64,000 nt of DNA from NCBI GenBank assembly GCA_026419785.1, contig JAODTK010005653.1:1-64000 (forward strand). The letters run 5' to 3'. The notes beneath the pieces were generated by a model. The model searched no databases. It was not told the DNA's origin and saw nothing but the letters and a program-made list of their open reading frames with translations. Below are positions 1 to 64,000 of this stretch, in pieces; position 1 is the first letter of the stretch; each line of letters begins with the position of its first letter. The position numbers and the translations under genes were made by a program. The DNA is from Sclerodactyla briareus. Its lineage: Eukaryota; Echinodermata; Holothuroidea; Dendrochirotida; Sclerodactylidae.

Positions 1-890
1 AAACAATTAGCACTTTGTCTATTCAATTTACAAAAATCGAGAATTCAGATATGATACATGGGGTCCGCACATGGAATTATGGACTTAAGAACATTTCCCA
101 GCGCGCCGCGATTTTTGTTTGGTGTAGACAAATATTGCAATCCGGTTAGAGTGATATCAAAATCCCGGAATCGGTCCATGTGCTTTTTATTTTTTATTAC
201 GTTCCGGAAAGTGGGGACACAACGATATGATACTCCCCACTTTCGAAAGTGGGGGGACATCCCCCTCGCCCCAACCTGTTGACGCCCATGGCTACCATCT
301 GGCCGACTCGAAATGTTTTTCTTCATCATCAAGAGATGTTTGTTTTTCGCGTCAACACACAACATTCAAAGCGCGTTGCCGCTCCAGAACGTGGGGGAAA
401 TCACCACAATGTCCGTCGCAGATCATATAGCCCTGACAGCGCACTCGGCGGCCCTTAACTAATAGTAGAGTTTCCCGTGCCTAGATACGCGATAGCTTTT
501 GAGGCAGTGGTGCGCCAGGATTTCCCCGCGCGACGGGGTTCGAGTTCCCCGACGGGGGGTCCAGGTTTCCCCCGACGAGTCTCACCCTACCCCTAGGTAA
601 AAACCTGCATTTTTATGTTTTCATTTTTCACCTTTTCTTAAAGAAAAAAAGAACGGAAAATTAAAATTCACAATGTGGAGGGCCACTGTTTACTCTCATT
701 AGCATCCCTCTCATCTCGGCGTCTCAGTAGAATGGTCGGGTACTCCCGATAACTGCACATGCGGAAATGCCTAGGCACTGGATATTTGCGTGGTGGAGAC
801 ACTTAACACTTAACACAATTGCAAAACAGTGGTACTGAAGACGCAAAACGAACCTCCCTCCCCCAACATAATTGTTATGTTGCATGCAGG
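1..890. other. Unassigned sequence, no gene seen
   Basis: I see no splice-flanked exon or known domain here; the open frames are short and unconvincing. The stretch holds a 20-bp palindrome at 235-254 and, near 515-560, a GC-rich segment with a T-arm-like GGGTTCGAGTTCCCC. That segment hints at a decayed tRNA-derived repeat but does not fold into a full tRNA. Confidence 0.5.
235..254. repeat. Perfect 20-bp palindrome
   Basis: The bases CCCCACTTTCGAAAGTGGGG equal their own reverse complement. A related half copy (GGAAAGTGGGGAC) lies about 30 bases upstream at 206-217, and the flanks continue with G and C runs. This looks like the end of a small inverted-repeat element or a hairpin. Function is unknown. 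Confidence 0.7.
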
Positions 891-1414
891 CAAGGCGCCA
901 GCCACTGTCCTAACAAGATGGGGGGGGGGGTCAGAGCATTTGTTGGGTGTGAGGGGGGTCCGAAGCAGTCATGGGAACCATTTTGTGTGTGAAAAATAAT
1001 TAATGTAATGGAGTGCCTTCCAAAAGTTTGGGGGTCATGACCCCGTCCCCCCTAGTGGCTGCGCCGCGGTTGCAGGGACATTTCAAAAGAGTCCATTGGG
1101 ATGTGTCATCCTATCTGACTCTGCCACTATTGTATCGTCGGTAAGGAATACCAAGGATAATACGCTGCCTAAACTTGAGCGAGGAACCCTGCAATATAAT
1201 GAAGGATATATATTCCCCCACCCCCGCCCCCATATTCCCCCCCCCCCCCCCGCTGGGCGCCCACCTTTTGTTTTGAGGAGCTAAAATACCTAACAATGCA
1301 CCCCATCCGCATCGGGTGCTTTCTTCTGACTGTGGGACGATGGCCGATGGACTTGTGTCAACTTTAACTCAGGCTCAGGTCGTCAACAAAAAAAATCCTC
1401 TGAGATTTTTTATG

Positions 1415-1462
1415 GGGGGGGCGCGCGCCGGGTGGCGCCCCCTCTGATCCGCTTCCTGGTGT
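1415..1462. mobile_element. DNA-transposon/MITE-like terminus (copy 1)
   Basis: A run of G is followed by GCGCGCGCCGGGTGGCGCCC and then CCTCTGATCCGC. Read on the other strand this resembles the GGCGGATCCAGAGGGGG type of terminus found on many short non-autonomous elements in marine invertebrate genomes. The partner end was not located, so the family is not assigned. The equivalent in the second tandem copy lies at 4486-4535 and is closer to that motif (CTCTGGATCCGCC). Confidence 0.35.
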
Positions 1463-1836
1463 TTGAAACAACGATTCATCTCGGTAATAAGGGTGATCCA
1501 TGAAGACCAGGATACACCAATTCACTCGAATATTCGATCTTTCACATCACCATCAGCTAATCGGACACTACATGGCTGCAACACGGCTATTTGGCTACTC
1601 ATAGGGAAGTTTTTTCCAACTTCCTTCAAAATTAATGGCGTTATGCCAGATAAGCACCTAGAAACGAAAGTTGCTCTCGTCCCCTTCTCTCTCGAGGGGG
1701 GAGGTCTGCAGCTCGGACTTGCCCTGAAAAGAGCGATATTAGCAGAATGGTAATAAGGTGGGCCGATTCCCACTGGGGGCACCTGGGGGTCACAGCTTTG
1801 TCCGTGGGGGGGGGGGGGTTGCCCCGTGACACCCCA

Positions 1837-1854
1837 CCCGTACACGCCACTGGG
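1837..1854. mobile_element. Repeat-element end, ACGCCACTGG motif (copy 1)
   Basis: The bases CCCGTACACGCCACTGGG follow a long G run. On the minus strand they begin CCAGTGGCGT, a start shared by many dispersed short elements in invertebrate genomes. The same motif recurs at 4894-4911 in the exact part of the tandem duplication. No partner end or transposase was seen. Confidence 0.3.
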
Positions 1855-4485
1855 TTCATATTGTATGTGCATTCCGATGTCCCCTGCTGGGATAGTCACT
1901 GTCGGGCAGAACGTTGCCGCTCTTGTTCTTCTACCATGTGAAGTTAGTTTACCTGGAGCCATGTGTTATAAACATATGCGTATGGGACCACCCCATTCCC
2001 TCCCGCCCCCCCCCCTCCCGATCTTTAGAGCTTTGCCCACATTGGTCATTTCTGGAATTGAAACTTGTGCTAGCGATTCTATATTATTTTCTACTGGCAT
2101 TGTCATTAATCATTCGAGGTTTTGACACAACCGAAGGCTACGAAGATGTAGATGCTCAGAATAGTAATTATCATAGTAAGATATCATAGTGGACTCAGTG
2201 GAGGTTTCCTATTGTCACATCATGTTCCACTGACCAGAGTATAGTAGTAGAAAGGTAATAATTTTGCAAAGAAATTTCAAATCCCCCACCACCCTCCTGG
2301 TATCGTGGAACATATCAGCTCACTATGTTCATTGCAAGAGGGTCCCATGCCTCTCGCCACCTGGCCACACCTCTTAACTTACGAGCGCGCTAGTTGAAAA
2401 TTGAGCCATGTACCGAGTCTCGACCCCCTACACCCGTTTCCTTGCACCAAACGGTGACCCATGACCACAGACCATTGGAGATTCAGTCCCCCAAACGTTG
2501 TGAGCTGTTTTATTTAGCCTTTCCTGCAGATAGGGGGGATGGAAAATGAGTGCAATGAAAAGAATTGTAAAAGAATGGCTATATGGTGGATGTCGTTGAG
2601 CCAGGGCCTTGGTGGCAGGTGGGGTGCATTTTGAGCCATATTCCCCAATGGAATCCTGGATTCCTGGATTTTTGGCGACAGGGGTGGCAGTGACTCCTGT
2701 AAAGCCACTGATCCGCCAACTGAAAATTCTGGCGACGTCACTGATCGAAAAGGTTTCGCCAACCCCACTCACCCACCTCCGCCCGCCGGCTACCCTCCAC
2801 AGCTGTTCATCCCCATACGCCCTGGCTCTGTTTCATTACAATCTGGTGCATTTTGATAATAGCCTATAATCGCAGTTGACTGTTCAGGCTACTAAAGTCG
2901 GCTATAGAACAACACCAATCAACAGTATCCTACTTCTCCATTAGCCTAGTTTAGCTGGGCCAACATGTTAGGCCTAGATCAATGAACCATATTTAACACA
3001 GCGACTTTGATAATGTTTTTCCTTCATGTTTGTGTGACTTCCCCTTCCAAAATCCCCCAGGGAGGCCGTCAGTGATTTTACTGATTCGATTGTAGTAGCC
3101 TCCAATGAGTTTGTGCTCATCCGTGCAGAAAAAAGTCAGTAACCCGAATCGGACTCCCAGCCATGTCGACCGTACTGAAACAGGATTGCGAATTCCTTGC
3201 ACGAGCCACCATTTTCGCATAATAATGCAGAGCCGTTGCAGCGTTGCTACTGCTCGTCGGTGTCCCTTCGTACTATATAACATTTGAAAACACTTCATAT
3301 GTCAGCTTGCACATAGCCGCACGCAGCACTAATCGATATCAAATGGCTACAGACTATCTATTTGGGGTATTGTACACTAATAGACTGAGTCCAAAACACT
3401 ACAAACGAGAATGTCACACTCGAACTGTCACAGAGGCCTATGTTACGTCCCCTGTACAAAACTCATCACTGTTAATATAACACTAAATGGGCAAGTACTT
3501 AGCTAGTATGGTACGAAGCTCTGTCCGATGCAGTCACATAAATATACCATTTGAGAAGTATCTCCGATTATACGTGTGATAAGTAAGTGCCCTCAGGCCG
3601 CATTTTGAATTATCTAATCGTTATTCGTAATTTGATCATGCATCATCACACCTCGTGATATCTGATGTATCAATATAGTAGTCACGAACTGATATTGCCA
3701 AATCATTGCTGTGCCTCTGAGTTCATATTAGGGGCCTTTTGTGCACTGTTACGTATTTTGAAGACTAGATAAATGGCTTTGGAGATGAAAAAAAAACCGG
3801 TCAAGCTTCAGGTGCCTGTGAGATTTGGGGTAACAGTTTTTATGGTTAAGGAGATTTGTGTCAAGGTCACAGTTAGGCCTACTACTACTATAATGGTGGC
3901 ATCGAATTTCGTGAACCATGTTACGTATTTTCCGAATATTTTTTCACATAAAGTAAATAATTCAATCTTAACCTTTCGTGTTTGCTACCTTATCCCTTGT
4001 TGTTGTCAATTCGCACTAGATGTGGTGGGGGGTCAAGAGCATTTTGTTGGGTGGTGATGGGGTCCCGAAGCAGTCATGGGAAACTTTTTGTGTGTGAAAA
4101 ATAATTATGTATGGGCCTTCCAAAAGTTGGGCTTACCCCCCGGCCCCCCTAGTGGCTGCGCCTCGGTTGCAGTGACATTTCAAATATTCATAGGGATTGT
4201 GTATCCTATCTGAATGCTGCCACTATGTATAGTCTGTAGTAAGACGAAGGATGAATCTGTGCTCTTAAACTTGAGCGAGTGAACCCGGCAATATAATAAT
4301 GTATATAGTCCCCCCCCCCCGCCCTCTGGCGCCACCTTTGTTTTGAGGAGCTAAGAATACCTACAAGGCACCCCATCCGCATCGTTGGTGCGTCTTCTTC
4401 TGACTGTGGACAGATTGCAGATGGACTTTTGCAACTTTAACTCAAGGCTCAGGTCGTCAACAAAAAAAATCCGCTTTAATTTTTT

Positions 4486-4535
4486 AGGGGGGGCGCGCGC
4501 CGGGTGCGCCCCCCTCTGGATCCGCCCTGGTGTTT
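4486..4535. mobile_element. DNA-transposon/MITE-like terminus (copy 2)
   Basis: This is the second-copy equivalent of the terminus at 1415-1462. It has the cleaner motif CCCCCCTCTGGATCCGCC after a GC-rich palindromic GCGCGCGC core. Small differences from copy 1 are single-base indels. Confidence 0.35.
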
Positions 4536-4893
4536 CAAACCCCGATTCTCCGTAATACTGTATCCAGACAGATACACCAAATTCCTCGAATTCGATCTTC
4601 TCACATCACGTCAGCGTAATCGACCTACATGGCCGCATCGCGGCTATTCGGCTACTCATAGGGAAGTTTTTTCCAACTTCCTTCAAAATTAATGGCGTTA
4701 TGCCAGATAAGCACCTAGAAACGAAAGTTGCTCTCGTCCCCTTCTCTCTCGAGGGGGGAGGTCTGCAGCTCGGACTTGCCCTGAAAAGAGCGATATTAGC
4801 AGAATGGTAATAAGGTGGGCCGATTCCCACTGGGGGCACCTGGGGGTCACAGCTTTGTCCGTGGGGGGGGGGGGGTTGCCCCGTGACACCCCA

Positions 4894-4911
4894 CCCGTAC
4901 ACGCCACTGGG
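4894..4911. mobile_element. Repeat-element end, ACGCCACTGG motif (copy 2)
   Basis: This is the exact duplicate of the motif at 1837-1854, 3,057 bases downstream. It probably arrived with the tandem duplication and not by a separate insertion. Confidence 0.3.
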
Positions 4912-7075
4912 TTCATATTGTATGTGCATTCCGATGTCCCCTGCTGGGATAGTCACTGTCGGGCAGAACGTTGCCGCTCTTGTTCTTCTACCATGTGAAG
5001 TTAGTTTACCTGGAGCCATGTGTTATAAACATATGCGTATGGGACCACCCCATTCCCTCCCGCCCCCCCCCCTCCCGATCTTTAGAGCTTTGCCCACATT
5101 GGTCATTTCTGGAATTGAAACTTGTGCTAGCGATTCTATATTATTTTCTACTGGCATTGTCATTAATCATTCGAGGTTTTGACACAACCGAAGGCTACGA
5201 AGATGTAGATGCTCAGAATAGTAATTATCATAGTAAGATATCATAGTGGACTCAGTGGAGGTTTCCTATTGTCACATCATGTTCCACTGACCAGAGTATA
5301 GTAGTAGAAAGGTAATAATTTTGCAAAGAAATTTCAAATCCCCCACCACCCTCCTGGTATCGTGGAACATATCAGCTCACTATGTTCATTGCAAGAGGGT
5401 CCCATGCCTCTCGCCACCTGGCCACACCTCTTAACTTACGAGCGCGCTAGTTGAAAATTGAGCCATGTACCGAGTCTCGACCCCCTACACCCGTTTCCTT
5501 GCACCAAACGGTGACCCATGACCACAGACCATTGGAGATTCAGTCCCCCAAACGTTGTGAGCTGTTTTATTTAGCCTTTCCTGCAGATAGGGGGGATGGA
5601 AAATGAGTGCAATGAAAAGAATTGTAAAAGAATGGCTATATGGTGGATGTCGTTGAGCCAGGGCCTTGGTGGCAGGTGGGGTGCATTTTGAGCCATATTC
5701 CCCAATGGAATCCTGGATTCCTGGATTTTTGGCGACAGGGGTGGCAGTGACTCCTGTAAAGCCACTGATCCGCCAACTGAAAATTCTGGCGACGTCACTG
5801 ATCGAAAAGGTTTCGCCAACCCCACTCACCCACCTCCGCCCGCCGGCTACCCTCCACAGCTGTTCATCCCCATACGCCCTGGCTCTGTTTCATTACAATC
5901 TGGTGCATTTTGATAATAGCCTATAATCGCAGTTGACTGTTCAGGCTACTAAAGTCGGCTATAGAACAACACCAATCAACAGTATCCTACTTCTCCATTA
6001 GCCTAGTTTAGCTGGGCCAACATGTTAGGCCTAGATCAATGAACCATATTTAACACAGCGACTTTGATAATGTTTTTCCTTCATGTTTGTGTGACTTCCC
6101 CTTCCAAAATCCCCCAGGGAGGCCGTCAGTGATTTTACTGATTCGATTGTAGTAGCCTCCAATGAGTTTGTGCTCATCCGTGCAGAAAAAAGTCAGTAAC
6201 CCGAATCGGACTCCCAGCCATGTCGACCGTACTGAAACAGGATTGCGAATTCCTTGCACGAGCCACCATTTTCGCATAATAATGCAGAGCCGTTGCAGCG
6301 TTGCTACTGCTCGTCGGTGTCCCTTCGTACTATATAACATTTGAAAACACTTCATATGTCAGCTTGCACATAGCCGCACGCAGCACTAATCGATATCAAA
6401 TGGCTACAGACTATCTATTTGGGGTATTGTACACTAATAGACTGAGTCCAAAACACTACAAACGAGAATGTCACACTCGAACTGTCACAGAGGCCTATGT
6501 TACGTCCCCTGTACAAAACTCATCACTGTTAATATAACACTAAATGGGCAAGTACTTAGCTAGTATGGTACGAAGCTCTGTCCGATGCAGTCACATAAAT
6601 ATACCATTTGAGAAGTATCTCCGATTATACGTGTGATAAGTAAGTGCCCTCAGGCCGCATTTTGAATTATCTAATCGTTATTCGTAATTTGATCATGCAT
6701 CATCACACCTCGTGATATCTGATGTATCAATATAGTAGTCACGAACTGATATTGCCAAATCATTGCTGTGCCTCTGAGTTCATATTAGGGGCCTTTTGTG
6801 CACTGTTACGTATTTTGAAGACTAGATAAATGGCTTTGGAGATGAAAAAAAAACCGGTCAAGCTTCAGGTGCCTGTGAGATTTGGGGTAACAGTTTTTAT
6901 GGTTAAGGAGATTTGTGTCAAGGTCACAGTTAGGCCTACTACTACTATAATGGTGGCATCGAATTTCGTGAACCATGTTACGTATTTTCCGAATATTTTT
7001 TCACATAAAGTAAATAATTCAATCTTAACCTTTCGTGTTTGCTACCTTATCCCTTGTTGTTGTCAATTCGCACTA

Positions 7076-8810
7076 CTCGGACGTCAACCCTGGCTTTAGT
7101 GTGATGCAGCAGCCAAAGAACCAATGTGTTCGTCCTTCATAAAACCATCGTCAAGGCCATACTATTCGTGATTGATTGGTGGCGCTTTTTAATTTTATCG
7201 TCCTGCGTTCATTGTTCCATTTTTTGTATTCGAACGGACCTGCTGTGTAAATTGGCATGTTCGTCGGCGAATAACGTTCGTTTTGTATTCTTTTTTTGTA
7301 AATTACAAGAAGCTTGGGCCTGCATTCCGAATAGAAGACTCGCGTTTTCAACGCCATCGTTTCTTTGAATGTTAATCTTCATAATTTGAAAAATCTTATT
7401 GGAAGAAGTAAAAATTCACCTGTTTTTTGGCCATTGTGGTTGGAAAAAAAAGAGCTCGATCAGAGTATGTCAGTTTGTTGCGTGTTGTGACAATCTTTGA
7501 GCATCAGTTGGTTAAAGGTATTTTTGCCGTCTTGTTGTTTGGATACGTGCGCGTCATTGATACCAATTCCGCGAAGCTCTAATATCACGAATACGTATGA
7601 CTCACGAAGACGTATGCCCTCACTCATACCTGTGTCTAGTTAGAGATTTTTTTTAACTATGCCCAGGTGTACTTGTACTGCAACGAGTCGTATTTAAAAC
7701 TTCGACATTGTATCACTATCCTCTCTCTATGATATAAATCCCACTATTAATAAGATATATATTTATAATGCATGTTCCGAAAATATATAGCACCGACTAT
7801 TGAGAGATTTGCTCATGGCTAAACCAGAGCAATATATATATATACACTACTTCATTTCGTTTTCATTACTATTCTGTTTTCACTGACATTACTTTTTTGT
7901 AATCACAAGCACGGTGGTTTCATGTACCTTGCTGCCTATTCTATACCAACACAGGTTGTTTTTAAAAGAGGGTGAAGACTAGTGTAACCTGGCCCAGCAC
8001 TCCATATTTAATTGCTGATGTCATACTGATTGTCCTTTCTATATTGTTCAGGTTTGTCCACTACCAATTTATACAAGACAAAATAACCATGTGCAATTCA
8101 ATGTCTTGAGTGCTAGCGAGTCCCAAGCCTCTGAGAAACAGTGAAGGCACTATTCTCTTCTTAATTGTCAAGCCAGTGTCTTTTGTTGATAATTGTTCCT
8201 TGGGCATCTACTGATCCTGCCCACTGACAGTGGATTGGGGCTGGGAAGCCCTGTGGTGTGACAACCACTTCTTGGAATCTCCCTCAAGTACTGATCATTT
8301 GCTTGGAGGCGATGCAGCTATATTCGCTGTCGTGGGTGAGTATGGTTGCTGTGGGCTCTTGAAGGCATACGCAAATACTACAAAAAAAACCTATAAAAAT
8401 TGAACTTGACCCTTGCCCGGTGAGATATGAATCTTGGTTCACCACTTGTTTTTGGGTTTTAAAAATAATCAGACAGCTCTATTTTTGTATCACTTGGAGC
8501 CTCCATTTGTTGGCTGGGGCCCAGATCCAGTAATCTGACATTCATCCAGTAATTCATTCGATACATATAGTCAGAATGACTAGTCATGGATGACTAGCTC
8601 CAACCATGGGGAAGACAAAACAAAACTAGACATTTGTGTAGGCGGGTAAAACCGCCCACTGTTTTTTTTTATATCCCCCCCCCTCTTTTGATCATCATTT
8701 GGGAAGAGTATCTAACACCCCATAAGACCCCCAATTGGTCAGAAAACCAAATAAACTCATCCCCTAAGTTTTTGTAATCCATGGAATAAATCGCATCATG
8801 ATTATGCAAG
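7076..8810. other. Intergenic, AT-rich, no gene seen
   Basis: There is no domain, splice-flanked exon or repeat array that I can support. Short (AT)n runs lie near 7745-7790 and 7830-7852. The frames at 7126-7368 (plus) and 7151-7357 (minus) overlap and look like chance. Confidence 0.45.
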
Positions 8811-8814
8811 TTGA

Positions 8815-9160
8815 CTCCCGTGGCTTTGAATGACTTCTAACTTTGTGATGATTCAATGTATCTCCCATCCACCAATTTTCTTTCAATTCTGACAAAGTTA
8901 GAAAATCGGCATAAGTTTGCAAAATGCCCTCCCGAGCCTTGAAATGACCTCCCACATTTTTCGGGATCACTCCAGTTCCCTAACCACCAGTTTCGTTCAA
9001 ATCTGACAAATATTTAAAAATCCGTGAATCCGCAAATTTGACCTTCGATCACCTTGAAATGACCTCCACATTTTTCGGGATCACTCTAGTCCTCACCCAC
9101 GCAGTTAGTTCACATCCGAACTAACTTAAAATTTGCATAAATTATGCAAATTGAGCGCCC
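8815..9160. repeat. Imperfect tandem repeat, period about 115 bp
   Basis: Three diverged units lie head to tail, beginning near 8831, 8938 and 9056. Each contains a version of GAAATGACCTCCCACATTTT and CGGGATCACTC, then CAGTTTCGTTCAAATCTGAC, AAAATC and a GCAAATTGA-like end. Units 2 and 3 are the most alike. It has the same flavour (TGACC-rich, about 115-160 bp period) as the arrays at 41.8-43.8 kb but is not the same sequence. Confidence 0.65.
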
Positions 9161-9599
9161 CCAGTATTTCAGTTGACGAAGTTTTCCCCGGCCGGGATAA
9201 TTCAGTATGCCCGGGGTTCTATCTCCGACTAGTGTATTGCCTTGACAATGAACCATTTTTGTAATGAATACACCATCTGGGCCCCTATGTCGAGCTATGA
9301 ACAATCATGAAAATACAGTCCTGTTATCTGGGTCCAAATAGTGGTAGGCAAACGTTGTGACGATTTATTTTCATCAGAGGTCATTCCCTCCCAAATAATC
9401 CGTCCCACCACCACTACCCAACTAAAATACGGCCTCCGGGAATGCAATTAGATACATCACTATGACAACTGTTATAAAAAATATAAAACATAAACAAATT
9501 TAGTTGCAGCTGGAAAGCTTCCGTGATTCTATCTGAAGACCTGATTTCTCTGATTTTCTGGTCTTCTGCTTAGATGGGATTCTGCTTCTGCTTCTGCTT

Positions 9600-9619
9600 G
9601 GGATTACCCCCCCCCCCCC

Positions 9620-9645
<26 letters not shown>
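9600..9645. repeat. Low-complexity C-run followed by A-run
   Basis: Four TCTGCT-type repeats (9563-9600) lead into a run of C and then more than twenty A. An A-run after a simple repeat can mark the 3' end of a retroposed sequence, but no element body was recognised to the left. Confidence 0.6.
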
Positions 9646-9650
<5 letters not shown>

Positions 9651-10240
9651 TAAAAAAACAGTCCGGACCGCGCCGCTACACGGAGGGTAATTTACTCATA
9701 ATATCCCCGGACACTCTGTAACTCTACTTTGTCTGTCCTGCTGTACAGACGCCCTAAAAACGTCAATTTTAATGATTTTTACATGGCACCATACACTACC
9801 CGTCAAAATGGCGGCGTGAATGGCTCTTATTTCGCTACAGGCGGCCTTCACTCTGTATATGGCCGCTTGTCAGCATTGCCGGGGCTTGTTGCCAACGATT
9901 AGAGTGGAACGCATGTGTAGTTGACATACGAAACAATCAAAGGATGTTGCGGCCAAATATGAAGACGGATGCTGACATGCGGCGCTATGGGTTTTTGGGT
10001 ACTAGGTGTCTACTAACCACATAATGCGGGCGTTCCTAATGGACACTGCTTACAATGTTTGCGTGCCTGTATGACTTAGCACTGCCTGGGTACGATACGG
10101 GCATACTGTAGACGGTTATGGACTATGTCTTCAGCAGGATTTGCTCGCGTGCCTGCGGCAGGTCAAACGTTCTTGCTATATATATTTACGGTATTTTACT
10201 TGCCATTATTATGTCCCTTACCTGATTCTGAGAATGTTTA
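9646..10240. other. Intergenic with a YY1-like site
   Basis: No gene is seen. At 9805-9815 the bases AAAATGGCGGC match the usual YY1-type core found near transcription starts. The ATG it contains meets a stop two codons later. Nothing else marks a promoter. Confidence 0.3.
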
Positions 10241-10717
10241 GTGAACCACAAACATGAAGTAAACTCATTTTTCCCGAGTTTTTTTTATATATTTTATTAT
10301 TCGGCTGTACTTAGGCAGGTTCAAACGAGGATGCAGACTGAAAACGTCATCGTCGAGGCAAAAACCCCTCGCCGTCAGCCTCACCACGACGACGTCCCAT
10401 CACATCATCGGTTCCTCAAATGCAACAAAAGCCCTCGGCACCCTCGTATTTACCCCATCAACTGCAGAATATGTTTTGCACACAGATCGGGATATTGTTT
10501 CAGCATCACGCAGCACTGTATGGGAAGCGACATTGACACCAAATTTACGGAAGAAAGCCAATTAAGCTCTCATATATGGAGCACAAGAGCATGTGAAACA
10601 TTATTTTTCAGCTTGGCAATTGTAGCTGATAACTCACCGCACATAGATGGATTGGTTCTTTCCCTCGGATATATATCGTTGTCCAAAACTTTGAAACAAG
10701 CATACAGAACGCGATGA
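10241..10717 (+). CDS. Unrecognised 158-codon open frame
   Basis: One uninterrupted frame of 158 codons starts at ATG 10241. It has a hydrophobic start (about residues 9-26, rich in F, Y, I), then a basic region with many Arg, His and Pro, four or more Cys (CNKS, NCRICFAH, GYC), and no domain that I recognise. No similar frame is seen in the other duplicated units, because homology between units starts only near 11150. It could be an exon, a decayed repeat or chance. In a window where genuine exons are broken by indels, an intact long frame is not by itself evidence of a gene. Confidence 0.15.
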   Translation: MNHKHEVNSFFPSFFYIFYYSAVLRQVQTRMQTENVIVEAKTPRRQPHHDDVPSHHRFLKCNKSPRHPRIYPINCRICFAHRSGYCFSITQHCMGSDIDTKFTEESQLSSHIWSTRACETLFFSLAIVADNSPHIDGLVLSLGYISLSKTLKQAYRTR

Positions 10718-11140
10718 AATGAAGCTTTATTTAGCCTATGTGCTACTCAAAATGAGTACATTGCCCCTTTTCAAAAATTTTTTTGTTTTGTGGTCGGGTT
10801 CTGAGGGAATAAATTTCATTCGGAGACCAAGCTCGTGAACCCAGTAATTCACACTCCTTTGCTTGTTCAGATCAGGATTACTTCAAGGGCATCACTAAGC
10901 TATAGGTGTCCTTTTTGTTTGCTTGTAACAGAACGATATAAATAATGTTTTGAGATATCAATTAACATATTGATTATGAAACAGCGATGAAATGACTCAT
11001 ATCTTTGCTCCACCGTTTCCATCTGGCAATCTGGCAGAAACCGAAGTTCCGAACACTATACAAAAGCAGAGGGATTTTGACATGCATGCCTGACTCCGCC
11101 AATTAATTTGTCGGTGTGGGGCCCCGTTCACCAAAAGTTT
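10718..11140. other. No gene seen, 5' flank of lectin unit 1
   Basis: This is AT-rich sequence without recognised features. It lies directly before the point where similarity to unit 3 and to the array spacers begins. Confidence 0.4.
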
Positions 11141-11479
11141 CCATCTATTCCATCGCAATACACTCGGCATTTCTAGACTCAGGTGAATGTTAGTTTGTTC
11201 GCCGTTCGAATTTGGTAAGAAACTAAGCTAACGATAAACCTTGTCCTTACAAGGCATGGCTATGTATTCAGCAGTGTAAAAAGTACCCGTACTTTGCTTG
11301 ACCTAGAATGCTAAACAGATTTTTAGTTACTGTCGACAGTAATCGCACTTCCATCCTTCAATCAAACGTCCTAATACGTCCCCAAAATCCAACGTGCCAT
11401 GCTTGGCTGCATCTGTTCATATATGGTTCCTTTAGTAATCCGTACATCCGTTACGCGTTTCCAGTCCAGGTTATATCGT

Positions 11480-11641
11480 GACCCAAAAATATGACTCCCA
11501 TCCCAGCCTCATTGTGTTTTATGAATCCACAAGTCGAATCATCTATAGATTTAAAATGCAGAGCCGTTAACTCATAAGTACAATTTTGGTTTGTGCTCTC
11601 CATTCGTGTGGTTCAGCATCAAGACTTGGGAACGCGAGGCG
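11480..11641 (+). CDS. Candidate 5' exon of lectin unit 1 (end conserved)
   Basis: The end of this segment has a splice-donor-like GCG|GTAAGC, and the same donor context (GAGGCG|GTAAGA) occurs at 58507/58508 in unit 3. The upstream 50 bases (ATTCGTGTGG...) are well conserved between the two. The 5' boundary and the frame are unclear; the frame closing on the donor reads RVVQHQDLG in unit 1 and RVVSTNDLV in unit 3. It could be an exon of the 5' untranslated or leader part of the lectin gene. Unit 2 lacks this part. Confidence 0.3.
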
Positions 11642-11815
11642 GTAAGCAGCATATTATTATTTTTCATTCCCACGTCTGCTTCGAGTACCAACCATTTACT
11701 TTCTATTCTAAACCATTTTTTCTGAGTCTATCATGCATTTTTCCCTTATACTTTATCATCCTCACTAAATCCTAATTTCAAACAAAAACGTTCACATCCA
11801 ATCTTTTTATTACAG

Positions 11816-11910
11816 GCGGAGCAGCTCTTTAGCCAAGTATAACCATTTCTTGTTTTTTGTACATTCTATACATATTACGCAACGATATTGCAACAGCGAT
11901 ATTTCACTCA
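11816..11910 (+). CDS. Candidate second 5' exon, unit 1 (acceptor conserved)
   Basis: A good acceptor, TTTTTATTACAG|GCGGAGCAG, is matched in unit 3 by TTTATTGCAG|GAGGAGTAT at 58689, with conserved ACGATATTGC about 65 bases downstream. No domain is recognised and frames differ between units because of indels. The exon end is not resolved. It is proposed only because a donor and an acceptor are conserved in register between the two units. Confidence 0.25.
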
Positions 11911-12299
11911 TGTGTGCGTGTGTGGATTATTTCTCAAGATTTTGTATCCTCTTAGTTGTGGCGACCTTACCTTTATTGCATGGTACACATTTCTTAATCA
12001 CCTTCCTTAAAAACGTTTCTTTTTGACATTTTTGTTTATTCCCGAGGGAAATCCTTTGCAAAATTATCAGTCCAACAGTCTTTTTTTTACAATACTTACA
12101 ACTACTGCCCAGGATAGTATGACACTAATATAATATCTGACATGTGTTAAGGTATACCCTAATGTCCGCCTAATTTGACCAACCAAGTTTCTCTTGGTAG
12201 TTCCCACCCTAAAAAAACTATAGGCTATTGGAAGTGATCGTATTTTTCTACAAACATGCCCGTCTTCCCCGTCCAAATATAGCTATTAATTTTGTCTAT

Positions 12300-15200
12300 T
12301 ATTCAACCGGTCGAGGCAATAAAGGCTACTAGAGCAAGAATTTGAAGAAGAGTAGATTTTTAAGAAAAATAAATTTCTGGGCATTCAACGACAAAATGCA
12401 GAGCAATAAAATACGGTTAATAGTTATGTCATTTTTATTTTAGCTCATAACTTACCTTCCCATTTGACATTTGGTATGTTTATAACTGAATTATTTTGGG
12501 GATGCTCATCCGACAACCTAGGCTAAACAATTTGGTCTGTGACTTTGGGAAAATCGCAAACAAAGTTTATATCGCATTAAAGACTTTCTATATGATGAAC
12601 GACAAGCGGAGTGAAGGATAATCAGCCTGCACTTATCATTGTGGACAAAAAAAAACAAGATACAGTGTTTCCCCAAAAGGTACGTCCTATGTGAAGAACA
12701 GTAATTACGAACAATATATGTCCTCATAAAAATACTTACAGTTACAAAGTACAGAGGGGCCCACCACTCACTCCATGGAAATTAACTACAGCATAGTATA
12801 AGAAGAATTCGATGTAGGAAGCAAATTTGAAAGAGATAATAAAGCAATCACTTAATATTTACCAGAGCAGCCAGAAAGTCACGGCTAAGGCATGCGATAA
12901 TGACTATTTTTGCTATTTCCCTATTGCATCAACACTTTTTCACACAAATATTTCGCAATTCCCGATTTCCAAACTGCAGATAATCATTAGATATCCATAT
13001 ACCGTATGGTTTTTTCATTAACAGCTACCTGTTGTGCGTATTCAACACTATTCTGATGTGCCAAAATAGTACAAATAAATAGTGTTTCTTGCAAGTCCAT
13101 AGGCATTGAATTCATATCCAGATTTCAGTGAAGCAGAGCCTTGGAAAGTAATCAGAATTCCGGTTCATATTAGGTAATCTCTGCTCAGTGCATCTTGGTG
13201 GAGAGTGGGTGCCTTGCGAGAGAAATATGAACTACTCAAAAGTGTACCATCAATTTTTTTTTTACCTTCTGCAAATTGCATTCATTCGATAGTAAGCACC
13301 AGACAGCCATAACACTAATGAAAAATGGCGCCTGGTGCAGCATAAATCACTAAACTGACCGAACACATTCATATTGGAAAAGGTTGTTGTGTTTGGTAGT
13401 CAACGTTTTAGTTTGAACAGTCTCAGAATTGAGGTGAAGCCAGATTTCTAATGTTCATTGCTACCATGACAACTACAAACTCTTGCAGTCCATTAATGGG
13501 ATACCATCGGTGGCCGATTATACTGCTTACTTAAATAAACTCACAGTCCGTTATTGCTCGCAGTAATGTCTAATACGTTTCCTCAATTGCTTGCTCGTCC
13601 CTCATATGGTCTATATATTCCGCCTCAATATCCCGAAGACCCTACCGCTTTCTCGTCCCCAGGCCTCCCTTCAAACTGGTCAACGAAGAAATATGAAATA
13701 CATGTGTTATCAATTGTTTAATTACTATTTCCGTATAGGTCAGTCCCTAATCAATTTGCGGGGAAGGGTTGTACTTGTAATGTGATACGTCATTTTGAAT
13801 TGCTGGTAGCATACAGGGGAAGCGCACCGAGTTCCTATAAACGAGGATGGTTCCTCGTTGATGTGGTACATTAAATGAACTTTCCAAGATGGATGTTAGG
13901 CTACTATAATTTTTCACATGAATACCCCTGGCGGCAATTATGAAATGATTACTCTTCGGAACAAGAGAGATTGATATCACACAATAATACGAGAGGCTTT
14001 GAATGGAGTTTTCTTCTAGAGGCCATTATCCTCCCTAACTTCTATAAGATTTAGTTAGATTCCACAAAATTTTAAACAATTCCCTTCCCCCTTTCTTTCT
14101 ATCGTTTGCAATAATACACAGAACGTACGTGGTCAATACTGATCCGCCAATGCCCATACTCACTGGAGCAATATATATGTGTGCGTGTCAATTGATATTT
14201 TGTTTATTTTATATCATTGTTATATCAGTTTGTCCGCGTACAATTAAAATAATACACTTAAGTATGTGGTCTACCAAGACTCTCAAACTCTCCTGTTTTT
14301 AATTTTAAGACAAAACCTGCTTCGCTCTACCCTCGCTTGTTTTCATATCTCTATAATGGCCCAGTAGATTTTGTTCTACATTATGTATAATTTCCACTGG
14401 TAATTGAATTCTATATTTAATATCAAACTATATAGAAATACCCTCGACCTAACGACTGGGCTATCTTGAGTTTATTGTATGTGAATAAACCACGGAATCA
14501 CCATTGCTCCTAACTAGGTCAATGACGTCCTCGCAAACCCGTGAAAACGGGGGGCAAAAGGGTCCCTTCCTTTGTATGACGTCACGATGAAAACCACCCA
14601 AGGTAGTCGAATTATATTGTATTTGACCTATCATAACGCAGATTATGCACATAATAGTGCCATCTGGTGATTGCATCCTCACAGACATGTCTTCAACATT
14701 GTACCTGGGGAAAGCGGGTGTTACTTGACCACCTCAACCAAAAATCACTGTCCATCTGTAAATACGACAATACGCGCGGTTTGTTTCCACACCTTTCTGG
14801 CGGGGATCGTGGACGATAAGCATCTTTAAAAGCATGCGAAACATTTCGTATTCGGACTTTCGAGGAAATTCAGGCCCATCCTTTAATTCAGGATATTATG
14901 TTTTACGTCATGGTGTTGCTAAAGGAATTTTCGATGATTGTTTACCTGAAGTTGGTTTGGTATTTTTCTGTTCCGATTTTTTCGCAGTCTCTGCACTTCC
15001 CGCTATCACCGAGTCCCCTGTGAATTCTGTCTTGCTTGATATTTACACAAATTCAGATGAGATAGTGTTTTATCTGAACTAGTATTCCTATCTATATCTC
15101 ATTTTGAATCATAAAGGAAAAAAAACATGGGGTAGTGAGATATGACCCGATTGACCCAAATATTTTCCAACGCTGTTTCATCTTGGTGTACTATCTTTTT

Positions 15201-15490
15201 CTGCGGACGGACACAAGTTATAGTAGCGTAATCACCCGAATTGAAGCTAAACATTGTCTTCCGATATACGACAGTTTTGCACACATTTCGCAATTACGTC
15301 CCGCAACATAATTGTGTGCATTTTAATCCCAACCATACTTCATGGCTCAACATGTTTTCTATTGGCTGAACCATGTTTCCACGCAGCGAATCAGACTGAG
15401 AAGGTTTAGTTGCCCCCTCAAAAAAGAAAAAGAAAAAAAAGTCTATTACACTAATCTTTTTGTGCGACTACATGGGATCACTTTTCCAAC
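12300..15490. other. Long 5' intron or flank of unit 1, no exon recognised
   Basis: The whole stretch has counterparts in unit 2 (25290-28950) and unit 3 (60880-63390, plus 59000-59350), so conservation alone does not mark exons. I see no domain. A notably steady block near 14430-14530 (ATAGAAATACCCTCGACC and ACGGAATCACCATTGCTCCT) is shared by all three units and could be regulatory. Confidence 0.4.
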
Positions 15491-15499
15491 CTCTTTCAG

Positions 15500-15548
15500 A
15501 ATACTGCTGTACGGCCGATGCAGTTCTCTCGAGGCCTCCGAAATCAAA
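15500..15548 (+). CDS. Microexon before FReD-A, unit 1
   Basis: This tiny exon lies between CTCTTTCAG| and |GTAAGC. It is 49 bases here and 46 in units 2 and 3, the difference fitting small indels. In the cleaner copies the frame that joins the next exon in phase reads YSVRRCRFSRGFKS, a linker with one Cys just before the DCQEM start of the fibrinogen domain. Sharp conservation across three units, with flanking introns much more diverged, supports a real exon. Confidence 0.6.
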
Positions 15549-15597
15549 GTAAGCTATTTCCGGTCAAACTTTTTTGTTTTGTTGGAACACACTATTC

Positions 15598-15742
15598 ATA
15601 AAAATATTCCGAATTCAATTTCTGATCTCCCGAATTGCATTTCTGATATCCTTAATTCAATTTCGCACCTGAAAAATATCACGAATTCAACTTCTGATAT
15701 CACGAATTCAATACTGATACCACGAATTCAATTTGTGATATA
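15598..15742. repeat. 21-bp minisatellite with GAATTC core, unit 1
   Basis: About six imperfect units of TATCACGAATTCAATTTCTGA lie in the intron between the microexon and FReD-A exon 1. The open frame that runs through it (repeated Ile, Ser, Asn) is a by-product of the repeat. Unit 2 carries the same minisatellite at about 29058-29205; unit 3 does not show it. Confidence 0.75.
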
Positions 15743-15828
15743 AAACGTGTCATATGGAGATCAGCTATCTACATTTATGTAAAATATGATCACTTATTCT
15801 ATAGAGTATTACTTATACCAACATCTGA

Positions 15829-15965
15829 TATCCTATAACTGTCAGGAGTGCTACGGGGATGTTCTCTCTCAATTCTAGTGGTGTCCTACGTCATCAAACC
15901 AGAAGGGTATCCAGAACCATTCGAAGTTTACTGTGACGACGGCCGCTGGCTCCGGCGGATGGACG
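15829..15965 (+). CDS. FReD-A exon 1, unit 1
   Basis: This exon codes for the N-terminal piece of a fibrinogen-related domain. Visible pieces are DCQEML, SGV-YVIKPEGYPEPFEVYCD and, after a glycine-rich turn, GGWT at the donor ACG|GTATGT. These match the family start (DCxE...SGVYxIxP...PFxVYCD...GGWT) and carry the first cysteine pair. Small indels near 15870-15885 and 15940-15950 shift the frame. The acceptor CTGAG is intact in unit 2 but reads CTGAT here, probably a base error. FReD proteins are secreted lectin-like recognition molecules. Neighbouring exons share orientation and phase. Confidence 0.8.
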
Positions 15966-16658
15966 GTATGTGAATTAGCTAACTATATTCCCACAAACAT
16001 ATGACAGTTCAGAGTTTAATCAATATAGAAGATCATATCAAAGTGATGATTGAATGTTCTGATTGACACATCGTTAAAAGACCGTGGTACACGCCTGCAT
16101 TTGTTATAGCTTACTCAAACCGAATTGCTTATACTATGAAATTATAAGTTCCAGGCCGGTACCTTTTCAAACTTCAGAGATGAACGCGCTTCACACCTGA
16201 GCTAATTCATTAGGTTTCGAGGACTCTGGTAGTTTGAGTGAAAAAGGCAAACAGTGACGCCATACATGAACATTCGTATTCTCTATACTCATGCGGTTGT
16301 AACAGATAACTGACCTTCATTATATTCCTATGTCCGAGCTATTTGTTTTGTTTAAATGAGTCACATTTCGTTGTTTAGAATTTGAGAACAACCAGTGGTT
16401 TCACAACAGATGTCAAATGATACCGTACCGAGACCTTTTTAAAATTTGAGCTTTTTGGTATTGGTGATATCAGCCCTGTCAATGTACATTACAGACCATA
16501 TGTCTCTATTGTTCCATTTCGAATTTTGCACTATTTGAGTTGAACGCTCTAATCAAATATGATTGCCAATCATTCATTCTTTTTATAAAAAAAAACTCTA
16601 AAACTTTGAAGCTAGCTTTTGTATATTCGGCCATCTGGTTTCTTCTCCTTTATTGCCG

Positions 16659-16925
16659 GTTTTCCAGCGCGAATGGGGGGCCGCTCAGAGTTCAATAGCC
16701 GTGGGGAGCACTAAACAAAAATGATTTGGATTCCTGTCGAACGAATCCTGGCTTGGCCAACGAAGGCTGTCCTATTTACCAACCAAGGGAACTACAGGCT
16801 TCGTGTGACCTGCAGTTCTCCAATGTTTCGTCCAGTCTCTCTTCCTCTATCAACAACAGTTTCCGCATCGTATGATGGGACAAATACGTCTAATTTTCCG
16901 CTAGGAACACACGAATCTATCGGAG
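16659..16925 (+). CDS. FReD-A exon 2, unit 1
   Basis: This is the middle part of the first fibrinogen domain. In order it reads VFQR, FNRR-EHYKNGFGFL, ESWLGNE, LTNQGNYRLRV, and near the end SDEW-K-YRLIV followed by GTYES and the donor GGAG|GTAAGG. These match the WLGNExxxxLTxxxxxxLRVDL and YxLxV core of FReDs. Several single-base indels interrupt the frame. The acceptor reads TTGCCG|GTTTTCC where unit 2 has TTGCAG|GTTTTC, so unit 1 lacks the AG; this is either a read error or a splice-site loss. Confidence 0.8.
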
Positions 16926-17433
16926 GTAAGGTTTTACACTTCGACTAAAAACTTTATAGTAGCATGGTATTTTCCGTGAGGCGGTAGACATTCTATCTAT
17001 CATAGCTGATGGTTGTTCTTATTTTCGTTTATTTTCGATAATTGTACTCCTTCTTTTATAATATGCTAAGTTTATACAGGGTTCTAATATATGGTCAAAT
17101 AAACAAATCCTTTCTGCAGTGGTATAACATTTCTGAAGTAACGACATATAGACCTAAACCTACTCAAAATTAAATATGATTATCAAAATGAGCTGGAAAG
17201 TACTGGTCGACACTTCCGTACCATTGTGTATCGGATTCGACGCCGGTTGTTTTCTCATATACCGTGTAACCAATTTATTCTATTTTGGTGTCTTTCATTT
17301 CGCTTTCCTTTCTGATTACACGACAAAAGTGATCAGGACGAGAATAGTGGTACAACCTTGTTTTCGCTCATGGACCGTAATCGATTAACTGTTTGCCTGG
17401 TGTTATCATACCAACACTTTCCGTGTACTGCAG

Positions 17434-17742
17434 TTGATTGTTTTGATTAGAAACACGGTTTTCCTTGGTTTCTTGTCTCCCATATACACCGCTGTGGTTT
17501 CCCCATGAAGTTTTATCCGCAGATGCGTGGTATCGTCCGTCCCATGACATGTTCTATGGAAATGCAGTTGCCGGATGGTGCGGAGAGCCAACCAATCTAC
17601 CCATTTTCTCGAAACTGTCAGCTTGGAACCGGGGGGGGGGGAAGGGTGCTTCTGTCCAGCTGGTTTTTGAATGGACGGTGATGACTGCGTTCCTGCCAAT
17701 GAATGCCCATGCTTTTTGTCGGAAATCAATCGAGTTGTTCCG
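17434..17742 (+). CDS. TIL (trypsin inhibitor-like) exon, unit 1
   Basis: This exon is rich in cysteine. The 3' half reads NCQLGT, then EGCFCPAGF, MDGDDCVPANECPCFL, ending at the donor TTCCG|GTAATG. This is the TIL pattern (C...C....GCxCPxGFxxxxxxCVPxxEC), used in protease inhibitors and in von Willebrand-type extracellular proteins. Upstream, RPSHDM-YGN resembles the start of a TIL domain. The acceptor GTACTGCAG is plausible, but the first ~45 bases of the exon are not matched to a domain. One G run (17630-17640) and one in-frame stop are probable base errors, because unit 2 differs at both places. Confidence 0.7.
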
Positions 17743-17879
17743 GTAATGCATCTGATAATTATCAAACCCATATTTTCACGGTTGGGATATTTTTTCTCCC
17801 TTCATTTTTTCGGGGAGGGTTAGCCGTTCATGCTGAGAATAATTCACGACTGAAACATGTTCCTTGAGATTCTTCCTAC

Positions 17880-18005
17880 CAATATATATTACTATAGATA
17901 TATATAGATAATATATATATATCCTAATATTTATATATATCTCTGATATATATATATCTATTCTATATATATATTATAATATATATATATTTATATATAT
18001 ATTTG
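17880..18005. repeat. (AT)n-rich microsatellite
   Basis: Interrupted ATATAT blocks lie in the intron between the TIL and EGF exons of unit 1. Unit 2 has no comparable tract there, so this expanded or was lost after duplication. Confidence 0.85.
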
Positions 18006-18181
18006 ACCTACTCGAGAATGATATTCCTTTATGACAGAGAACTCGAAAACCTATCCTTTAACTTACTTATTTTGTCAGTTGCATACATTCAGTAGCGGTA
18101 CAGTATAGAAAGAGGACATATTCAAACGGTTGTTGCTACAAATCATTGCTGTCTTCTATAACGACCTACCACGCTAATGAG

Positions 18182-18456
18182 ACTGCACCGAGCAGCGATC
18201 CTGTACTAACAAGCAGCTGGTCTCGAGGGGCCATACCGCTGTGACACCAACGTCGATGTGATGTATCAGGAGGGTTCGGCAGTGGTTAACTGTAAGGGTT
18301 TCGGCGGAGATGGACACAATTGTGAGCCGATCACTGACTGCTACTATGCCATACTGTTGTGGGAGTCGAGACGGATCTACCTCATCAAGCCGACCTACTG
18401 TCCCGGGGAGCGTTCAACGTCTCAGGTGTAATGATACTAACGGCGGTGGATGGACA
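18182..18456 (+). CDS. EGF-like domain plus FReD-B exon 1, unit 1
   Basis: One exon codes for an EGF-like module and the start of the second fibrinogen domain. Visible pieces are GPY, GFGGDGHNCEPITDCYY, then YLIKPTYCPG and NDTNGGGWT at the donor ACA|GTACGT. The order C-x-C then GDG-x-C is the EGF end; DCY...YLIKP...GGGWT is the FReD start, as in ficolin- and FREP-like proteins with EGF stalks. Frame shifts occur about three times in this copy. The exact acceptor is unclear (near GATGAG or GAGCAG, 18182-18196). The exon follows the TIL exon by ~440 bases in the same direction. Confidence 0.75.
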
Positions 18457-18937
18457 GTACGTACACCATACTTTTTTCGTGTGATTACGCATTCAAACAT
18501 AGCATTGTATTGTGAGGGTCTTAATTGCTTCCTAATGGACGTGGAGACTATACTATTGCTGTGTGACCAATTAGAATGAATTGTACAATCATAATGGACT
18601 TACGGCTCGTGTAGACTCTTAAACAAATTGTCAAAGTCAAATTGGATCGAACACACAAGGGGGTCACGAGCCAATCTAGCTATTGGAATGAAAAAAAAAT
18701 CACAAATGATTAGTTTTTGACCGGATCACTTGATTTAGGCTTTCTGCGTACCGACAACGACATCTATGCCCTCCACATGGTTGATATGTGCTCAATACTA
18801 TGGCCTGAAACATTTATTAGTTTATCAGTCCACTACCCGAAGTACTCGGTAACTTCTTAACTTTGGGGGATAACGTGGAACACTTTGATTGTTTTGGAAA
18901 CAACTGATTGATTGCTGCTTCGGTCTTATTCTCACAG

Positions 18938-19223
18938 TATTTCATTCAACGTCGCACGGGGGGGGGTGGGGGCTGGTACGCCGCCAACGAACTTCTACAC
19001 CACTGGGCGACTTACCGAGAATGATTCGAGTCTTTGATTTGGATACTTTTGGCTGGGTAATGAAAAATTCACTAGCCTTACGCAAACAGAAAGGATACAC
19101 ACTACTGAGTGGATCATGCTCGCTCTGCAAATTCGTCATTGTACTAAGAATGGTTCGTCGATCGTATCGGAAAACGATCAAGATTTTATTACCGTCTGCA
19201 TCAGCGGCCACAGTACAACTACA
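18938..19223 (+). CDS. FReD-B exon 2, unit 1
   Basis: The acceptor is TTCTCACAG. The frame reads FIQRRT, then after a G-rich interruption YAANEL-HHWATYRE, FWLGNEKF, SLTQ, and near the end SENDQDF and SGHSTTT at the donor ACA|GTAATG. It aligns throughout with the better preserved unit 2 copy at 32420-32683. The junction GGGWT|VFQR is in phase 0 in both units. Indels at the G run (18959-18968) and at 19035-19060 break the frame. Confidence 0.8.
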
Positions 19224-20064
19224 GTAATGGTTAATGATCTGTGAATGCCCATGATGTATATAAATTCTGTATTCAGCGTAATATCGCAGCCTTATATTTA
19301 ATGGCATGGACGAGATTTTTTCCCTCCTGCGCTCGTTCGATTCGTAAACCCGCCAATATGTACGTGTGTTTGCGCGGGTTATATACCACGATATAATATT
19401 ATTAAGTCAGACAATTTCAGCCCCAAGCTTTCCGTGCGCCATGGGTACAGAACACAGACACCGACCAAATACATATACATATATGCATGAAGAGGAACAT
19501 TTAAAATAGCGCAAACCCAATTAAGTGCAAATATGCAATGATTCACTATACACATTTTCCTTAAAAAAGAAAAAAAGGGGGTTTATTCCAGGTGTCACTG
19601 CTGTTAAACCAGACATTCAGATTTTTGGGATAAAAAAACCAAGCAAAAAAAACCTATGTGATCGATCGATTATGTATCGTTCCAAAGGAAACCTCTCCTT
19701 GTAAAAACTATAATTTCGCTGTTGTTCTGTGACAGGTGTAGCCTGTGCACTGTGCAGGCCACTTTCCTGTCCCTCTGGAATAATGTAGTGCCTGTAGAGT
19801 ACTGTATAGTCAATATCCAAGGACATTTCGATCCAAGTCTTGTTGAACCATGGTGACCCTGTCGAATATTATCCAAATTAGATAAGATACCACAGAACAT
19901 ATGCTGTTATGCAAGTCTACTCAAGTGGTAAAATATGTCTTACGTTCCTATCATCAGCGGAATAATGTAAATACTCCGAAGGCGGCAATAATACCTTATT
20001 TTTCTAATAGAAGCGCTCCTGCAGGAATAACTCTGGTTCGATATCATAGGGGAACATGTAGAAT

Positions 20065-20081
20065 ATATTATTATTATTATA

Positions 20082-20133
<52 letters not shown>

Positions 20134-20231
20134 CAGGAGATTGGAAAATTATTCCTTATTAATATTAATATTATTATTATCATTATTACTATTATTATTA
20201 TTATTATTATTAGTAGTAGTAGTAGTAGTAA
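20065..20231. repeat. (ATT)n / (AGT)n microsatellite
   Basis: Long (ATT)n and (TAT)n blocks followed by (AGT)7 lie in the last intron of unit 1, about 85 bases before FReD-B exon 3. The 206-codon open frame here, rich in Leu, is produced by the repeat running into the exon and is not a protein as such. Confidence 0.9.
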
Positions 20232-20314
20232 TAGGCAGAAATCACTGTTCCCGTTATCAGTTATATCTAACACAATGTGGGGCGATTATGCAACCTTTCG
20301 TCTTGTCTTTCCAG

Positions 20315-20603
20315 ATTATTAATTCTTTGGATAATAACAACGGGAGGGCTTCAGCACGTACGCCAGCGACAACGCGCTGTGGATCCTTCGACTGGCGCAG
20401 AGGAACACAGAGGGGGCTGTGGTACTCGGATAATTGGTGCGGTGATACTATGAATACGAATTTATCAGTCCCAATGGGCCAAGCAATCCCCCGCTTTTAC
20501 TCTTCCCCAACCTCAGGTTGAATACGCTGGACCAAACGAGAGAACATCTTTTGGTATTCTAATAACCACAATGACTGCAACCACAACTCTTCGCCGAGAA
20601 TGA
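20315..20603 (+). CDS. FReD-B exon 3 (C-terminal), unit 1
   Basis: The acceptor CTTTCCAG is followed by SLDNNNGRAFSTY-SDNA, DPSTGAEEHRG, GWWYSDNWC. This is the C-terminal fibrinogen piece, with the aspartate-rich calcium loop (here with S-D-N) and the GGWWY-C motif bearing the second cysteine pair. After about 20460 the frame is damaged by indels; EYAW and a PxL-rich tail align with unit 2. The stop is placed at TGA 20601 on that alignment and is uncertain. Confidence 0.7.
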
Positions 20604-23600
20604 AATACGACCGACGCTTGATCCCCACATTTGTTTCATTTGTTTCGTGGCAGATGTTTCTTGATGATACTTGTTTAATGCATTAACTTATCGTGTATAG
20701 TGTGATACTAACCATGAAAACTCAAGTTCTGCTTTAAAACAATAAAAACAACCCAAGACTGGCCGTTGACCATGTATCAGATCGTCACTAAGGACATATC
20801 GAGCAGCAAGAGTATGCGTTGTGTAAATGGTATTCGTTATCTTCGCGAACATGTTTCGCCGACTGGATTGATACTTTGATAGTTTAGTTTATTTCAATAC
20901 ATATTCGTTATGAACGAAATTGCCTGCAGCTTGATATACCAAAAGATTAAGATTCAATACATTTTTGGAGTTGGCATTATATGTTGTTTTCTCTCGTAGA
21001 GCTTGCTTGCTCGAGGAATGTTGGGGAGCTGCGGTATTTGCAAATTTCGTTGACCGAATTTGAGTTTATATGGTGAAGCCTCATTTAATATTTTGCTTAC
21101 ATATATACGAGTATCCAAAGTAGCCGATTTTAGTGAATTTACATATAGAATAGTTATTTAGAAATAAATGAAAAGATTCATGCATGCTCGTGTTGCCAGA
21201 CAAAGGTACGTGACGGAGATTATAGCTTATTTACCTGAAGGGATGAGCCTTTGTCTGTAGTCCTGCAGGTCGGCTACAACTAAGGACATATCTATTCTGC
21301 GTACCTGCGTAATTGGCAGAGAATCCTATATGCCATATTCTAAAACCCCGACATACATGGGGCTATCGTATTTATTAAGCGAGTGTCAACATCACGGGTC
21401 ACCAAAATGAACGAAAGCCATATTTCCATTCCTCAGTAACCTCAGGATTATCATTCCATTGACGCAGCGTTTAAATAACCGATTAACCAATCAATACCTT
21501 CCCGTCCCGCCACCACAATCAGATGTAACATTCCACTCCCCATTTTTTCGATTTAGCCTTCATTGGGACTCCTCGTCTGAATTTCCCGCCCAAGATTTCG
21601 ACTTTCTGATCCTGTGAGCCGGCCCCTGGAAATGATCATAATGCCATCCCAGGCTGGATAGAAATCTGCTTCAGGTATCACTGACCATACCGAGGCAGAC
21701 CTGATAGAGCCACCGCTCACATCTAATAACAAATAGCCCTGTAAGAAATGTACCTTATCGATCGTCGCTTCATTTATCCGAGATAGCTGATCAGTGAATG
21801 GATTCACCTTTCATGGGAGCTGTTTCTAAGGGTCGTCACAGGTGTGGTGTACTTTGTGAGGTAATATCCCCATGACTGTCCCCTGGTCTTGGTTCACACA
21901 GAACTTGACCAACATTCAATACATATTCAGTGCATGATGATTTACAGATTTAATAGGCCTGGTTTTTTCAGTACGATGTGATAACATCTGATAGATGAAT
22001 GAAAAATAACCAACACTGAGCAATGTCAGTCACAGTCAGCAAGATCGAGGAATTATATGTTGACGGTAATATTAGTAATTTAGGAATTAATCCTCCACCA
22101 CCCCCCCGCCCCATACTACCACCATCCCATGTCGGTGCGAGAAAAAGCAGATACAGAGAGACAACTCGGGCCGATTGCGCCACCAAGATTTCGACGGTGG
22201 CTATGCGCCCACCCTTACGGAAAACGCTCTGGCGATACGCGCGACAAAGGCGTCTGTTTCTTCGGCTTTCGCATAGCTCATAACTACGCAACATAAGGGA
22301 ACTGCTGAAAAGTGGTTCCCAAACCTCCGATGCGGGGACCCCATCTGGCCCCCACCGAGTGGAACCCAAGTCTGTGTCTCCGGAATAATGAGGATGTGCA
22401 GGCATTTACTTATCTGTTGTATAGTACTTGTCTTTTATGTTAAAACAATATAGTGAATATACAAGAGCAGGGTGGCCACCGTATTGGCAAAAACGCCAGA
22501 TTCACTCAGGGAAAACGCTAGAACGGCCGCCCAATAAAACACTAAATATGAGTGAATTTTGTAATATGTTGCGAATATTCCAATTCGGGTAAATTTTTTA
22601 GTACCCTCGGCTTTTTTACAATATATTTTGCAACAAGCCTGCTGGTCCCCCACAAGACTCGCTTCACACCCCAGTTGAGTCGTGCCACATGTTTGGGTAC
22701 CCATGGTCTAAAATTCGTATAGTAATTTGTATCGGACGCATGGCTTCCAACTTTGTACAGATACTGAGTACTGGGAGTTTTATATGTTCGCAGAATGCCT
22801 GCACGTGTGCAGTAGCGTTGTGTTTTGTTGGGAGGGGGGGGGGGGGGTCAATTACTTTCACTACCGCCATTTCCAGCGGGACCAAGCTCCAAGATTGGGG
22901 AAATGGGCTAGTCTCATACTTTCTAAGTATCATCATGACCTGCTCAGCGCAACGGACTTCAACAGTCGCAGAAGTCCAAGAGAGCACTGTACATCTCCAC
23001 ACTATCATTCCATATATGGCGGTAATACCTACAGTGATTGCAGCTTCCGACCATTTTTAGGAAGATGGAGGCTCCGACTCTGATACTCTCAGTTCGTGGC
23101 TTAGGTTGGTACCCCCGTTAAAGACTCTCTTGATTAAAGGATTAGACAAAATTTGCAAGGGCACTTCCAGTTGCCAGCTGACAGTCAGTGTTAATAGAGC
23201 TATACACCAGAATTGCATGGCGTTGGGTGCATGACCCATGGAACCAAAGTACCACAGCATTTTTTTCTGAAATCTCTAGCGTCTGAAGAACCGCCAGACC
23301 AGATGCCTGCTAGTAGTTGACTCGTTGTGATTATTGGTGTGCTGGCTGACGTTGGTAGCGATAACACCCCCCGGTGCAAGGAGTAGCCTTGAAGGTCATT
23401 GCCTGATACCATGGTGAACCAAGGCTGCATGGTCCTGATGGTACATTACATTTCCTGAGCTTTGTCCTGTACGATAATTCTGCAAGACTCACCCAATGAG
23501 GCTGAAGGAAGGGGAGCATAAAAAATATTCATGCCAGTTTAATTACATAGCATCAATGAATGAGTTCCAGGACACCAATTGCTCACTCGTTTCTTATGCC

Positions 23601-24280
23601 TCGACGCAGATGTCCTTCCATTTTCTCCATGGGTATACTGCCCAAATAGACGATTGCTGAAGTTGTAGTATATCGATAGGAATCGGTTCTCTTCTTTTAC
23701 TACTCCATTGCCATTTGATTTAGTGCATATTGAAGGAGAGTTTGCACTCCAGCCCTACACAGTTGCACTGCTTCCATATTATTGTCCGGTTTTTGCTTTG
23801 GTTTACGGGGCTCTTGACAGGGTCTCTTCCCACCACTCGTTCAGCTATGAAAAAAATGCTCATTAAAGTCTCCTTATGAGTGGCTAGTGCCTTGGGATTC
23901 TCACAATCCACTTCCTGTTACACTGTGGCCCACGCTGTACGCATGAGAATAGTACTACGCCGTTACTTTAGCAAGTCCCATGACGCGGTCAGTCCGCTAA
24001 CGTGCCATGTCATTTTGCCTCAGTGTGGAGTAAGTAGGAAAATGGTTTGACTGCAGATTCCTCTGACTAAGTTGAACCATAGTGACCTATAAGAATTAAC
24101 ATCCAGTGTCTGTGTCATAGCCTTATCAAATAACATAGTGCAATTAATTTCACGGAGACTGGTGGGGCAGGCGACGGAGTCCCATGCTGTTACGCTTAGA
24201 TGCAACAGTTAAATAGCCGAATCTTCGAGGCGTATATCACTCAAAGGACAACTGCATGATTAATTATAAGAACCATAACT
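20604..24280. other. 3' flank of unit 1 and unassigned sequence
   Basis: To about 21600 the sequence aligns with the 3' flank of unit 2 (39815-41230). Beyond that I find no recognised gene. The frames at 21968-22405 and 22664-23008 on the minus strand and 22689-23060 on the plus strand are over 110 codons but overlap each other and show no domain. Around 23060-24200 several minus-strand frames look protein-like without matching a family that I can name; decayed transposon DNA is possible. Confidence 0.35.
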
Positions 24281-24287
24281 TAATGCT

Positions 24288-24419
24288 TCAGTCTAAACCC
24301 GAAGATTCTACGACTTTCCGATACGATTTACAGTCCTTGAAGGCTTGTGCGAGTGTATTGCGAATATCGAAAAGCATCCCATCAGGCAATAATAAATTAT
24401 AATCACCACTTGCACAACC
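24288..24419 (-). CDS. Candidate minus-strand terminal exon, unknown protein
   Basis: On the minus strand the acceptor GATTGTTTGCAG is followed in phase 0 by 43 open codons and then TGA. The peptide begins GCASGDYNLLLPDG and ends SYRKVVESSGLD; it is polar, balanced in composition and has a predicted helical middle (TLAQAFKDCKSYRKV). I do not recognise the family. No partner exons were found upstream, at higher coordinates, where a LINE remnant lies. It could be the last exon of a gene or part of an old element. Confidence 0.25.
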   Translation of the reverse strand, partial: GCASGDYNLLLPDGMLFDIRNTLAQAFKDCKSYRKVVESSGLD

Positions 24420-24739
24420 CTGCAAACAATCTTTGTTTGTCATCAAAATTCACACATCATTTTCACTCGACAAGCTTTGTCTATGGAAAAAAAGGGTTGC
24501 TGTAGTGGGGTTGGTGGTGTTGATGGTTACTTTAGTGAAAGACAACGAAAGAACTTCTGCGAAATATTGACTTAATCACAACAAATGAAACAATGAAATA
24601 CATGACTTAACTTCCTGGTTTCACCACGTGTGACGCATGCTTCATGTGCAATTGCGATTCTCCCCCAATTTCTGTGCATAAAGGACCGAACTTCGAAGGC
24701 CATATATCCACTCGGAACATCGTATCGAAATGGGTGAGG

Positions 24740-24900
24740 TTTTTTTTTTTTTTTTTTTTTTTGGACCTATAGATTTCGTTTCCATTCTCACGATATAATC
24801 GCTGTTGTATCCACCCTCAGTGTCTTTACCTTCGACGACTTGGGATCTGTTGGTGGGGTATGACTTCAACCACAGAAAGCATTCCGGACCCACAACCATA
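24740..24900 (-). mobile_element. LINE reverse-transcriptase remnant ending in A-run
   Basis: The minus strand reads ECFLWLKSYPTNRSQVV, the RT segment (W..SYL.NR.Q.V) of CR1/Jockey-type LINEs that comes shortly after the F.D..KAFDT block. The reading runs straight into 23 consecutive A (T 24740-24762 on the plus strand). The A-run follows an internal RT segment, not the natural 3' end, so the copy is heavily shortened. Confidence 0.65.
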
Positions 24901-25044
24901 ATTTATGCTGTGCAGACTCTGAAAGACGATGTCATTTTGACGACATACTAGACCGGAATAACTTCGGTTTCTTGAAAAGTACGTTACGTATACCTTTGAT
25001 GAACCCTGGTGACGCCTTTATGCAGGGTATTATTTTTAAGCCAA

Positions 25045-25190
25045 AATACCGCTGCTCTTTTTGTGGATCTTTCAAAAGTTTTCGATACCATTGATCACAG
25101 TCTCATTCTCACGACATCGCTTTGCTTATGGCTGCGGTTGTTACCCAGAGCTAGGGTCGCGCTGTTATAAAGATCGTCACTACTACGTAT
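25045..25190 (+). mobile_element. LINE reverse-transcriptase remnant, inverted partner
   Basis: The plus strand reads AALFVDLSKVFDTIDHSLIL, the RT block with the first catalytic aspartate (F.DLSKAFDT.DH). In an intact LINE this block lies just before the SYL.NR segment. Here that segment is on the opposite strand 150 bases to the left, so the two pieces form an inverted arrangement. After DHSLIL the frame shifts and ends. Confidence 0.7.
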
Positions 25191-25299
25191 GTTTTGTTTG
25201 GAGCTCATTGTGAATTACACTCACTAATATCAGTGTGCCACTCTCCACTTTGCTCATACCCCCCTTCCCATTTTTGTATTTTATTGAAGCTTGACTATG

Positions 25300-28200
25300 C
25301 GGTTAGGTCTGTGGAATCTGCCATCAGAAAATAAAATATGCAAACAAAGTTATCGCAATTAAATGCATTTCTATACAATGATCGACAAGCAGAATAATAT
25401 ATAATCAAGCCCTGCACGTTATAACCGAGAAATAAATGGAAAAAATAATCCTCCCAACGAAAGTCACGTTCAAGGTCCCAAAGAACAAAATTTAGCACCA
25501 ATGCCATGTCCTCCCCAAGTTTACAGTTTCACAAAGTACAGAGGCAGGTTTCTCCACTCACTTTCCGTGAAATAACATAGTTTAGTATGGAAATTCGTTG
25601 TAGGGAAATGCGAAATTTAAAATAGATAATTAAGCATACACTGATAATTACCACTCACTCATGGAGTACATGCTAGAAGGCAGTATCCGCAACCCACCCG
25701 CGCTTCTAATGTGTCCGACCTCCGGAGTATAGGGAAGGTCAAGCCTCCTTAGCATTGTCGTAATGAGGACTTTTTCCCGCAATTGCTTCACAGTTTTCCA
25801 CAGAAATAATTTCTCACTTTCGATTCAAACTCTTGAATTAGAATATCCATATACAGTATTAAAAAACAAAACATCTTAAACGACTACATGGTAGGCGTAT
25901 CAACAAACTGACTTGATGTGCCAAAATAGTACGAATAAATAATGTTTTTCTTTTAAAGGTCATAGGCATATGAAATCCAATATCCCCAGAAGCAAGAGTC
26001 GTTGGAACAGGCAACCAGGAAATTCTCGGTTCATATTATAATCTCTGCTCCTGCATCCTTGGTGGAAAGGTGTTGCCTTGCGAGAGGAATTGACCACTCT
26101 AAAATGCCCTCAAATTTTTTTTAACCTTCTCCAAATTGTGTTCATCATCCGAGTAGGAAAGTGTCAGACAGTCTAACAATAATGAAACGTTGGCGCCTGG
26201 CCGCAGCATATAATCTAAACTTAACACGATCACATGACTATTTGTAAAGTTGTGTGTATTTGGCAGTCAACATTTTTTTTTAAATAGTTTAACAGTCTCA
26301 GAATTGATGGTGAAACCATCATATTCTTTTGCATTTCTATACTTCAGTCCTAAAATTACAATTATCCACGTGCTGACTGTTGCGTGCGGTGTAAATGTGC
26401 ATGGTTAACAACCATGGATCCCGTGGAAAAAAATCATACCAATATCTTATTTGGGCAATGCGCAGAATAAGAGGAATCGGGCAATTTTTTCTCGAAGTCC
26501 TCGTCATATAAACTGGAAGACCAACGTTGCCGATTAATACCTCTCACTCCACGACAATGAAATTTTGAGTAATCACGTTCCGCAAGTCTGCAATTGCTCG
26601 CCTCCAGGTAAAATTCTAACTTTCTTTTTTCAATTGCTCTCGTCTCATAAGTCTATCTAACCGTTTCAAATATTTTGGAACAGCCACCTCTTCCGTCCCC
26701 CTGGCTCCCTTCAAAACTAACTGGTCAACAAGAACTATGAACTAATGTGTGTTCATGGTCGTAATAACTATTTCGTGTAGGTATAGTACCTAATCAAGTT
26801 TGCAGGCAGGGATGTGAAGTTGAAATTTTTCAACTCGACGTCTGGTAAAAAAAATTATCGACGTATCGTATCGAACTAGTGTGGAACAGCCTTTTAGTCA
26901 AATGTTCAATAAATGGATTACCACAGTGCCTAATAATATTCCTTACTTTACTCAATCAAAAAATATTTTTTAATAATAAATGTGGCGCAAGTCGACATGC
27001 CCTCGCCTTGTAAAATCCCTTTACGTTTTTTCTCCTTCCCAACTGCTGCCCGTCCCATATGTCTAGATATCCGCTTTAAATACTCCGGAACACTCCCCAC
27101 CCCTTCTATCCTCCCTTCAAAACTGGTCACCAAAGAACTATGAAACAATGTGATCATTGTCGGAAGAAACTATTTTGTGTAGTCTAATCTTTATCACATT
27201 GTTGCAACAGAGATGTTACTTTTCATTGTGGATAACTGCTATCAAGCTGTTCAACCTGGGATTCCTTCCCCATTACGATAGTCGCATCCAGCGGGACAAC
27301 CGGAGTCTTAACGAGGACGTTCCCGTGTCGGTATTAAATTTACCGTTCAGATGGAAGGGAAGGCATAATTTTCACATGTCACCACTTGGCTGACAATTAT
27401 TAGTGATTACCTTAGGAAACAAAATACATTGTTGATCAAACTGTCAACATAATAATGAGCGCTTTGATGGAGCTCTTTTGGAAGAACAGTTATCCCTCCT
27501 AACTAAATATACTTCTGTATATTCTAGTAACTTTCTGATACCTTTATATATTTTTTCTTCCAATTCAAGTTAGATCCAGTATTGAAATCACGAATTTGAA
27601 AACATATCTCTTCCCTTTCCTTTCGGATAGTTGGCAATTACACAGAACCGTAACGTGGTCAATAAATGTTCCCCACTGCCCATACTCGCTTCAAGCCATA
27701 TTATAATAGTTTAGTGTCACTCCTCCGTTTATATTCGTTTGTCTAGTGCGAAATCATTAAACTAAGACATTTTCCAATTATTGTGTTCTCCAGACTCTCC
27801 AACTCCTCCATTTCGAAACAAACTGCTTTCGATCCTTACCCGGAGCTTGTTTTTATATTTCATAATGGACATTTGCTCTTAACAATTTTGGATATTTCAA
27901 TACATATTCTATATATCGAAATAACCTATATAAACTACCTTCGACCTACGGACTGGGGCATATATTGCAGTTATTGGTTGTGAATGAACCACTGAATCAC
28001 CATTGCCTCCTAACGAGGCAAGAGTTCCCATACCTGTTGAAAATTATCGTTTTCCCTTCTGTATTACTCACGCAGAAAGCCCCCGTTCCCGCGTATATTG
28101 AATTATCATTGTATTGACACGCCCGGCATACTGCCTCTATAAATAGTGTCCATCTTTTGATTGCATCCTCACAGAATTTCTTCAACATTGTAACGGAGGA

Positions 28201-28955
28201 GAAACGGGTTTTTACTACACTCCGCCTCAACCAAAATCAACTGTCCCATCTGTAAATACGACATCGTACTTTTCCGAGAAAATTCAGTCCCCTCCTGGGA
28301 AATTCACGATATTATGTTAACGTCATGATGGTGATTGCTAAGGAAGTTCAATTATTGTTTTAACCTTGAATTTAATTTGGTATTTTTTCCTCGTCGAGTT
28401 TTGTCGGTCCTCGGCATTCTCGCTATCACCGCGTCTTAAGTCCTGTATATTCTTATATTAACAAATCAGTGATATAGTGTTTTATATTATCTGAACTATG
28501 ATTCTATCCATCGGCTCATTTTGAATATAAGACATGGGGTAGTGAAATATTTCCGATGACCCAAATATTTACCCTGCCTTCAATTTTATCGAAAGTCAGG
28601 TTCAGAACTTCCCACGTTAAAAATTCTCAACGCTGTTTCATCTAGTGTGCGTACTATTATTCTGCCAAAACGGACACCAGTTACAGCTAGCGTAATCAAC
28701 CGATTGACGCGAAACAGTGTCTTCCGGTATACGACAGTTTTTTGCACACATTTCGCAAGTAACGTCAAACACCTAAATTGTGGTGGTATAATTTTCAATT
28801 ACATGTTCAGGTTCAGGGCTCAACATGTTTATATTGGCTGAACATATTTTAACAAGCAAATCATTTCTAGGAATGGGTGATTTGCCCCTCCAAAAGTTTT
28901 AATTCACCTTAATCGTTCCTGTCGACTCTCATGGATCACCTTTTTCTCAACTCAT
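25300..28955. other. 5' intron/flank of unit 2, no exon recognised
   Basis: This aligns with 12520-15490 of unit 1. There is no domain or splice-bounded exon that I can support. It contains the local duplication described separately and the conserved block near 27930-28030. Confidence 0.4.
26600..27190. repeat. Local direct duplication, about 390 bp apart
   Basis: The segment around 26640-26790 (ATTTTGGAACAGCCACC, CTCCCTTCAAAACT-ACTGGTCA, ACTATTTCGTGTAG) recurs around 27020-27185 (AATACTCCGGAACACTCC, CTCCCTTCAAAACTGGTCA, ACTATTTTGTGTAG). Units 1 and 3 have one copy each (13600-13750 and 61800-61960), so the extra copy is specific to unit 2. Confidence 0.6.
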
Positions 28956-28961
28956 TTGCAG

Positions 28962-29007
28962 AATACTCTGTACGCCGATGCAGGTTCTCTCGAGGGTTCA
29001 AATCAAA
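28962..29007 (+). CDS. Microexon before FReD-A, unit 2
   Basis: This 46-base exon lies between CTCATTTGCAG and GTAAGC. Entering with the last two bases of a codon, it reads YSVRRCRFSRGFKS and joins FReD-A exon 1 (N-IPRDCQEM) in phase. It differs from the unit 3 copy at a single position (T or C at the sixth base). Microexons just before a FReD are compatible with alternative inclusion of a linker cysteine. Confidence 0.65.
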
Positions 29008-29057
29008 GTAAGCTATTTACCGTATCAAATTTCTGTTTGTGAACTCCACATGTTCCT

Positions 29058-29205
29058 AACAATATCCCGAATTTTTCTGATCTCCCGAGGAATTTCGATA
29101 TCCTTAATTTTAATTTCGGACAATCCTGAATGAATCTGATATCACGATTCAACTTCTGATATTACTAATTAGTTTCTGAATATCACGAATTCCATTTGGT
29201 GATAT
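29058..29205. repeat. 21-bp minisatellite with GAATTC core, unit 2
   Basis: This is the counterpart of 15598-15742 in the same intron, with about six more degenerate units of (TATCACGAATTCAATTTCTGA). Its presence in both units shows that it predates the duplication. Confidence 0.65.
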
Positions 29206-29300
29206 AAAAAAATGTCATTCTTGCTATCAGATATCTACAGATTAAGGTAAAATATGTTTTACATAGTCTGATAGTTCATTACTTCTCACCAACCACTGAG

Positions 29301-29440
29301 TATCCCTCGAGACTGTCAGGAGATGCTACGGGATGTCTCTCTCAAATTACAGTGTGTCCTACGTCATCAAACCAGAAGGATATCCCTAACCATTCGAAGT
29401 TTACTGTGACGAAGGCTCTGGGCTCCGGCGGCATGGAACG
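29301..29440 (+). CDS. FReD-A exon 1, unit 2
   Basis: The acceptor CCACTGAG is followed in phase by IPRDCQEMLR, then YVIKPEGY, FEVYCDE and a GSG-rich stretch to the donor ACG|GTAATG. It is homologous to 15829-15965 with the same two cysteines. Indels break the frame around 29345-29355 and 29427-29437, at different places from unit 1, so together the two copies support one coding frame. Confidence 0.8.
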
Positions 29441-30114
29441 GTAATGGTGAATCAGCTAACTATATTCCCCACAAACGTAATTGCAGTTCAGAGTTAAATC
29501 AATGATATTGAAATATATGATAAGTGATAATGATTCTGATTGACCCCCGCGTTAGACACCCCCTGTAACGCGCCTGATGGCCCTACCACGATGAATTCGT
29601 CACTGCGCTTACTAAAACCAAGTTGCCCTTATACTATGAATATGTTCACGCCGGTACCCTTTTAAACTTCGGAGAATACAAACTCTTCAACACCTGGAGC
29701 AATTACTTGGTTTTCGAGAAGTACTGGTCGTTTGAGTGTAAATGCAACAGTGACGTCCATACACTAACATTCGCTTCTCTGTATCACTAACGGAATTGTA
29801 AACAGATAACTGACCTTCATTCTATTAATATGTCGAGCTTATTATGTTTTGTTTAAATTAGTCAACTTCCTTGTTTTAGAAGTTGAGACACCATGTGGTT
29901 CACAACAGTGTCAAATGATACTGTAAACCGACCGTGTCAAAACTTCACAAAGTGTCCCAATGTTCCGCATTTTGCACTATTTAGAGATGAACTCAATCTG
30001 ATTAAATGAATATGCCCGAACAATTCATATTTTTTAGATAAGACAAAACCCGCTAGAAACTTGAAACGGATCTTTCCTTATATTAGGCATCATGGGTCTT
30101 CGCCATCATTGCAG

Positions 30115-30376
30115 GTTTTCATCTACGAAAGGGCGCAGCTAGAGTTTTTAATCAGGCGTGGGAGGTTTACAAAAATGGATTTGATTCCGGTCAAACGAAT
30201 CGGCTTGGCAACGATAGGCCCCTTCCTATTTAACAATCCAAGGAAACACGACTCCGTTTGACCTCGGTTCTCCAATGGTTCGTCAGTCTCTCCTCTATCA
30301 TACAGCAGCTTCCGCATCAGTGATGAGTGGGACAATATCAGACTAATTGTCAATAGGAACATACGATCTAGCGGAG
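30115..30376 (+). CDS. FReD-A exon 2, unit 2
   Basis: The acceptor CATTGCAG is intact. The exon reads VFH, WE-YKNGFDS, LGN, LTIQGN, and near the end VMSGTIS-D/SDEWDN with YRLIVNRN in the other frame, ending GCGGAG|GTAAGT. It aligns base for base with unit 1 16659-16925 apart from indels. The domain stops at the point where FReDs normally pass into the calcium-loop exon; no such exon follows before the TIL exon. Confidence 0.75.
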
Positions 30377-30870
30377 GTAAGTTTTGACTTATCCCTGTCA
30401 TTAGTAAACCTGGTGAAGACCCTTGCCTGCCTGCAACCACCAGGTGCACTTCGTTTCACGACCTACTACCCTATCTATTGATCTTGAGTCTGGAGCTCTC
30501 TACCCGACTGAGCTTATTCCGCCTCCTGAGCATTACAGCAGGTGGTATAACAAGTCTTCTCAAGTTAATCCACTGAGCGACATGAACAGTTGATCTAATC
30601 TAGCTCAATCTCAAAATTAGATATATATTTCAAAATTCGCTGAAAAGTGGTACGGTAGCTTCCGTACTATTGCAGCGGTTCGACGGCCTGTTTTTCACAT
30701 ACCCTGAATCATTTATTTCTACGCTGGTGGTTTGCACTACTCTGTCTTTCATATTAGACAACACTATCCCTGTGCAGTAGAGTTGATCTTTGTTATCTTG
30801 CGGAGTCTGGCAACCCGAGTGTTCAGGTACTCACATGTATTTGAACACCTAGTGACTGATGCTATTTCAG

Positions 30871-31222
30871 TGGATAATTTACCGATACAATTACCGTAGC
30901 TTCTTCTATACAGCTCTGTGCGGTATATTCTTTCCTGGCATCTCGCACCCCATAGACACCTCCGTTAGTTTCCACATGAATGTTTCATCTGTCAGATGAT
31001 TTTTGTCGTCCTGGTCCCCATCAAATGGTATATGGTAATTGTCAGTTTGCCCGGGGATCGTGGTGGGGAGCCAAACCAATCTACCCATTGTCTCGAAGAC
31101 TGTCAGCTCGGAACCGAAGGGTGTTCGTCCATCTTGGGTTTTTTTGATGGCCGGAGATACTGCGTTCCTGCCAATGGAATCCCAGTTTTTTCTTTCCTGT
31201 CGAAATCACTCAGGTCGTTCCG
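30871..31222 (+). CDS. TIL exon, unit 2
   Basis: The acceptor TGCTATTTCAG is good. The 3' half reads MVYGNCQFA, GDRGGEPNQSTHCLEDCQLG, TEGCS, then GFFDGRRYCVPAN, ending at TTCCG|GTGAGT, a strong donor. These are the paired cysteines of a TIL domain (YGNC...C....C...C.LGTEGC.CP.GF......CVPANEC). It is somewhat longer at the 5' side than in unit 1. TIL modules are small disulfide-bonded domains of secreted inhibitors and mucin/VWF-type proteins; joined to FReDs here they may act as a rigid spacer or an inhibitor. Confidence 0.75.
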
Positions 31223-31623
31223 GTGAGTAAGAAACCGACATTATTAACCCGCATTTTTCTTGGTTGTGAGTATTTTGTTCATTGGTGGAGAATTCAACGT
31301 AAGCCTATATTAATGATGGTATGGTTATGTGGCAAACGAATCGAAACAAACAAAGGCTATGCATGATATAAGGATCGGCGTGGTGATCGGTAGCACCGAA
31401 ATTCTCGAAACTACTTTGACGAAGACTATTAAAGCACAAAGATGACATAATAATATACCTTTCCTCCATTATGTTATCGTGATAGGAGCGGAACACTCCG
31501 TCCTTAACGAAACATATTTCATTGTCATATTATGCATTAACCTACTGTTATGAGAGGGGACATACTTCGGGTTACTTCTTGATTCATTCATTCTTCTAAA
31601 CGACATGACATACGTTTAATGAC

Positions 31624-31909
31624 GACTGCACCGAACAGCGATCCTGTACACAATCAGCTAGTTCCCGGAGGACCATACCACGGTGACTCTAACGCTCGAT
31701 GTGATGTTCAGGACGGGGTACAGCAATGTTACTGTTTGATGGGTTTCGTGGAGATTGGACAAACTTTGTGAGCCGATCTACCTGATTGTTACGAATGCAT
31801 ATACAGCTGGGGAACGTCGAGACGGGTTCTACCTCATCAAGCCGAATAACTGGCCTGGGGAAGCTTTCAACGTCTCATGTGTAATGAGCTACTAACGAGG
31901 TGGTGGACA
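31624..31909 (+). CDS. EGF-like domain plus FReD-B exon 1, unit 2
   Basis: This exon reads DCTEQRSCTQSA, GGPYHGDSNARCDVQDGVQQ, CYCLMGF and GDGQTCEP (frame-shifted), giving six cysteines in the EGF order with the typical C-x-C. It then continues CYECIYSWG, YLIKPNNWPGEAFNVSCVM to GGGWT-like bases and the donor ACA|GTAAGT. One exon thus joins the EGF end to the FReD-B start with no intron between. Four or so indels disturb the frame. The acceptor is uncertain. Confidence 0.8.
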
Positions 31910-32419
31910 GTAAGTCTACCATACGGTTTCATTATTCACGCGAAGAAAACATAGGCGGTGTTACTAGGCCTTCCACTGCTTTCTAATGAATATTGGAACC
32001 CTGTGTAATATACTGCTGGCTTGCTCTGGGTGACTGTTTGATCGATTCCTTCCTCCACATTTGAAGTGATGAACGGACGATGTACACTCTGAAACGATCT
32101 AGTCAAATAATCCGAACACTTTCAAAACTGTCGAATGGGCCACGAACCGAATCTGCCGTATACTTCTTTCAAAAAATTATTTTTCTCCACAGAAAATGAA
32201 ATTCCAACGAATGATGGATTGTAGTATTTTTTGTCATATCACTTGACAATTGTATTGCCTTCAACAGTATGTTATATGTGTGATATTGAAATGGGTAAAC
32301 ATTTATTATTCAGCACATTATTATCCACCCAATTCTTTTGTAACTGTTTATGTCTTTGGTGAAGTGACCCATTCGTTTTGAAATACTGATCGATCGTTCT
32401 TCGGGTTTCATTCTCACAG

Positions 32420-32683
32420 GTATTCCAACGTCGCACTGGTTACAGACCGCCAGACAACTTCTTCATCAACAACTGGGCGACTTTACCGAAAGGATTCGGG
32501 TCTTTGAGTGGGACTTTTGGCTGGTATGAGAAAATTACTACCTGACGCAACAGAAAGAATACAAACTACGAGTGGACATATTAGATTCTGCAAATTCACA
32601 ACTGTACGTAGAACGTTCGTCGTTCGTTCGGAAACGAGCAAGATTATTACCGTCTTCAGTCCAGCGGCTACAGTGGCACTACA
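32420..32683 (+). CDS. FReD-B exon 2, unit 2
   Basis: This is the clearest fibrinogen exon in the window. After the acceptor TTCTCACAG it reads VFQRRTGYRPPDNFFINNWA, TLPKGFGSLSGTFWL, then (shifted) LTQQKEYKLRVDILDSANS, QLYVERSSFV and RLQSSGYSGTT at the donor ACA|GTAATT. These match the FReD core VIQRRxxGxxxFxxxWxxYxxGFGxLxGEFWLGNexIxxLT. At least three frame changes occur in the exon, again typical of base errors. Confidence 0.88.
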
Positions 32684-32851
32684 GTAATTGATTAATGATT
32701 TTCTGAATACCCGATAGGTGTATATATGTATTTCATCAAATATTGCATACTTGAACATGTAGTAAGGCACGGGTGAGAGTTTCCACACCGTGCGCCTCGT
32801 TTAAACTCGGAGGTCAAAACTGACAAATAATTGATGTGTTCAGGTATGTGT

Positions 32852-32912
32852 TTTAATAATAATAATAATAATAATAATATAATAATCATATAATATAATA
32901 ATAATATTTTTT
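32852..32912. repeat. (AAT)n microsatellite at LINE 3' side
   Basis: (AAT)n and interrupted AATATAAT lead into a T-run (32909-32918). On the LINE strand this is an A-run followed by (ATT)n, fitting a 3' tail or a target microsatellite. Confidence 0.7.
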
Positions 32913-33349
32913 TTTTTGTGGCCATGTTTCTTTCATTCTCTTACTTTGTGGAAATAGAGAATGAAAACATAATGCCTACACATAATAATATCAACAAACA
33001 AGGTGGCGTGACATTAGTTGTTAAATACACCTTACATTTACTCTCTATAGGTTAAGTAACCTCTTCCCACTCTTTTTAGTGATGCACTTCTCCACGTCTA
33101 ATATGCAAACATAATTTGTCCATTAAATTCTCGATATATGGACATTTCATTTCCACCTTACACTGGAATATGTAACTTTGCATGAAGGATTAAGAAAAAT
33201 TATAAGGTGTTTGAATAATTTTTATATATCCAAAGAAGGAATGTCCTCTTGTAGAAAACAAAGCATTTTCCCAAAGCTGTCTCCACATCTAGCAAGGAAG
33301 AAGCAGACCTTGTAAGCAATTCCAATTATAATTCTCATATTGGTTCCTC

Positions 33350-33985
33350 TTCATGAACATTGCAGAAGGTTTGCAAAGAGGACTTTCCGCAATGTCATCT
33401 TATAGCGGTGATTGGTACTCAATATTCGGTGCAAGAAGCGAAATTGCAATAGTGCAAGCTTGCATCTCGCACTGAGTACGATTCGTTTGACAAAAAATAT
33501 TTGACCATTTACTACTCGTACCGAATTGTATTGCCATTTTTGCAACGATGTAGGTGCAGCGAATGTGCCTTCATTAAAATGAGAATAATGCCACTTGTGA
33601 AATGTTCTTCAAGCCGATAATGCGATCTAAAATTCCTCTTTAGCATTGTTCGTTCTGCCCCCTAACGTATCTCCCCTTTCAGGAATTTGGAATAGCTGCT
33701 ATATGCCGTTATACACGTGCAAGGAAGGGAACTAATTAAATGAAACAATAAAAATTGTTATAATCACGAACTTTCTTCCATCCTCTTGAAGAAACTGTTA
33801 ATGTAAACATCCCCCTTGAAATGAGGAACTTGTAATCAATTGGGGCATCATCAACTTTAATATAAGAATTGTTCCAAATGAATTTGACTCTCAAATTCGC
33901 TTGTTGGCTTTTCAAAAGTGTACAATGACCAGGCTTACATATATCATTCACACAATGGTTACTAAAATCGGATATCATCATAGAA
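33350..33985 (-). CDS. LINE ORF2, C-terminal region
   Basis: At 33736-33981 the minus strand reads KFIWNNSYIKVDDAPIDYKF and ISRGMF, and at 33351-33545 LLQFRFLHRILSTNHRYKM. Both match the C-terminal part of L1/Tx1 ORF2 (FIWNN..I......Y...I.KG, and FQF.ILH.ILPTN..L.KM before a short cysteine cluster). This shows that the element keeps its 3' coding end. The ~400 bases to the left would be the 3' untranslated part. Confidence 0.65.
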
Positions 33986-34199
33986 AAATTACGTTAAAAT
34001 AAAATTTTTTCCAACATTCCTCAGATAATAATCCATATATCGTCCCATACTCCATTGTGCCCTAAGATCGTTGACCCATTTTACTTTGAAACCATGTATA
34101 ACGATTCATGTGAAATTACCTTCAACCCCCTGAACTTACCGGATTACCAAGTCTGACGTTTACTTTATCAAGGCTTATACTCTTAAAATTAAACATTAC

Positions 34200-35480
34200 T
34201 GTAATTCAGCTCTTCACATGAAACTTCTGGAGGATTGGTAGAGTCTGAAACAGATAACAAGTTTGTGACCCATTGCAAACTCTTGAAAATGAGTTCCTCC
34301 AATAGGTAAGTGCTTCTCTATACTGACCAAGGTGTTCATAATCTGTTGAGGCGAGATAACTTTGGAGGGACGTTTCAATTGAAACAAGTCTTTTTTTATT
34401 GGCAAGGTGAATGTAATACCTAATAGAGTACCTGGAACCTTCGGACCAAATTAAAGGGGGCAGTCTCACGAAATATGGTTTTTGATTGAATAACGTATCC
34501 CAGAGGGAAAAATAACAGTTTGATCGAAGTTACTTTTAACCCGGACGCATCACCGAAATTATGTAAAATACGAATAGTTTCATGCCAGACTGCGGATACC
34601 ATCTAAAAATATGGCTCATCCGCGTACTGCATAATTTTGATATCCTGATTAAAGGCGTAAGGACCTTTAATTACTGAACTAATAATTTATTTTCTTGCGC
34701 CCATGATCTCAACTTGCGATAATAACATGTAAGTGCTTAAAGGACATCCTTGTCCTATGACCCCTCTCTCTAAGTCAAGTACGTAGACGAGTAACATTAT
34801 TAATCACGCAACTGTAATATTCTTCTGAAAAGTGTGCACCCACTTGATGAAATCTCACCAAATTATTTTCTTCAAACATAGGTAGGAAATTCCATTCTAA
34901 AGTGTCAATGCTTTCCTCAAAGTACAACCAATAGATTAACCCCGGGACAGCATCTGCTTGACAATAATCAATTAAATCCAAAGTGAAAACTAATTTCTTC
35001 AATAACCTACCCTTTATAAACCAGTCTGATTGGGTACCAATTAGTTGAGGCAATCACGTTTTCATTCTATTTGCCATGCTTTGGTGCCGCAATTTTGTAA
35101 TCTGTATTGAGAAGCGTGATCGGCCGAGGAGTTTTTTAGAAAGATTGATCTTTGTTTGGCTTCGGAATTACGTAATGATGCCTCGGATTGTTCCAGGACA
35201 AACCCCCTGGCCAATGAATGTTTAAAGGAAGATACCATCGAGGGACCAATTGCGTCCCAAAATACCTTATAAAAGTTAGATGTCAAGCCATCCGAACCCG
35301 GAGATTTGTTGAGAATCCATACGTTTAGAGCTCCATGACATTCCATCAATAGTTCAATCACCATTACATAACTCAGCCTCCTTCGCTGATAATGTATACT
35401 TGAAATTGAAGTTGTCCCCAAACTGAAAAGGCTCAGAATGTTTAGACTTATATAACGTGCGATAAAAGTTGCTAAGAGCA
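34200..35480 (-). CDS. LINE ORF2, reverse transcriptase
   Basis: The minus strand shows NKSPGSDGLTSNFYKVFWD (RT block 1), PQLIGTQSDWFIKGRLL, DLIDYCQADAVPGLIYWL followed by F--S-DTLEW (first catalytic Asp), and MQYADEPY where the usual FADD/YADD occurs. Here the second Asp of that pair reads Glu. GLKV- and LGY-containing segments follow. The order and spacing are those of L1/Tx1 RTs. Several frame changes are present. Confidence 0.8.
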
Positions 35481-35499
35481 TCCAAAATTTCGTCCCGTA

Positions 35500-36650
35500 G
35501 CGGTTATATTATCTCCATTCGCACCATATGTAGTTGATGCACTTTGTTTTCTTTGGGCGTTCTCTTAATTGAGAACGGAATTGCTGTTTTTTCTCCCCCT
35601 CTTCGACCCACCTTGCTCGAGACCTTAATTTTAATGCCTTTCAACTAAAATTATGCTCTTGTAGAAGTTCATTTTTACTTCCTGTAATAACTGTCGGTAT
35701 CCGAGTCCATTGGTATAATAATTGCTGCTCTAATTCGTTTTGAAAGTGATTATAGGATTCCTCTCTCCCGTCGCTCCTTTTTTCTGTGCCACGTTTTACT
35801 AAATTAATGGTATTTTTTAATATTGTATTTAATAATTCCCATTTGGTAACAGGATCATTATCCTGTCCGCACTAGACTTTTCAGTAACTAGGAAATCATT
35901 TATCAATTTAATATAATCCCTTGTTCCTCTAGCAATGTCATTATTGAACTTCCAGAACCAGGCCCACCTCCTAACTGCCTCTAACGGTAATAATAACAGA
36001 AATGGTCGGATCTAACCCCTGTTACGAGGCTCATTCTGCTGGGACCTTGGTAACAAGTGCTTTAGAAATAAGAAAAAAATCTAAGCGAACAGTATACTCA
36101 TTATTAACTCCTGATCTCCATGTAAATTGCTTGGAAAGCGGAATTCCTTTCCCGCAGATTCTAACCAAATTGTAATGAGCCATTAGGCTGCGGCATTCGT
36201 CACGCGCTTTGAAATTAGTCTGGCGGACCCACCCCATTTTTTTTATCTAGGTCAAAATTGAATACAAAATTAAAATCACCTCCGAATAATAATACTTTCC
36301 TCACTGAAAACACTGATTTTTTTGTGAATGAATTCCTAAAAGATGGGGCTGTCTATGTTTGACCATATACGTTTATACTGTAACATTTGACTATTAAATT
36401 CATATCTTATAAGAAACGCCGCTATTATCCTTATCAATTTTAATAATCTCACATGAGAGGGAGGGCTTAAAAAGTATCATCACTCCTCTGCTATCATTAT
36501 TACCATTTTAAAACACAATTTTACCTCCCCACTCAATAACCCACAACTGCTCGTCCTGGCTGACGCAGTGAGTCTCTTGAACCTGCAAATATCAGGCTTT
36601 TTAAATTAATGAATAAATGTAATACCATTCTGCTGCGTTTTGCTGCTTGT
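35500..36650 (-). CDS. LINE ORF2, endonuclease and linker region
   Basis: At 36031-36237 the minus strand reads KQFTWRSGVNNEYTVRLDFF, then LIS, the C-terminal endonuclease signature of L1-type LINEs (TWxxG....SRLDFFLIS). At 35585-35625 it reads RSRARWVEEGEK, the conserved linker before the reverse transcriptase (SRARWxEEGEK). Frames between them are broken. Confidence 0.7.
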
Positions 36651-36849
36651 CTTATCCCCTGTGCGTTATAGTACAAAATGTCACGACATTGTTAGTCTTC
36701 AAATATTAAAAAATACACGCATGTCCCGTAACCTTGATTAATGCGGTTAGATCCATTGTCCCATGACGTAAAATAGAGTTTACATGGCCGGGGCAATCCA
36801 GCAAAACAAAAGGATTAAAAATCTCACTAAAACGCAAATCGTGATTTTT

Positions 36850-37900
36850 CTAACATCACATGAACAGAATTCCAAAAAAAGCGTTATACTCCTTGTTCCC
36901 AGAGCGAAAGTTGGGGGGGGGCGGCGGAATCCTCAATAATCAGCTCGCGGGGGAGTCTTGTGACTGGACGGACGGAAATCGTCGGAAAGATGAAAGGCCT
37001 TCCATCCTGCATTCTCCACATTTCCAGCAGAGAAGTGAAGCTTGATGCCCCTAGTCGTAATAGTTCACTTTGTTGCTTGCTGTCTCCATTTACGCTTCTT
37101 CTCTCAGTCTGCCATCGTCAAATCTTCAGTTATGAAGAACTCATCTTGTAGGCTGGCCCTTTGTTTCTTTTCTTCAAGACAGTGGACCTTCTCGTCAAAA
37201 CTGCCTTACTATAATCGAACCAGGATAATGTCGAAATTTGTCCCTTCTCTGCGGCACCATCCCTATGGGCGTTTCGATCCTGGCGTTCTGCAGCCCGCTT
37301 TTCCAGGAATGTCAGATGCATTCCACACAGTTTTCAACCCATCGCGAAGGGGTAGCCACATCCGGATGTTTTGTTTTCCTTGAGATTCTTTCTTGCTTAG
37401 TCAGCGCTTGCCTTCATTTGTTTATTTTCTGCCTCTAGTCCTCCATTTTTCGCTCTAATGACTCTACTTGACGCTGCCTTTGTTCGTCCTTTTTCTCAAG
37501 AGCATCAACCCTGGCATTTGTAAACTCCATCGCTTTTTCAAAGTTTTTGTCGATACAAGATTAATCCCCCCCCCCTTCCCTATCTCCTCTTTTTCCGACG
37601 GAGGGACGAGTCGATCGATTCACTTACGGCTCAATGGATTTAGTGGCGCCGGATAAGTTCTCATTGTCCGATAACGTTCGTCCAACTGCGACAGCTCTGT
37701 TGTGCAACATGGCGTCCCTTGGTCTCTTGGCCCCGCCCTCGTATTGTACTGTTCATCGTCGGCTGTGTGTTGGGCCTACCTACTACTGTCGGTGCGTTTC
37801 TTTTCTCTTTGAACCTTTTGGCCTACCCCTGCCTTTTTTACCTCTCATGGAGTCCATAATGTTTTTTAAAACTCTCCAAACCTGGCTGCAAGTATGGAAG
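36850..37900 (-). CDS. LINE ORF1-like region
   Basis: On the minus strand the frame near the 5' end reads NIMDSMRGKKGRGRPKGSKR, a start rich in Lys and Arg with an AT-hook-like GRGRPKG core. Further on come FLEKRAAERQDRNAHRD and, after frame changes, EEKKQRASLQDEFFITEDLT and RGIKLHFSAG. The ...EDLT... and G-K-L-x-G like elements fit the C-terminal domain of L1/Tx1 ORF1 proteins, which bind RNA as trimers. It is not an intact frame. Confidence 0.5.
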
Positions 37901-38033
37901 TCACTATTAGTTCAATTATGAGTTATCGTTGACATCCCGAAAGCAAAGAAAATACTAATTTATAACTGGTCCCCGCTCGCTAACCAGATCCTTTACTTCC
38001 TCTCCCATGCTGGGGTTGCCAAAAAAAAGACTA

Positions 38034-38125
38034 TAATAATATAATAATAATAATCATCAATCATCATCATCATCATCATCATGTCATTATTATTATTATT
38101 TTATTATTATTAGTATATATTTATT
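38034..38125. repeat. (AAT)n/(ATC)n/(ATT)n microsatellite at LINE 5' side
   Basis: Adjacent AAT, ATC and ATT blocks lie near the presumed 5' end of the LINE. Unit 1 has an (ATT)n tract in the same intron, so the LINE may have entered such a tract. Confidence 0.7.
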
Positions 38126-39535
38126 ATTAGTATTTTATCACATACCCAGAGTGCGCAACTACTAATGTGTCATAGTGACATGTTTGCGAGGTCCATCGCC
38201 CCTAGTGTTTAGGTCATCGCGGTGGTTGTCCTCACGCTATTCGTAGAAGAACAGTCTTGATTATTCCTTCAAGAATTTGGCGGGCGAATTCTTCAGGCAT
38301 CGGGTTGTTGTTTACATTTGAATGCCGGCATGGTTTCAGGGTCTTTCATGAGATTCTGTCTCCCGGTCCCCTGTTCACTAAACCTAAATTAAGTAAACTT
38401 GAACTAACGTATATTTCCTTTCCCTCATTCTACATAAACCAAAACAGGTATATCATATATTTGTTTTGCGTTTATACAGTGGCTGCCCAAGTTACTCGCA
38501 CTTCTGACGGTCATGTACATAGGTGATGTGAAAAAAAGTGAAGAAGAATGCGAAAAACAAAAACGACACAAAAAACGTCACGTTAACTGCAATACACATT
38601 GAGCAGTACCATTGCTGACCGAGGTGGCGTGCCCCAATGGTGCCGATAAGAACATTACTAAATCTAACTCAAACTAGCTCCTCTTTGACTTCCAGATTTT
38701 CGTTTTTTGCAGGGGAAACTAGCAGTGACAACTGTATGATGATATGTTTTTTTTTCGCACCTCAGTATTCAGAAAATAGAACCCCATCTTATCAGTGATG
38801 CATCACCTGCGTACAGAAATTGAGTAGTAAATATTGTTACATTGTCATTTCCAAAAAAAAATTCAACTGAATTTTGGTCTCTGCCAGTTCCCCCGAAATT
38901 AAAAGTTTAGGACGAACAAACAAACTTGCCCAACCAATTAAGCCTAATGAATCGAACGGAATATGTGTTATGATAAAACCTACAGTGTTCCCTCAGGGTC
39001 AATGAAACATCTTTTGTTGGATAAAAGCGACCAGTTCTGCGTGTTGGACCACTTTCCAAATGCAATGTGGCACATTTGTCACTTTCCCCTCTGTAAATAT
39101 GGGATTGCCTATATATACGATCACTGGGTCCGCCTCTGAATATTAGTTGCTATATTTTCACCTATAGGAAATTCGACCAATACATGGTGAACACTGATGA
39201 CACTTTGAAATAGACAGCCAAATTTATGAGGAAGAAACAGGAAATAGAGATATACTGATGCTGTGCGATAATATCTTTGTAAATATACCCATTGGTTGAA
39301 TATGTAATCTTCTATATCATCTATTGGATGGATTGAAATATTCTAAGGCGATAAAGCCGGATAATCTGGTATTGAGTACAAGATAATAGAATATTCTCTT
39401 GGCGGGTGAGGGCCGATCGTATATGGGTTGCAGGGGTTTTATATGTTGGAGTACCCTTCTATTACGATTAATCATTAGATTCTCAAACCTCGGGGGCGAG
39501 TTATCAACCGTTTTTGTTGGTTCTTCTTCCGTCAG
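38126..39535. other. Rest of the last intron, unit 2
   Basis: There is no exon or element that I can support. The final stretch CTTCTTCCGTCAG is the acceptor for FReD-B exon 3. Confidence 0.4.
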
Positions 39536-39814
39536 CCATCATTCTTTGTATAATAACCACGGAAGGCTTTCAACACCTACGACAGCGACAATGCTGTGGA
39601 GCCTTCGACGCGCATAGAGGAGCACAGAGTGGCTGGTGGTACTGTAATCCTTGTGCGTGTAGTACTTGGCTACCACTGTTTATTACTGTCAGCCCTGGGA
39701 CACTTACTCGCTCTGTTCTTATACCACAACACTGAATACGCATGGCACTCACGGAAGAACAGCTTCTAGTATTCAGTAGTCACAATGACTCAACCACAAT
39801 TTTGCGAGAAATAA
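39536..39814 (+). CDS. FReD-B exon 3 (C-terminal), unit 2
   Basis: After the acceptor TTCCGTCAG the exon reads HHSLYNNHGR, F-NTYDSDNAVEPST, EEHR, GWWYCNPCACST, then (shifted) EYAWHSRKNS and TMTQPQFCEK with TAA at 39812-39814. These are the calcium-loop aspartates (D-S-D), GGWWY, the second cysteine pair and the aromatic-basic end of a FReD. The AATAAA formed around the stop could also serve as a poly(A) signal. Two frame changes lie between GWWY and EYAW. Confidence 0.8.
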
Positions 39815-41830
39815 AATAGCCGGACCAGTTGATCCCACATTCGGTTCATTTCATGTGCTGTCTTTGAATACTAATCTGTTGAAAAATAACATGTCCCCTC
39901 AACTTTGTTACAGTGCCGGAAACCTCAAGCCGGAACAGCGAGAGCTGCATTTAATACGAAACAGGATTTACATTGGCCGCTGGTCAGCTGATTGACCTTT
40001 GATGGTTTGTTGACATTTAATTAATCATCGCGATATGAACGAGATGGCTTGCACTTGATATATGAAAAATGCACGGATTCAATCATTTTTAAATTGGGCC
40101 AAGTATAAATGTTGTTATTCTCTTGAAAGGGCTGTTTGCTCGAAGTCTGATTCCACTTGGACGCTCGCAAATTTGGTCATTGAAGATTTTAGTCATACCG
40201 TGGAGACTTCATTGAATTTTTAGCTAGAGAGCAACAAGTACTGAATTTAGCAAATAAACATATCAGATAGTATTAAACATAATAGAAAAGGGCCTCGCAG
40301 CAGTGCGGTTGCCACGCCCGTAGGCATAGACAAACTGAACAAAGGTACGTTGACGAATACAGAGCCACTCAACTTGACGTTTGTGGGGCCGAAAAATCTC
40401 TCTCTTCCCGCAGAATCACTAAAAGTGACTGGATAACTTCAAGGGTCCTTATGTGAGAATTCGATGCCACGCAAGAAATGGGCAGCCGTCCACAAGTCCC
40501 TGAAATATACAGGAAGTACCGTAAAACCTCTGACACATTTATCCAGTTTGGCGTTCACAGAGGAAAACTATCCATCCACATAACATTACAAAGAATCCAC
40601 GTGTGTTACGGATCCTTTTTAGAGTATATAGAGTAGATGAATTCCGTAATTGACACCCCAAATAGTCATTTATAATATACAAGATAACCTTGCTTGCAGT
40701 AGTGCGAGTTGCCACAACGTGGCAGGCAAAGGTGCGTGACGGAGATATAGCGCAGATACATATAACTTTGAGCTAATAGGCTGGAAGAGTTTAATCACGT
40801 AGTCCAGGTCCGTGGGTAGGCCTGAGGACCAAGGACTCTTATAAGTTCTGCGTACTTTGCATGGTTAGTATCTTCCATGTGTTCAATACTGTTCAAGTCC
40901 ACCCCCCCTTAGCGCGCCTCTTACAACAGATAACGGACTTTGTAGGCCTATTCCAAAACCCCGACATGCAGAGGGCGATTGGGTACGGGGGAAGCGAGTG
41001 AGAACGGGTTCAAAAGGGAACTGGAACATTACGTGTCACCGATGTTTCTCAAATTGCACTGAACATATGTCATCCTTTTCCAGTAACTCTCAGACGGGAT
41101 CAATACATACTTATTGACGCGGCAAAAAATAACCGATCATTCAATCAAGACATTGCTATAACCGCCACAAATGAAGATTCTTGGATGTCCCCTCATTTAT
41201 GGGATTAGGCTCCTCGTCCGTCCTTGTATCCTCCCCACTTCGCGATATTATGGTTTTGCCTTGTCGTAACCGCCGCGTCCGCCGGCCTGTGTCCGCCACG
41301 CCTGACGTCCGCCGCGCTGTTGTCCGCCGCGTCGCGCCCGCTGGAAATTGTTCCGTGTTAGCGCAATAATTCTTTGACGCTTTATCCGATTGAATCTGAA
41401 ATTGGCAAACATAGGTGCCAAGAAATCTCGGGAGTTCGAAAGTGGGCCTCGTGCCATTACTGCTGCCTTTTTTCAGGTTTCACCCCGAAAAATAAAGTTT
41501 TTGGGTTTCCGATTTACACAAACTGGTGGGTGGAGACCTCAGATGTTCCGAATACATGACGATGAATTTCAAGGTCACCGACCAAGAGTCGGACTGCACT
41601 GCTTTTGTGCATTGACGACCGGTAGTTCATTGAATAAAACCTGCCCCGTATTTTGGTCATTGCTGTCGTTTTTTTTTTATGTATAAATATTAGTCACCAT
41701 CAATCGCCTGACATTGTTCCAAAGGGGGATATACATGTTGGCGATTTACCCCGCCAGGCAATGTCTAGTTCAATACTAGGTTCAGCCAGCACGACATAAC
41801 ATTTTCCTCCAAACTGAGAGCCCCAGAGTT
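39815..41830. other. 3' flank of unit 2
   Basis: To ~41230 this aligns with 20604-21600 of unit 1. Within it a short block with GCAGTGCG-GTTGCCAC...AAAGGTACGT-GACG occurs twice (about 40303-40350 and 40695-40745), whereas unit 1 has it once (21185-21220). No gene is recognised. Confidence 0.45.
41262..41345. repeat. GC-rich degenerate repeat (GTCCGCCGCG-type)
   Basis: About six irregular units of GTCCGCCGCG/GTCCGCCACG stand out from an AT-rich neighbourhood. On the minus strand they read RARRGGQQRGGRQAW and GGRGGYD, an RGG-like composition, but this follows from the repeat and has no start, splice site or partner exon. Confidence 0.6.
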
Positions 41831-41849
41831 GAACATATGACATTCATAC

Positions 41850-42225
41850 TAGATATGGAAATCAACCTTAGGTATTATTGGCCAACGCCGATCAGACCCC
41901 AATTTGTTGGAATCCCAAATCCGAAGCACCCCGTGACCGTGGAGAGGGAGTTTGGTTTTTTCGAGTGTTTTGACCTCCTCGAAGGTCATATAAAAAAGGG
42001 TAAGGGTTGCCTCTCGCCAAAGGTGTGGGCAGAAGTCGTGAGTGACCGAAATCCAAAATGGGCCGACGTCGGCCATCCTGAAAATTGGTTTTTGAATAGT
42101 TTAAGGTACACCGTAGCTTAAAAACATATTCCTGGGGTTTTGGGGTAGAAGATTTCATTTTTCCACATCTCTATTATTCTCCACGTCTTCTGATACTCAA
42201 ATCCAAGATGGCCGCTGATTCACAT
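41850..42225. repeat. Two-unit repeat with ATCCAARATGGCCG, about 158 bp apart
   Basis: GAAATCCAAAATGGGCCGACG (42049) and CAAATCCAAGATGGCCGCTG (42200) lie in two diverged units, with a further related unit possibly at 41850-42000. Such YY1-site-like repeats are common dispersed DNA in marine invertebrates. No coding sense is seen. Confidence 0.45.
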
Positions 42226-42836
42226 CTCCCGATCGGTCGATTTTCAAGTTCGTCACTTCGTATTCCTGATAGGCTGAAATGAAAGCTCCCCACTCGCTGG
42301 TAACTGGAAATGAGTGAAAAGGAGGTGTTCACAATATGTATTTCCGGAATCTGAAGTCCTCCCCCCCCCCCTCTTCCACTCTTAAAGATGCTCGTCGATT
42401 AATAACAACGCACATTTGGTCAATTTCTGAATTTGCTCCGCCATATTGGGCCCGACGGAGAGCTCACTACCTAACTATTCATTGATTCATGTTTCTTTCT
42501 TTAGTTTCTGTTGCATAACTGTCAGGAAATGGGATGACACAGCGACATTATACACCTCTCCTGTTCAGTCCTACCAACCATATCGGAAATAAGATCTCTG
42601 GATATTGATGCAAAAAAAATATGATACGTTAAACGTATCTCCCTGGAGGTATTATTTAATCCCAATTCTTAGAACGCACGGAAACCATTGTTTTCAACAA
42701 GCCACGGCCCTAACCCCGCTCAACCCGTCCGGAGACACACTGCCTTCGAATGGGAAGTGGGAATACACAACTTGCTACACATCACAATTGATACCACAAT
42801 GTTTTCGCTCCTCATACTAGACTGAACAATGGGAGA
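42226..42836. other. No gene seen
   Basis: This is intergenic sequence with a C-run at 42360-42371. It has no recognised exon or element. Confidence 0.4.
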
Positions 42837-42840
42837 CTGA

Positions 42841-42859
42841 ATCTATCTATCTATCTATC

Positions 42860-42895
<36 letters not shown>

Positions 42896-42922
42896 ATCTA
42901 TCTATCTACTATCTATCTAGTG
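42841..42922. repeat. (ATCT)n microsatellite
   Basis: About twenty ATCT units with a few slips. Confidence 0.95.
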
Positions 42923-43009
42923 TGTCAATAATTGCCTTTTTAGCTCCCAAACGTAGCTCTCTGTGGCGGTTACCCAATCTAGACAAATGCGCATTGATCT
43001 CGGAGTGAC

Positions 43010-43760
43010 CTCTTACTATTCAAAGTCCAAGGTCAATATCATTAAAGGACCTAAAGGGCCAGTAATAGGAAAAATGTAATGTATCTCGTCCTAACAAATA
43101 AACTTGGATTTCCGCGCTTGTTTACTCATTGAACAAGTTATCATTGACTAGTGGACCCTCGGATGTTCAGTTCAAATTTCCATAAGGGGTTAATAGGCAA
43201 TTCGGTTCGAATGTAGAAAACCGATGCAAATCACATTTTTTGGCCTTTGGATACTCATGCTCTGAAGGATTTGACCAAAGTTAGACAAATTTCATCGATG
43301 GCTGGGTGACCTTGGCACTTGAAGGCCAAGTCAAAACTCCCCCCCCCATTAAAGAGCATTGGCCATTGTGTTTAACCTGCAAAAACGATTTCCGGTTATA
43401 ACTCAAGTTCGAGTTCCATGATGCCGTGTTGTCAATAGACAAGAGACCTTCGATGTGTTCAAAATGTCAAGGTCATAGGTCACTAAAGGGGCATTATTAG
43501 GCAATTCTGTTTCAAATTGTATAATTACATGCAAATTACAACTTTATGGTCCTATTTCATGTACTTTGATGGATGTTGAGCAAAGTAGGACACAATTTTC
43601 ATTTACCTTTTACTCCTTAGTGGACCATCAACCATTGTGTGAAAAGCTAGTAGTACCTCCCGCTTGTTTTGGAATTTTGGATCAAAAGGTCATTAAAGTG
43701 CCTATGGTGAATTGTGAAATAATCTTGCATTTCTTACTCCTAAATAATCATCTTTGATTG
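43010..43760. repeat. Imperfect tandem repeat, ~145 bp (dimer ~295 bp)
   Basis: Repeated landmarks are CAAGGTC-AT--C--TAAAGG and GGCAATTC-GTTCGAAT...GATGCAAAT-ACA...TTGG, at about 43025, 43165, 43320, 43460 and 43670. Alternate units are the more alike (43165 versus 43458), giving a higher-order period of ~295 bp. AGGTCA half-sites recur. This is non-coding satellite-like DNA. Confidence 0.6.
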
Positions 43761-44009
43761 ATGTTACCCCAAAGTTTGCATTGACCTATGGTGCATGTGC
43801 CTTCTCTGCGACATAATATTTGTTACTTTGTGCGGTTTGAGCTACACCTCATTGTGCTCTACTTTGAATCCGACAGATGAGTGGTCATAACTTGCCCAAG
43901 GGAAACAATGGTTCTGCACTGAATTGCCTAAAATAATCGAATCGAAGTATCACGAATGCTCTCTAAAAAGATTGAACTCGAATAAAGGTTTACACATGAC
44001 GATAATTGA
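43761..44009. other. Edge of tandem array, nothing recognised
   Basis: Unique sequence between the ~145-bp repeats and array copy 1. Confidence 0.4.
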
Positions 44010-44447
44010 ATAAAATGCCGAGGCCCCTGTCCAGCTTTCTTAGCAGTAGTCTAATCAGGGCCCTCTTGTTGCGTTGAGGCACAGTCCCTGTTTCAATTGA
44101 TGTGTTCGCGATGTCAAAAACTCGTACACCTCACTCGGACGTCCTCTGATTAAGCTGTGTGGCATCGCGGATCTAGAGCCGAGAATGTCAATGAAACGCT
44201 TTTCGTGGCTTCATCTCTTCTCGACTGATAGGCTCGATTTCCGAAAGGTGTAACAGGGTGGCACGATTGTACACTCGGCATTAAATTGGAACGACTTCGA
44301 ATTTTTCCAAGCATATATGTGATGTTCCCCTGACTGGAGAATCAGAAAAAATGCCGAACCAGTTGTTGGGCCATCAGTCCCAGACTCGACGTTCGTTAGT
44401 ATAACAAAGAGATCGGTTTTATCATCTCGGAGTCATCTGATAACCTG

Positions 44448-44678
44448 TCAAATGTGACACCAATGCCCATGGACCGTTAGTACGGTACTGTTTGCGTTAT
44501 ACTTCACCAGCTGATCTCTTGTACTTGATCGAATGTTTCGTGTCGTACGGATTGTAATCCCTCTTTGCGTTTTGTTATCCGTAGTGGAGTTGTAACAAAA
44601 ATGTAGTCGGAGGGCAGGCTGTGGTCTATAGTCATAGCATTGTGCAAGTTTACATTCGGTGGAGCGCAAACTAATCAC
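44448..44678 (-). CDS. Unknown minus-strand frame in array copy 1
   Basis: This 76-codon frame contains YDYRPQPALRLHF, RTTRNIRSSTRDQLVKYNAN and STVLTV. It is homologous to the frames in copies 2 and 4. Protein family unknown. Confidence 0.25.
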   Translation of the reverse strand: MISLRSTECKLAQCYDYRPQPALRLHFCYNSTTDNKTQRGITIRTTRNIRSSTRDQLVKYNANSTVLTVHGHWCHI

Positions 44679-45089
44679 AAGACTAAGTCAAGTATGTCAC
44701 AATCGTCGAATCTCAAATTTCACTTCCGTGCTAATGTCCATATGTATGTTGAGAGCACAGAGAATAGGAGACGCCTGGGTTTTGTTGTCCGGAACCATCC
44801 AATATGAAGCAAATTTGGGTCCTCCGTTTACACCCACTCTTCTTGAAGATTGAGAGCGATAGATGAGTAACAATTCGTGTGGAAATCATTCGACGTTAAT
44901 GTAATCTAAATGTTTGAAGGATTTATAAGATCCAGAGACTTACCAGTCTTACCCTCTGGTATACTCTGGTTTCCGACGGACACCATTTGCAGTTGTTTTA
45001 CCCCCTATTTGACAACGAATGAAAGCGCTACCTCGCCCTACTTTCCGGTTTAAACACCCCCTTATTTAATGTGGAGTACTCTAGATGAG

Positions 45090-45175
45090 TACAATTCGTA
45101 TATGGTGACATCTCGTATATGCATCATCGTAATATGACCTCATTTCGTATATGACATCATTTGGTAACCTAGTGG
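45090..45175. repeat. 16-bp TGACATCATTCGTATA repeats, array copy 1
   Basis: About four to five imperfect 16-bp units lie head to tail. The core TGACATCA resembles CRE/AP-1-like sites. Counterparts lie at 48050-48130, 51720-51810 and 55440-55535 in the other array copies. Confidence 0.6.
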
Positions 45176-45564
45176 GGTTAAGAACTATTTTATTGAGGGT
45201 ACCCTTTTTGGTGGCGTAGCATTGGTGCCGTGTGATCCCTCATTGAGTGCACTTGCCGAATGTGGTGTGTGAATTTAGTGTGTTAGTGTGTTGCGTTTTT
45301 TTTGCGTGTCAGTCGATTTTTTGATTGCCGACGTAGAAATACCTTTTGCACACGCCTGAATTGTCTATAGACTGACCTATCAAACTTTAATGCGGAAAAC
45401 ACATTTTGGAGCAACTTTTATTTTTTTCATCTTCTTCACTATTTTGAATATATTCACTGATAACCATGGTTGTTGATTTTTTGAATTCCTTGACGAATTC
45501 GAGGAATCTATGCAGTCCGTGGCAGAGTGTGTGTGTGGTTAGTATTGTGTGACATCTGCTTGTG

Positions 45565-45990
45565 ACACGATAACTCGACCCCATCTAGATGATAACTTCA
45601 GACTGGTAATTGGTGTTCCCCATGATGAGTACATGACCCATTGTTTGGGGGGTCAGGTCAGACTTCCACTGAGGTCACTAGAGGTCAAAGGCGAACACTT
45701 TGTGAACAACACGATATCAGAATGGTGGTTCCCTGATCGGTCCAAATGTGGTGTTGTCGCTTTCTCATGGGTAGTAAGCAAGGAACCCTATTGCTTTTGG
45801 TATAGGTTCCGGGGGTGGAATTTGGAAAGAGAAAATTTGTGACAAGTCAATAATTTGGCCAATTTGGGTTGGAACATTGTAACCGGACCCATGGATGGAT
45901 GAAGGAGGTATATGGTAGTGTGGTCCCCCATGATGAGTACATATTGAACCCTATGTTTGAGGTCAGGTCAGAGGTCAACAGCTGGTCTAA
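45565..45990. repeat. Nested ~320-bp repeat with AGGTCA half-sites, copy 1
   Basis: Each array copy holds two diverged units of ~320 bp starting AACTCGACCCCA-CT-GATG and containing CCCCATGATGAGTACATG and AGGTCA clusters. Here the first unit has AGGTCA-CTAG-AGGTCA (45672-45687, a direct repeat with spacer 4) and the second has three half-sites at 45960-45977, the last two spaced by one base. Confidence 0.65.
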
Positions 45991-47002
45991 TCTACCAGTG
46001 GCCTTGTGTGTGGCTATAGGTTGTAAGGAAGAGTCAAGGAATCACCAAGCCTTTTGGCCTCCTGGTTATATGTGTTTTATGTAAAAGGCACAAATTACAC
46101 ACTTTATTGTGCGATCAGTCAAAAAATAACCAAAACAACGGGTATTTGTATCTTTATTGAGGGAAAAGGTACCAAAGACTCAAAATGAAGAATTCCGCAT
46201 TTTTTGTGCTGGAAATTGCTTGAAATTCTTATGATTATGAATATTTTGGGGGAAAATGGTTGTTTTCAGACCTATTTTGATTAAATTTTGTCTCATTCCC
46301 CCCACCCAACTCGCAATAGTAGCATGTAGAAACGATGAACAAGTTCCACATTTGCGATGAAACCCTGCAACTCCGAAGATTTCTTCCTGTCGTTTAATCG
46401 GCATTATTTCAATTTTCTGAACTTATCCAATTTCCATTCGGGGGGTATTTCAATTTTGCAAAAGCAAAATTGCCCAAATATTTATTCTCACAATTTCATT
46501 TTTTTTTAACCGCGGATCGACACGCAACGATACACTAAAACAAGGTTGGGATTGTATTCCCCAATAAGTAGGGCATGCGACACCGCACCCGACCGATTCA
46601 GCAGACCTTACATATGTCACAGGGGACCCTAGGAAGCATGCGTACACAATGGAAACCACGAGGAAGAAAACACCTGGAGCATAGGGTTGCGTGGTCAATT
46701 TGAAACACAGCACGGGCGTGGGTCTGCACTCAAAACATAAACAAACACACAGTTCAGCAGTGTTTCGTCCCTATAGAAACGGGGCATTGTGCCCACGGTA
46801 GGAAAAAAACACACTGCAATCAGTGTTCCCCCGGCCAGTAATTGAAAACGACATCAGGAGTCCAATGGTGAATGCACACCATATTCATGGTAAAAAAAAT
46901 AAACTAGAGAACTCCGGACAAAAGATAACGAAGCGAAATACAAATGTACGGAGCGGAGGAACGCTAAATAAAATTAAATGCACGAGGCCCCTGTCAGCTT
47001 CT

Positions 47003-47751
47003 TTAGCAGTAGCTAATCAGGGCCCGCTTGTGGCGTTGAGCACTAGTCCCTGTTTCATTGATGTGTTTCGCGATGTTCAAAAAACTCGTAACTAACTCTA
47101 AAGTTCCAGTCTGATTACTGTGTTTGGCATCGGATTCTAGAGCCGAGAATGTCAAGGACGCGTTGCGTGGCTTCATTCGACTGAAAGGCGAGTTCCGAGA
47201 AGTTGTTAACGGGTGGGCACGGATTGTACACCGGCTTAAATGGAACGACTGCGAATTTTCAAGCAGTATATTGATTTCCTGACTGGAGAAATCAGAAAAA
47301 TGCAGAACAGTTGTTGCCATCAGTCCCAGGACTCGAGCGTTCGTTAGTATAACAAAGCGATCGGCGTTTTTTATCATTCTCGGATGTATCTGATAACCTG
47401 TCAAATGGCGACACCAAAATGCACCCATTACGTGAGTACGGTACGTTTAGGTTTATACTTCACCAGCTGATCTCTTGTACTTGATCGAATGTTTCGTGTC
47501 GTAGGATTGTATCCTCGTTGCGTTTGTGTGAATGCCCGTAGTGGGTTGATAAAAAGGTAGTCGGAGGGCAGGCTGGGTATATAGGTCATTAGCAATGGTG
47601 CAGTTGAACAGTTCGGTTGGAGCGGACTAATCACTAAGTCCAAAAGTAGTAACAGATCGTCGAATCGCAATATTTCACGGTCCGTGCTAATGTCCATAGT
47701 ATTTGAGAGCACAAGCAATATGGACCCCTGGGGTGTTTCGGAAACCTCCAA
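47003..47751 (-). CDS. Unknown minus-strand frames in array copy 2
   Basis: Two abutting open frames of 107 and 141 codons (47428-47751 and 47003-47428) run in the same direction, with one change of frame at 47428. They contain TTRNIRSSTRDQLVKY, then CRHLTGYQI, VLGLMATTV, LHFSDFSSQEINILL and RNASLTFSALES. Related frames carry RNIRSSTRDQLVKY exactly in copies 1 and 4. The plus strand of the same region has stops in the comparable stretch. I do not recognise the family and see no start or splice signals. It could be an old coding sequence carried in the array. Confidence 0.3.
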
Positions 47752-48049
47752 AAATCTGAAGCAAATTTGTCCTCCGTTTTAAACCCCCTCTTTATTGAGA
47801 GGGGGCGAGCGATAGATGGATACAATTCGTTGGTATAAAAATCATTCGACGTTAGAGTTAGATCGAAATGTTTGAAGGATTATAGATCCAAGAGATTACC
47901 AGTCTTACCTCATGGTACTACATGGTTTTCCGACGGACAACATGCAGTTTTACCCATTATTTGACAACGAATGAAAGCGCTTACTCGCCCTATCTTTTCC
48001 GTTTTACACCACCCTTCCTTATTTAATGTGGAGGAACACTAGATTATTG

Positions 48050-48130
48050 AGTACAATTGTATGACATCATTCGATATGAAATCATTCGTATAGGACCTCA
48101 TTTCGGAGATGACATTCATTTGGACCATAG
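48050..48130. repeat. 16-bp TGACATCATTCGTATA repeats, array copy 2
   Basis: Same short tandem repeat as at 45090-45175, with more base noise. Confidence 0.55.
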
Positions 48131-48515
48131 TGGGGGTTAAGAACTATTTATTGGGGGTGTACCGTTGTGGCGAGCCCTTGGTGGCGTTGTGATCCATCAT
48201 GAAGTGCACTTGCCGAAGTGTTGTGCCATGTAGTGTGTTAGTGTGTGCGTTTGCGTGTCAGTCAGAATTTTTTGAGTTGCCGAACGTTAGAAAAACTTTG
48301 CACACGCCTGAATAGTCTATAGACTGAAACTATCAAACTTACTTTAAGGGGATAAACACATTTTGCGAGCAATTTTATTTTTTTCATATTCTTCACTATT
48401 TTTGAATATATCACTGATACATGTGATTGATTTTTGATTCCTTGACGAAGTCGGAGGAGGAATCATGCAGTCGTGCCAGAGTGTGTGTGTGTGTATGTAT
48501 GTGGTGACATTGGTG

Positions 48516-48945
48516 TGAACACGATAACTCGACCCCATCTAGATGTTTGATGAAGCTCAACGTTGGTATATGGGTTCCCCCATGATGCGTACACGAACCC
48601 TACTTGTTTGGGGTCAGGTCAGGACGTCATATGAGGTCACTAGAGGTCAAAGTTGAAAAACTTTGTGAAAACGTAAGTCCAGAATGGTTTGGTGGTCGGG
48701 TCCAAATTTGGTGTTGTGATTGCTTCTCATGGGGAGGACAGGAAACCCTATTGTCTCTTTTGGTATAGGTCGGGGTGAATTTTGGTCACAGTAGAAAATT
48801 TGTGAAAAGTCAATTATTGGCAATTTTGGCCTTGTGAAAAAGATAACGCGACCCCACCTAGTTGGATAAAGTGCAACTTGGTTTATGGGTTCCCCATGAG
48901 AGTACATGAACCCTTTGTTTTGGTGTGTGGTCAGAGGTCATACAG
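48516..48945. repeat. Nested ~326-bp repeat with AGGTCA half-sites, copy 2
   Basis: GATAACTCGACCCC at 48520 and GATAACGCGACCCC at 48843 mark two units. The spacer-4 pair AGGTCACTAGAGGTCA lies at 48634-48649. Confidence 0.65.
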
Positions 48946-49968
48946 CTGGTACAATCTCCCATTGTCCTTGTGTGGGTGGCCAGGTTGTCAGGAAGATCAA
49001 GGAATCACCAAGCCTTTTGGGCCTCCTGGTAATTGTGTCGTTATGTAAAAAAGCACAAATTACAATTTATTGATTGCGATCAGCCAAAAAGAACCATCCA
49101 AAAACGTGTATTTAGAGGGGGGAAACAAGGTACCCCAAAGAATCAAAATGAAGAATTTTCCAGATTTGTGCTGGGAAATTGCTGGGAAATTCTTATGATT
49201 ATGAAGGATTGTTGGGGAAGGGGGAGGAAATGGTTTGTTTTCAGACATATTTTGATAAAATTCTTCTATTTTCCCAACTCGCAAAAAAGTAGGAATGTAG
49301 AGAAGAAAATGACTGAACAGTTCCACATTTGCGATGAAATCCTGCAAACTCCGAAGAATTCTTTCCTGTTAGGGTAATCGTCAAATTATTCAATTTCTGA
49401 AATATCCATTTCCATTAGGTTATTTATCCATTCTGCAACAAGCCAAAATTTGCCCAAATATTTAATTCTTCACAAAGTTCCCTTTTTTTTAACCGCGGGA
49501 TGACCCACCTACACTAAAACAATAGGGTTCGTGTATTCCCAATAAGAGCATGCGCACCGCTCTCCGATTCAGCCAGCTTACATATGTACACAGGGACCTT
49601 AGGAAGCATGCGGTCACAGACCCACGAGGAATGCAAAACACCATGGAGCCATAGTGTTTCGGGATCAATTTGAACACAGCACGGGCGTGGGGTGCTGCAC
49701 TACAAAAATCACACACACACACACGTTTCAGCAGTGTTTCGTACCAAGAAAACGGGCATTTGCCCACGGTTAGGAAACAACATTACTGCAATTCAGTGTT
49801 CCACAGACCGGTAATTTGAGAACGAACATCACGGAAGTCCCAATGGTGTAAATGCACACCATTATTCAGGTAAAAAAAAATACAACTCGGAGAACTCCCC
49901 GACAAAAGAATAATCGAAGCTGTGAAAACAAAGTCGAGCGGAGGGATGAGGAAGAAACGCAAATAACA

Positions 49969-50943
49969 TAAGCTTCAACTGGAGAGCGTTGTCGAACCAA
50001 ATCTTATATTTTATTGTATAACACAAAGAGATGCAGTGTATCTTTTTATTTAAAAACTCCAAGGGGCAGCCCCGCTGATTTCCGGCCTCTGCTACGAAGC
50101 CTCACTTCGTCGTCAATCACGCGCGGCCCGCGTTGCGCCAAAGGGCAGGAAAACCCGAGGATCAGCCTCGGGTTGGTTTGCAACACACTGTGTCACGACG
50201 TGTTGGAGGACTCGAGACCGGTTCGGTTCGAGACCACTTTTGGAGAGGGGACTCGGGTCTCGGACTCGAAATTCCAATGCTCGAACTCGGTCTCGGACTC
50301 GGTGCTGGAACTTGGGGACTCCGTCGAGTCCAGGTTTTCAAGACCGCACAATAAATTCCGTGAAAAATCCTCAATATCATGGAACTAGCAATGCAAAATC
50401 CTAATGAATGCAGGTATTACAAGTGCACTACAGAGAGAGCGGCTTAAGGCTGTATGCCTTTCCTGACCCGCTATAATAGTCAGAAGCACCAGATGGCCAA
50501 GTCTTAAGTTAGTGGTGTCTAAAGGAGAACCATCGACAGTAGCCGAACAATATTTCCCAAGCAAAGCGTTTCATCACATGGGTGCCTGACGCTCTACATT
50601 AGATCCGTCATGAGTGGGGACCTAAGTCACCACGAGTGTCCATACATGAATATCGCAATTACACTGGCAGTTTCCAAAGACTACAGGTAATTGTTAGTTT
50701 GGTCGTCGTCGTAATGTATAAACTAGAATACGATTAACCGTGTCATTAAGGCGATGGATAGTGGTTCAAGCAGGTTGTCAAAAGTACCGTACTATGCTCG
50801 ATCTGGTTTCTCAGTACGTCGACAGTTAATCGCACTTCCAACTCAAAAAAAACGTCCTAAATAGTTCGGAATCAAACGTGGCAGCTTGGCTGTAACATCC
50901 GGTCCTATATGTCCTTTAGTATCCGTACATCGAGTTCCGGGTC
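49969..50943. repeat. Array spacer 1, with lectin 5' block
   Basis: This begins AGCTTCAACTGGAGAGCG, contains GACTCGAGACCGGTTCGGTT with CTCGGTCTCGGACTCGG repeats (50220-50340), and from ~50600 matches the 5' block of lectin unit 1 (11150-11460) and unit 3 (58060-58340), including TACGTCGACAGTTAATCGCA. It ends at TTCCGGGTCAAG, where array copy 3 takes over. Confidence 0.75.
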
Positions 50944-51719
50944 AAGAATTTTCCAAGCAGTATATTATTTCCTGAATGGAGAACATCAGAAAAATGCAGA
51001 GAAACAGTTGTTGCATCAGTCCCCAGGCTCGACGGTCGAGTATAACAAAGGAGATCGGGTTGATCATTCGGAGTATCTGAAAAACCTGTCAAATGGGGAC
51101 ACCAATAGCACCATTACCGTGAGTACGGTACTGTTAGCGTCATATGACCAGCTGATTCTGTACTTGATCGAAGGTTTAGTGGGTCGTACGATTGTATCCT
51201 CGTTGCGTTTTTGGTTCTGTAATGGCCCGTAGTGGAGTGATAAAAATTGTAGTCGGAGGGCAGGTGTGTCTATAGTCATTAGCAATTGTGCAAGTGACAG
51301 TTCGGGGAGCGACGAATCACATCCAAGTATGTAAACAGATCGCGATCCTCAAGATTCACTGTCCGTGCTATTGTGCCATATGTATGTTGAGAAGCACAGA
51401 GGAAATATGAGAGCTGGTGTTGTTTCCGGAACCTCCAAAGATGAAGCAAATGTGTCCTCAGGTTTACACCCAATCTTATTTGAAGATGGAGACGATTAGA
51501 TGAGTACATTTCGTGTGGTAAAATCATTCGCCGTTAGAGTTAGATCGAAATGTTGAAGGTTTATAAGATCCAGAGAACCAGTCTTACTCTAGGTAACTTA
51601 CTCTGGTTTCGAAGGACAACATTTGCAAGTTTTACCCACTATTTGACAACGAATGAAAACGGCACTCGCCCTATCTTTCCGTTGTACACCCACCCTATTT
51701 AAATGTGGATGGCGATAGA

Positions 51720-51810
51720 TGAGTACAATTCGTATATGGTGACATCATTCGTATATGACATTCATGCGTATTATGGACATCATTCCGGATTTTATGAACA
51801 TCATGTTGGT
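51720..51810. repeat. 16-bp TGACATCATTCGTATA repeats, array copy 3
   Basis: Same short tandem repeat, four to five units. Confidence 0.6.
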
Positions 51811-52197
51811 AACCATAGTGGGGGTTTTAAGAACTATTTATGAGGGTACCGTGGTGGGCGTAGCCATTGGTGCCGTGTGATCCATCAGGAAGTGCACTTG
51901 CCGAATTGTGTTGTGCATGTTAGGTGTTAGTGTGTGCGTTTGCGTGTAGTCAGATGTTTTGAGTTGCCGACGTAGAAAATACTTTGCCCACGCCTGGAAT
52001 AATCTATAGAACTGATACTATCAAACTTAAGGGGGGAAAAACACCCTTTGGAGCAAATGATTTTTTTCAGTATTCTTCACTATTTTTGAATATATCACTG
52101 ATACCATGGGGATTGATTTTTGATCCTTGCGAAGTCGGAGGAATATATGCAGTGGCCAGGAAGTGTGTGGTGTGTATGTAGGTGGGACATCTGGCTT

Positions 52198-52640
52198 GTG
52201 AACACGATAAACTCGACCCCATCTCGCTGGATCAAATTCATACATTGTGGATATGTGTTCCCATGAGGAGTACATGACCCATTTGGGGTCAGGTCAGACG
52301 TCATCTGAGGTCACTAGACGTTCAAAGTCTGAAAACTTGTGAACACTATAAGTCAGAATGGGTGGTCTGATCTGGTTCACATTTGGTGTGTCGCTTTCTC
52401 ATGGGGAGTACAGGAAACCCCTATTGTCTTTTGGTATAGGTCGGGAGGTGAATTTTGGTCACAAGTAGGAAAAATTTGGAAAAGTCATTTAAATAATTTG
52501 GCCAAATTTGGCTGGTGAACAAAAGGCAGATAACTGACCCCCCCCTGGATGGATGGAAGCTAAACTTGGATGTGTGTCCCCATGGATGAGTACAATGAAC
52601 CCTATTGTTTGAGGTCAGGTCAGAGGTCATACAGCCGGGT
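52198..52640. repeat. Nested ~324-bp repeat with AGGTCA half-sites, copy 3
   Basis: Two units begin near 52204 and 52528. The spacer-4 pair is degenerate (AGGTCACTAGACGTTCA); the second unit keeps GAGGTCAGGTCAGAGGTCA near 52610-52630. Confidence 0.6.
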
Positions 52641-53668
52641 CAATACTTCCCATTTGGCCTTGTGTGTGGCTATGAGGTTGGTCATGAAGAGTCCAAGGAA
52701 TCACCAAGCCTTTGGCCTCATGGTTAATTGTGTTGTAGTCTGGTAAAAAGGCACAAATTACAACTTTAATTGATGCGATCAGCCCAAAAATAACCAAAAC
52801 GTGTATTTAGAGGGACCGGGTAGGGAACAAGGTACCAAAAAACTAAAATGAAGAATTTTCAGCATTTGTGCTGGAATTGCTTGCAAATTCTGATGATTTG
52901 AATATTTTGGGGGGGGAAAGGGGGAGAACATGGTTGTTTTCAGACATATTTCGATAACTTTTGTTCTATTTTCAACTCGCACAATAGTAGCAGTAGAGAA
53001 ACGACTGAACAGTTCCACATTTGCGATTGAAATCCTCAACTACGAAGATTTGTTCCTGTTAGTTTATCGTCAATTATTTCAATTTTCTGAAATTATCCAA
53101 TTTCCATTCGGATATGTCGCAAATTCTTGCAACAGCCAAATTGGCCCAAATATTTATTCTTCACAATTTCATTTTTTTTTCAACCGCGGATGACCGCAAC
53201 CTACACTAAAAACAATAGGGGTTGTGTATTCCCCAAATAAGAGGCATGCCGCACACGCACTCGGATTCAGCCAGCTTACATATGTACACGGACCTAGGAC
53301 GGCATGCGTAAAAGGACCCCACGAGGAACTTGCATGCAAAAAAACACCATGGAGCCATAGTGTTTCGTGGCCTCAATTGAACACAGAACGGGCGTGGGTG
53401 ATTGCAATACAACATATCACACACCACAACACGTTCAGCATTGTTCGTCCCTATAGAAACGGGCATTGTGCCCACGGTAGGAAACAACATTAAGGCAATC
53501 AGTGTCCCCCGACCGGTTTAATTTGGAAGAAACGACATTCACGGAGTCCAATGTGTAATGCACACCAAGATATTCAGGGAAAACTACAACTCGAGAACTC
53601 CCGAACCAAAAGGATAATCGAGCTGAGGAAATACAAATTACGGAGCGGAGGAAACGCTAAATAACATA

Positions 53669-54651
53669 TGCTTCAATGGAGAGCGTTGTCGAACCAAATC
53701 TTATATTTTATTGTATAGTTGGACAGACAAAGAGCTGCAAGTGTATCTTATAAAAACTCCAAGGCAGCGCCTGATTTCCGGCTCTGCTCGCAGCCTCACT
53801 CTTCTGTCAATCACGCGCGGCCCGCGTTGCGGCCATAGGGCAGGAAGGAACCCAGCAGGATCAGCCTCGGGTGCTGCAAACACTGTTCACGACAGGGTTG
53901 GAGGACGCGAGACCGGTTTCGGTTCTCGAGACACTTTTGGGACTCGGTCTCGGACTCGCAAATGCAATGACTCGAACTCGGTCTCGGATTCGGGCTGCTT
54001 GGGAATAGGGACTCAGTTCGAGTCCAGTTCAAGACCGCACAATAAATTCCTGTGAAAAATCATAATTCATGGTGAACAGGCAATGCAAATCATAATAATG
54101 CAGGTATTACAAGTTCACTACGAGAGAGAGATAACGGCTATATGCCTTTCCTTGACACGCTAATAGTCAGAAAGCCAGATGGCCAAGTAAGTCTTAAGTT
54201 AGTGGTGTTCTAAAGGAGAACCATACAGTAGCAGAAAATATTTCCCAAAGCAAAGCGTTCATTCACATGGGTTGCCTGACGCTCATACATTAGATCCGTC
54301 AGAGTGCGGACCTAAGTCACCACCAGAGTGCCATACATGATATCCGCATACACTTGGCAGTTTCCAGACTAGAGGTAATTGTAGTTTGTTCGTCGTTTCG
54401 TAATGTATAAACTAAGGAATACGTTAAACAGTGTCTTAAGGCAATGGCTACTGTGTTCAGCAGGTTGTCAAGTTAACCCGTACTATGCGCGATCTGAGTT
54501 TCTCAGTTACTGTCGACAGTTAATCGCCACTTTCCACAACTCAATAAAAACGTCCTAATACGTCTCGGAATCAACGTGGCATGCTTGGTTGGCTACCATC
54601 CGTCATATATGGTTCCTTCTTTTAGTATCCGTACATTCGAGTTCGGGTTCA
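53669..54651. repeat. Array spacer 2, with lectin 5' block
   Basis: Same composition and length as spacer 1. CTCGGTCTCGGACTCG motifs lie at 53940-54010 and the lectin-unit block from about 54280 to the GAGTTCGGGTTCAAG junction. Confidence 0.75.
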
Positions 54652-54799
54652 AGAATTTTCCCAAGCAGTATATTGATTTCCTGACTGGGAAATCAGAACA
54701 AAATGCAAGAGAAACAGTTGTGGCCATCAGTCCCCAGGACTCGACGTCGTTAGTCTAACAAAGAGATCGGGTTTATCATCTCGGAGTAATTGAAACCTG

Positions 54800-54982
54800 T
54801 CAAATTGGGACACCAAATGCACCATTACCGGAGTACGGTATGTTAGCGTTATACTTCACCAGCTGATCTCTTGTACTTGATCGAATGTTTCGTGTCGTAC
54901 GGATTGTATCCTCTTTGGGTTTTCGTTTAATGCCCGCGTGGAGTTGATAAAAAATGTAGGTCGGAGGGCAGGCTGTGGTCAT
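54800..54982 (-). CDS. Unknown minus-strand frame in array copy 4
   Basis: This 60-codon frame reads PPTYIFYQLHAG, KEDTIRTTRNIRSSTRDQLV and KYNAN. The peptide RTTRNIRSSTRDQLVKYNAN is identical to copy 1 although the flanking bases have indels. Protein family unknown. Confidence 0.25.
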   Translation of the reverse strand: MTTACPPTYIFYQLHAGIKRKPKEDTIRTTRNIRSSTRDQLVKYNANIPYSGNGAFGVPI

Positions 54983-55439
54983 AGTTCATTAGCAATGTGC
55001 AAGTTGACAGTTCGGTGGAGCGACTAATCACTAAGTCTTAAATTGTAATAGATCGTGAAATATCAACTATGTCACTGCCGTGCTAATGTCCATAGGTTGG
55101 TTGAGAGCACAAGAGACATATGAGACGCCGGGTGTTGTTTCCGGAACCTCCAAATATGAAGCAAATTTGTCCTCCGTTTACACCCACTCTTATTGAGGGG
55201 AGAGCATAGATGAGTTACACTTCGTGTGGTTAAAATAATTCGACGTTAGAGTAGATCGAAATGTTTGAGGATTATATAAGCAGAGATTACCAGTCTTACC
55301 TCATGTACTACTCTGGTTTTCCGACGGACAAACCATTTTGCAGTTTAGCCACTATTGAAACGAATGAAAATGAAAAGCGCTACATCGCCCTATCCTTCGT
55401 TTTTACACCCACCCTATTTAATGTGGGAGCGACGATAGA

Positions 55440-55535
55440 TGAGTACAATTAGTATTATGACATCATTCGTATATGACATCATCGGATATGACCTCATTCG
55501 TATTGACATTGGTGATAGTTGGTAACCATAGGTGT
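55440..55535. repeat. 16-bp TGACATCATTCGTATA repeats, array copy 4
   Basis: Same short tandem repeat, four to five units. Confidence 0.6.
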
Positions 55536-55954
55536 GGTTTAAGAAAACTATGTATGCAGGGCGTACCCGTTGGTGGAGCCGAGCCATTGGTGCCGTTGTG
55601 ATCCATCATTGAAGTGCCACTTGCCGAATGCGTGTGTGTGCATGTTAGGGTGTGTTAGTGTGTGCGTTTGCGTGTCAGTCAGAATTTTTTGAGTTGACGA
55701 ACGTTATAGAAATACTTTGCACCACGCCTCTGAATTTTTGTTTCTCTGAATAGTCTATAGACTGGAAAACTATCAAATTAAGGGGAAAAAACACATTTTG
55801 GAAGAGCAAATTTTATTTTTTCCTATTCTTCATATTTTTTGAATATATCACTGTACATGGTTGATGATTTTTGATCCTTGACGAAGTCGGAGGAAATCTA
55901 TGCAGTAGTGCCAGAGTTGTGTGGGTGTGTATGTCTGTTGTGTGACATCTGGTT

Positions 55955-56385
55955 GTGAACGAGACTCGACCCATCTAGATGGATGAAGCTCATACTTGGT
56001 TATGTGTCCCCCCATGATTGAGTACATGAACCCTATGTTTTGGGTTCAGGGTCAGAGCGTCTCATCGAGGTCACAAAGAGGTCAAAGTCTGAAAAACTTT
56101 GTAACACGATAGTCCAGAATGGTTGGTCTGATCGGGTCCAAATTTGGTGTGTAGCTTTTTACATGGGGAGTACAGGAACCTATTGTCTTTTGGTATAGGT
56201 AGGGCGTGAATTTTGGGCACAAGTAGAAATTTGTGAAAAGTCAATAATTGGCCAATTTGGCTTGGAAACAAGATAACTCGACCCACCTGGATGGAGAAAG
56301 ATCATACTTGGTATGGGTGTCCCCCCATGATGAGTACCATGAAACAAATATTGTTTTGAGGTCAGTCAGGTCCTACAGCTGGTAC
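55955..56385. repeat. Nested ~315-bp repeat with AGGTCA half-sites, copy 4
   Basis: Two units begin near 55965 and 56275. The paired half-sites AGGTCA-CAAAG-AGGTCA lie at 56068-56084, with one extra base in the spacer. Confidence 0.6.
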
Positions 56386-57355
56386 AATCTCCCATGTGTC
56401 CTTGTGTGTGGATTAAGGTTTTCAGGAGAGTCAAGGGAATCACCAAGCCTTTTGGCCTCCTGGTTAATTGTGTAGTTATGTAAAAAGGCCACAAATTACA
56501 AACTTTATTGATGCGATCAGCAAAAATAAACAAAAACGTTGTATTTTAGAGGGAACAACGGTACAAAGATCAAAATGAAGATTTTCCAGCATTGTGCTGG
56601 AAATTGCTTGAACTTTCTTTAGAGTAATGAATATTTTGGGGGAAATGGTTGTTTTCAGACATATTTTGATAAAATTCTGTCTTATTTCCAACTCGCAAAA
56701 TAGTTAGCATGTAGAAACGACTGAAAACAGTTCCACATTTGCCGATTGAAATCCTGCAACTCCGAGATTTTTCCTGTAGTTTTATCGTCAATTATTTCAA
56801 TTTTCTTGAAATATCCAATTTCATTCGGCTATTTCAATTCTTGCAACAAGCCAAAATTTGCCCAAATATTTATGCTTCACAATTTCATTTTTTTTTAACG
56901 CGGGATGACCCGCCACCTACCTAAAAACAATAGGGTTCGGTATCCCAAAAAGAGGCCATGCGCACACGCACTCATGTCAGCCAGCTTACAGATGTACACA
57001 GGACCCTAGGACGCATGGTACACAGACCCCACGAGGAATGCAAACACCATGGAGCCATAGTTGGTTTCGGGGCTCAATTTGACACAGCACGGGCGTGGGT
57101 GGCCTGCACACAAATATCACACACACACACGTTCAGACAGTTGTTTCGTTCCCTATAGAAACGGGCATTGTGCCACGGTAGGAAACAACATTATTGCAAT
57201 CAGTGTTCCCCCGACCGGAATTTGAGAACGACATCCGGAAGTCCAATGGTGTAATGCACACCTATATAAGGTAAAAAATACAACTCGAGAACTCCCGACA
57301 AAAGAATTAATCGAGGCTGAAATACAAATTTACGGAGGGGAAAAAGCTAAATAAC

Positions 57356-58345
57356 ATAAGCTTCAACTGGAGAGCGTGTCGACCAAATCTTATATTTTAT
57401 TGTATAACACAAAAGAGATGCAAGTGTATCGTTAAAAACTCCAAGGCAGCCCGCGATGATTCCGGCCGGCTATGCTCGAGCCTCCACTTCTTCTGTCAAT
57501 CACGCGCGGCCCGCGTGCGCCAATAGGGAGGAACCCGCAGGATCAGCCCTCGGGTTGCAACACACGTTTCTTGTCACGACCAGTGTTGGAGGACTCGAGA
57601 CCGGTTCGGTCTCGAGACACTTTGGAGGACTGGTCCGACTCGAAATCAATGACTCGAACTCGGTCTCGGGACGGAGGCTTGACTCGGGGACTCCGTCGAG
57701 TCCAGGTTCAAGACCGCAATAAATTCTGTGAAAAATCCTCAATATCATTGTGTGAACTAGCAATGCAAAATCCTAATAATGCAGCCGGCGATTACAAGTT
57801 CAATACAGAGAGAGCGGATACGGCTTGTATGCCTTCCTTGACACGCTAATAGTCAGAAAGCCAGATGGCAGTCTAAGTTAGTGGTCTTGTTCTAAAGGCA
57901 GAACCATCGACAGTAGCAGAACAATATTTTCCAATCAAAGGCGTTGCATTCAAATGGGGGGACTGACGCTCATACATTATATCCGTCAGAGTGGGGACCT
58001 AAGTCACCACAGAGTGTCCATACATGAATATCGCAAATCACTGGCAGTTTCCAGGACAACACGGTAATTGTTAGTTTGTTGGTCGTTCGTAATGTATTAA
58101 ACTAGAATACGATTAACCGTGTCCTAAGGCAATGGCTACTGTGTTCAGCAGGTTGTCAAAAGTTACCCGTATATGCTCGATCTGAGTTTCTAAGTTTACT
58201 GTCGACAGTTATAATCGCACTTCCACACTCAATAAAACGTCCTAAATCGTCTCGGGGGGGAAGCAAGTGGCATTGCTTGCTACATTACGTTCAATATATG
58301 GTTCCTTTTATATCCGTAACATTCGAGAGTTACGGGTTAAAGTCT
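57356..58345. repeat. Array spacer 3, merging into lectin unit 3
   Basis: Same as the other spacers, but at its right end (after 58330, TTACGGGTTAAAGTC) it continues into lectin-unit sequence as in unit 1 instead of jumping to another array copy. This shows that the spacers derive from the 5' end of a lectin unit. Confidence 0.75.
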
Positions 58346-58379
58346 GGGTGATATCTTGAACTTGCGAAATATGGCTCTC

Positions 58380-58507
58380 AGCCGTCATGTGGTTTTGGAT
58401 CGACCGTCGATAGCACTAGAGAATAAAACCGCAAGCCGTTACATATGAGCAAAGTTATGGTCGCTCGCATTCGTGTGGTCAGCACCAACGACTTGGTGAT
58501 AGAGGCG
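58380..58507 (+). CDS. Candidate 5' exon of lectin unit 3
   Basis: This ends at GAGGCG|GTAAGA, the same donor context as 11641 in unit 1. The frame closing on it reads ARIRVVSTNDLVIE. Left boundary unknown. No signal peptide is obvious, so it may be untranslated. Confidence 0.3.
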
Positions 58508-58688
58508 GTAAGACATTAAACATTATTAGTCATTTCCATCAACTTTGCTTGCGTGAAGTTGTAAGTATAAACACATTGTATATTCTACCATTTTTGCTTG
58601 CGAGTCCTATCTGCCATTTTTTGTTAGATTCATCATATTACTAAAACCCTAACATCAAACAACGGACATTCCCCCAAATTTATTGCAG

Positions 58689-58790
58689 GAGGAGTATACC
58701 AGTTTTGCCTTTTGTTGCATTCGATACATACGGCCAACGATATTGCGGCTGCGATATATTTAGGTTCAATATGGGGCGTGTGTTTTTTTG
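58689..58790 (+). CDS. Candidate second 5' exon of lectin unit 3
   Basis: The acceptor TTTATTGCAG is followed by GAGGAGTATACC and, as in unit 1, ACGATATTGCGGC. The frame and the right boundary are not settled; no domain is recognised. Confidence 0.25.
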
Positions 58791-59589
58791 GAGGAGGATT
58801 ATGTATCCCTATGATTGTGCGGCCCATTACATTTTTCATACTACAAATTTCTACTAACACACCTTTATTAGTCTGGACATGTGTTTCCGGTTACCCTAAT
58901 GTTCGGCCTCACTAATTGACCAACACCGAGATTCTAGTAGTTCTGACCATCAACAAACGTATAGGCGATTGCAAGTCTTATATACAAACATTACAGTCTT
59001 TTACCGAATATAGCTATTAATTTTCCATATTTCAACCAGGTTCGATGCAATAAATCTATTGAGCAGAATGTGGGAGAAGAGTAGATATTTTAAGAAAACA
59101 TCAGTGGAGTTTTAGAGAGAAAAAATGGAGAGGCCACCAAATATAATGCGGTTGATAATTTCTGTTAATTTATCTAAAAAGTAACGGATTTCAAAAGTTT
59201 ACACATGTTTGCCAGTAAAAGTTGTTTCCGAAATATCCATTCCCTTGAGCTGAAATGGTAGTAATCGGGATACATAACATTTGCTGATGAGATATGAATA
59301 GAGTTTATCTATATTTTCGTTTTACTCTCGAGCTTATATCTCACCTTCCCCATTTGGAAAATTTGTGAATTTGTGAAATGAGATTTGGCCAAACAAAAGT
59401 AGTTTGTCGCATTAAACGACATTTTCATTTCAGTTAGTCATTTATTTCACAAAATAGCACCCTCCATACATATTACAATATATTGATTGTTCGTGGAGGA
59501 CGGTCTATAAAAGCAAAAGCTTGTACAGGTAGACCCCCTATTATAATGCACGTAATAAGATGTAAAAATATAAAGAAACAACCCCCCTC

Positions 59590-60900
59590 CCCTTTTGATA
59601 ATTGACTACAATAACACGCAATACGGCAGTAACCTCAGGAAAACATGCTGACAAGGATGCTCAGACAGAAATAGCATGTAGTTTATATGCCTTTATAAAG
59701 CTGGGTATTATGGTTTTTCCTTTAGGAGTTAATGCAAGGGCATTCCACATTCGCTCCACAGAACCTAATAGGACCATGGAAGTGATACTGTTTGGCTGTT
59801 GGTAATTCAATGTTGTTAGCACCTCTGGTCGAATAATGGATTATGAAACTGAACAACGAACGAAATTACAAGGAAGTCTGGAATAAACCATTTAAACATG
59901 AACATACCAAGCGTATGTAAGTGTAAATTCGATTAATTTCTGAGAATTTTCAGTTGATTTAAATAGGGACAAGAAGTATATCATAAAACCCCGCTCCGTG
60001 ATAATACGAACTGCTTTCTTCGCAAACGATGAATTTCTATCAATATGAGTGGAGTGAGCATTCCCCAGATAATATACAATACGATAACTGGGAATAAATC
60101 AAAGCATTGTACAGTGTACAGGAAGCACATTCTGAGGGACTATTGTTTTAAGATTATATAAAATGCCCATGGTTTAGCTACTTGGTACACGATGGCATTT
60201 TATGTGGACTTTCCAGTTCAAATTGGAATCAAACAGAGTCCAAGAAATGTTACTGACTCATCCTGAGAAATATCTGTTCCATCAATGTAAATTTAATGTT
60301 AGGGGTTGTGCGGTACTGGAAAGGATGGAAAAAGAACGAAAGTGTTTTACTCGTTTCAATGACAGCCTATTGGCCTTAACCAGTCGGACATTTCTGACTT
60401 CATGGTGTAATATCTGCAGTATATGAAGGATTATCCGATTCGATTTAAACAGAATGTAGTATTCATCTGCAAAGCAGACTTTCATTTTTTATTGATGAGA
60501 GTGGCAGACATATTAATGTATATCAAAAATAAGGGTGGACCCAAGACCGAACCTTGCGGAACGCCACGAGTAATGCCCTTGTAAGGAGATGTACTTCCAT
60601 TTATATATACAAATTGCTTCCGATCAGTGGTTTGTTGGTAACTATGAAATCCAATCTGTAGGCTATACCCGGATACCATAGTGATGAAGCTACTCAATAA
60701 AATATCCGATTAACAGCTGTCTCGGAACGGCTTTTGCAAAATCTAGGAATAACCAAACCGATACTGCTTATTATTAAAACCTTGTGATATAGTCGGTCAA
60801 GTCAATGGCAGGCATATAGGTAGTATAATTCTAGAAAACCAAACTGAGATGGGGAACTTTATCATGCTTTCAATGAAACGCATAAGACGATTATAGAATA
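59590..60900 (-). mobile_element. CR1/Jockey-like LINE, 5'-truncated, in lectin unit 3
   Basis: The minus strand reads [57 protein letters not shown], then CFADEYYILFKSN, VRNVRLVKANRLSLKR and, after frame changes, C-terminal pieces such as IGILYKLKT-like KTIVPQNV and GNAHSTHIDR. These are the ordered RT blocks of CR1/Jockey-type LINEs; the catalytic FADD reads FADE. The 5' part (endonuclease) is missing. Flanking unit sequence resumes near 60880 (unit 1 position ~12540). Confidence 0.8.
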
Positions 60901-60949
60901 TTTCTCAAGAATTTCTACATAAGATCCGAGTAGAAAATTAGGATAGTCA

Positions 60950-63390
60950 GTCTGCACGGTATCACCCGGAGAAAATAAAAGCCTGATAAAGTTCCTCCCA
61001 AAAGGGTAACGTTCTAGCCAAGGTGAGGGACAGTAATTAAGAACAAAACTCAATGACCTATATTTTACGTTGCACGAAGTACTCACTCCCATGGAACTAA
61101 CTGAAGCTTAGTATTAGCCGGGACGGCAAGTAGGGAGCCAGATTAAAATATTTAATATAGCTACATAATATTTACAGAGCAGTAGGAAAGTCAAGCCTAA
61201 GAATGCTTGATAATGGACGGATGTTTCGTTGTGTTTTCATTTGCTTCAACAATTTAATAGAAAATAATTTCGCAATTCCAATTTTAAAACTTTGTTGACA
61301 TTTGCGTGAACATGAACTTACGATATCCATATACATATATTATTTTAACAACAGTCTCAGAATTGAGGTGAGCGGTGAACACCAGATTCTATCTTCACTC
61401 AAAAATACGATTGTGAACTCCGACTGCGGCCCTCCCGTGCATGGGACTATAAGCATTGAGTGGTTAATAACCGTGCATGATACGGTGGAAGTACCATGAT
61501 TAATATCCTATTGGGCAATAGGCAAGAATGAAAGAAACCATGCTTAATTTTTTCTTCGGAATCGTCATCATATAGAATTGGCGTTTAGCAATGTTTCAGT
61601 AAATGAAGAATACCAACAGTGCGATTAATATCGCTCACTGAAATCATATAATTCGTAAGTTTTAGAGCAATAGGGCCTCGGGGAAGATTGGCTACATGCT
61701 AACCATGTAACTCATTTGAAAGTTAAAAAAAAACATGAAAAAAATTAAAATATAAAACGTGGCGCAGTCTTTTGAATGCTCGCGTGGAAAATTATAATAA
61801 GTTCTGTCCTAATAGCTACCCCGTCTCTATCCTTTTTCAAATATTCGGAAAACCCCACCCCTCCCGCCCCAGGATCCACTTAAGACTACGTTCACAAAAA
61901 AAACTAGGTGAGTTATCATTATCGTAATAAACTAGGTTTGGGTAGGTCTAGTCTCTAATCGAAGTTAAAGCAGAGAGGATTTACTGTTAATTGGGTACTG
62001 TTATTCAAAGCATAGCATTTTCAACCGAGAATCCTATCGAATTCACCATTGCTAGTAGCTACAGGGGGCAAACCGGATTCTAAACGAGGACGTTCTCGTG
62101 GTTGGATACAAAAAGGTACTCGTAAGATGGAAGGGAAGGGTATAATTTTCACATGAATACACCTGGCGGACAATTATGGAACAAGAGAGATTGTTATCAA
62201 CCATAATTAATGGAGCTTTGAAGTGAAGCTCTTGTGAAGGAACAATTATTCCTAACTTTATGAGATATTGATAACAAACTATCTTTAGGTAACTTTCTGA
62301 ATACCCTTTTATATTTGTTTCCAAGCAAGTTAGATCCAGTATGAAATCTCGAAATTTAATAACATAACTCTCAGCACATAAATTATGTCTAATGTAAAAA
62401 TATAAACGATATAGAAATACCTCGACTAACGGACAGAGGCATATATGCAGTTATGGTTATAAAATAGCCACGGAATCACTATTGCTCCTAACGAGGCATG
62501 ACGTCTGGCCAGACTTGGTGAACACTGGAAAAGTGTCATTTTCCTTTTATATGGACGTCACGAAGAATTCCCATTCCCGCGGATATCGAAGTTAAATTGT
62601 AAGGACCTATTATAACGTCGGTTCACTGAAACTAATCATATGCCATCTGTCATTGGCCATCCTGTACAGAATTTCTTGAACATTGAAAAAGGGAAGAAGG
62701 GGGGGGAGGGGTGGGGGGGTGTTGCTCAGCCTCAGCAAAATCTATGGTCCCATTGTAAATACGACGTTACGTGCGTTTTGTTTACAACATTTGGCCTGGA
62801 ATGTAGACGATCTTTGCACTTTGAGGCGTTGCCGAAACATTCGTATTCGAACATTCGACCAAAAGTACAGGTTACATCGTAGAATTCGGGATAGTATATT
62901 TACCGTAATGGTTATGCTACGGAATTTCAATTATTATTGTTACCTGAAGTTAGTATTCTCCCACATGTTCCGATCTCGCATTCCACCTATAAATATGATT
63001 CTACCGTCTATATATGCCTGATTTTTACCCAGATTCGGATAAGATAGGGTTTATCTGAAATAGTATTCCATTATGTCTGCTTATATTGAGTACTAAGATA
63101 GGGTAAGTGAAATATTTGACGATGGCCCAAAATTTACTGCTTCAATTTATAGGCAAGTGGGTTCGAACTACCCACGCAAGATACGTCAAAAATGCTTAGT
63201 CTGAAATTTGTGTTTTTCTTTTGTGTATGGTTTATTAAACAATTATGTGTCAGCATGTTCATAGTTTTGTAGTGCCTTTAAAAGCGAATTGGGGAAGGGT
63301 TTTATTGCCGAATAAACAAATCTACCGGTTTTTATTCCCTAATCGTCCCCTGTGCGGACCCTGATGGGATCTCCCTTTTTTCAACCTCAT
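60950..63390. other. 5' intron/flank of unit 3, no exon recognised
   Basis: This aligns with 12740-15490 of unit 1. The frame at 61302-61499 contains DCGPPVHGTISIEW, reminiscent of a sushi domain start, but units 1 and 2 do not support it. Confidence 0.4.
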
Positions 63391-63396
63391 TTCCAG

Positions 63397-63442
63397 AATA
63401 CCCTGTACGCCGATGCAGGTTCTCTCGAGGGTTCAAATCAAA
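63397..63442 (+). CDS. Microexon before FReD-A, unit 3
   Basis: This 46-base exon between CATTTCCAG and GTAAGC is identical to the unit 2 copy except at one base. It marks the last exon of unit 3 visible in the window. The minisatellite that follows the microexon in units 1 and 2 is absent here. Confidence 0.65.
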
Positions 63443-63558
63443 GTAAGCTACTTTCAGTATCGAACTTTTCTGTTCGTTGACTCTGCACACTTCACTAAGA
63501 AATAGGTGTTCTTAGGGAGATAGATTCGACTAGGAAATCACTCAAACTATATAGTCCT

Positions 63559-63777
63559 TTGTTGAGACCGAACTTGTTTGTAAGAATTGGGTGTCGAAAC
63601 ATTCCGGGTAGTCCTAATCTGGTTAATAAGGCACAGACGATAGCATGTATAGTTTCTCACAAGTTTCCGAAACAAATTGAGCACTCATGGTATTTAACTG
63701 CTTATAAAAACGAATCATGGGCATCGGGCGAATCTCAAAGAATGAACGACCGAGGTCGATACAGTTTTAATTTTTAA
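63559..63777 (+). other. Unrecognised 72-codon open frame
   Basis: The frame begins with TTG, not ATG, in sequence that replaces the minisatellite intron of units 1 and 2. The peptide (RPNLFVRIGCRNIPG, SWYLTAYKNESWASG) looks balanced, but no domain or splice sites are recognised. It may be part of an inserted element. Confidence 0.15.
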
Positions 63778-64000
63778 CAAATGTAGGAGTAAATTACAGG
63801 AATATGATATGGTTCCATGTATGTTAATTACGTTCATAGGCGGCCTAACCTAACAGAAACTTGGTTAATTGGAAAATAAGAGAGACAACCACATCATTGA
63901 TACGACATTCTAAATTATTATCTTAAATATGTAGATAGATGTAGATAGATTGCAGTTTTTTCTATCTAATTGCACTTTCATTTGTGGCTTCCATAGCCTT

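Follow-up and report, generated by a model that had tools for sequence, protein, structure and literature searches.

Fibrinogen-related proteins of invertebrates are recognition molecules, and in a fibrinogen domain (FReD) the part encoded by the third exon carries the calcium and ligand site. Ficolins, tachylectin-5A and angiopoietins each join one FReD to a collagen, a coiled coil or a short N-terminus, and the TIL modules of FCGBP, VWF and MUC5B are structural. The FReM proteins of Biomphalaria and other molluscs consist of an EGF-like and a fibrinogen domain and, in the sections of PMC7588048 that describe them, are classed with secreted recognition proteins. Mosquito FREPs, as portrayed in parts of PMC1242226, have more than one FBG domain, often truncated, and the authors of that work suspect that part of the truncation is mis-annotation.

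Here, we describe a gene family, repeated in the genome of Sclerodactyla briareus, whose members appear to code for a lectin in which a linker of mucin type joins one half of a fibrinogen domain to a complete one. Like FReM, the gene has an EGF directly before a complete FReD; however, FReM as depicted in those sections of PMC7588048 has a single FReD, no half FReD and no TIL. The two FBG domains per protein joined by a hinge and the frequent 3' truncation that PMC1242226 depicts for mosquito FREPs also recur here. In the present gene, however, the domain is always cut at the same exon boundary, and those parts of the paper name neither TIL nor EGF (the string "egf" is absent from that text). 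The linker resembles the TIL-E part of VWF-type D assemblies, in that residues 1-128 of the cassette align with FCGBP and its TIL part with VWF and MUC5B. In contrast to these three proteins, the exons examined contain no VWD or C8, the cassette lies between two FReDs and TILa scores below the Pfam cut-off. The nearest solved structures to a query of FReD-B exon 1 plus FReD exon 2 (joined from two loci) are ficolins, tachylectin-5A and angiopoietins, which share the Fibrinogen_C domain with the gene; unlike the ficolin stalk, the exons found, from the small exon to the last FReD exon, contain no collagen repeat. No FReD-TIL protein was found in the openly accessible literature searched, in agreement with the preliminary description, which had regarded a TIL module between two FReDs as non-standard.

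The window is the first 64,000 nucleotides of contig JAODTK010005653.1 (319 kb) and contains two copies of the gene. In both, the exons follow one another on the plus strand in the order small linker exon, FReD-A exons 1 and 2 (A1, A2), TIL exon, EGF fused to FReD-B exon 1 (B1), and FReD-B exons 2 and 3 (B2, B3). The features are as follows.

15500-15548, plus strand: unit 1, candidate small linker exon, flanked by CAG and GTAAGC, two frames open
15604-15733, strand unassigned: 20-21 bp minisatellite upstream of unit 1 A1
15832-15968, plus strand: unit 1 A1, 5 frameshifts
16659-16927, plus strand: unit 1 A2, 6 frameshifts, 1 stop
17522-17743, plus strand: unit 1 TIL exon, 8 frameshifts, 1 stop, G-run insertion
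18181-18459, plus strand: unit 1 EGF fused to B1, 7 frameshifts
18951-19223, plus strand: unit 1 B2, 7 frameshifts, 2 stops, G-run insertion
20333-20622, plus strand: unit 1 B3, 8 frameshifts
28962-29007, plus strand: unit 2, candidate small linker exon, from alignment among units and splice-site context
29305-29443, plus strand: unit 2 A1, 5 frameshifts, 1 stop
30117-30378, plus strand: unit 2 A2, 7 frameshifts
30995-31223, plus strand: unit 2 TIL exon, 4 frameshifts
31621-31912, plus strand: unit 2 EGF fused to B1, 9 frameshifts
32420-32683, plus strand: unit 2 B2, 4 frameshifts
39549-39833, plus strand: unit 2 B3, 11 frameshifts, 1 stop, 6.9 kb past B2
63364-63474, plus strand: unit 3, small-exon island; its A1 starts at contig position 64361, outside the window

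The 20-21 bp minisatellite is also seen upstream of A1 in other units, in both orientations.

The contig as a whole has at least 12 TIL places, and eight units (U1 to U8, with U1 being window unit 1) were examined. The exon islands are ∼73-87% identical to unit 1, the reference, in seven or eight units, and HMMs built from the genome's own FReD exons match the islands in the window; together, these two observations place the window exons beyond chance. The small exon was aligned in seven of the eight units, and in the eighth, U5, only in part. Within the set, A2 was not found in U4, B2 was not found in U8, and B3 of U7 lies in stretch L030. The same order recurs on five further contigs, with all seven pieces on C1238, C3168 and C2376, without a B3 found on C2912 and without an A1 found on C2543. 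Thus, the exon order and strand proposed in the preliminary description hold for unit 1, where every listed piece is present, and its repeat in unit 2 extends to the eight units and these five contigs. The phase-0 GGWT|VFQ junctions that it reported in both FReDs likewise hold, both when the array units are read by majority and in cleaner copies.

The reading frame is interrupted in both window copies: unit 1 carries 41 frameshifts and 4 in-frame stops over six exons, and unit 2 carries 40 and 2. With 41 and 40 frameshifts, the sequence does not support the window copies as working genes. The raw reading frames of the 134 kb contiguous from the contig start hold no ORF of more than 211 codons. 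No copy is fully open; the cleanest array units are U7 with 14 frameshifts (five exons) and U6 with 19, and on C1238 the copy is broken in EGF/B1 and B2, with a stop in B3. We consider it most likely that the frameshifts in the window stem from the assembly or from indel errors of long reads and are superimposed on a family under protein constraint, possibly with some true decay. The most serious alternative, which we consider unlikely, is that the two units of the window, perhaps together with most of the array, represent true pseudogenes, tandem copies that decayed from an older lectin gene whose working members are elsewhere or few.

Two lines of evidence lead us to favour assembly noise over decay. 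First, the 45 exons contain 254 frameshifts versus 12 stops, which is far from what neutral substitution and usual indel rates would give. Second, substitutions are still under protein constraint. Private single-base differences fall at codon positions 1/2/3 in the proportion 129/97/304, and omega is ∼0.34; near lesions this value is biased towards constraint by the alignment, which allows for frameshifts and prefers to match amino acids, and at ≥4 codons from a lesion omega is 0.40. Constraint is equally strong in badly frameshifted and clean exons (omega 0.34-0.44 with ≥5 frameshifts versus 0.36-0.40 with 0-2). The distribution of the lesions also argues against decay: in 4/8 units, A1 is free of frameshifts and the later exons mostly contain many of them, and the indel excess shifts abruptly along the contig, with the indel/mismatch ratio climbing from 0.19 to 0.40 inside one unit pair at ∼210.9 kb. 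For the tandem repeat of the window itself this ratio is 0.84, versus 0.16 between two copies on C2908. One of the C2908 copies (L023) is also indel-rich.

Besides the sheer load of frameshifts and stops in the two window units, the G-run insertions in TIL and B2 of unit 1 and the stops in FReD exons on other contigs speak for pseudogenes. So does omega at ≥4 codons from a lesion in two units (0.65 in U1 and 0.74 in U4), which fits relaxed constraint. Moreover, matches to conserved genes elsewhere are mostly stop-free (tubulin 6/7, HSP70 8/14; few matches, and thin as quality controls), so noise is not uniform across the genome and sequence errors would have to be local. COX1 has no match in the assembly, which, with so few HSP70 and tubulin matches, seems to lack part of the conserved genes.

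As a consequence of the frameshifts and stops in both units, ten single-frame peptides from the window gave no match to Fibrinogen_C, TIL or EGF in Pfam (eight had no match, and two matched unrelated families weakly). Seven other window ORFs yielded two weak unrelated matches, none above cut-off. Unbroken exons of other units are matched by Fibrinogen_C (PF00147) with 31.8, 66.3 and 32.4 bits in U8, U6 and U5 (cut-off 22), and a complete Fibrinogen_C domain (2-220 of 221) is obtained for FReD-B alone, and there only when the units are read by majority. The TIL exon of U6 matches the whole TIL profile (PF01826, 1-55/55) with 33.0-33.5 bits (cut-off 24.5), and is, with a genome-wide E of 2.4e-5, among five TIL matches above cut-off in the whole genome. 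EGF_3 (PF12947, cut-off 28.5) is matched by the C1238 exon with 31.7 bits and by the majority reading of the array with 32.2-33.0 bits; C3168 (27.8 bits) and C2376 (26.4 bits) remain under the cut-off. Thus, the domains named in the preliminary description were recovered from unbroken exons and not from the single-frame window peptides. Its TIL-EGF assignment stands as to both modules, which are present, but is better named a VWF/FCGBP-type TIL-E(TILa)-EGF linker. The majority reading of TIL plus EGF aligns with FCGBP over residues 1-128 (E 1.1e-9, from a score that sums several repeats; E 7e-5 for the best single stretch), and after TIL, TILa (PF12714) scores 20.7, 22.8 and 25.1 bits, below the cut-off of 27.

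It is improbable that the TIL module is a protease inhibitor, like the free TIL inhibitors, rather than a structural spacer. The Pfam domain is named after trypsin inhibitors; however, the nearest solved relatives of the module are the structural TIL modules of FCGBP, VWF and MUC5B, and the copy on C1238 (22.0 bits, under the TIL cut-off of 24.5) is missing one of the cysteines.

FReD-A ends at about Fibrinogen_C position 133 in every locus read. Its third exon is absent between A2 and TIL in 7/7 array units that have both exons and in 5/5 other loci; the half FReD of the preliminary description is therefore confirmed in 12/12 loci. A hidden FReD-A exon 3 before TIL is not supported, as none of these loci has an exon-3 match there. 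In a tree of ten A2 and ten B2 rows, the two kinds of exon are split with support of 98/97 and in 100% of 200 bootstrap trees. Because FReD-A and FReD-B exons group separately across contigs, the A/B pairing is old. The persistence of the half domain as its own lineage throughout the genome (98/97) may point to a separate function.

The A2 donor is in phase 1 in 3/3 loci read and the TIL acceptor in 3/5. Since TIL enters in phase 1, as does FReD-B exon 3, the TIL exon occupies the place of FReD-A exon 3. The TIL-EGF junction is not settled, because the TIL donor is in phase 0 in U1, C3168 and C2912 and in phase 2 in U6, C1238 and C2376, while the EGF acceptor is in phase 0. A tail GRKSIRSFR, as given to the TIL exon by the majority reading, is at odds with U1 and C3168, in which the tail is in phase 0. 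Because the order is constant, the gaps are short and the phases mostly fit, we infer a single transcript containing all exons. Two adjacent genes, one ending with a half FReD and TIL and the next starting at the EGF/FReD-B exon, are the least probable alternative, because, although stand-alone EGF-FReD proteins exist (FReM of Biomphalaria, in the sections of PMC7588048 on them) and the junction phase is unsettled, a splice acceptor stands at the start of the EGF exon, ∼0.2-0.7 kb from the TIL donor in the five loci read (U1, U6, C1238, C3168, C2376), the order is constant in eight array units and five other contigs, and A2 and B1 lie within a single 168-codon open frame on C2908.

Altogether, we think it likely that the locus is a multi-exon animal gene for a secreted lectin-like protein with the architecture half FReD, TIL, E(TILa)-like/EGF and complete FReD, and that the window frameshifts are mostly sequence errors. 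The product would presumably be secreted, active as a lectin and oligomeric. We suggest that its N-terminal half FReD, made of FReD exons 1 and 2 without the exon-3 part, would be incapable of binding at the canonical site and may serve as a platform for packing, dimerisation or partner binding, that FReD-B would bind ligand, and that the disulphide-rich TIL-EGF stalk may space or cross-link chains, as in mucins and VWF. A more tentative proposal, about which we are somewhat doubtful, is that these are lineage-specific, tandemly expanded recognition proteins that arose when a TIL-E-EGF cassette of VWF/mucin type replaced FReD exon 3 in matching phase, leaving one FReD permanently halved beside a full one, and that in part of the family a cysteine-bearing insert remodelled the ligand-site loop of the full FReD.

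If true, the stable pairing of a half FReD that lacks the binding site with a full FReD via a linker of mucin type would represent a novel construction of recognition molecules, and the exon phases indicate a possible origin by the swap of one exon. The multicopy array, with diverging ligand-site loops, would offer a system for studying how recognition repertoires diversify; frameshifts in such arrays call for a check of sequence quality before pseudogenes are called. Among 19 TIL places outside the contig, 4 (on C1238, C3168, C2543 and C2912) are flanked on both sides by FReD matches within 5 kb, a count for which 150 of 201 candidate FReD matches were scored, so that absence says little. Additional, weaker TIL matches were seen on C2376 and C1756, only in the stretches of these contigs that were read.

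The majority reading of the array on contig C2896 (318,640 bases, of which bases 1-64000 form the window; the genome searched comprises 319 Mb in 3171 contigs), i.e., the consensus protein from the alignment of its units U1 to U8, is a normal protein with a half FReD (FReD-A), a TIL domain, an EGF domain and a complete FReD (FReD-B). This bears out the FReD(half)-TIL-EGF-FReD exon order claimed in the preliminary description. Pieces of the units were recovered in the window and at 64.4, 91.3, 116.4, 208.1, 251.3 and 294.7 kb, using single-exon queries and HMMs trained on FReD exons of this genome; nucleotide islands of the other units are ∼73 to 87% identical to U1. The claimed repetition of the order in U2 also holds, in that pieces were recovered there and, in a self-comparison of the window, 14.9 to 19.3 kb recurs at 28.3 to 32.7 kb, and partly at 58 to 63.5 kb. 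The proposed microexon has splice-like flanks and aligns in seven of eight units and partially in the eighth, U5; it is retained as a candidate coding exon only. A TIL relative at 147144-147346 (147.2 kb) lies on the minus strand; therefore, the array includes an inversion.

Features of the array and related loci
C2896 15500-15548, plus strand: candidate small exon, CAG and GTAAGC on either side
C2896 15604-15733 (window): minisatellite of 20 to 21 bp, AATTCAATT-type, 5' of FReD-A exon 1 (A1)
L024 99748-100251 (contig C2908, record coordinates), minus strand: fusion of FReD-A exon 2 (A2) and FReD-B exon 1 (B1), 168-codon open frame
L032 3489-3584 and L034 25309-25428 (record coordinates), and C2896 units: cysteine insert in FReD-B exon 3 (B3)

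Read in single frames, the window exons gave no Fibrinogen_C, TIL or EGF match in Pfam because the frame changes within almost every exon. By contrast, the majority reading contains two Fibrinogen_C matches, one of them complete, along with TIL and EGF_3, and unbroken exons of other copies scored above the Pfam cut-off for Fibrinogen_C (U8 A1, U6 A2, U5 B1), TIL (U6) and EGF_3 (contig C1238). In whole-genome searches, only five TIL matches, U6 among them, reached E 0.001. Scoring 150 of 201 Fibrinogen_C candidates yielded at least 115 exon-level matches, of which none fell in the window at E 0.001. The TIL-to-EGF stretch resembles TILa below its cut-off (20.7 to 25.1 versus 27). The TIL-EGF cassette aligns along its whole length to FCGBP (E 1.1e-9 when summed, 7e-5 for the single best stretch), whereas alignment to VWF and MUC5B is restricted to TIL.

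The architecture is not confined to the array. The U6 TIL exon as query gave 42 matches with E of at most 0.1, counted as 31 places; 12 of these are on C2896, including the minus-strand one at 147.2 kb, and 19 are on other contigs. Among the fetched loci, C1238, C3168 and C2376 (117 to 122 kb) contain all seven pieces with order and strand as in the array, as do C2912 and C2543 except that B3 and A1, respectively, were not found; C1756, C2797 and C2376 (42 to 47 kb) have a similar layout with weaker pieces. At C2908, A2 continues directly into B1 without an intron, and neither TIL nor EGF was seen at this fusion.

The splice phases place the TIL exon within this order. As described for the exon 1/exon 2 junctions of both FReDs, the exon 1 donors are phase 0 (5/5 A1 and 4/4 B1 read), and exon 2 acceptors are CAG or TAG followed by GTN at loci whose match extends to the exon start. 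The exon 2 donors are phase 1 in FReD-A (3/3; U6, C1238, C3168) and, in the majority reading, in FReD-B. The TIL acceptor (three of five read; U6, C1238, C2912) and the B3 acceptor (C3168) are both phase 1; therefore, TIL occupies the exon 3 slot. No exon 3 match was found between A2 and TIL in any of 12 loci (seven array units, five others), with a query that is weakened by frame breaks in the array yet detects B3 there. The EGF acceptor is phase 0 in C1238, C3168, C2376 and the majority reading, and the TIL donor is phase 0 in U1, C3168 and C2912; the phase-2 TIL donors of U6, C1238 and C2376 may be one-base errors.

In a tree of exon 2, with two array units picked for each FReD, labels taken from position in the locus and two single FReDs included unlabeled, all ten A2 fall on one side and all ten FReD-B exons 2 on the other (98/97; split present in 100% of 200 bootstrap trees). 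Judged from these sequences, the half FReD is a separate, old lineage and the A/B pair is of one origin.

Several lines of evidence point to uncorrected long-read stretches as the probable source of the broken frames, because indels are patchy while constraint is retained. First, frameshift-aware alignment of 45 exons to the majority reading gave 254 frameshifts (14 in U7 to 44 in U3 per unit) and just 12 stops. Second, private single-base differences (129, 97 and 304 at the first, second and third codon positions; 262 silent and 262 replacement changes plus 6 stops) give an omega of ∼0.34, or 0.40 restricted to codons at least four away from a lesion. Third, there are 0.84 indel openings per mismatch in the window's own tandem repeat (47 to 58 kb) versus 0.16 when two copies from C2908 are compared (p 6e-26), and the ratio climbs from 0.19 to 0.40 at ∼210.9 kb in the U6-U7 pair (p 1.5e-4). 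True decay of the array copies would fit the omega away from lesions in U1 itself (0.65) and U4 (0.74), the stops in FReD exons on other contigs and the mostly clean control genes elsewhere (tubulin 6/7, HSP70 8/14). Another C2908 copy that is likewise indel-rich also speaks against uncorrected long-read stretches. However, omega in exons with at least five frameshifts (0.34 to 0.44) resembles that in exons with zero to two (0.36 to 0.40), which favors sequencing error over decay. The assembly looks poor in conserved genes, with 7 tubulin and 14 HSP70 exon-level matches and no COX1 match in the whole 319 Mb.

In known FReD structures, the part encoded by exon 3 holds the site for calcium and ligand. 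This part is missing from FReD-A, and the DxDND and GGWWY motifs are preserved in FReD-B. On this basis, we suggest that FReD-B would be the binding head, TIL-EGF a rigid stalk with disulphides, and the half FReD a platform for packing or partner binding. We infer that the exons are joined in one transcript and that the protein is secreted and binds. In C2896, C2543 and C3168, B3 has a ∼20-residue insert that adds cysteines and separates WWY from the following conserved cysteine; C2376 lacks it. The insert adjoins the predicted ligand site and is present in only some members of the family. An EGF-FReD protein, FReM (PMC7588048), and multi-FBG proteins with incomplete domains (PMC1242226) are in print. 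No FReD-TIL protein was found in the literature searched.

The AATTCAATT-type minisatellite precedes A1 in several units, with varying copy number and in both orientations. At 44009-58342, the window has four head-to-tail units of ∼3 to 3.7 kb with ∼78 to 81% identity among them and an unusually high indel/mismatch ratio of 0.71 to 0.85; two ORFs (47006-47446, minus; 53627-54052, plus) had no Pfam match above cut-off. A 3.06 kb tandem duplication lies at 913-7075 (identity 95.3%, 69 mismatches, 39 gap openings). G runs are inserted in U1 alone at 17600-17650 (TIL) and 18955-18980 (FReD-B exon 2), and the U5 EGF has a similar G run.
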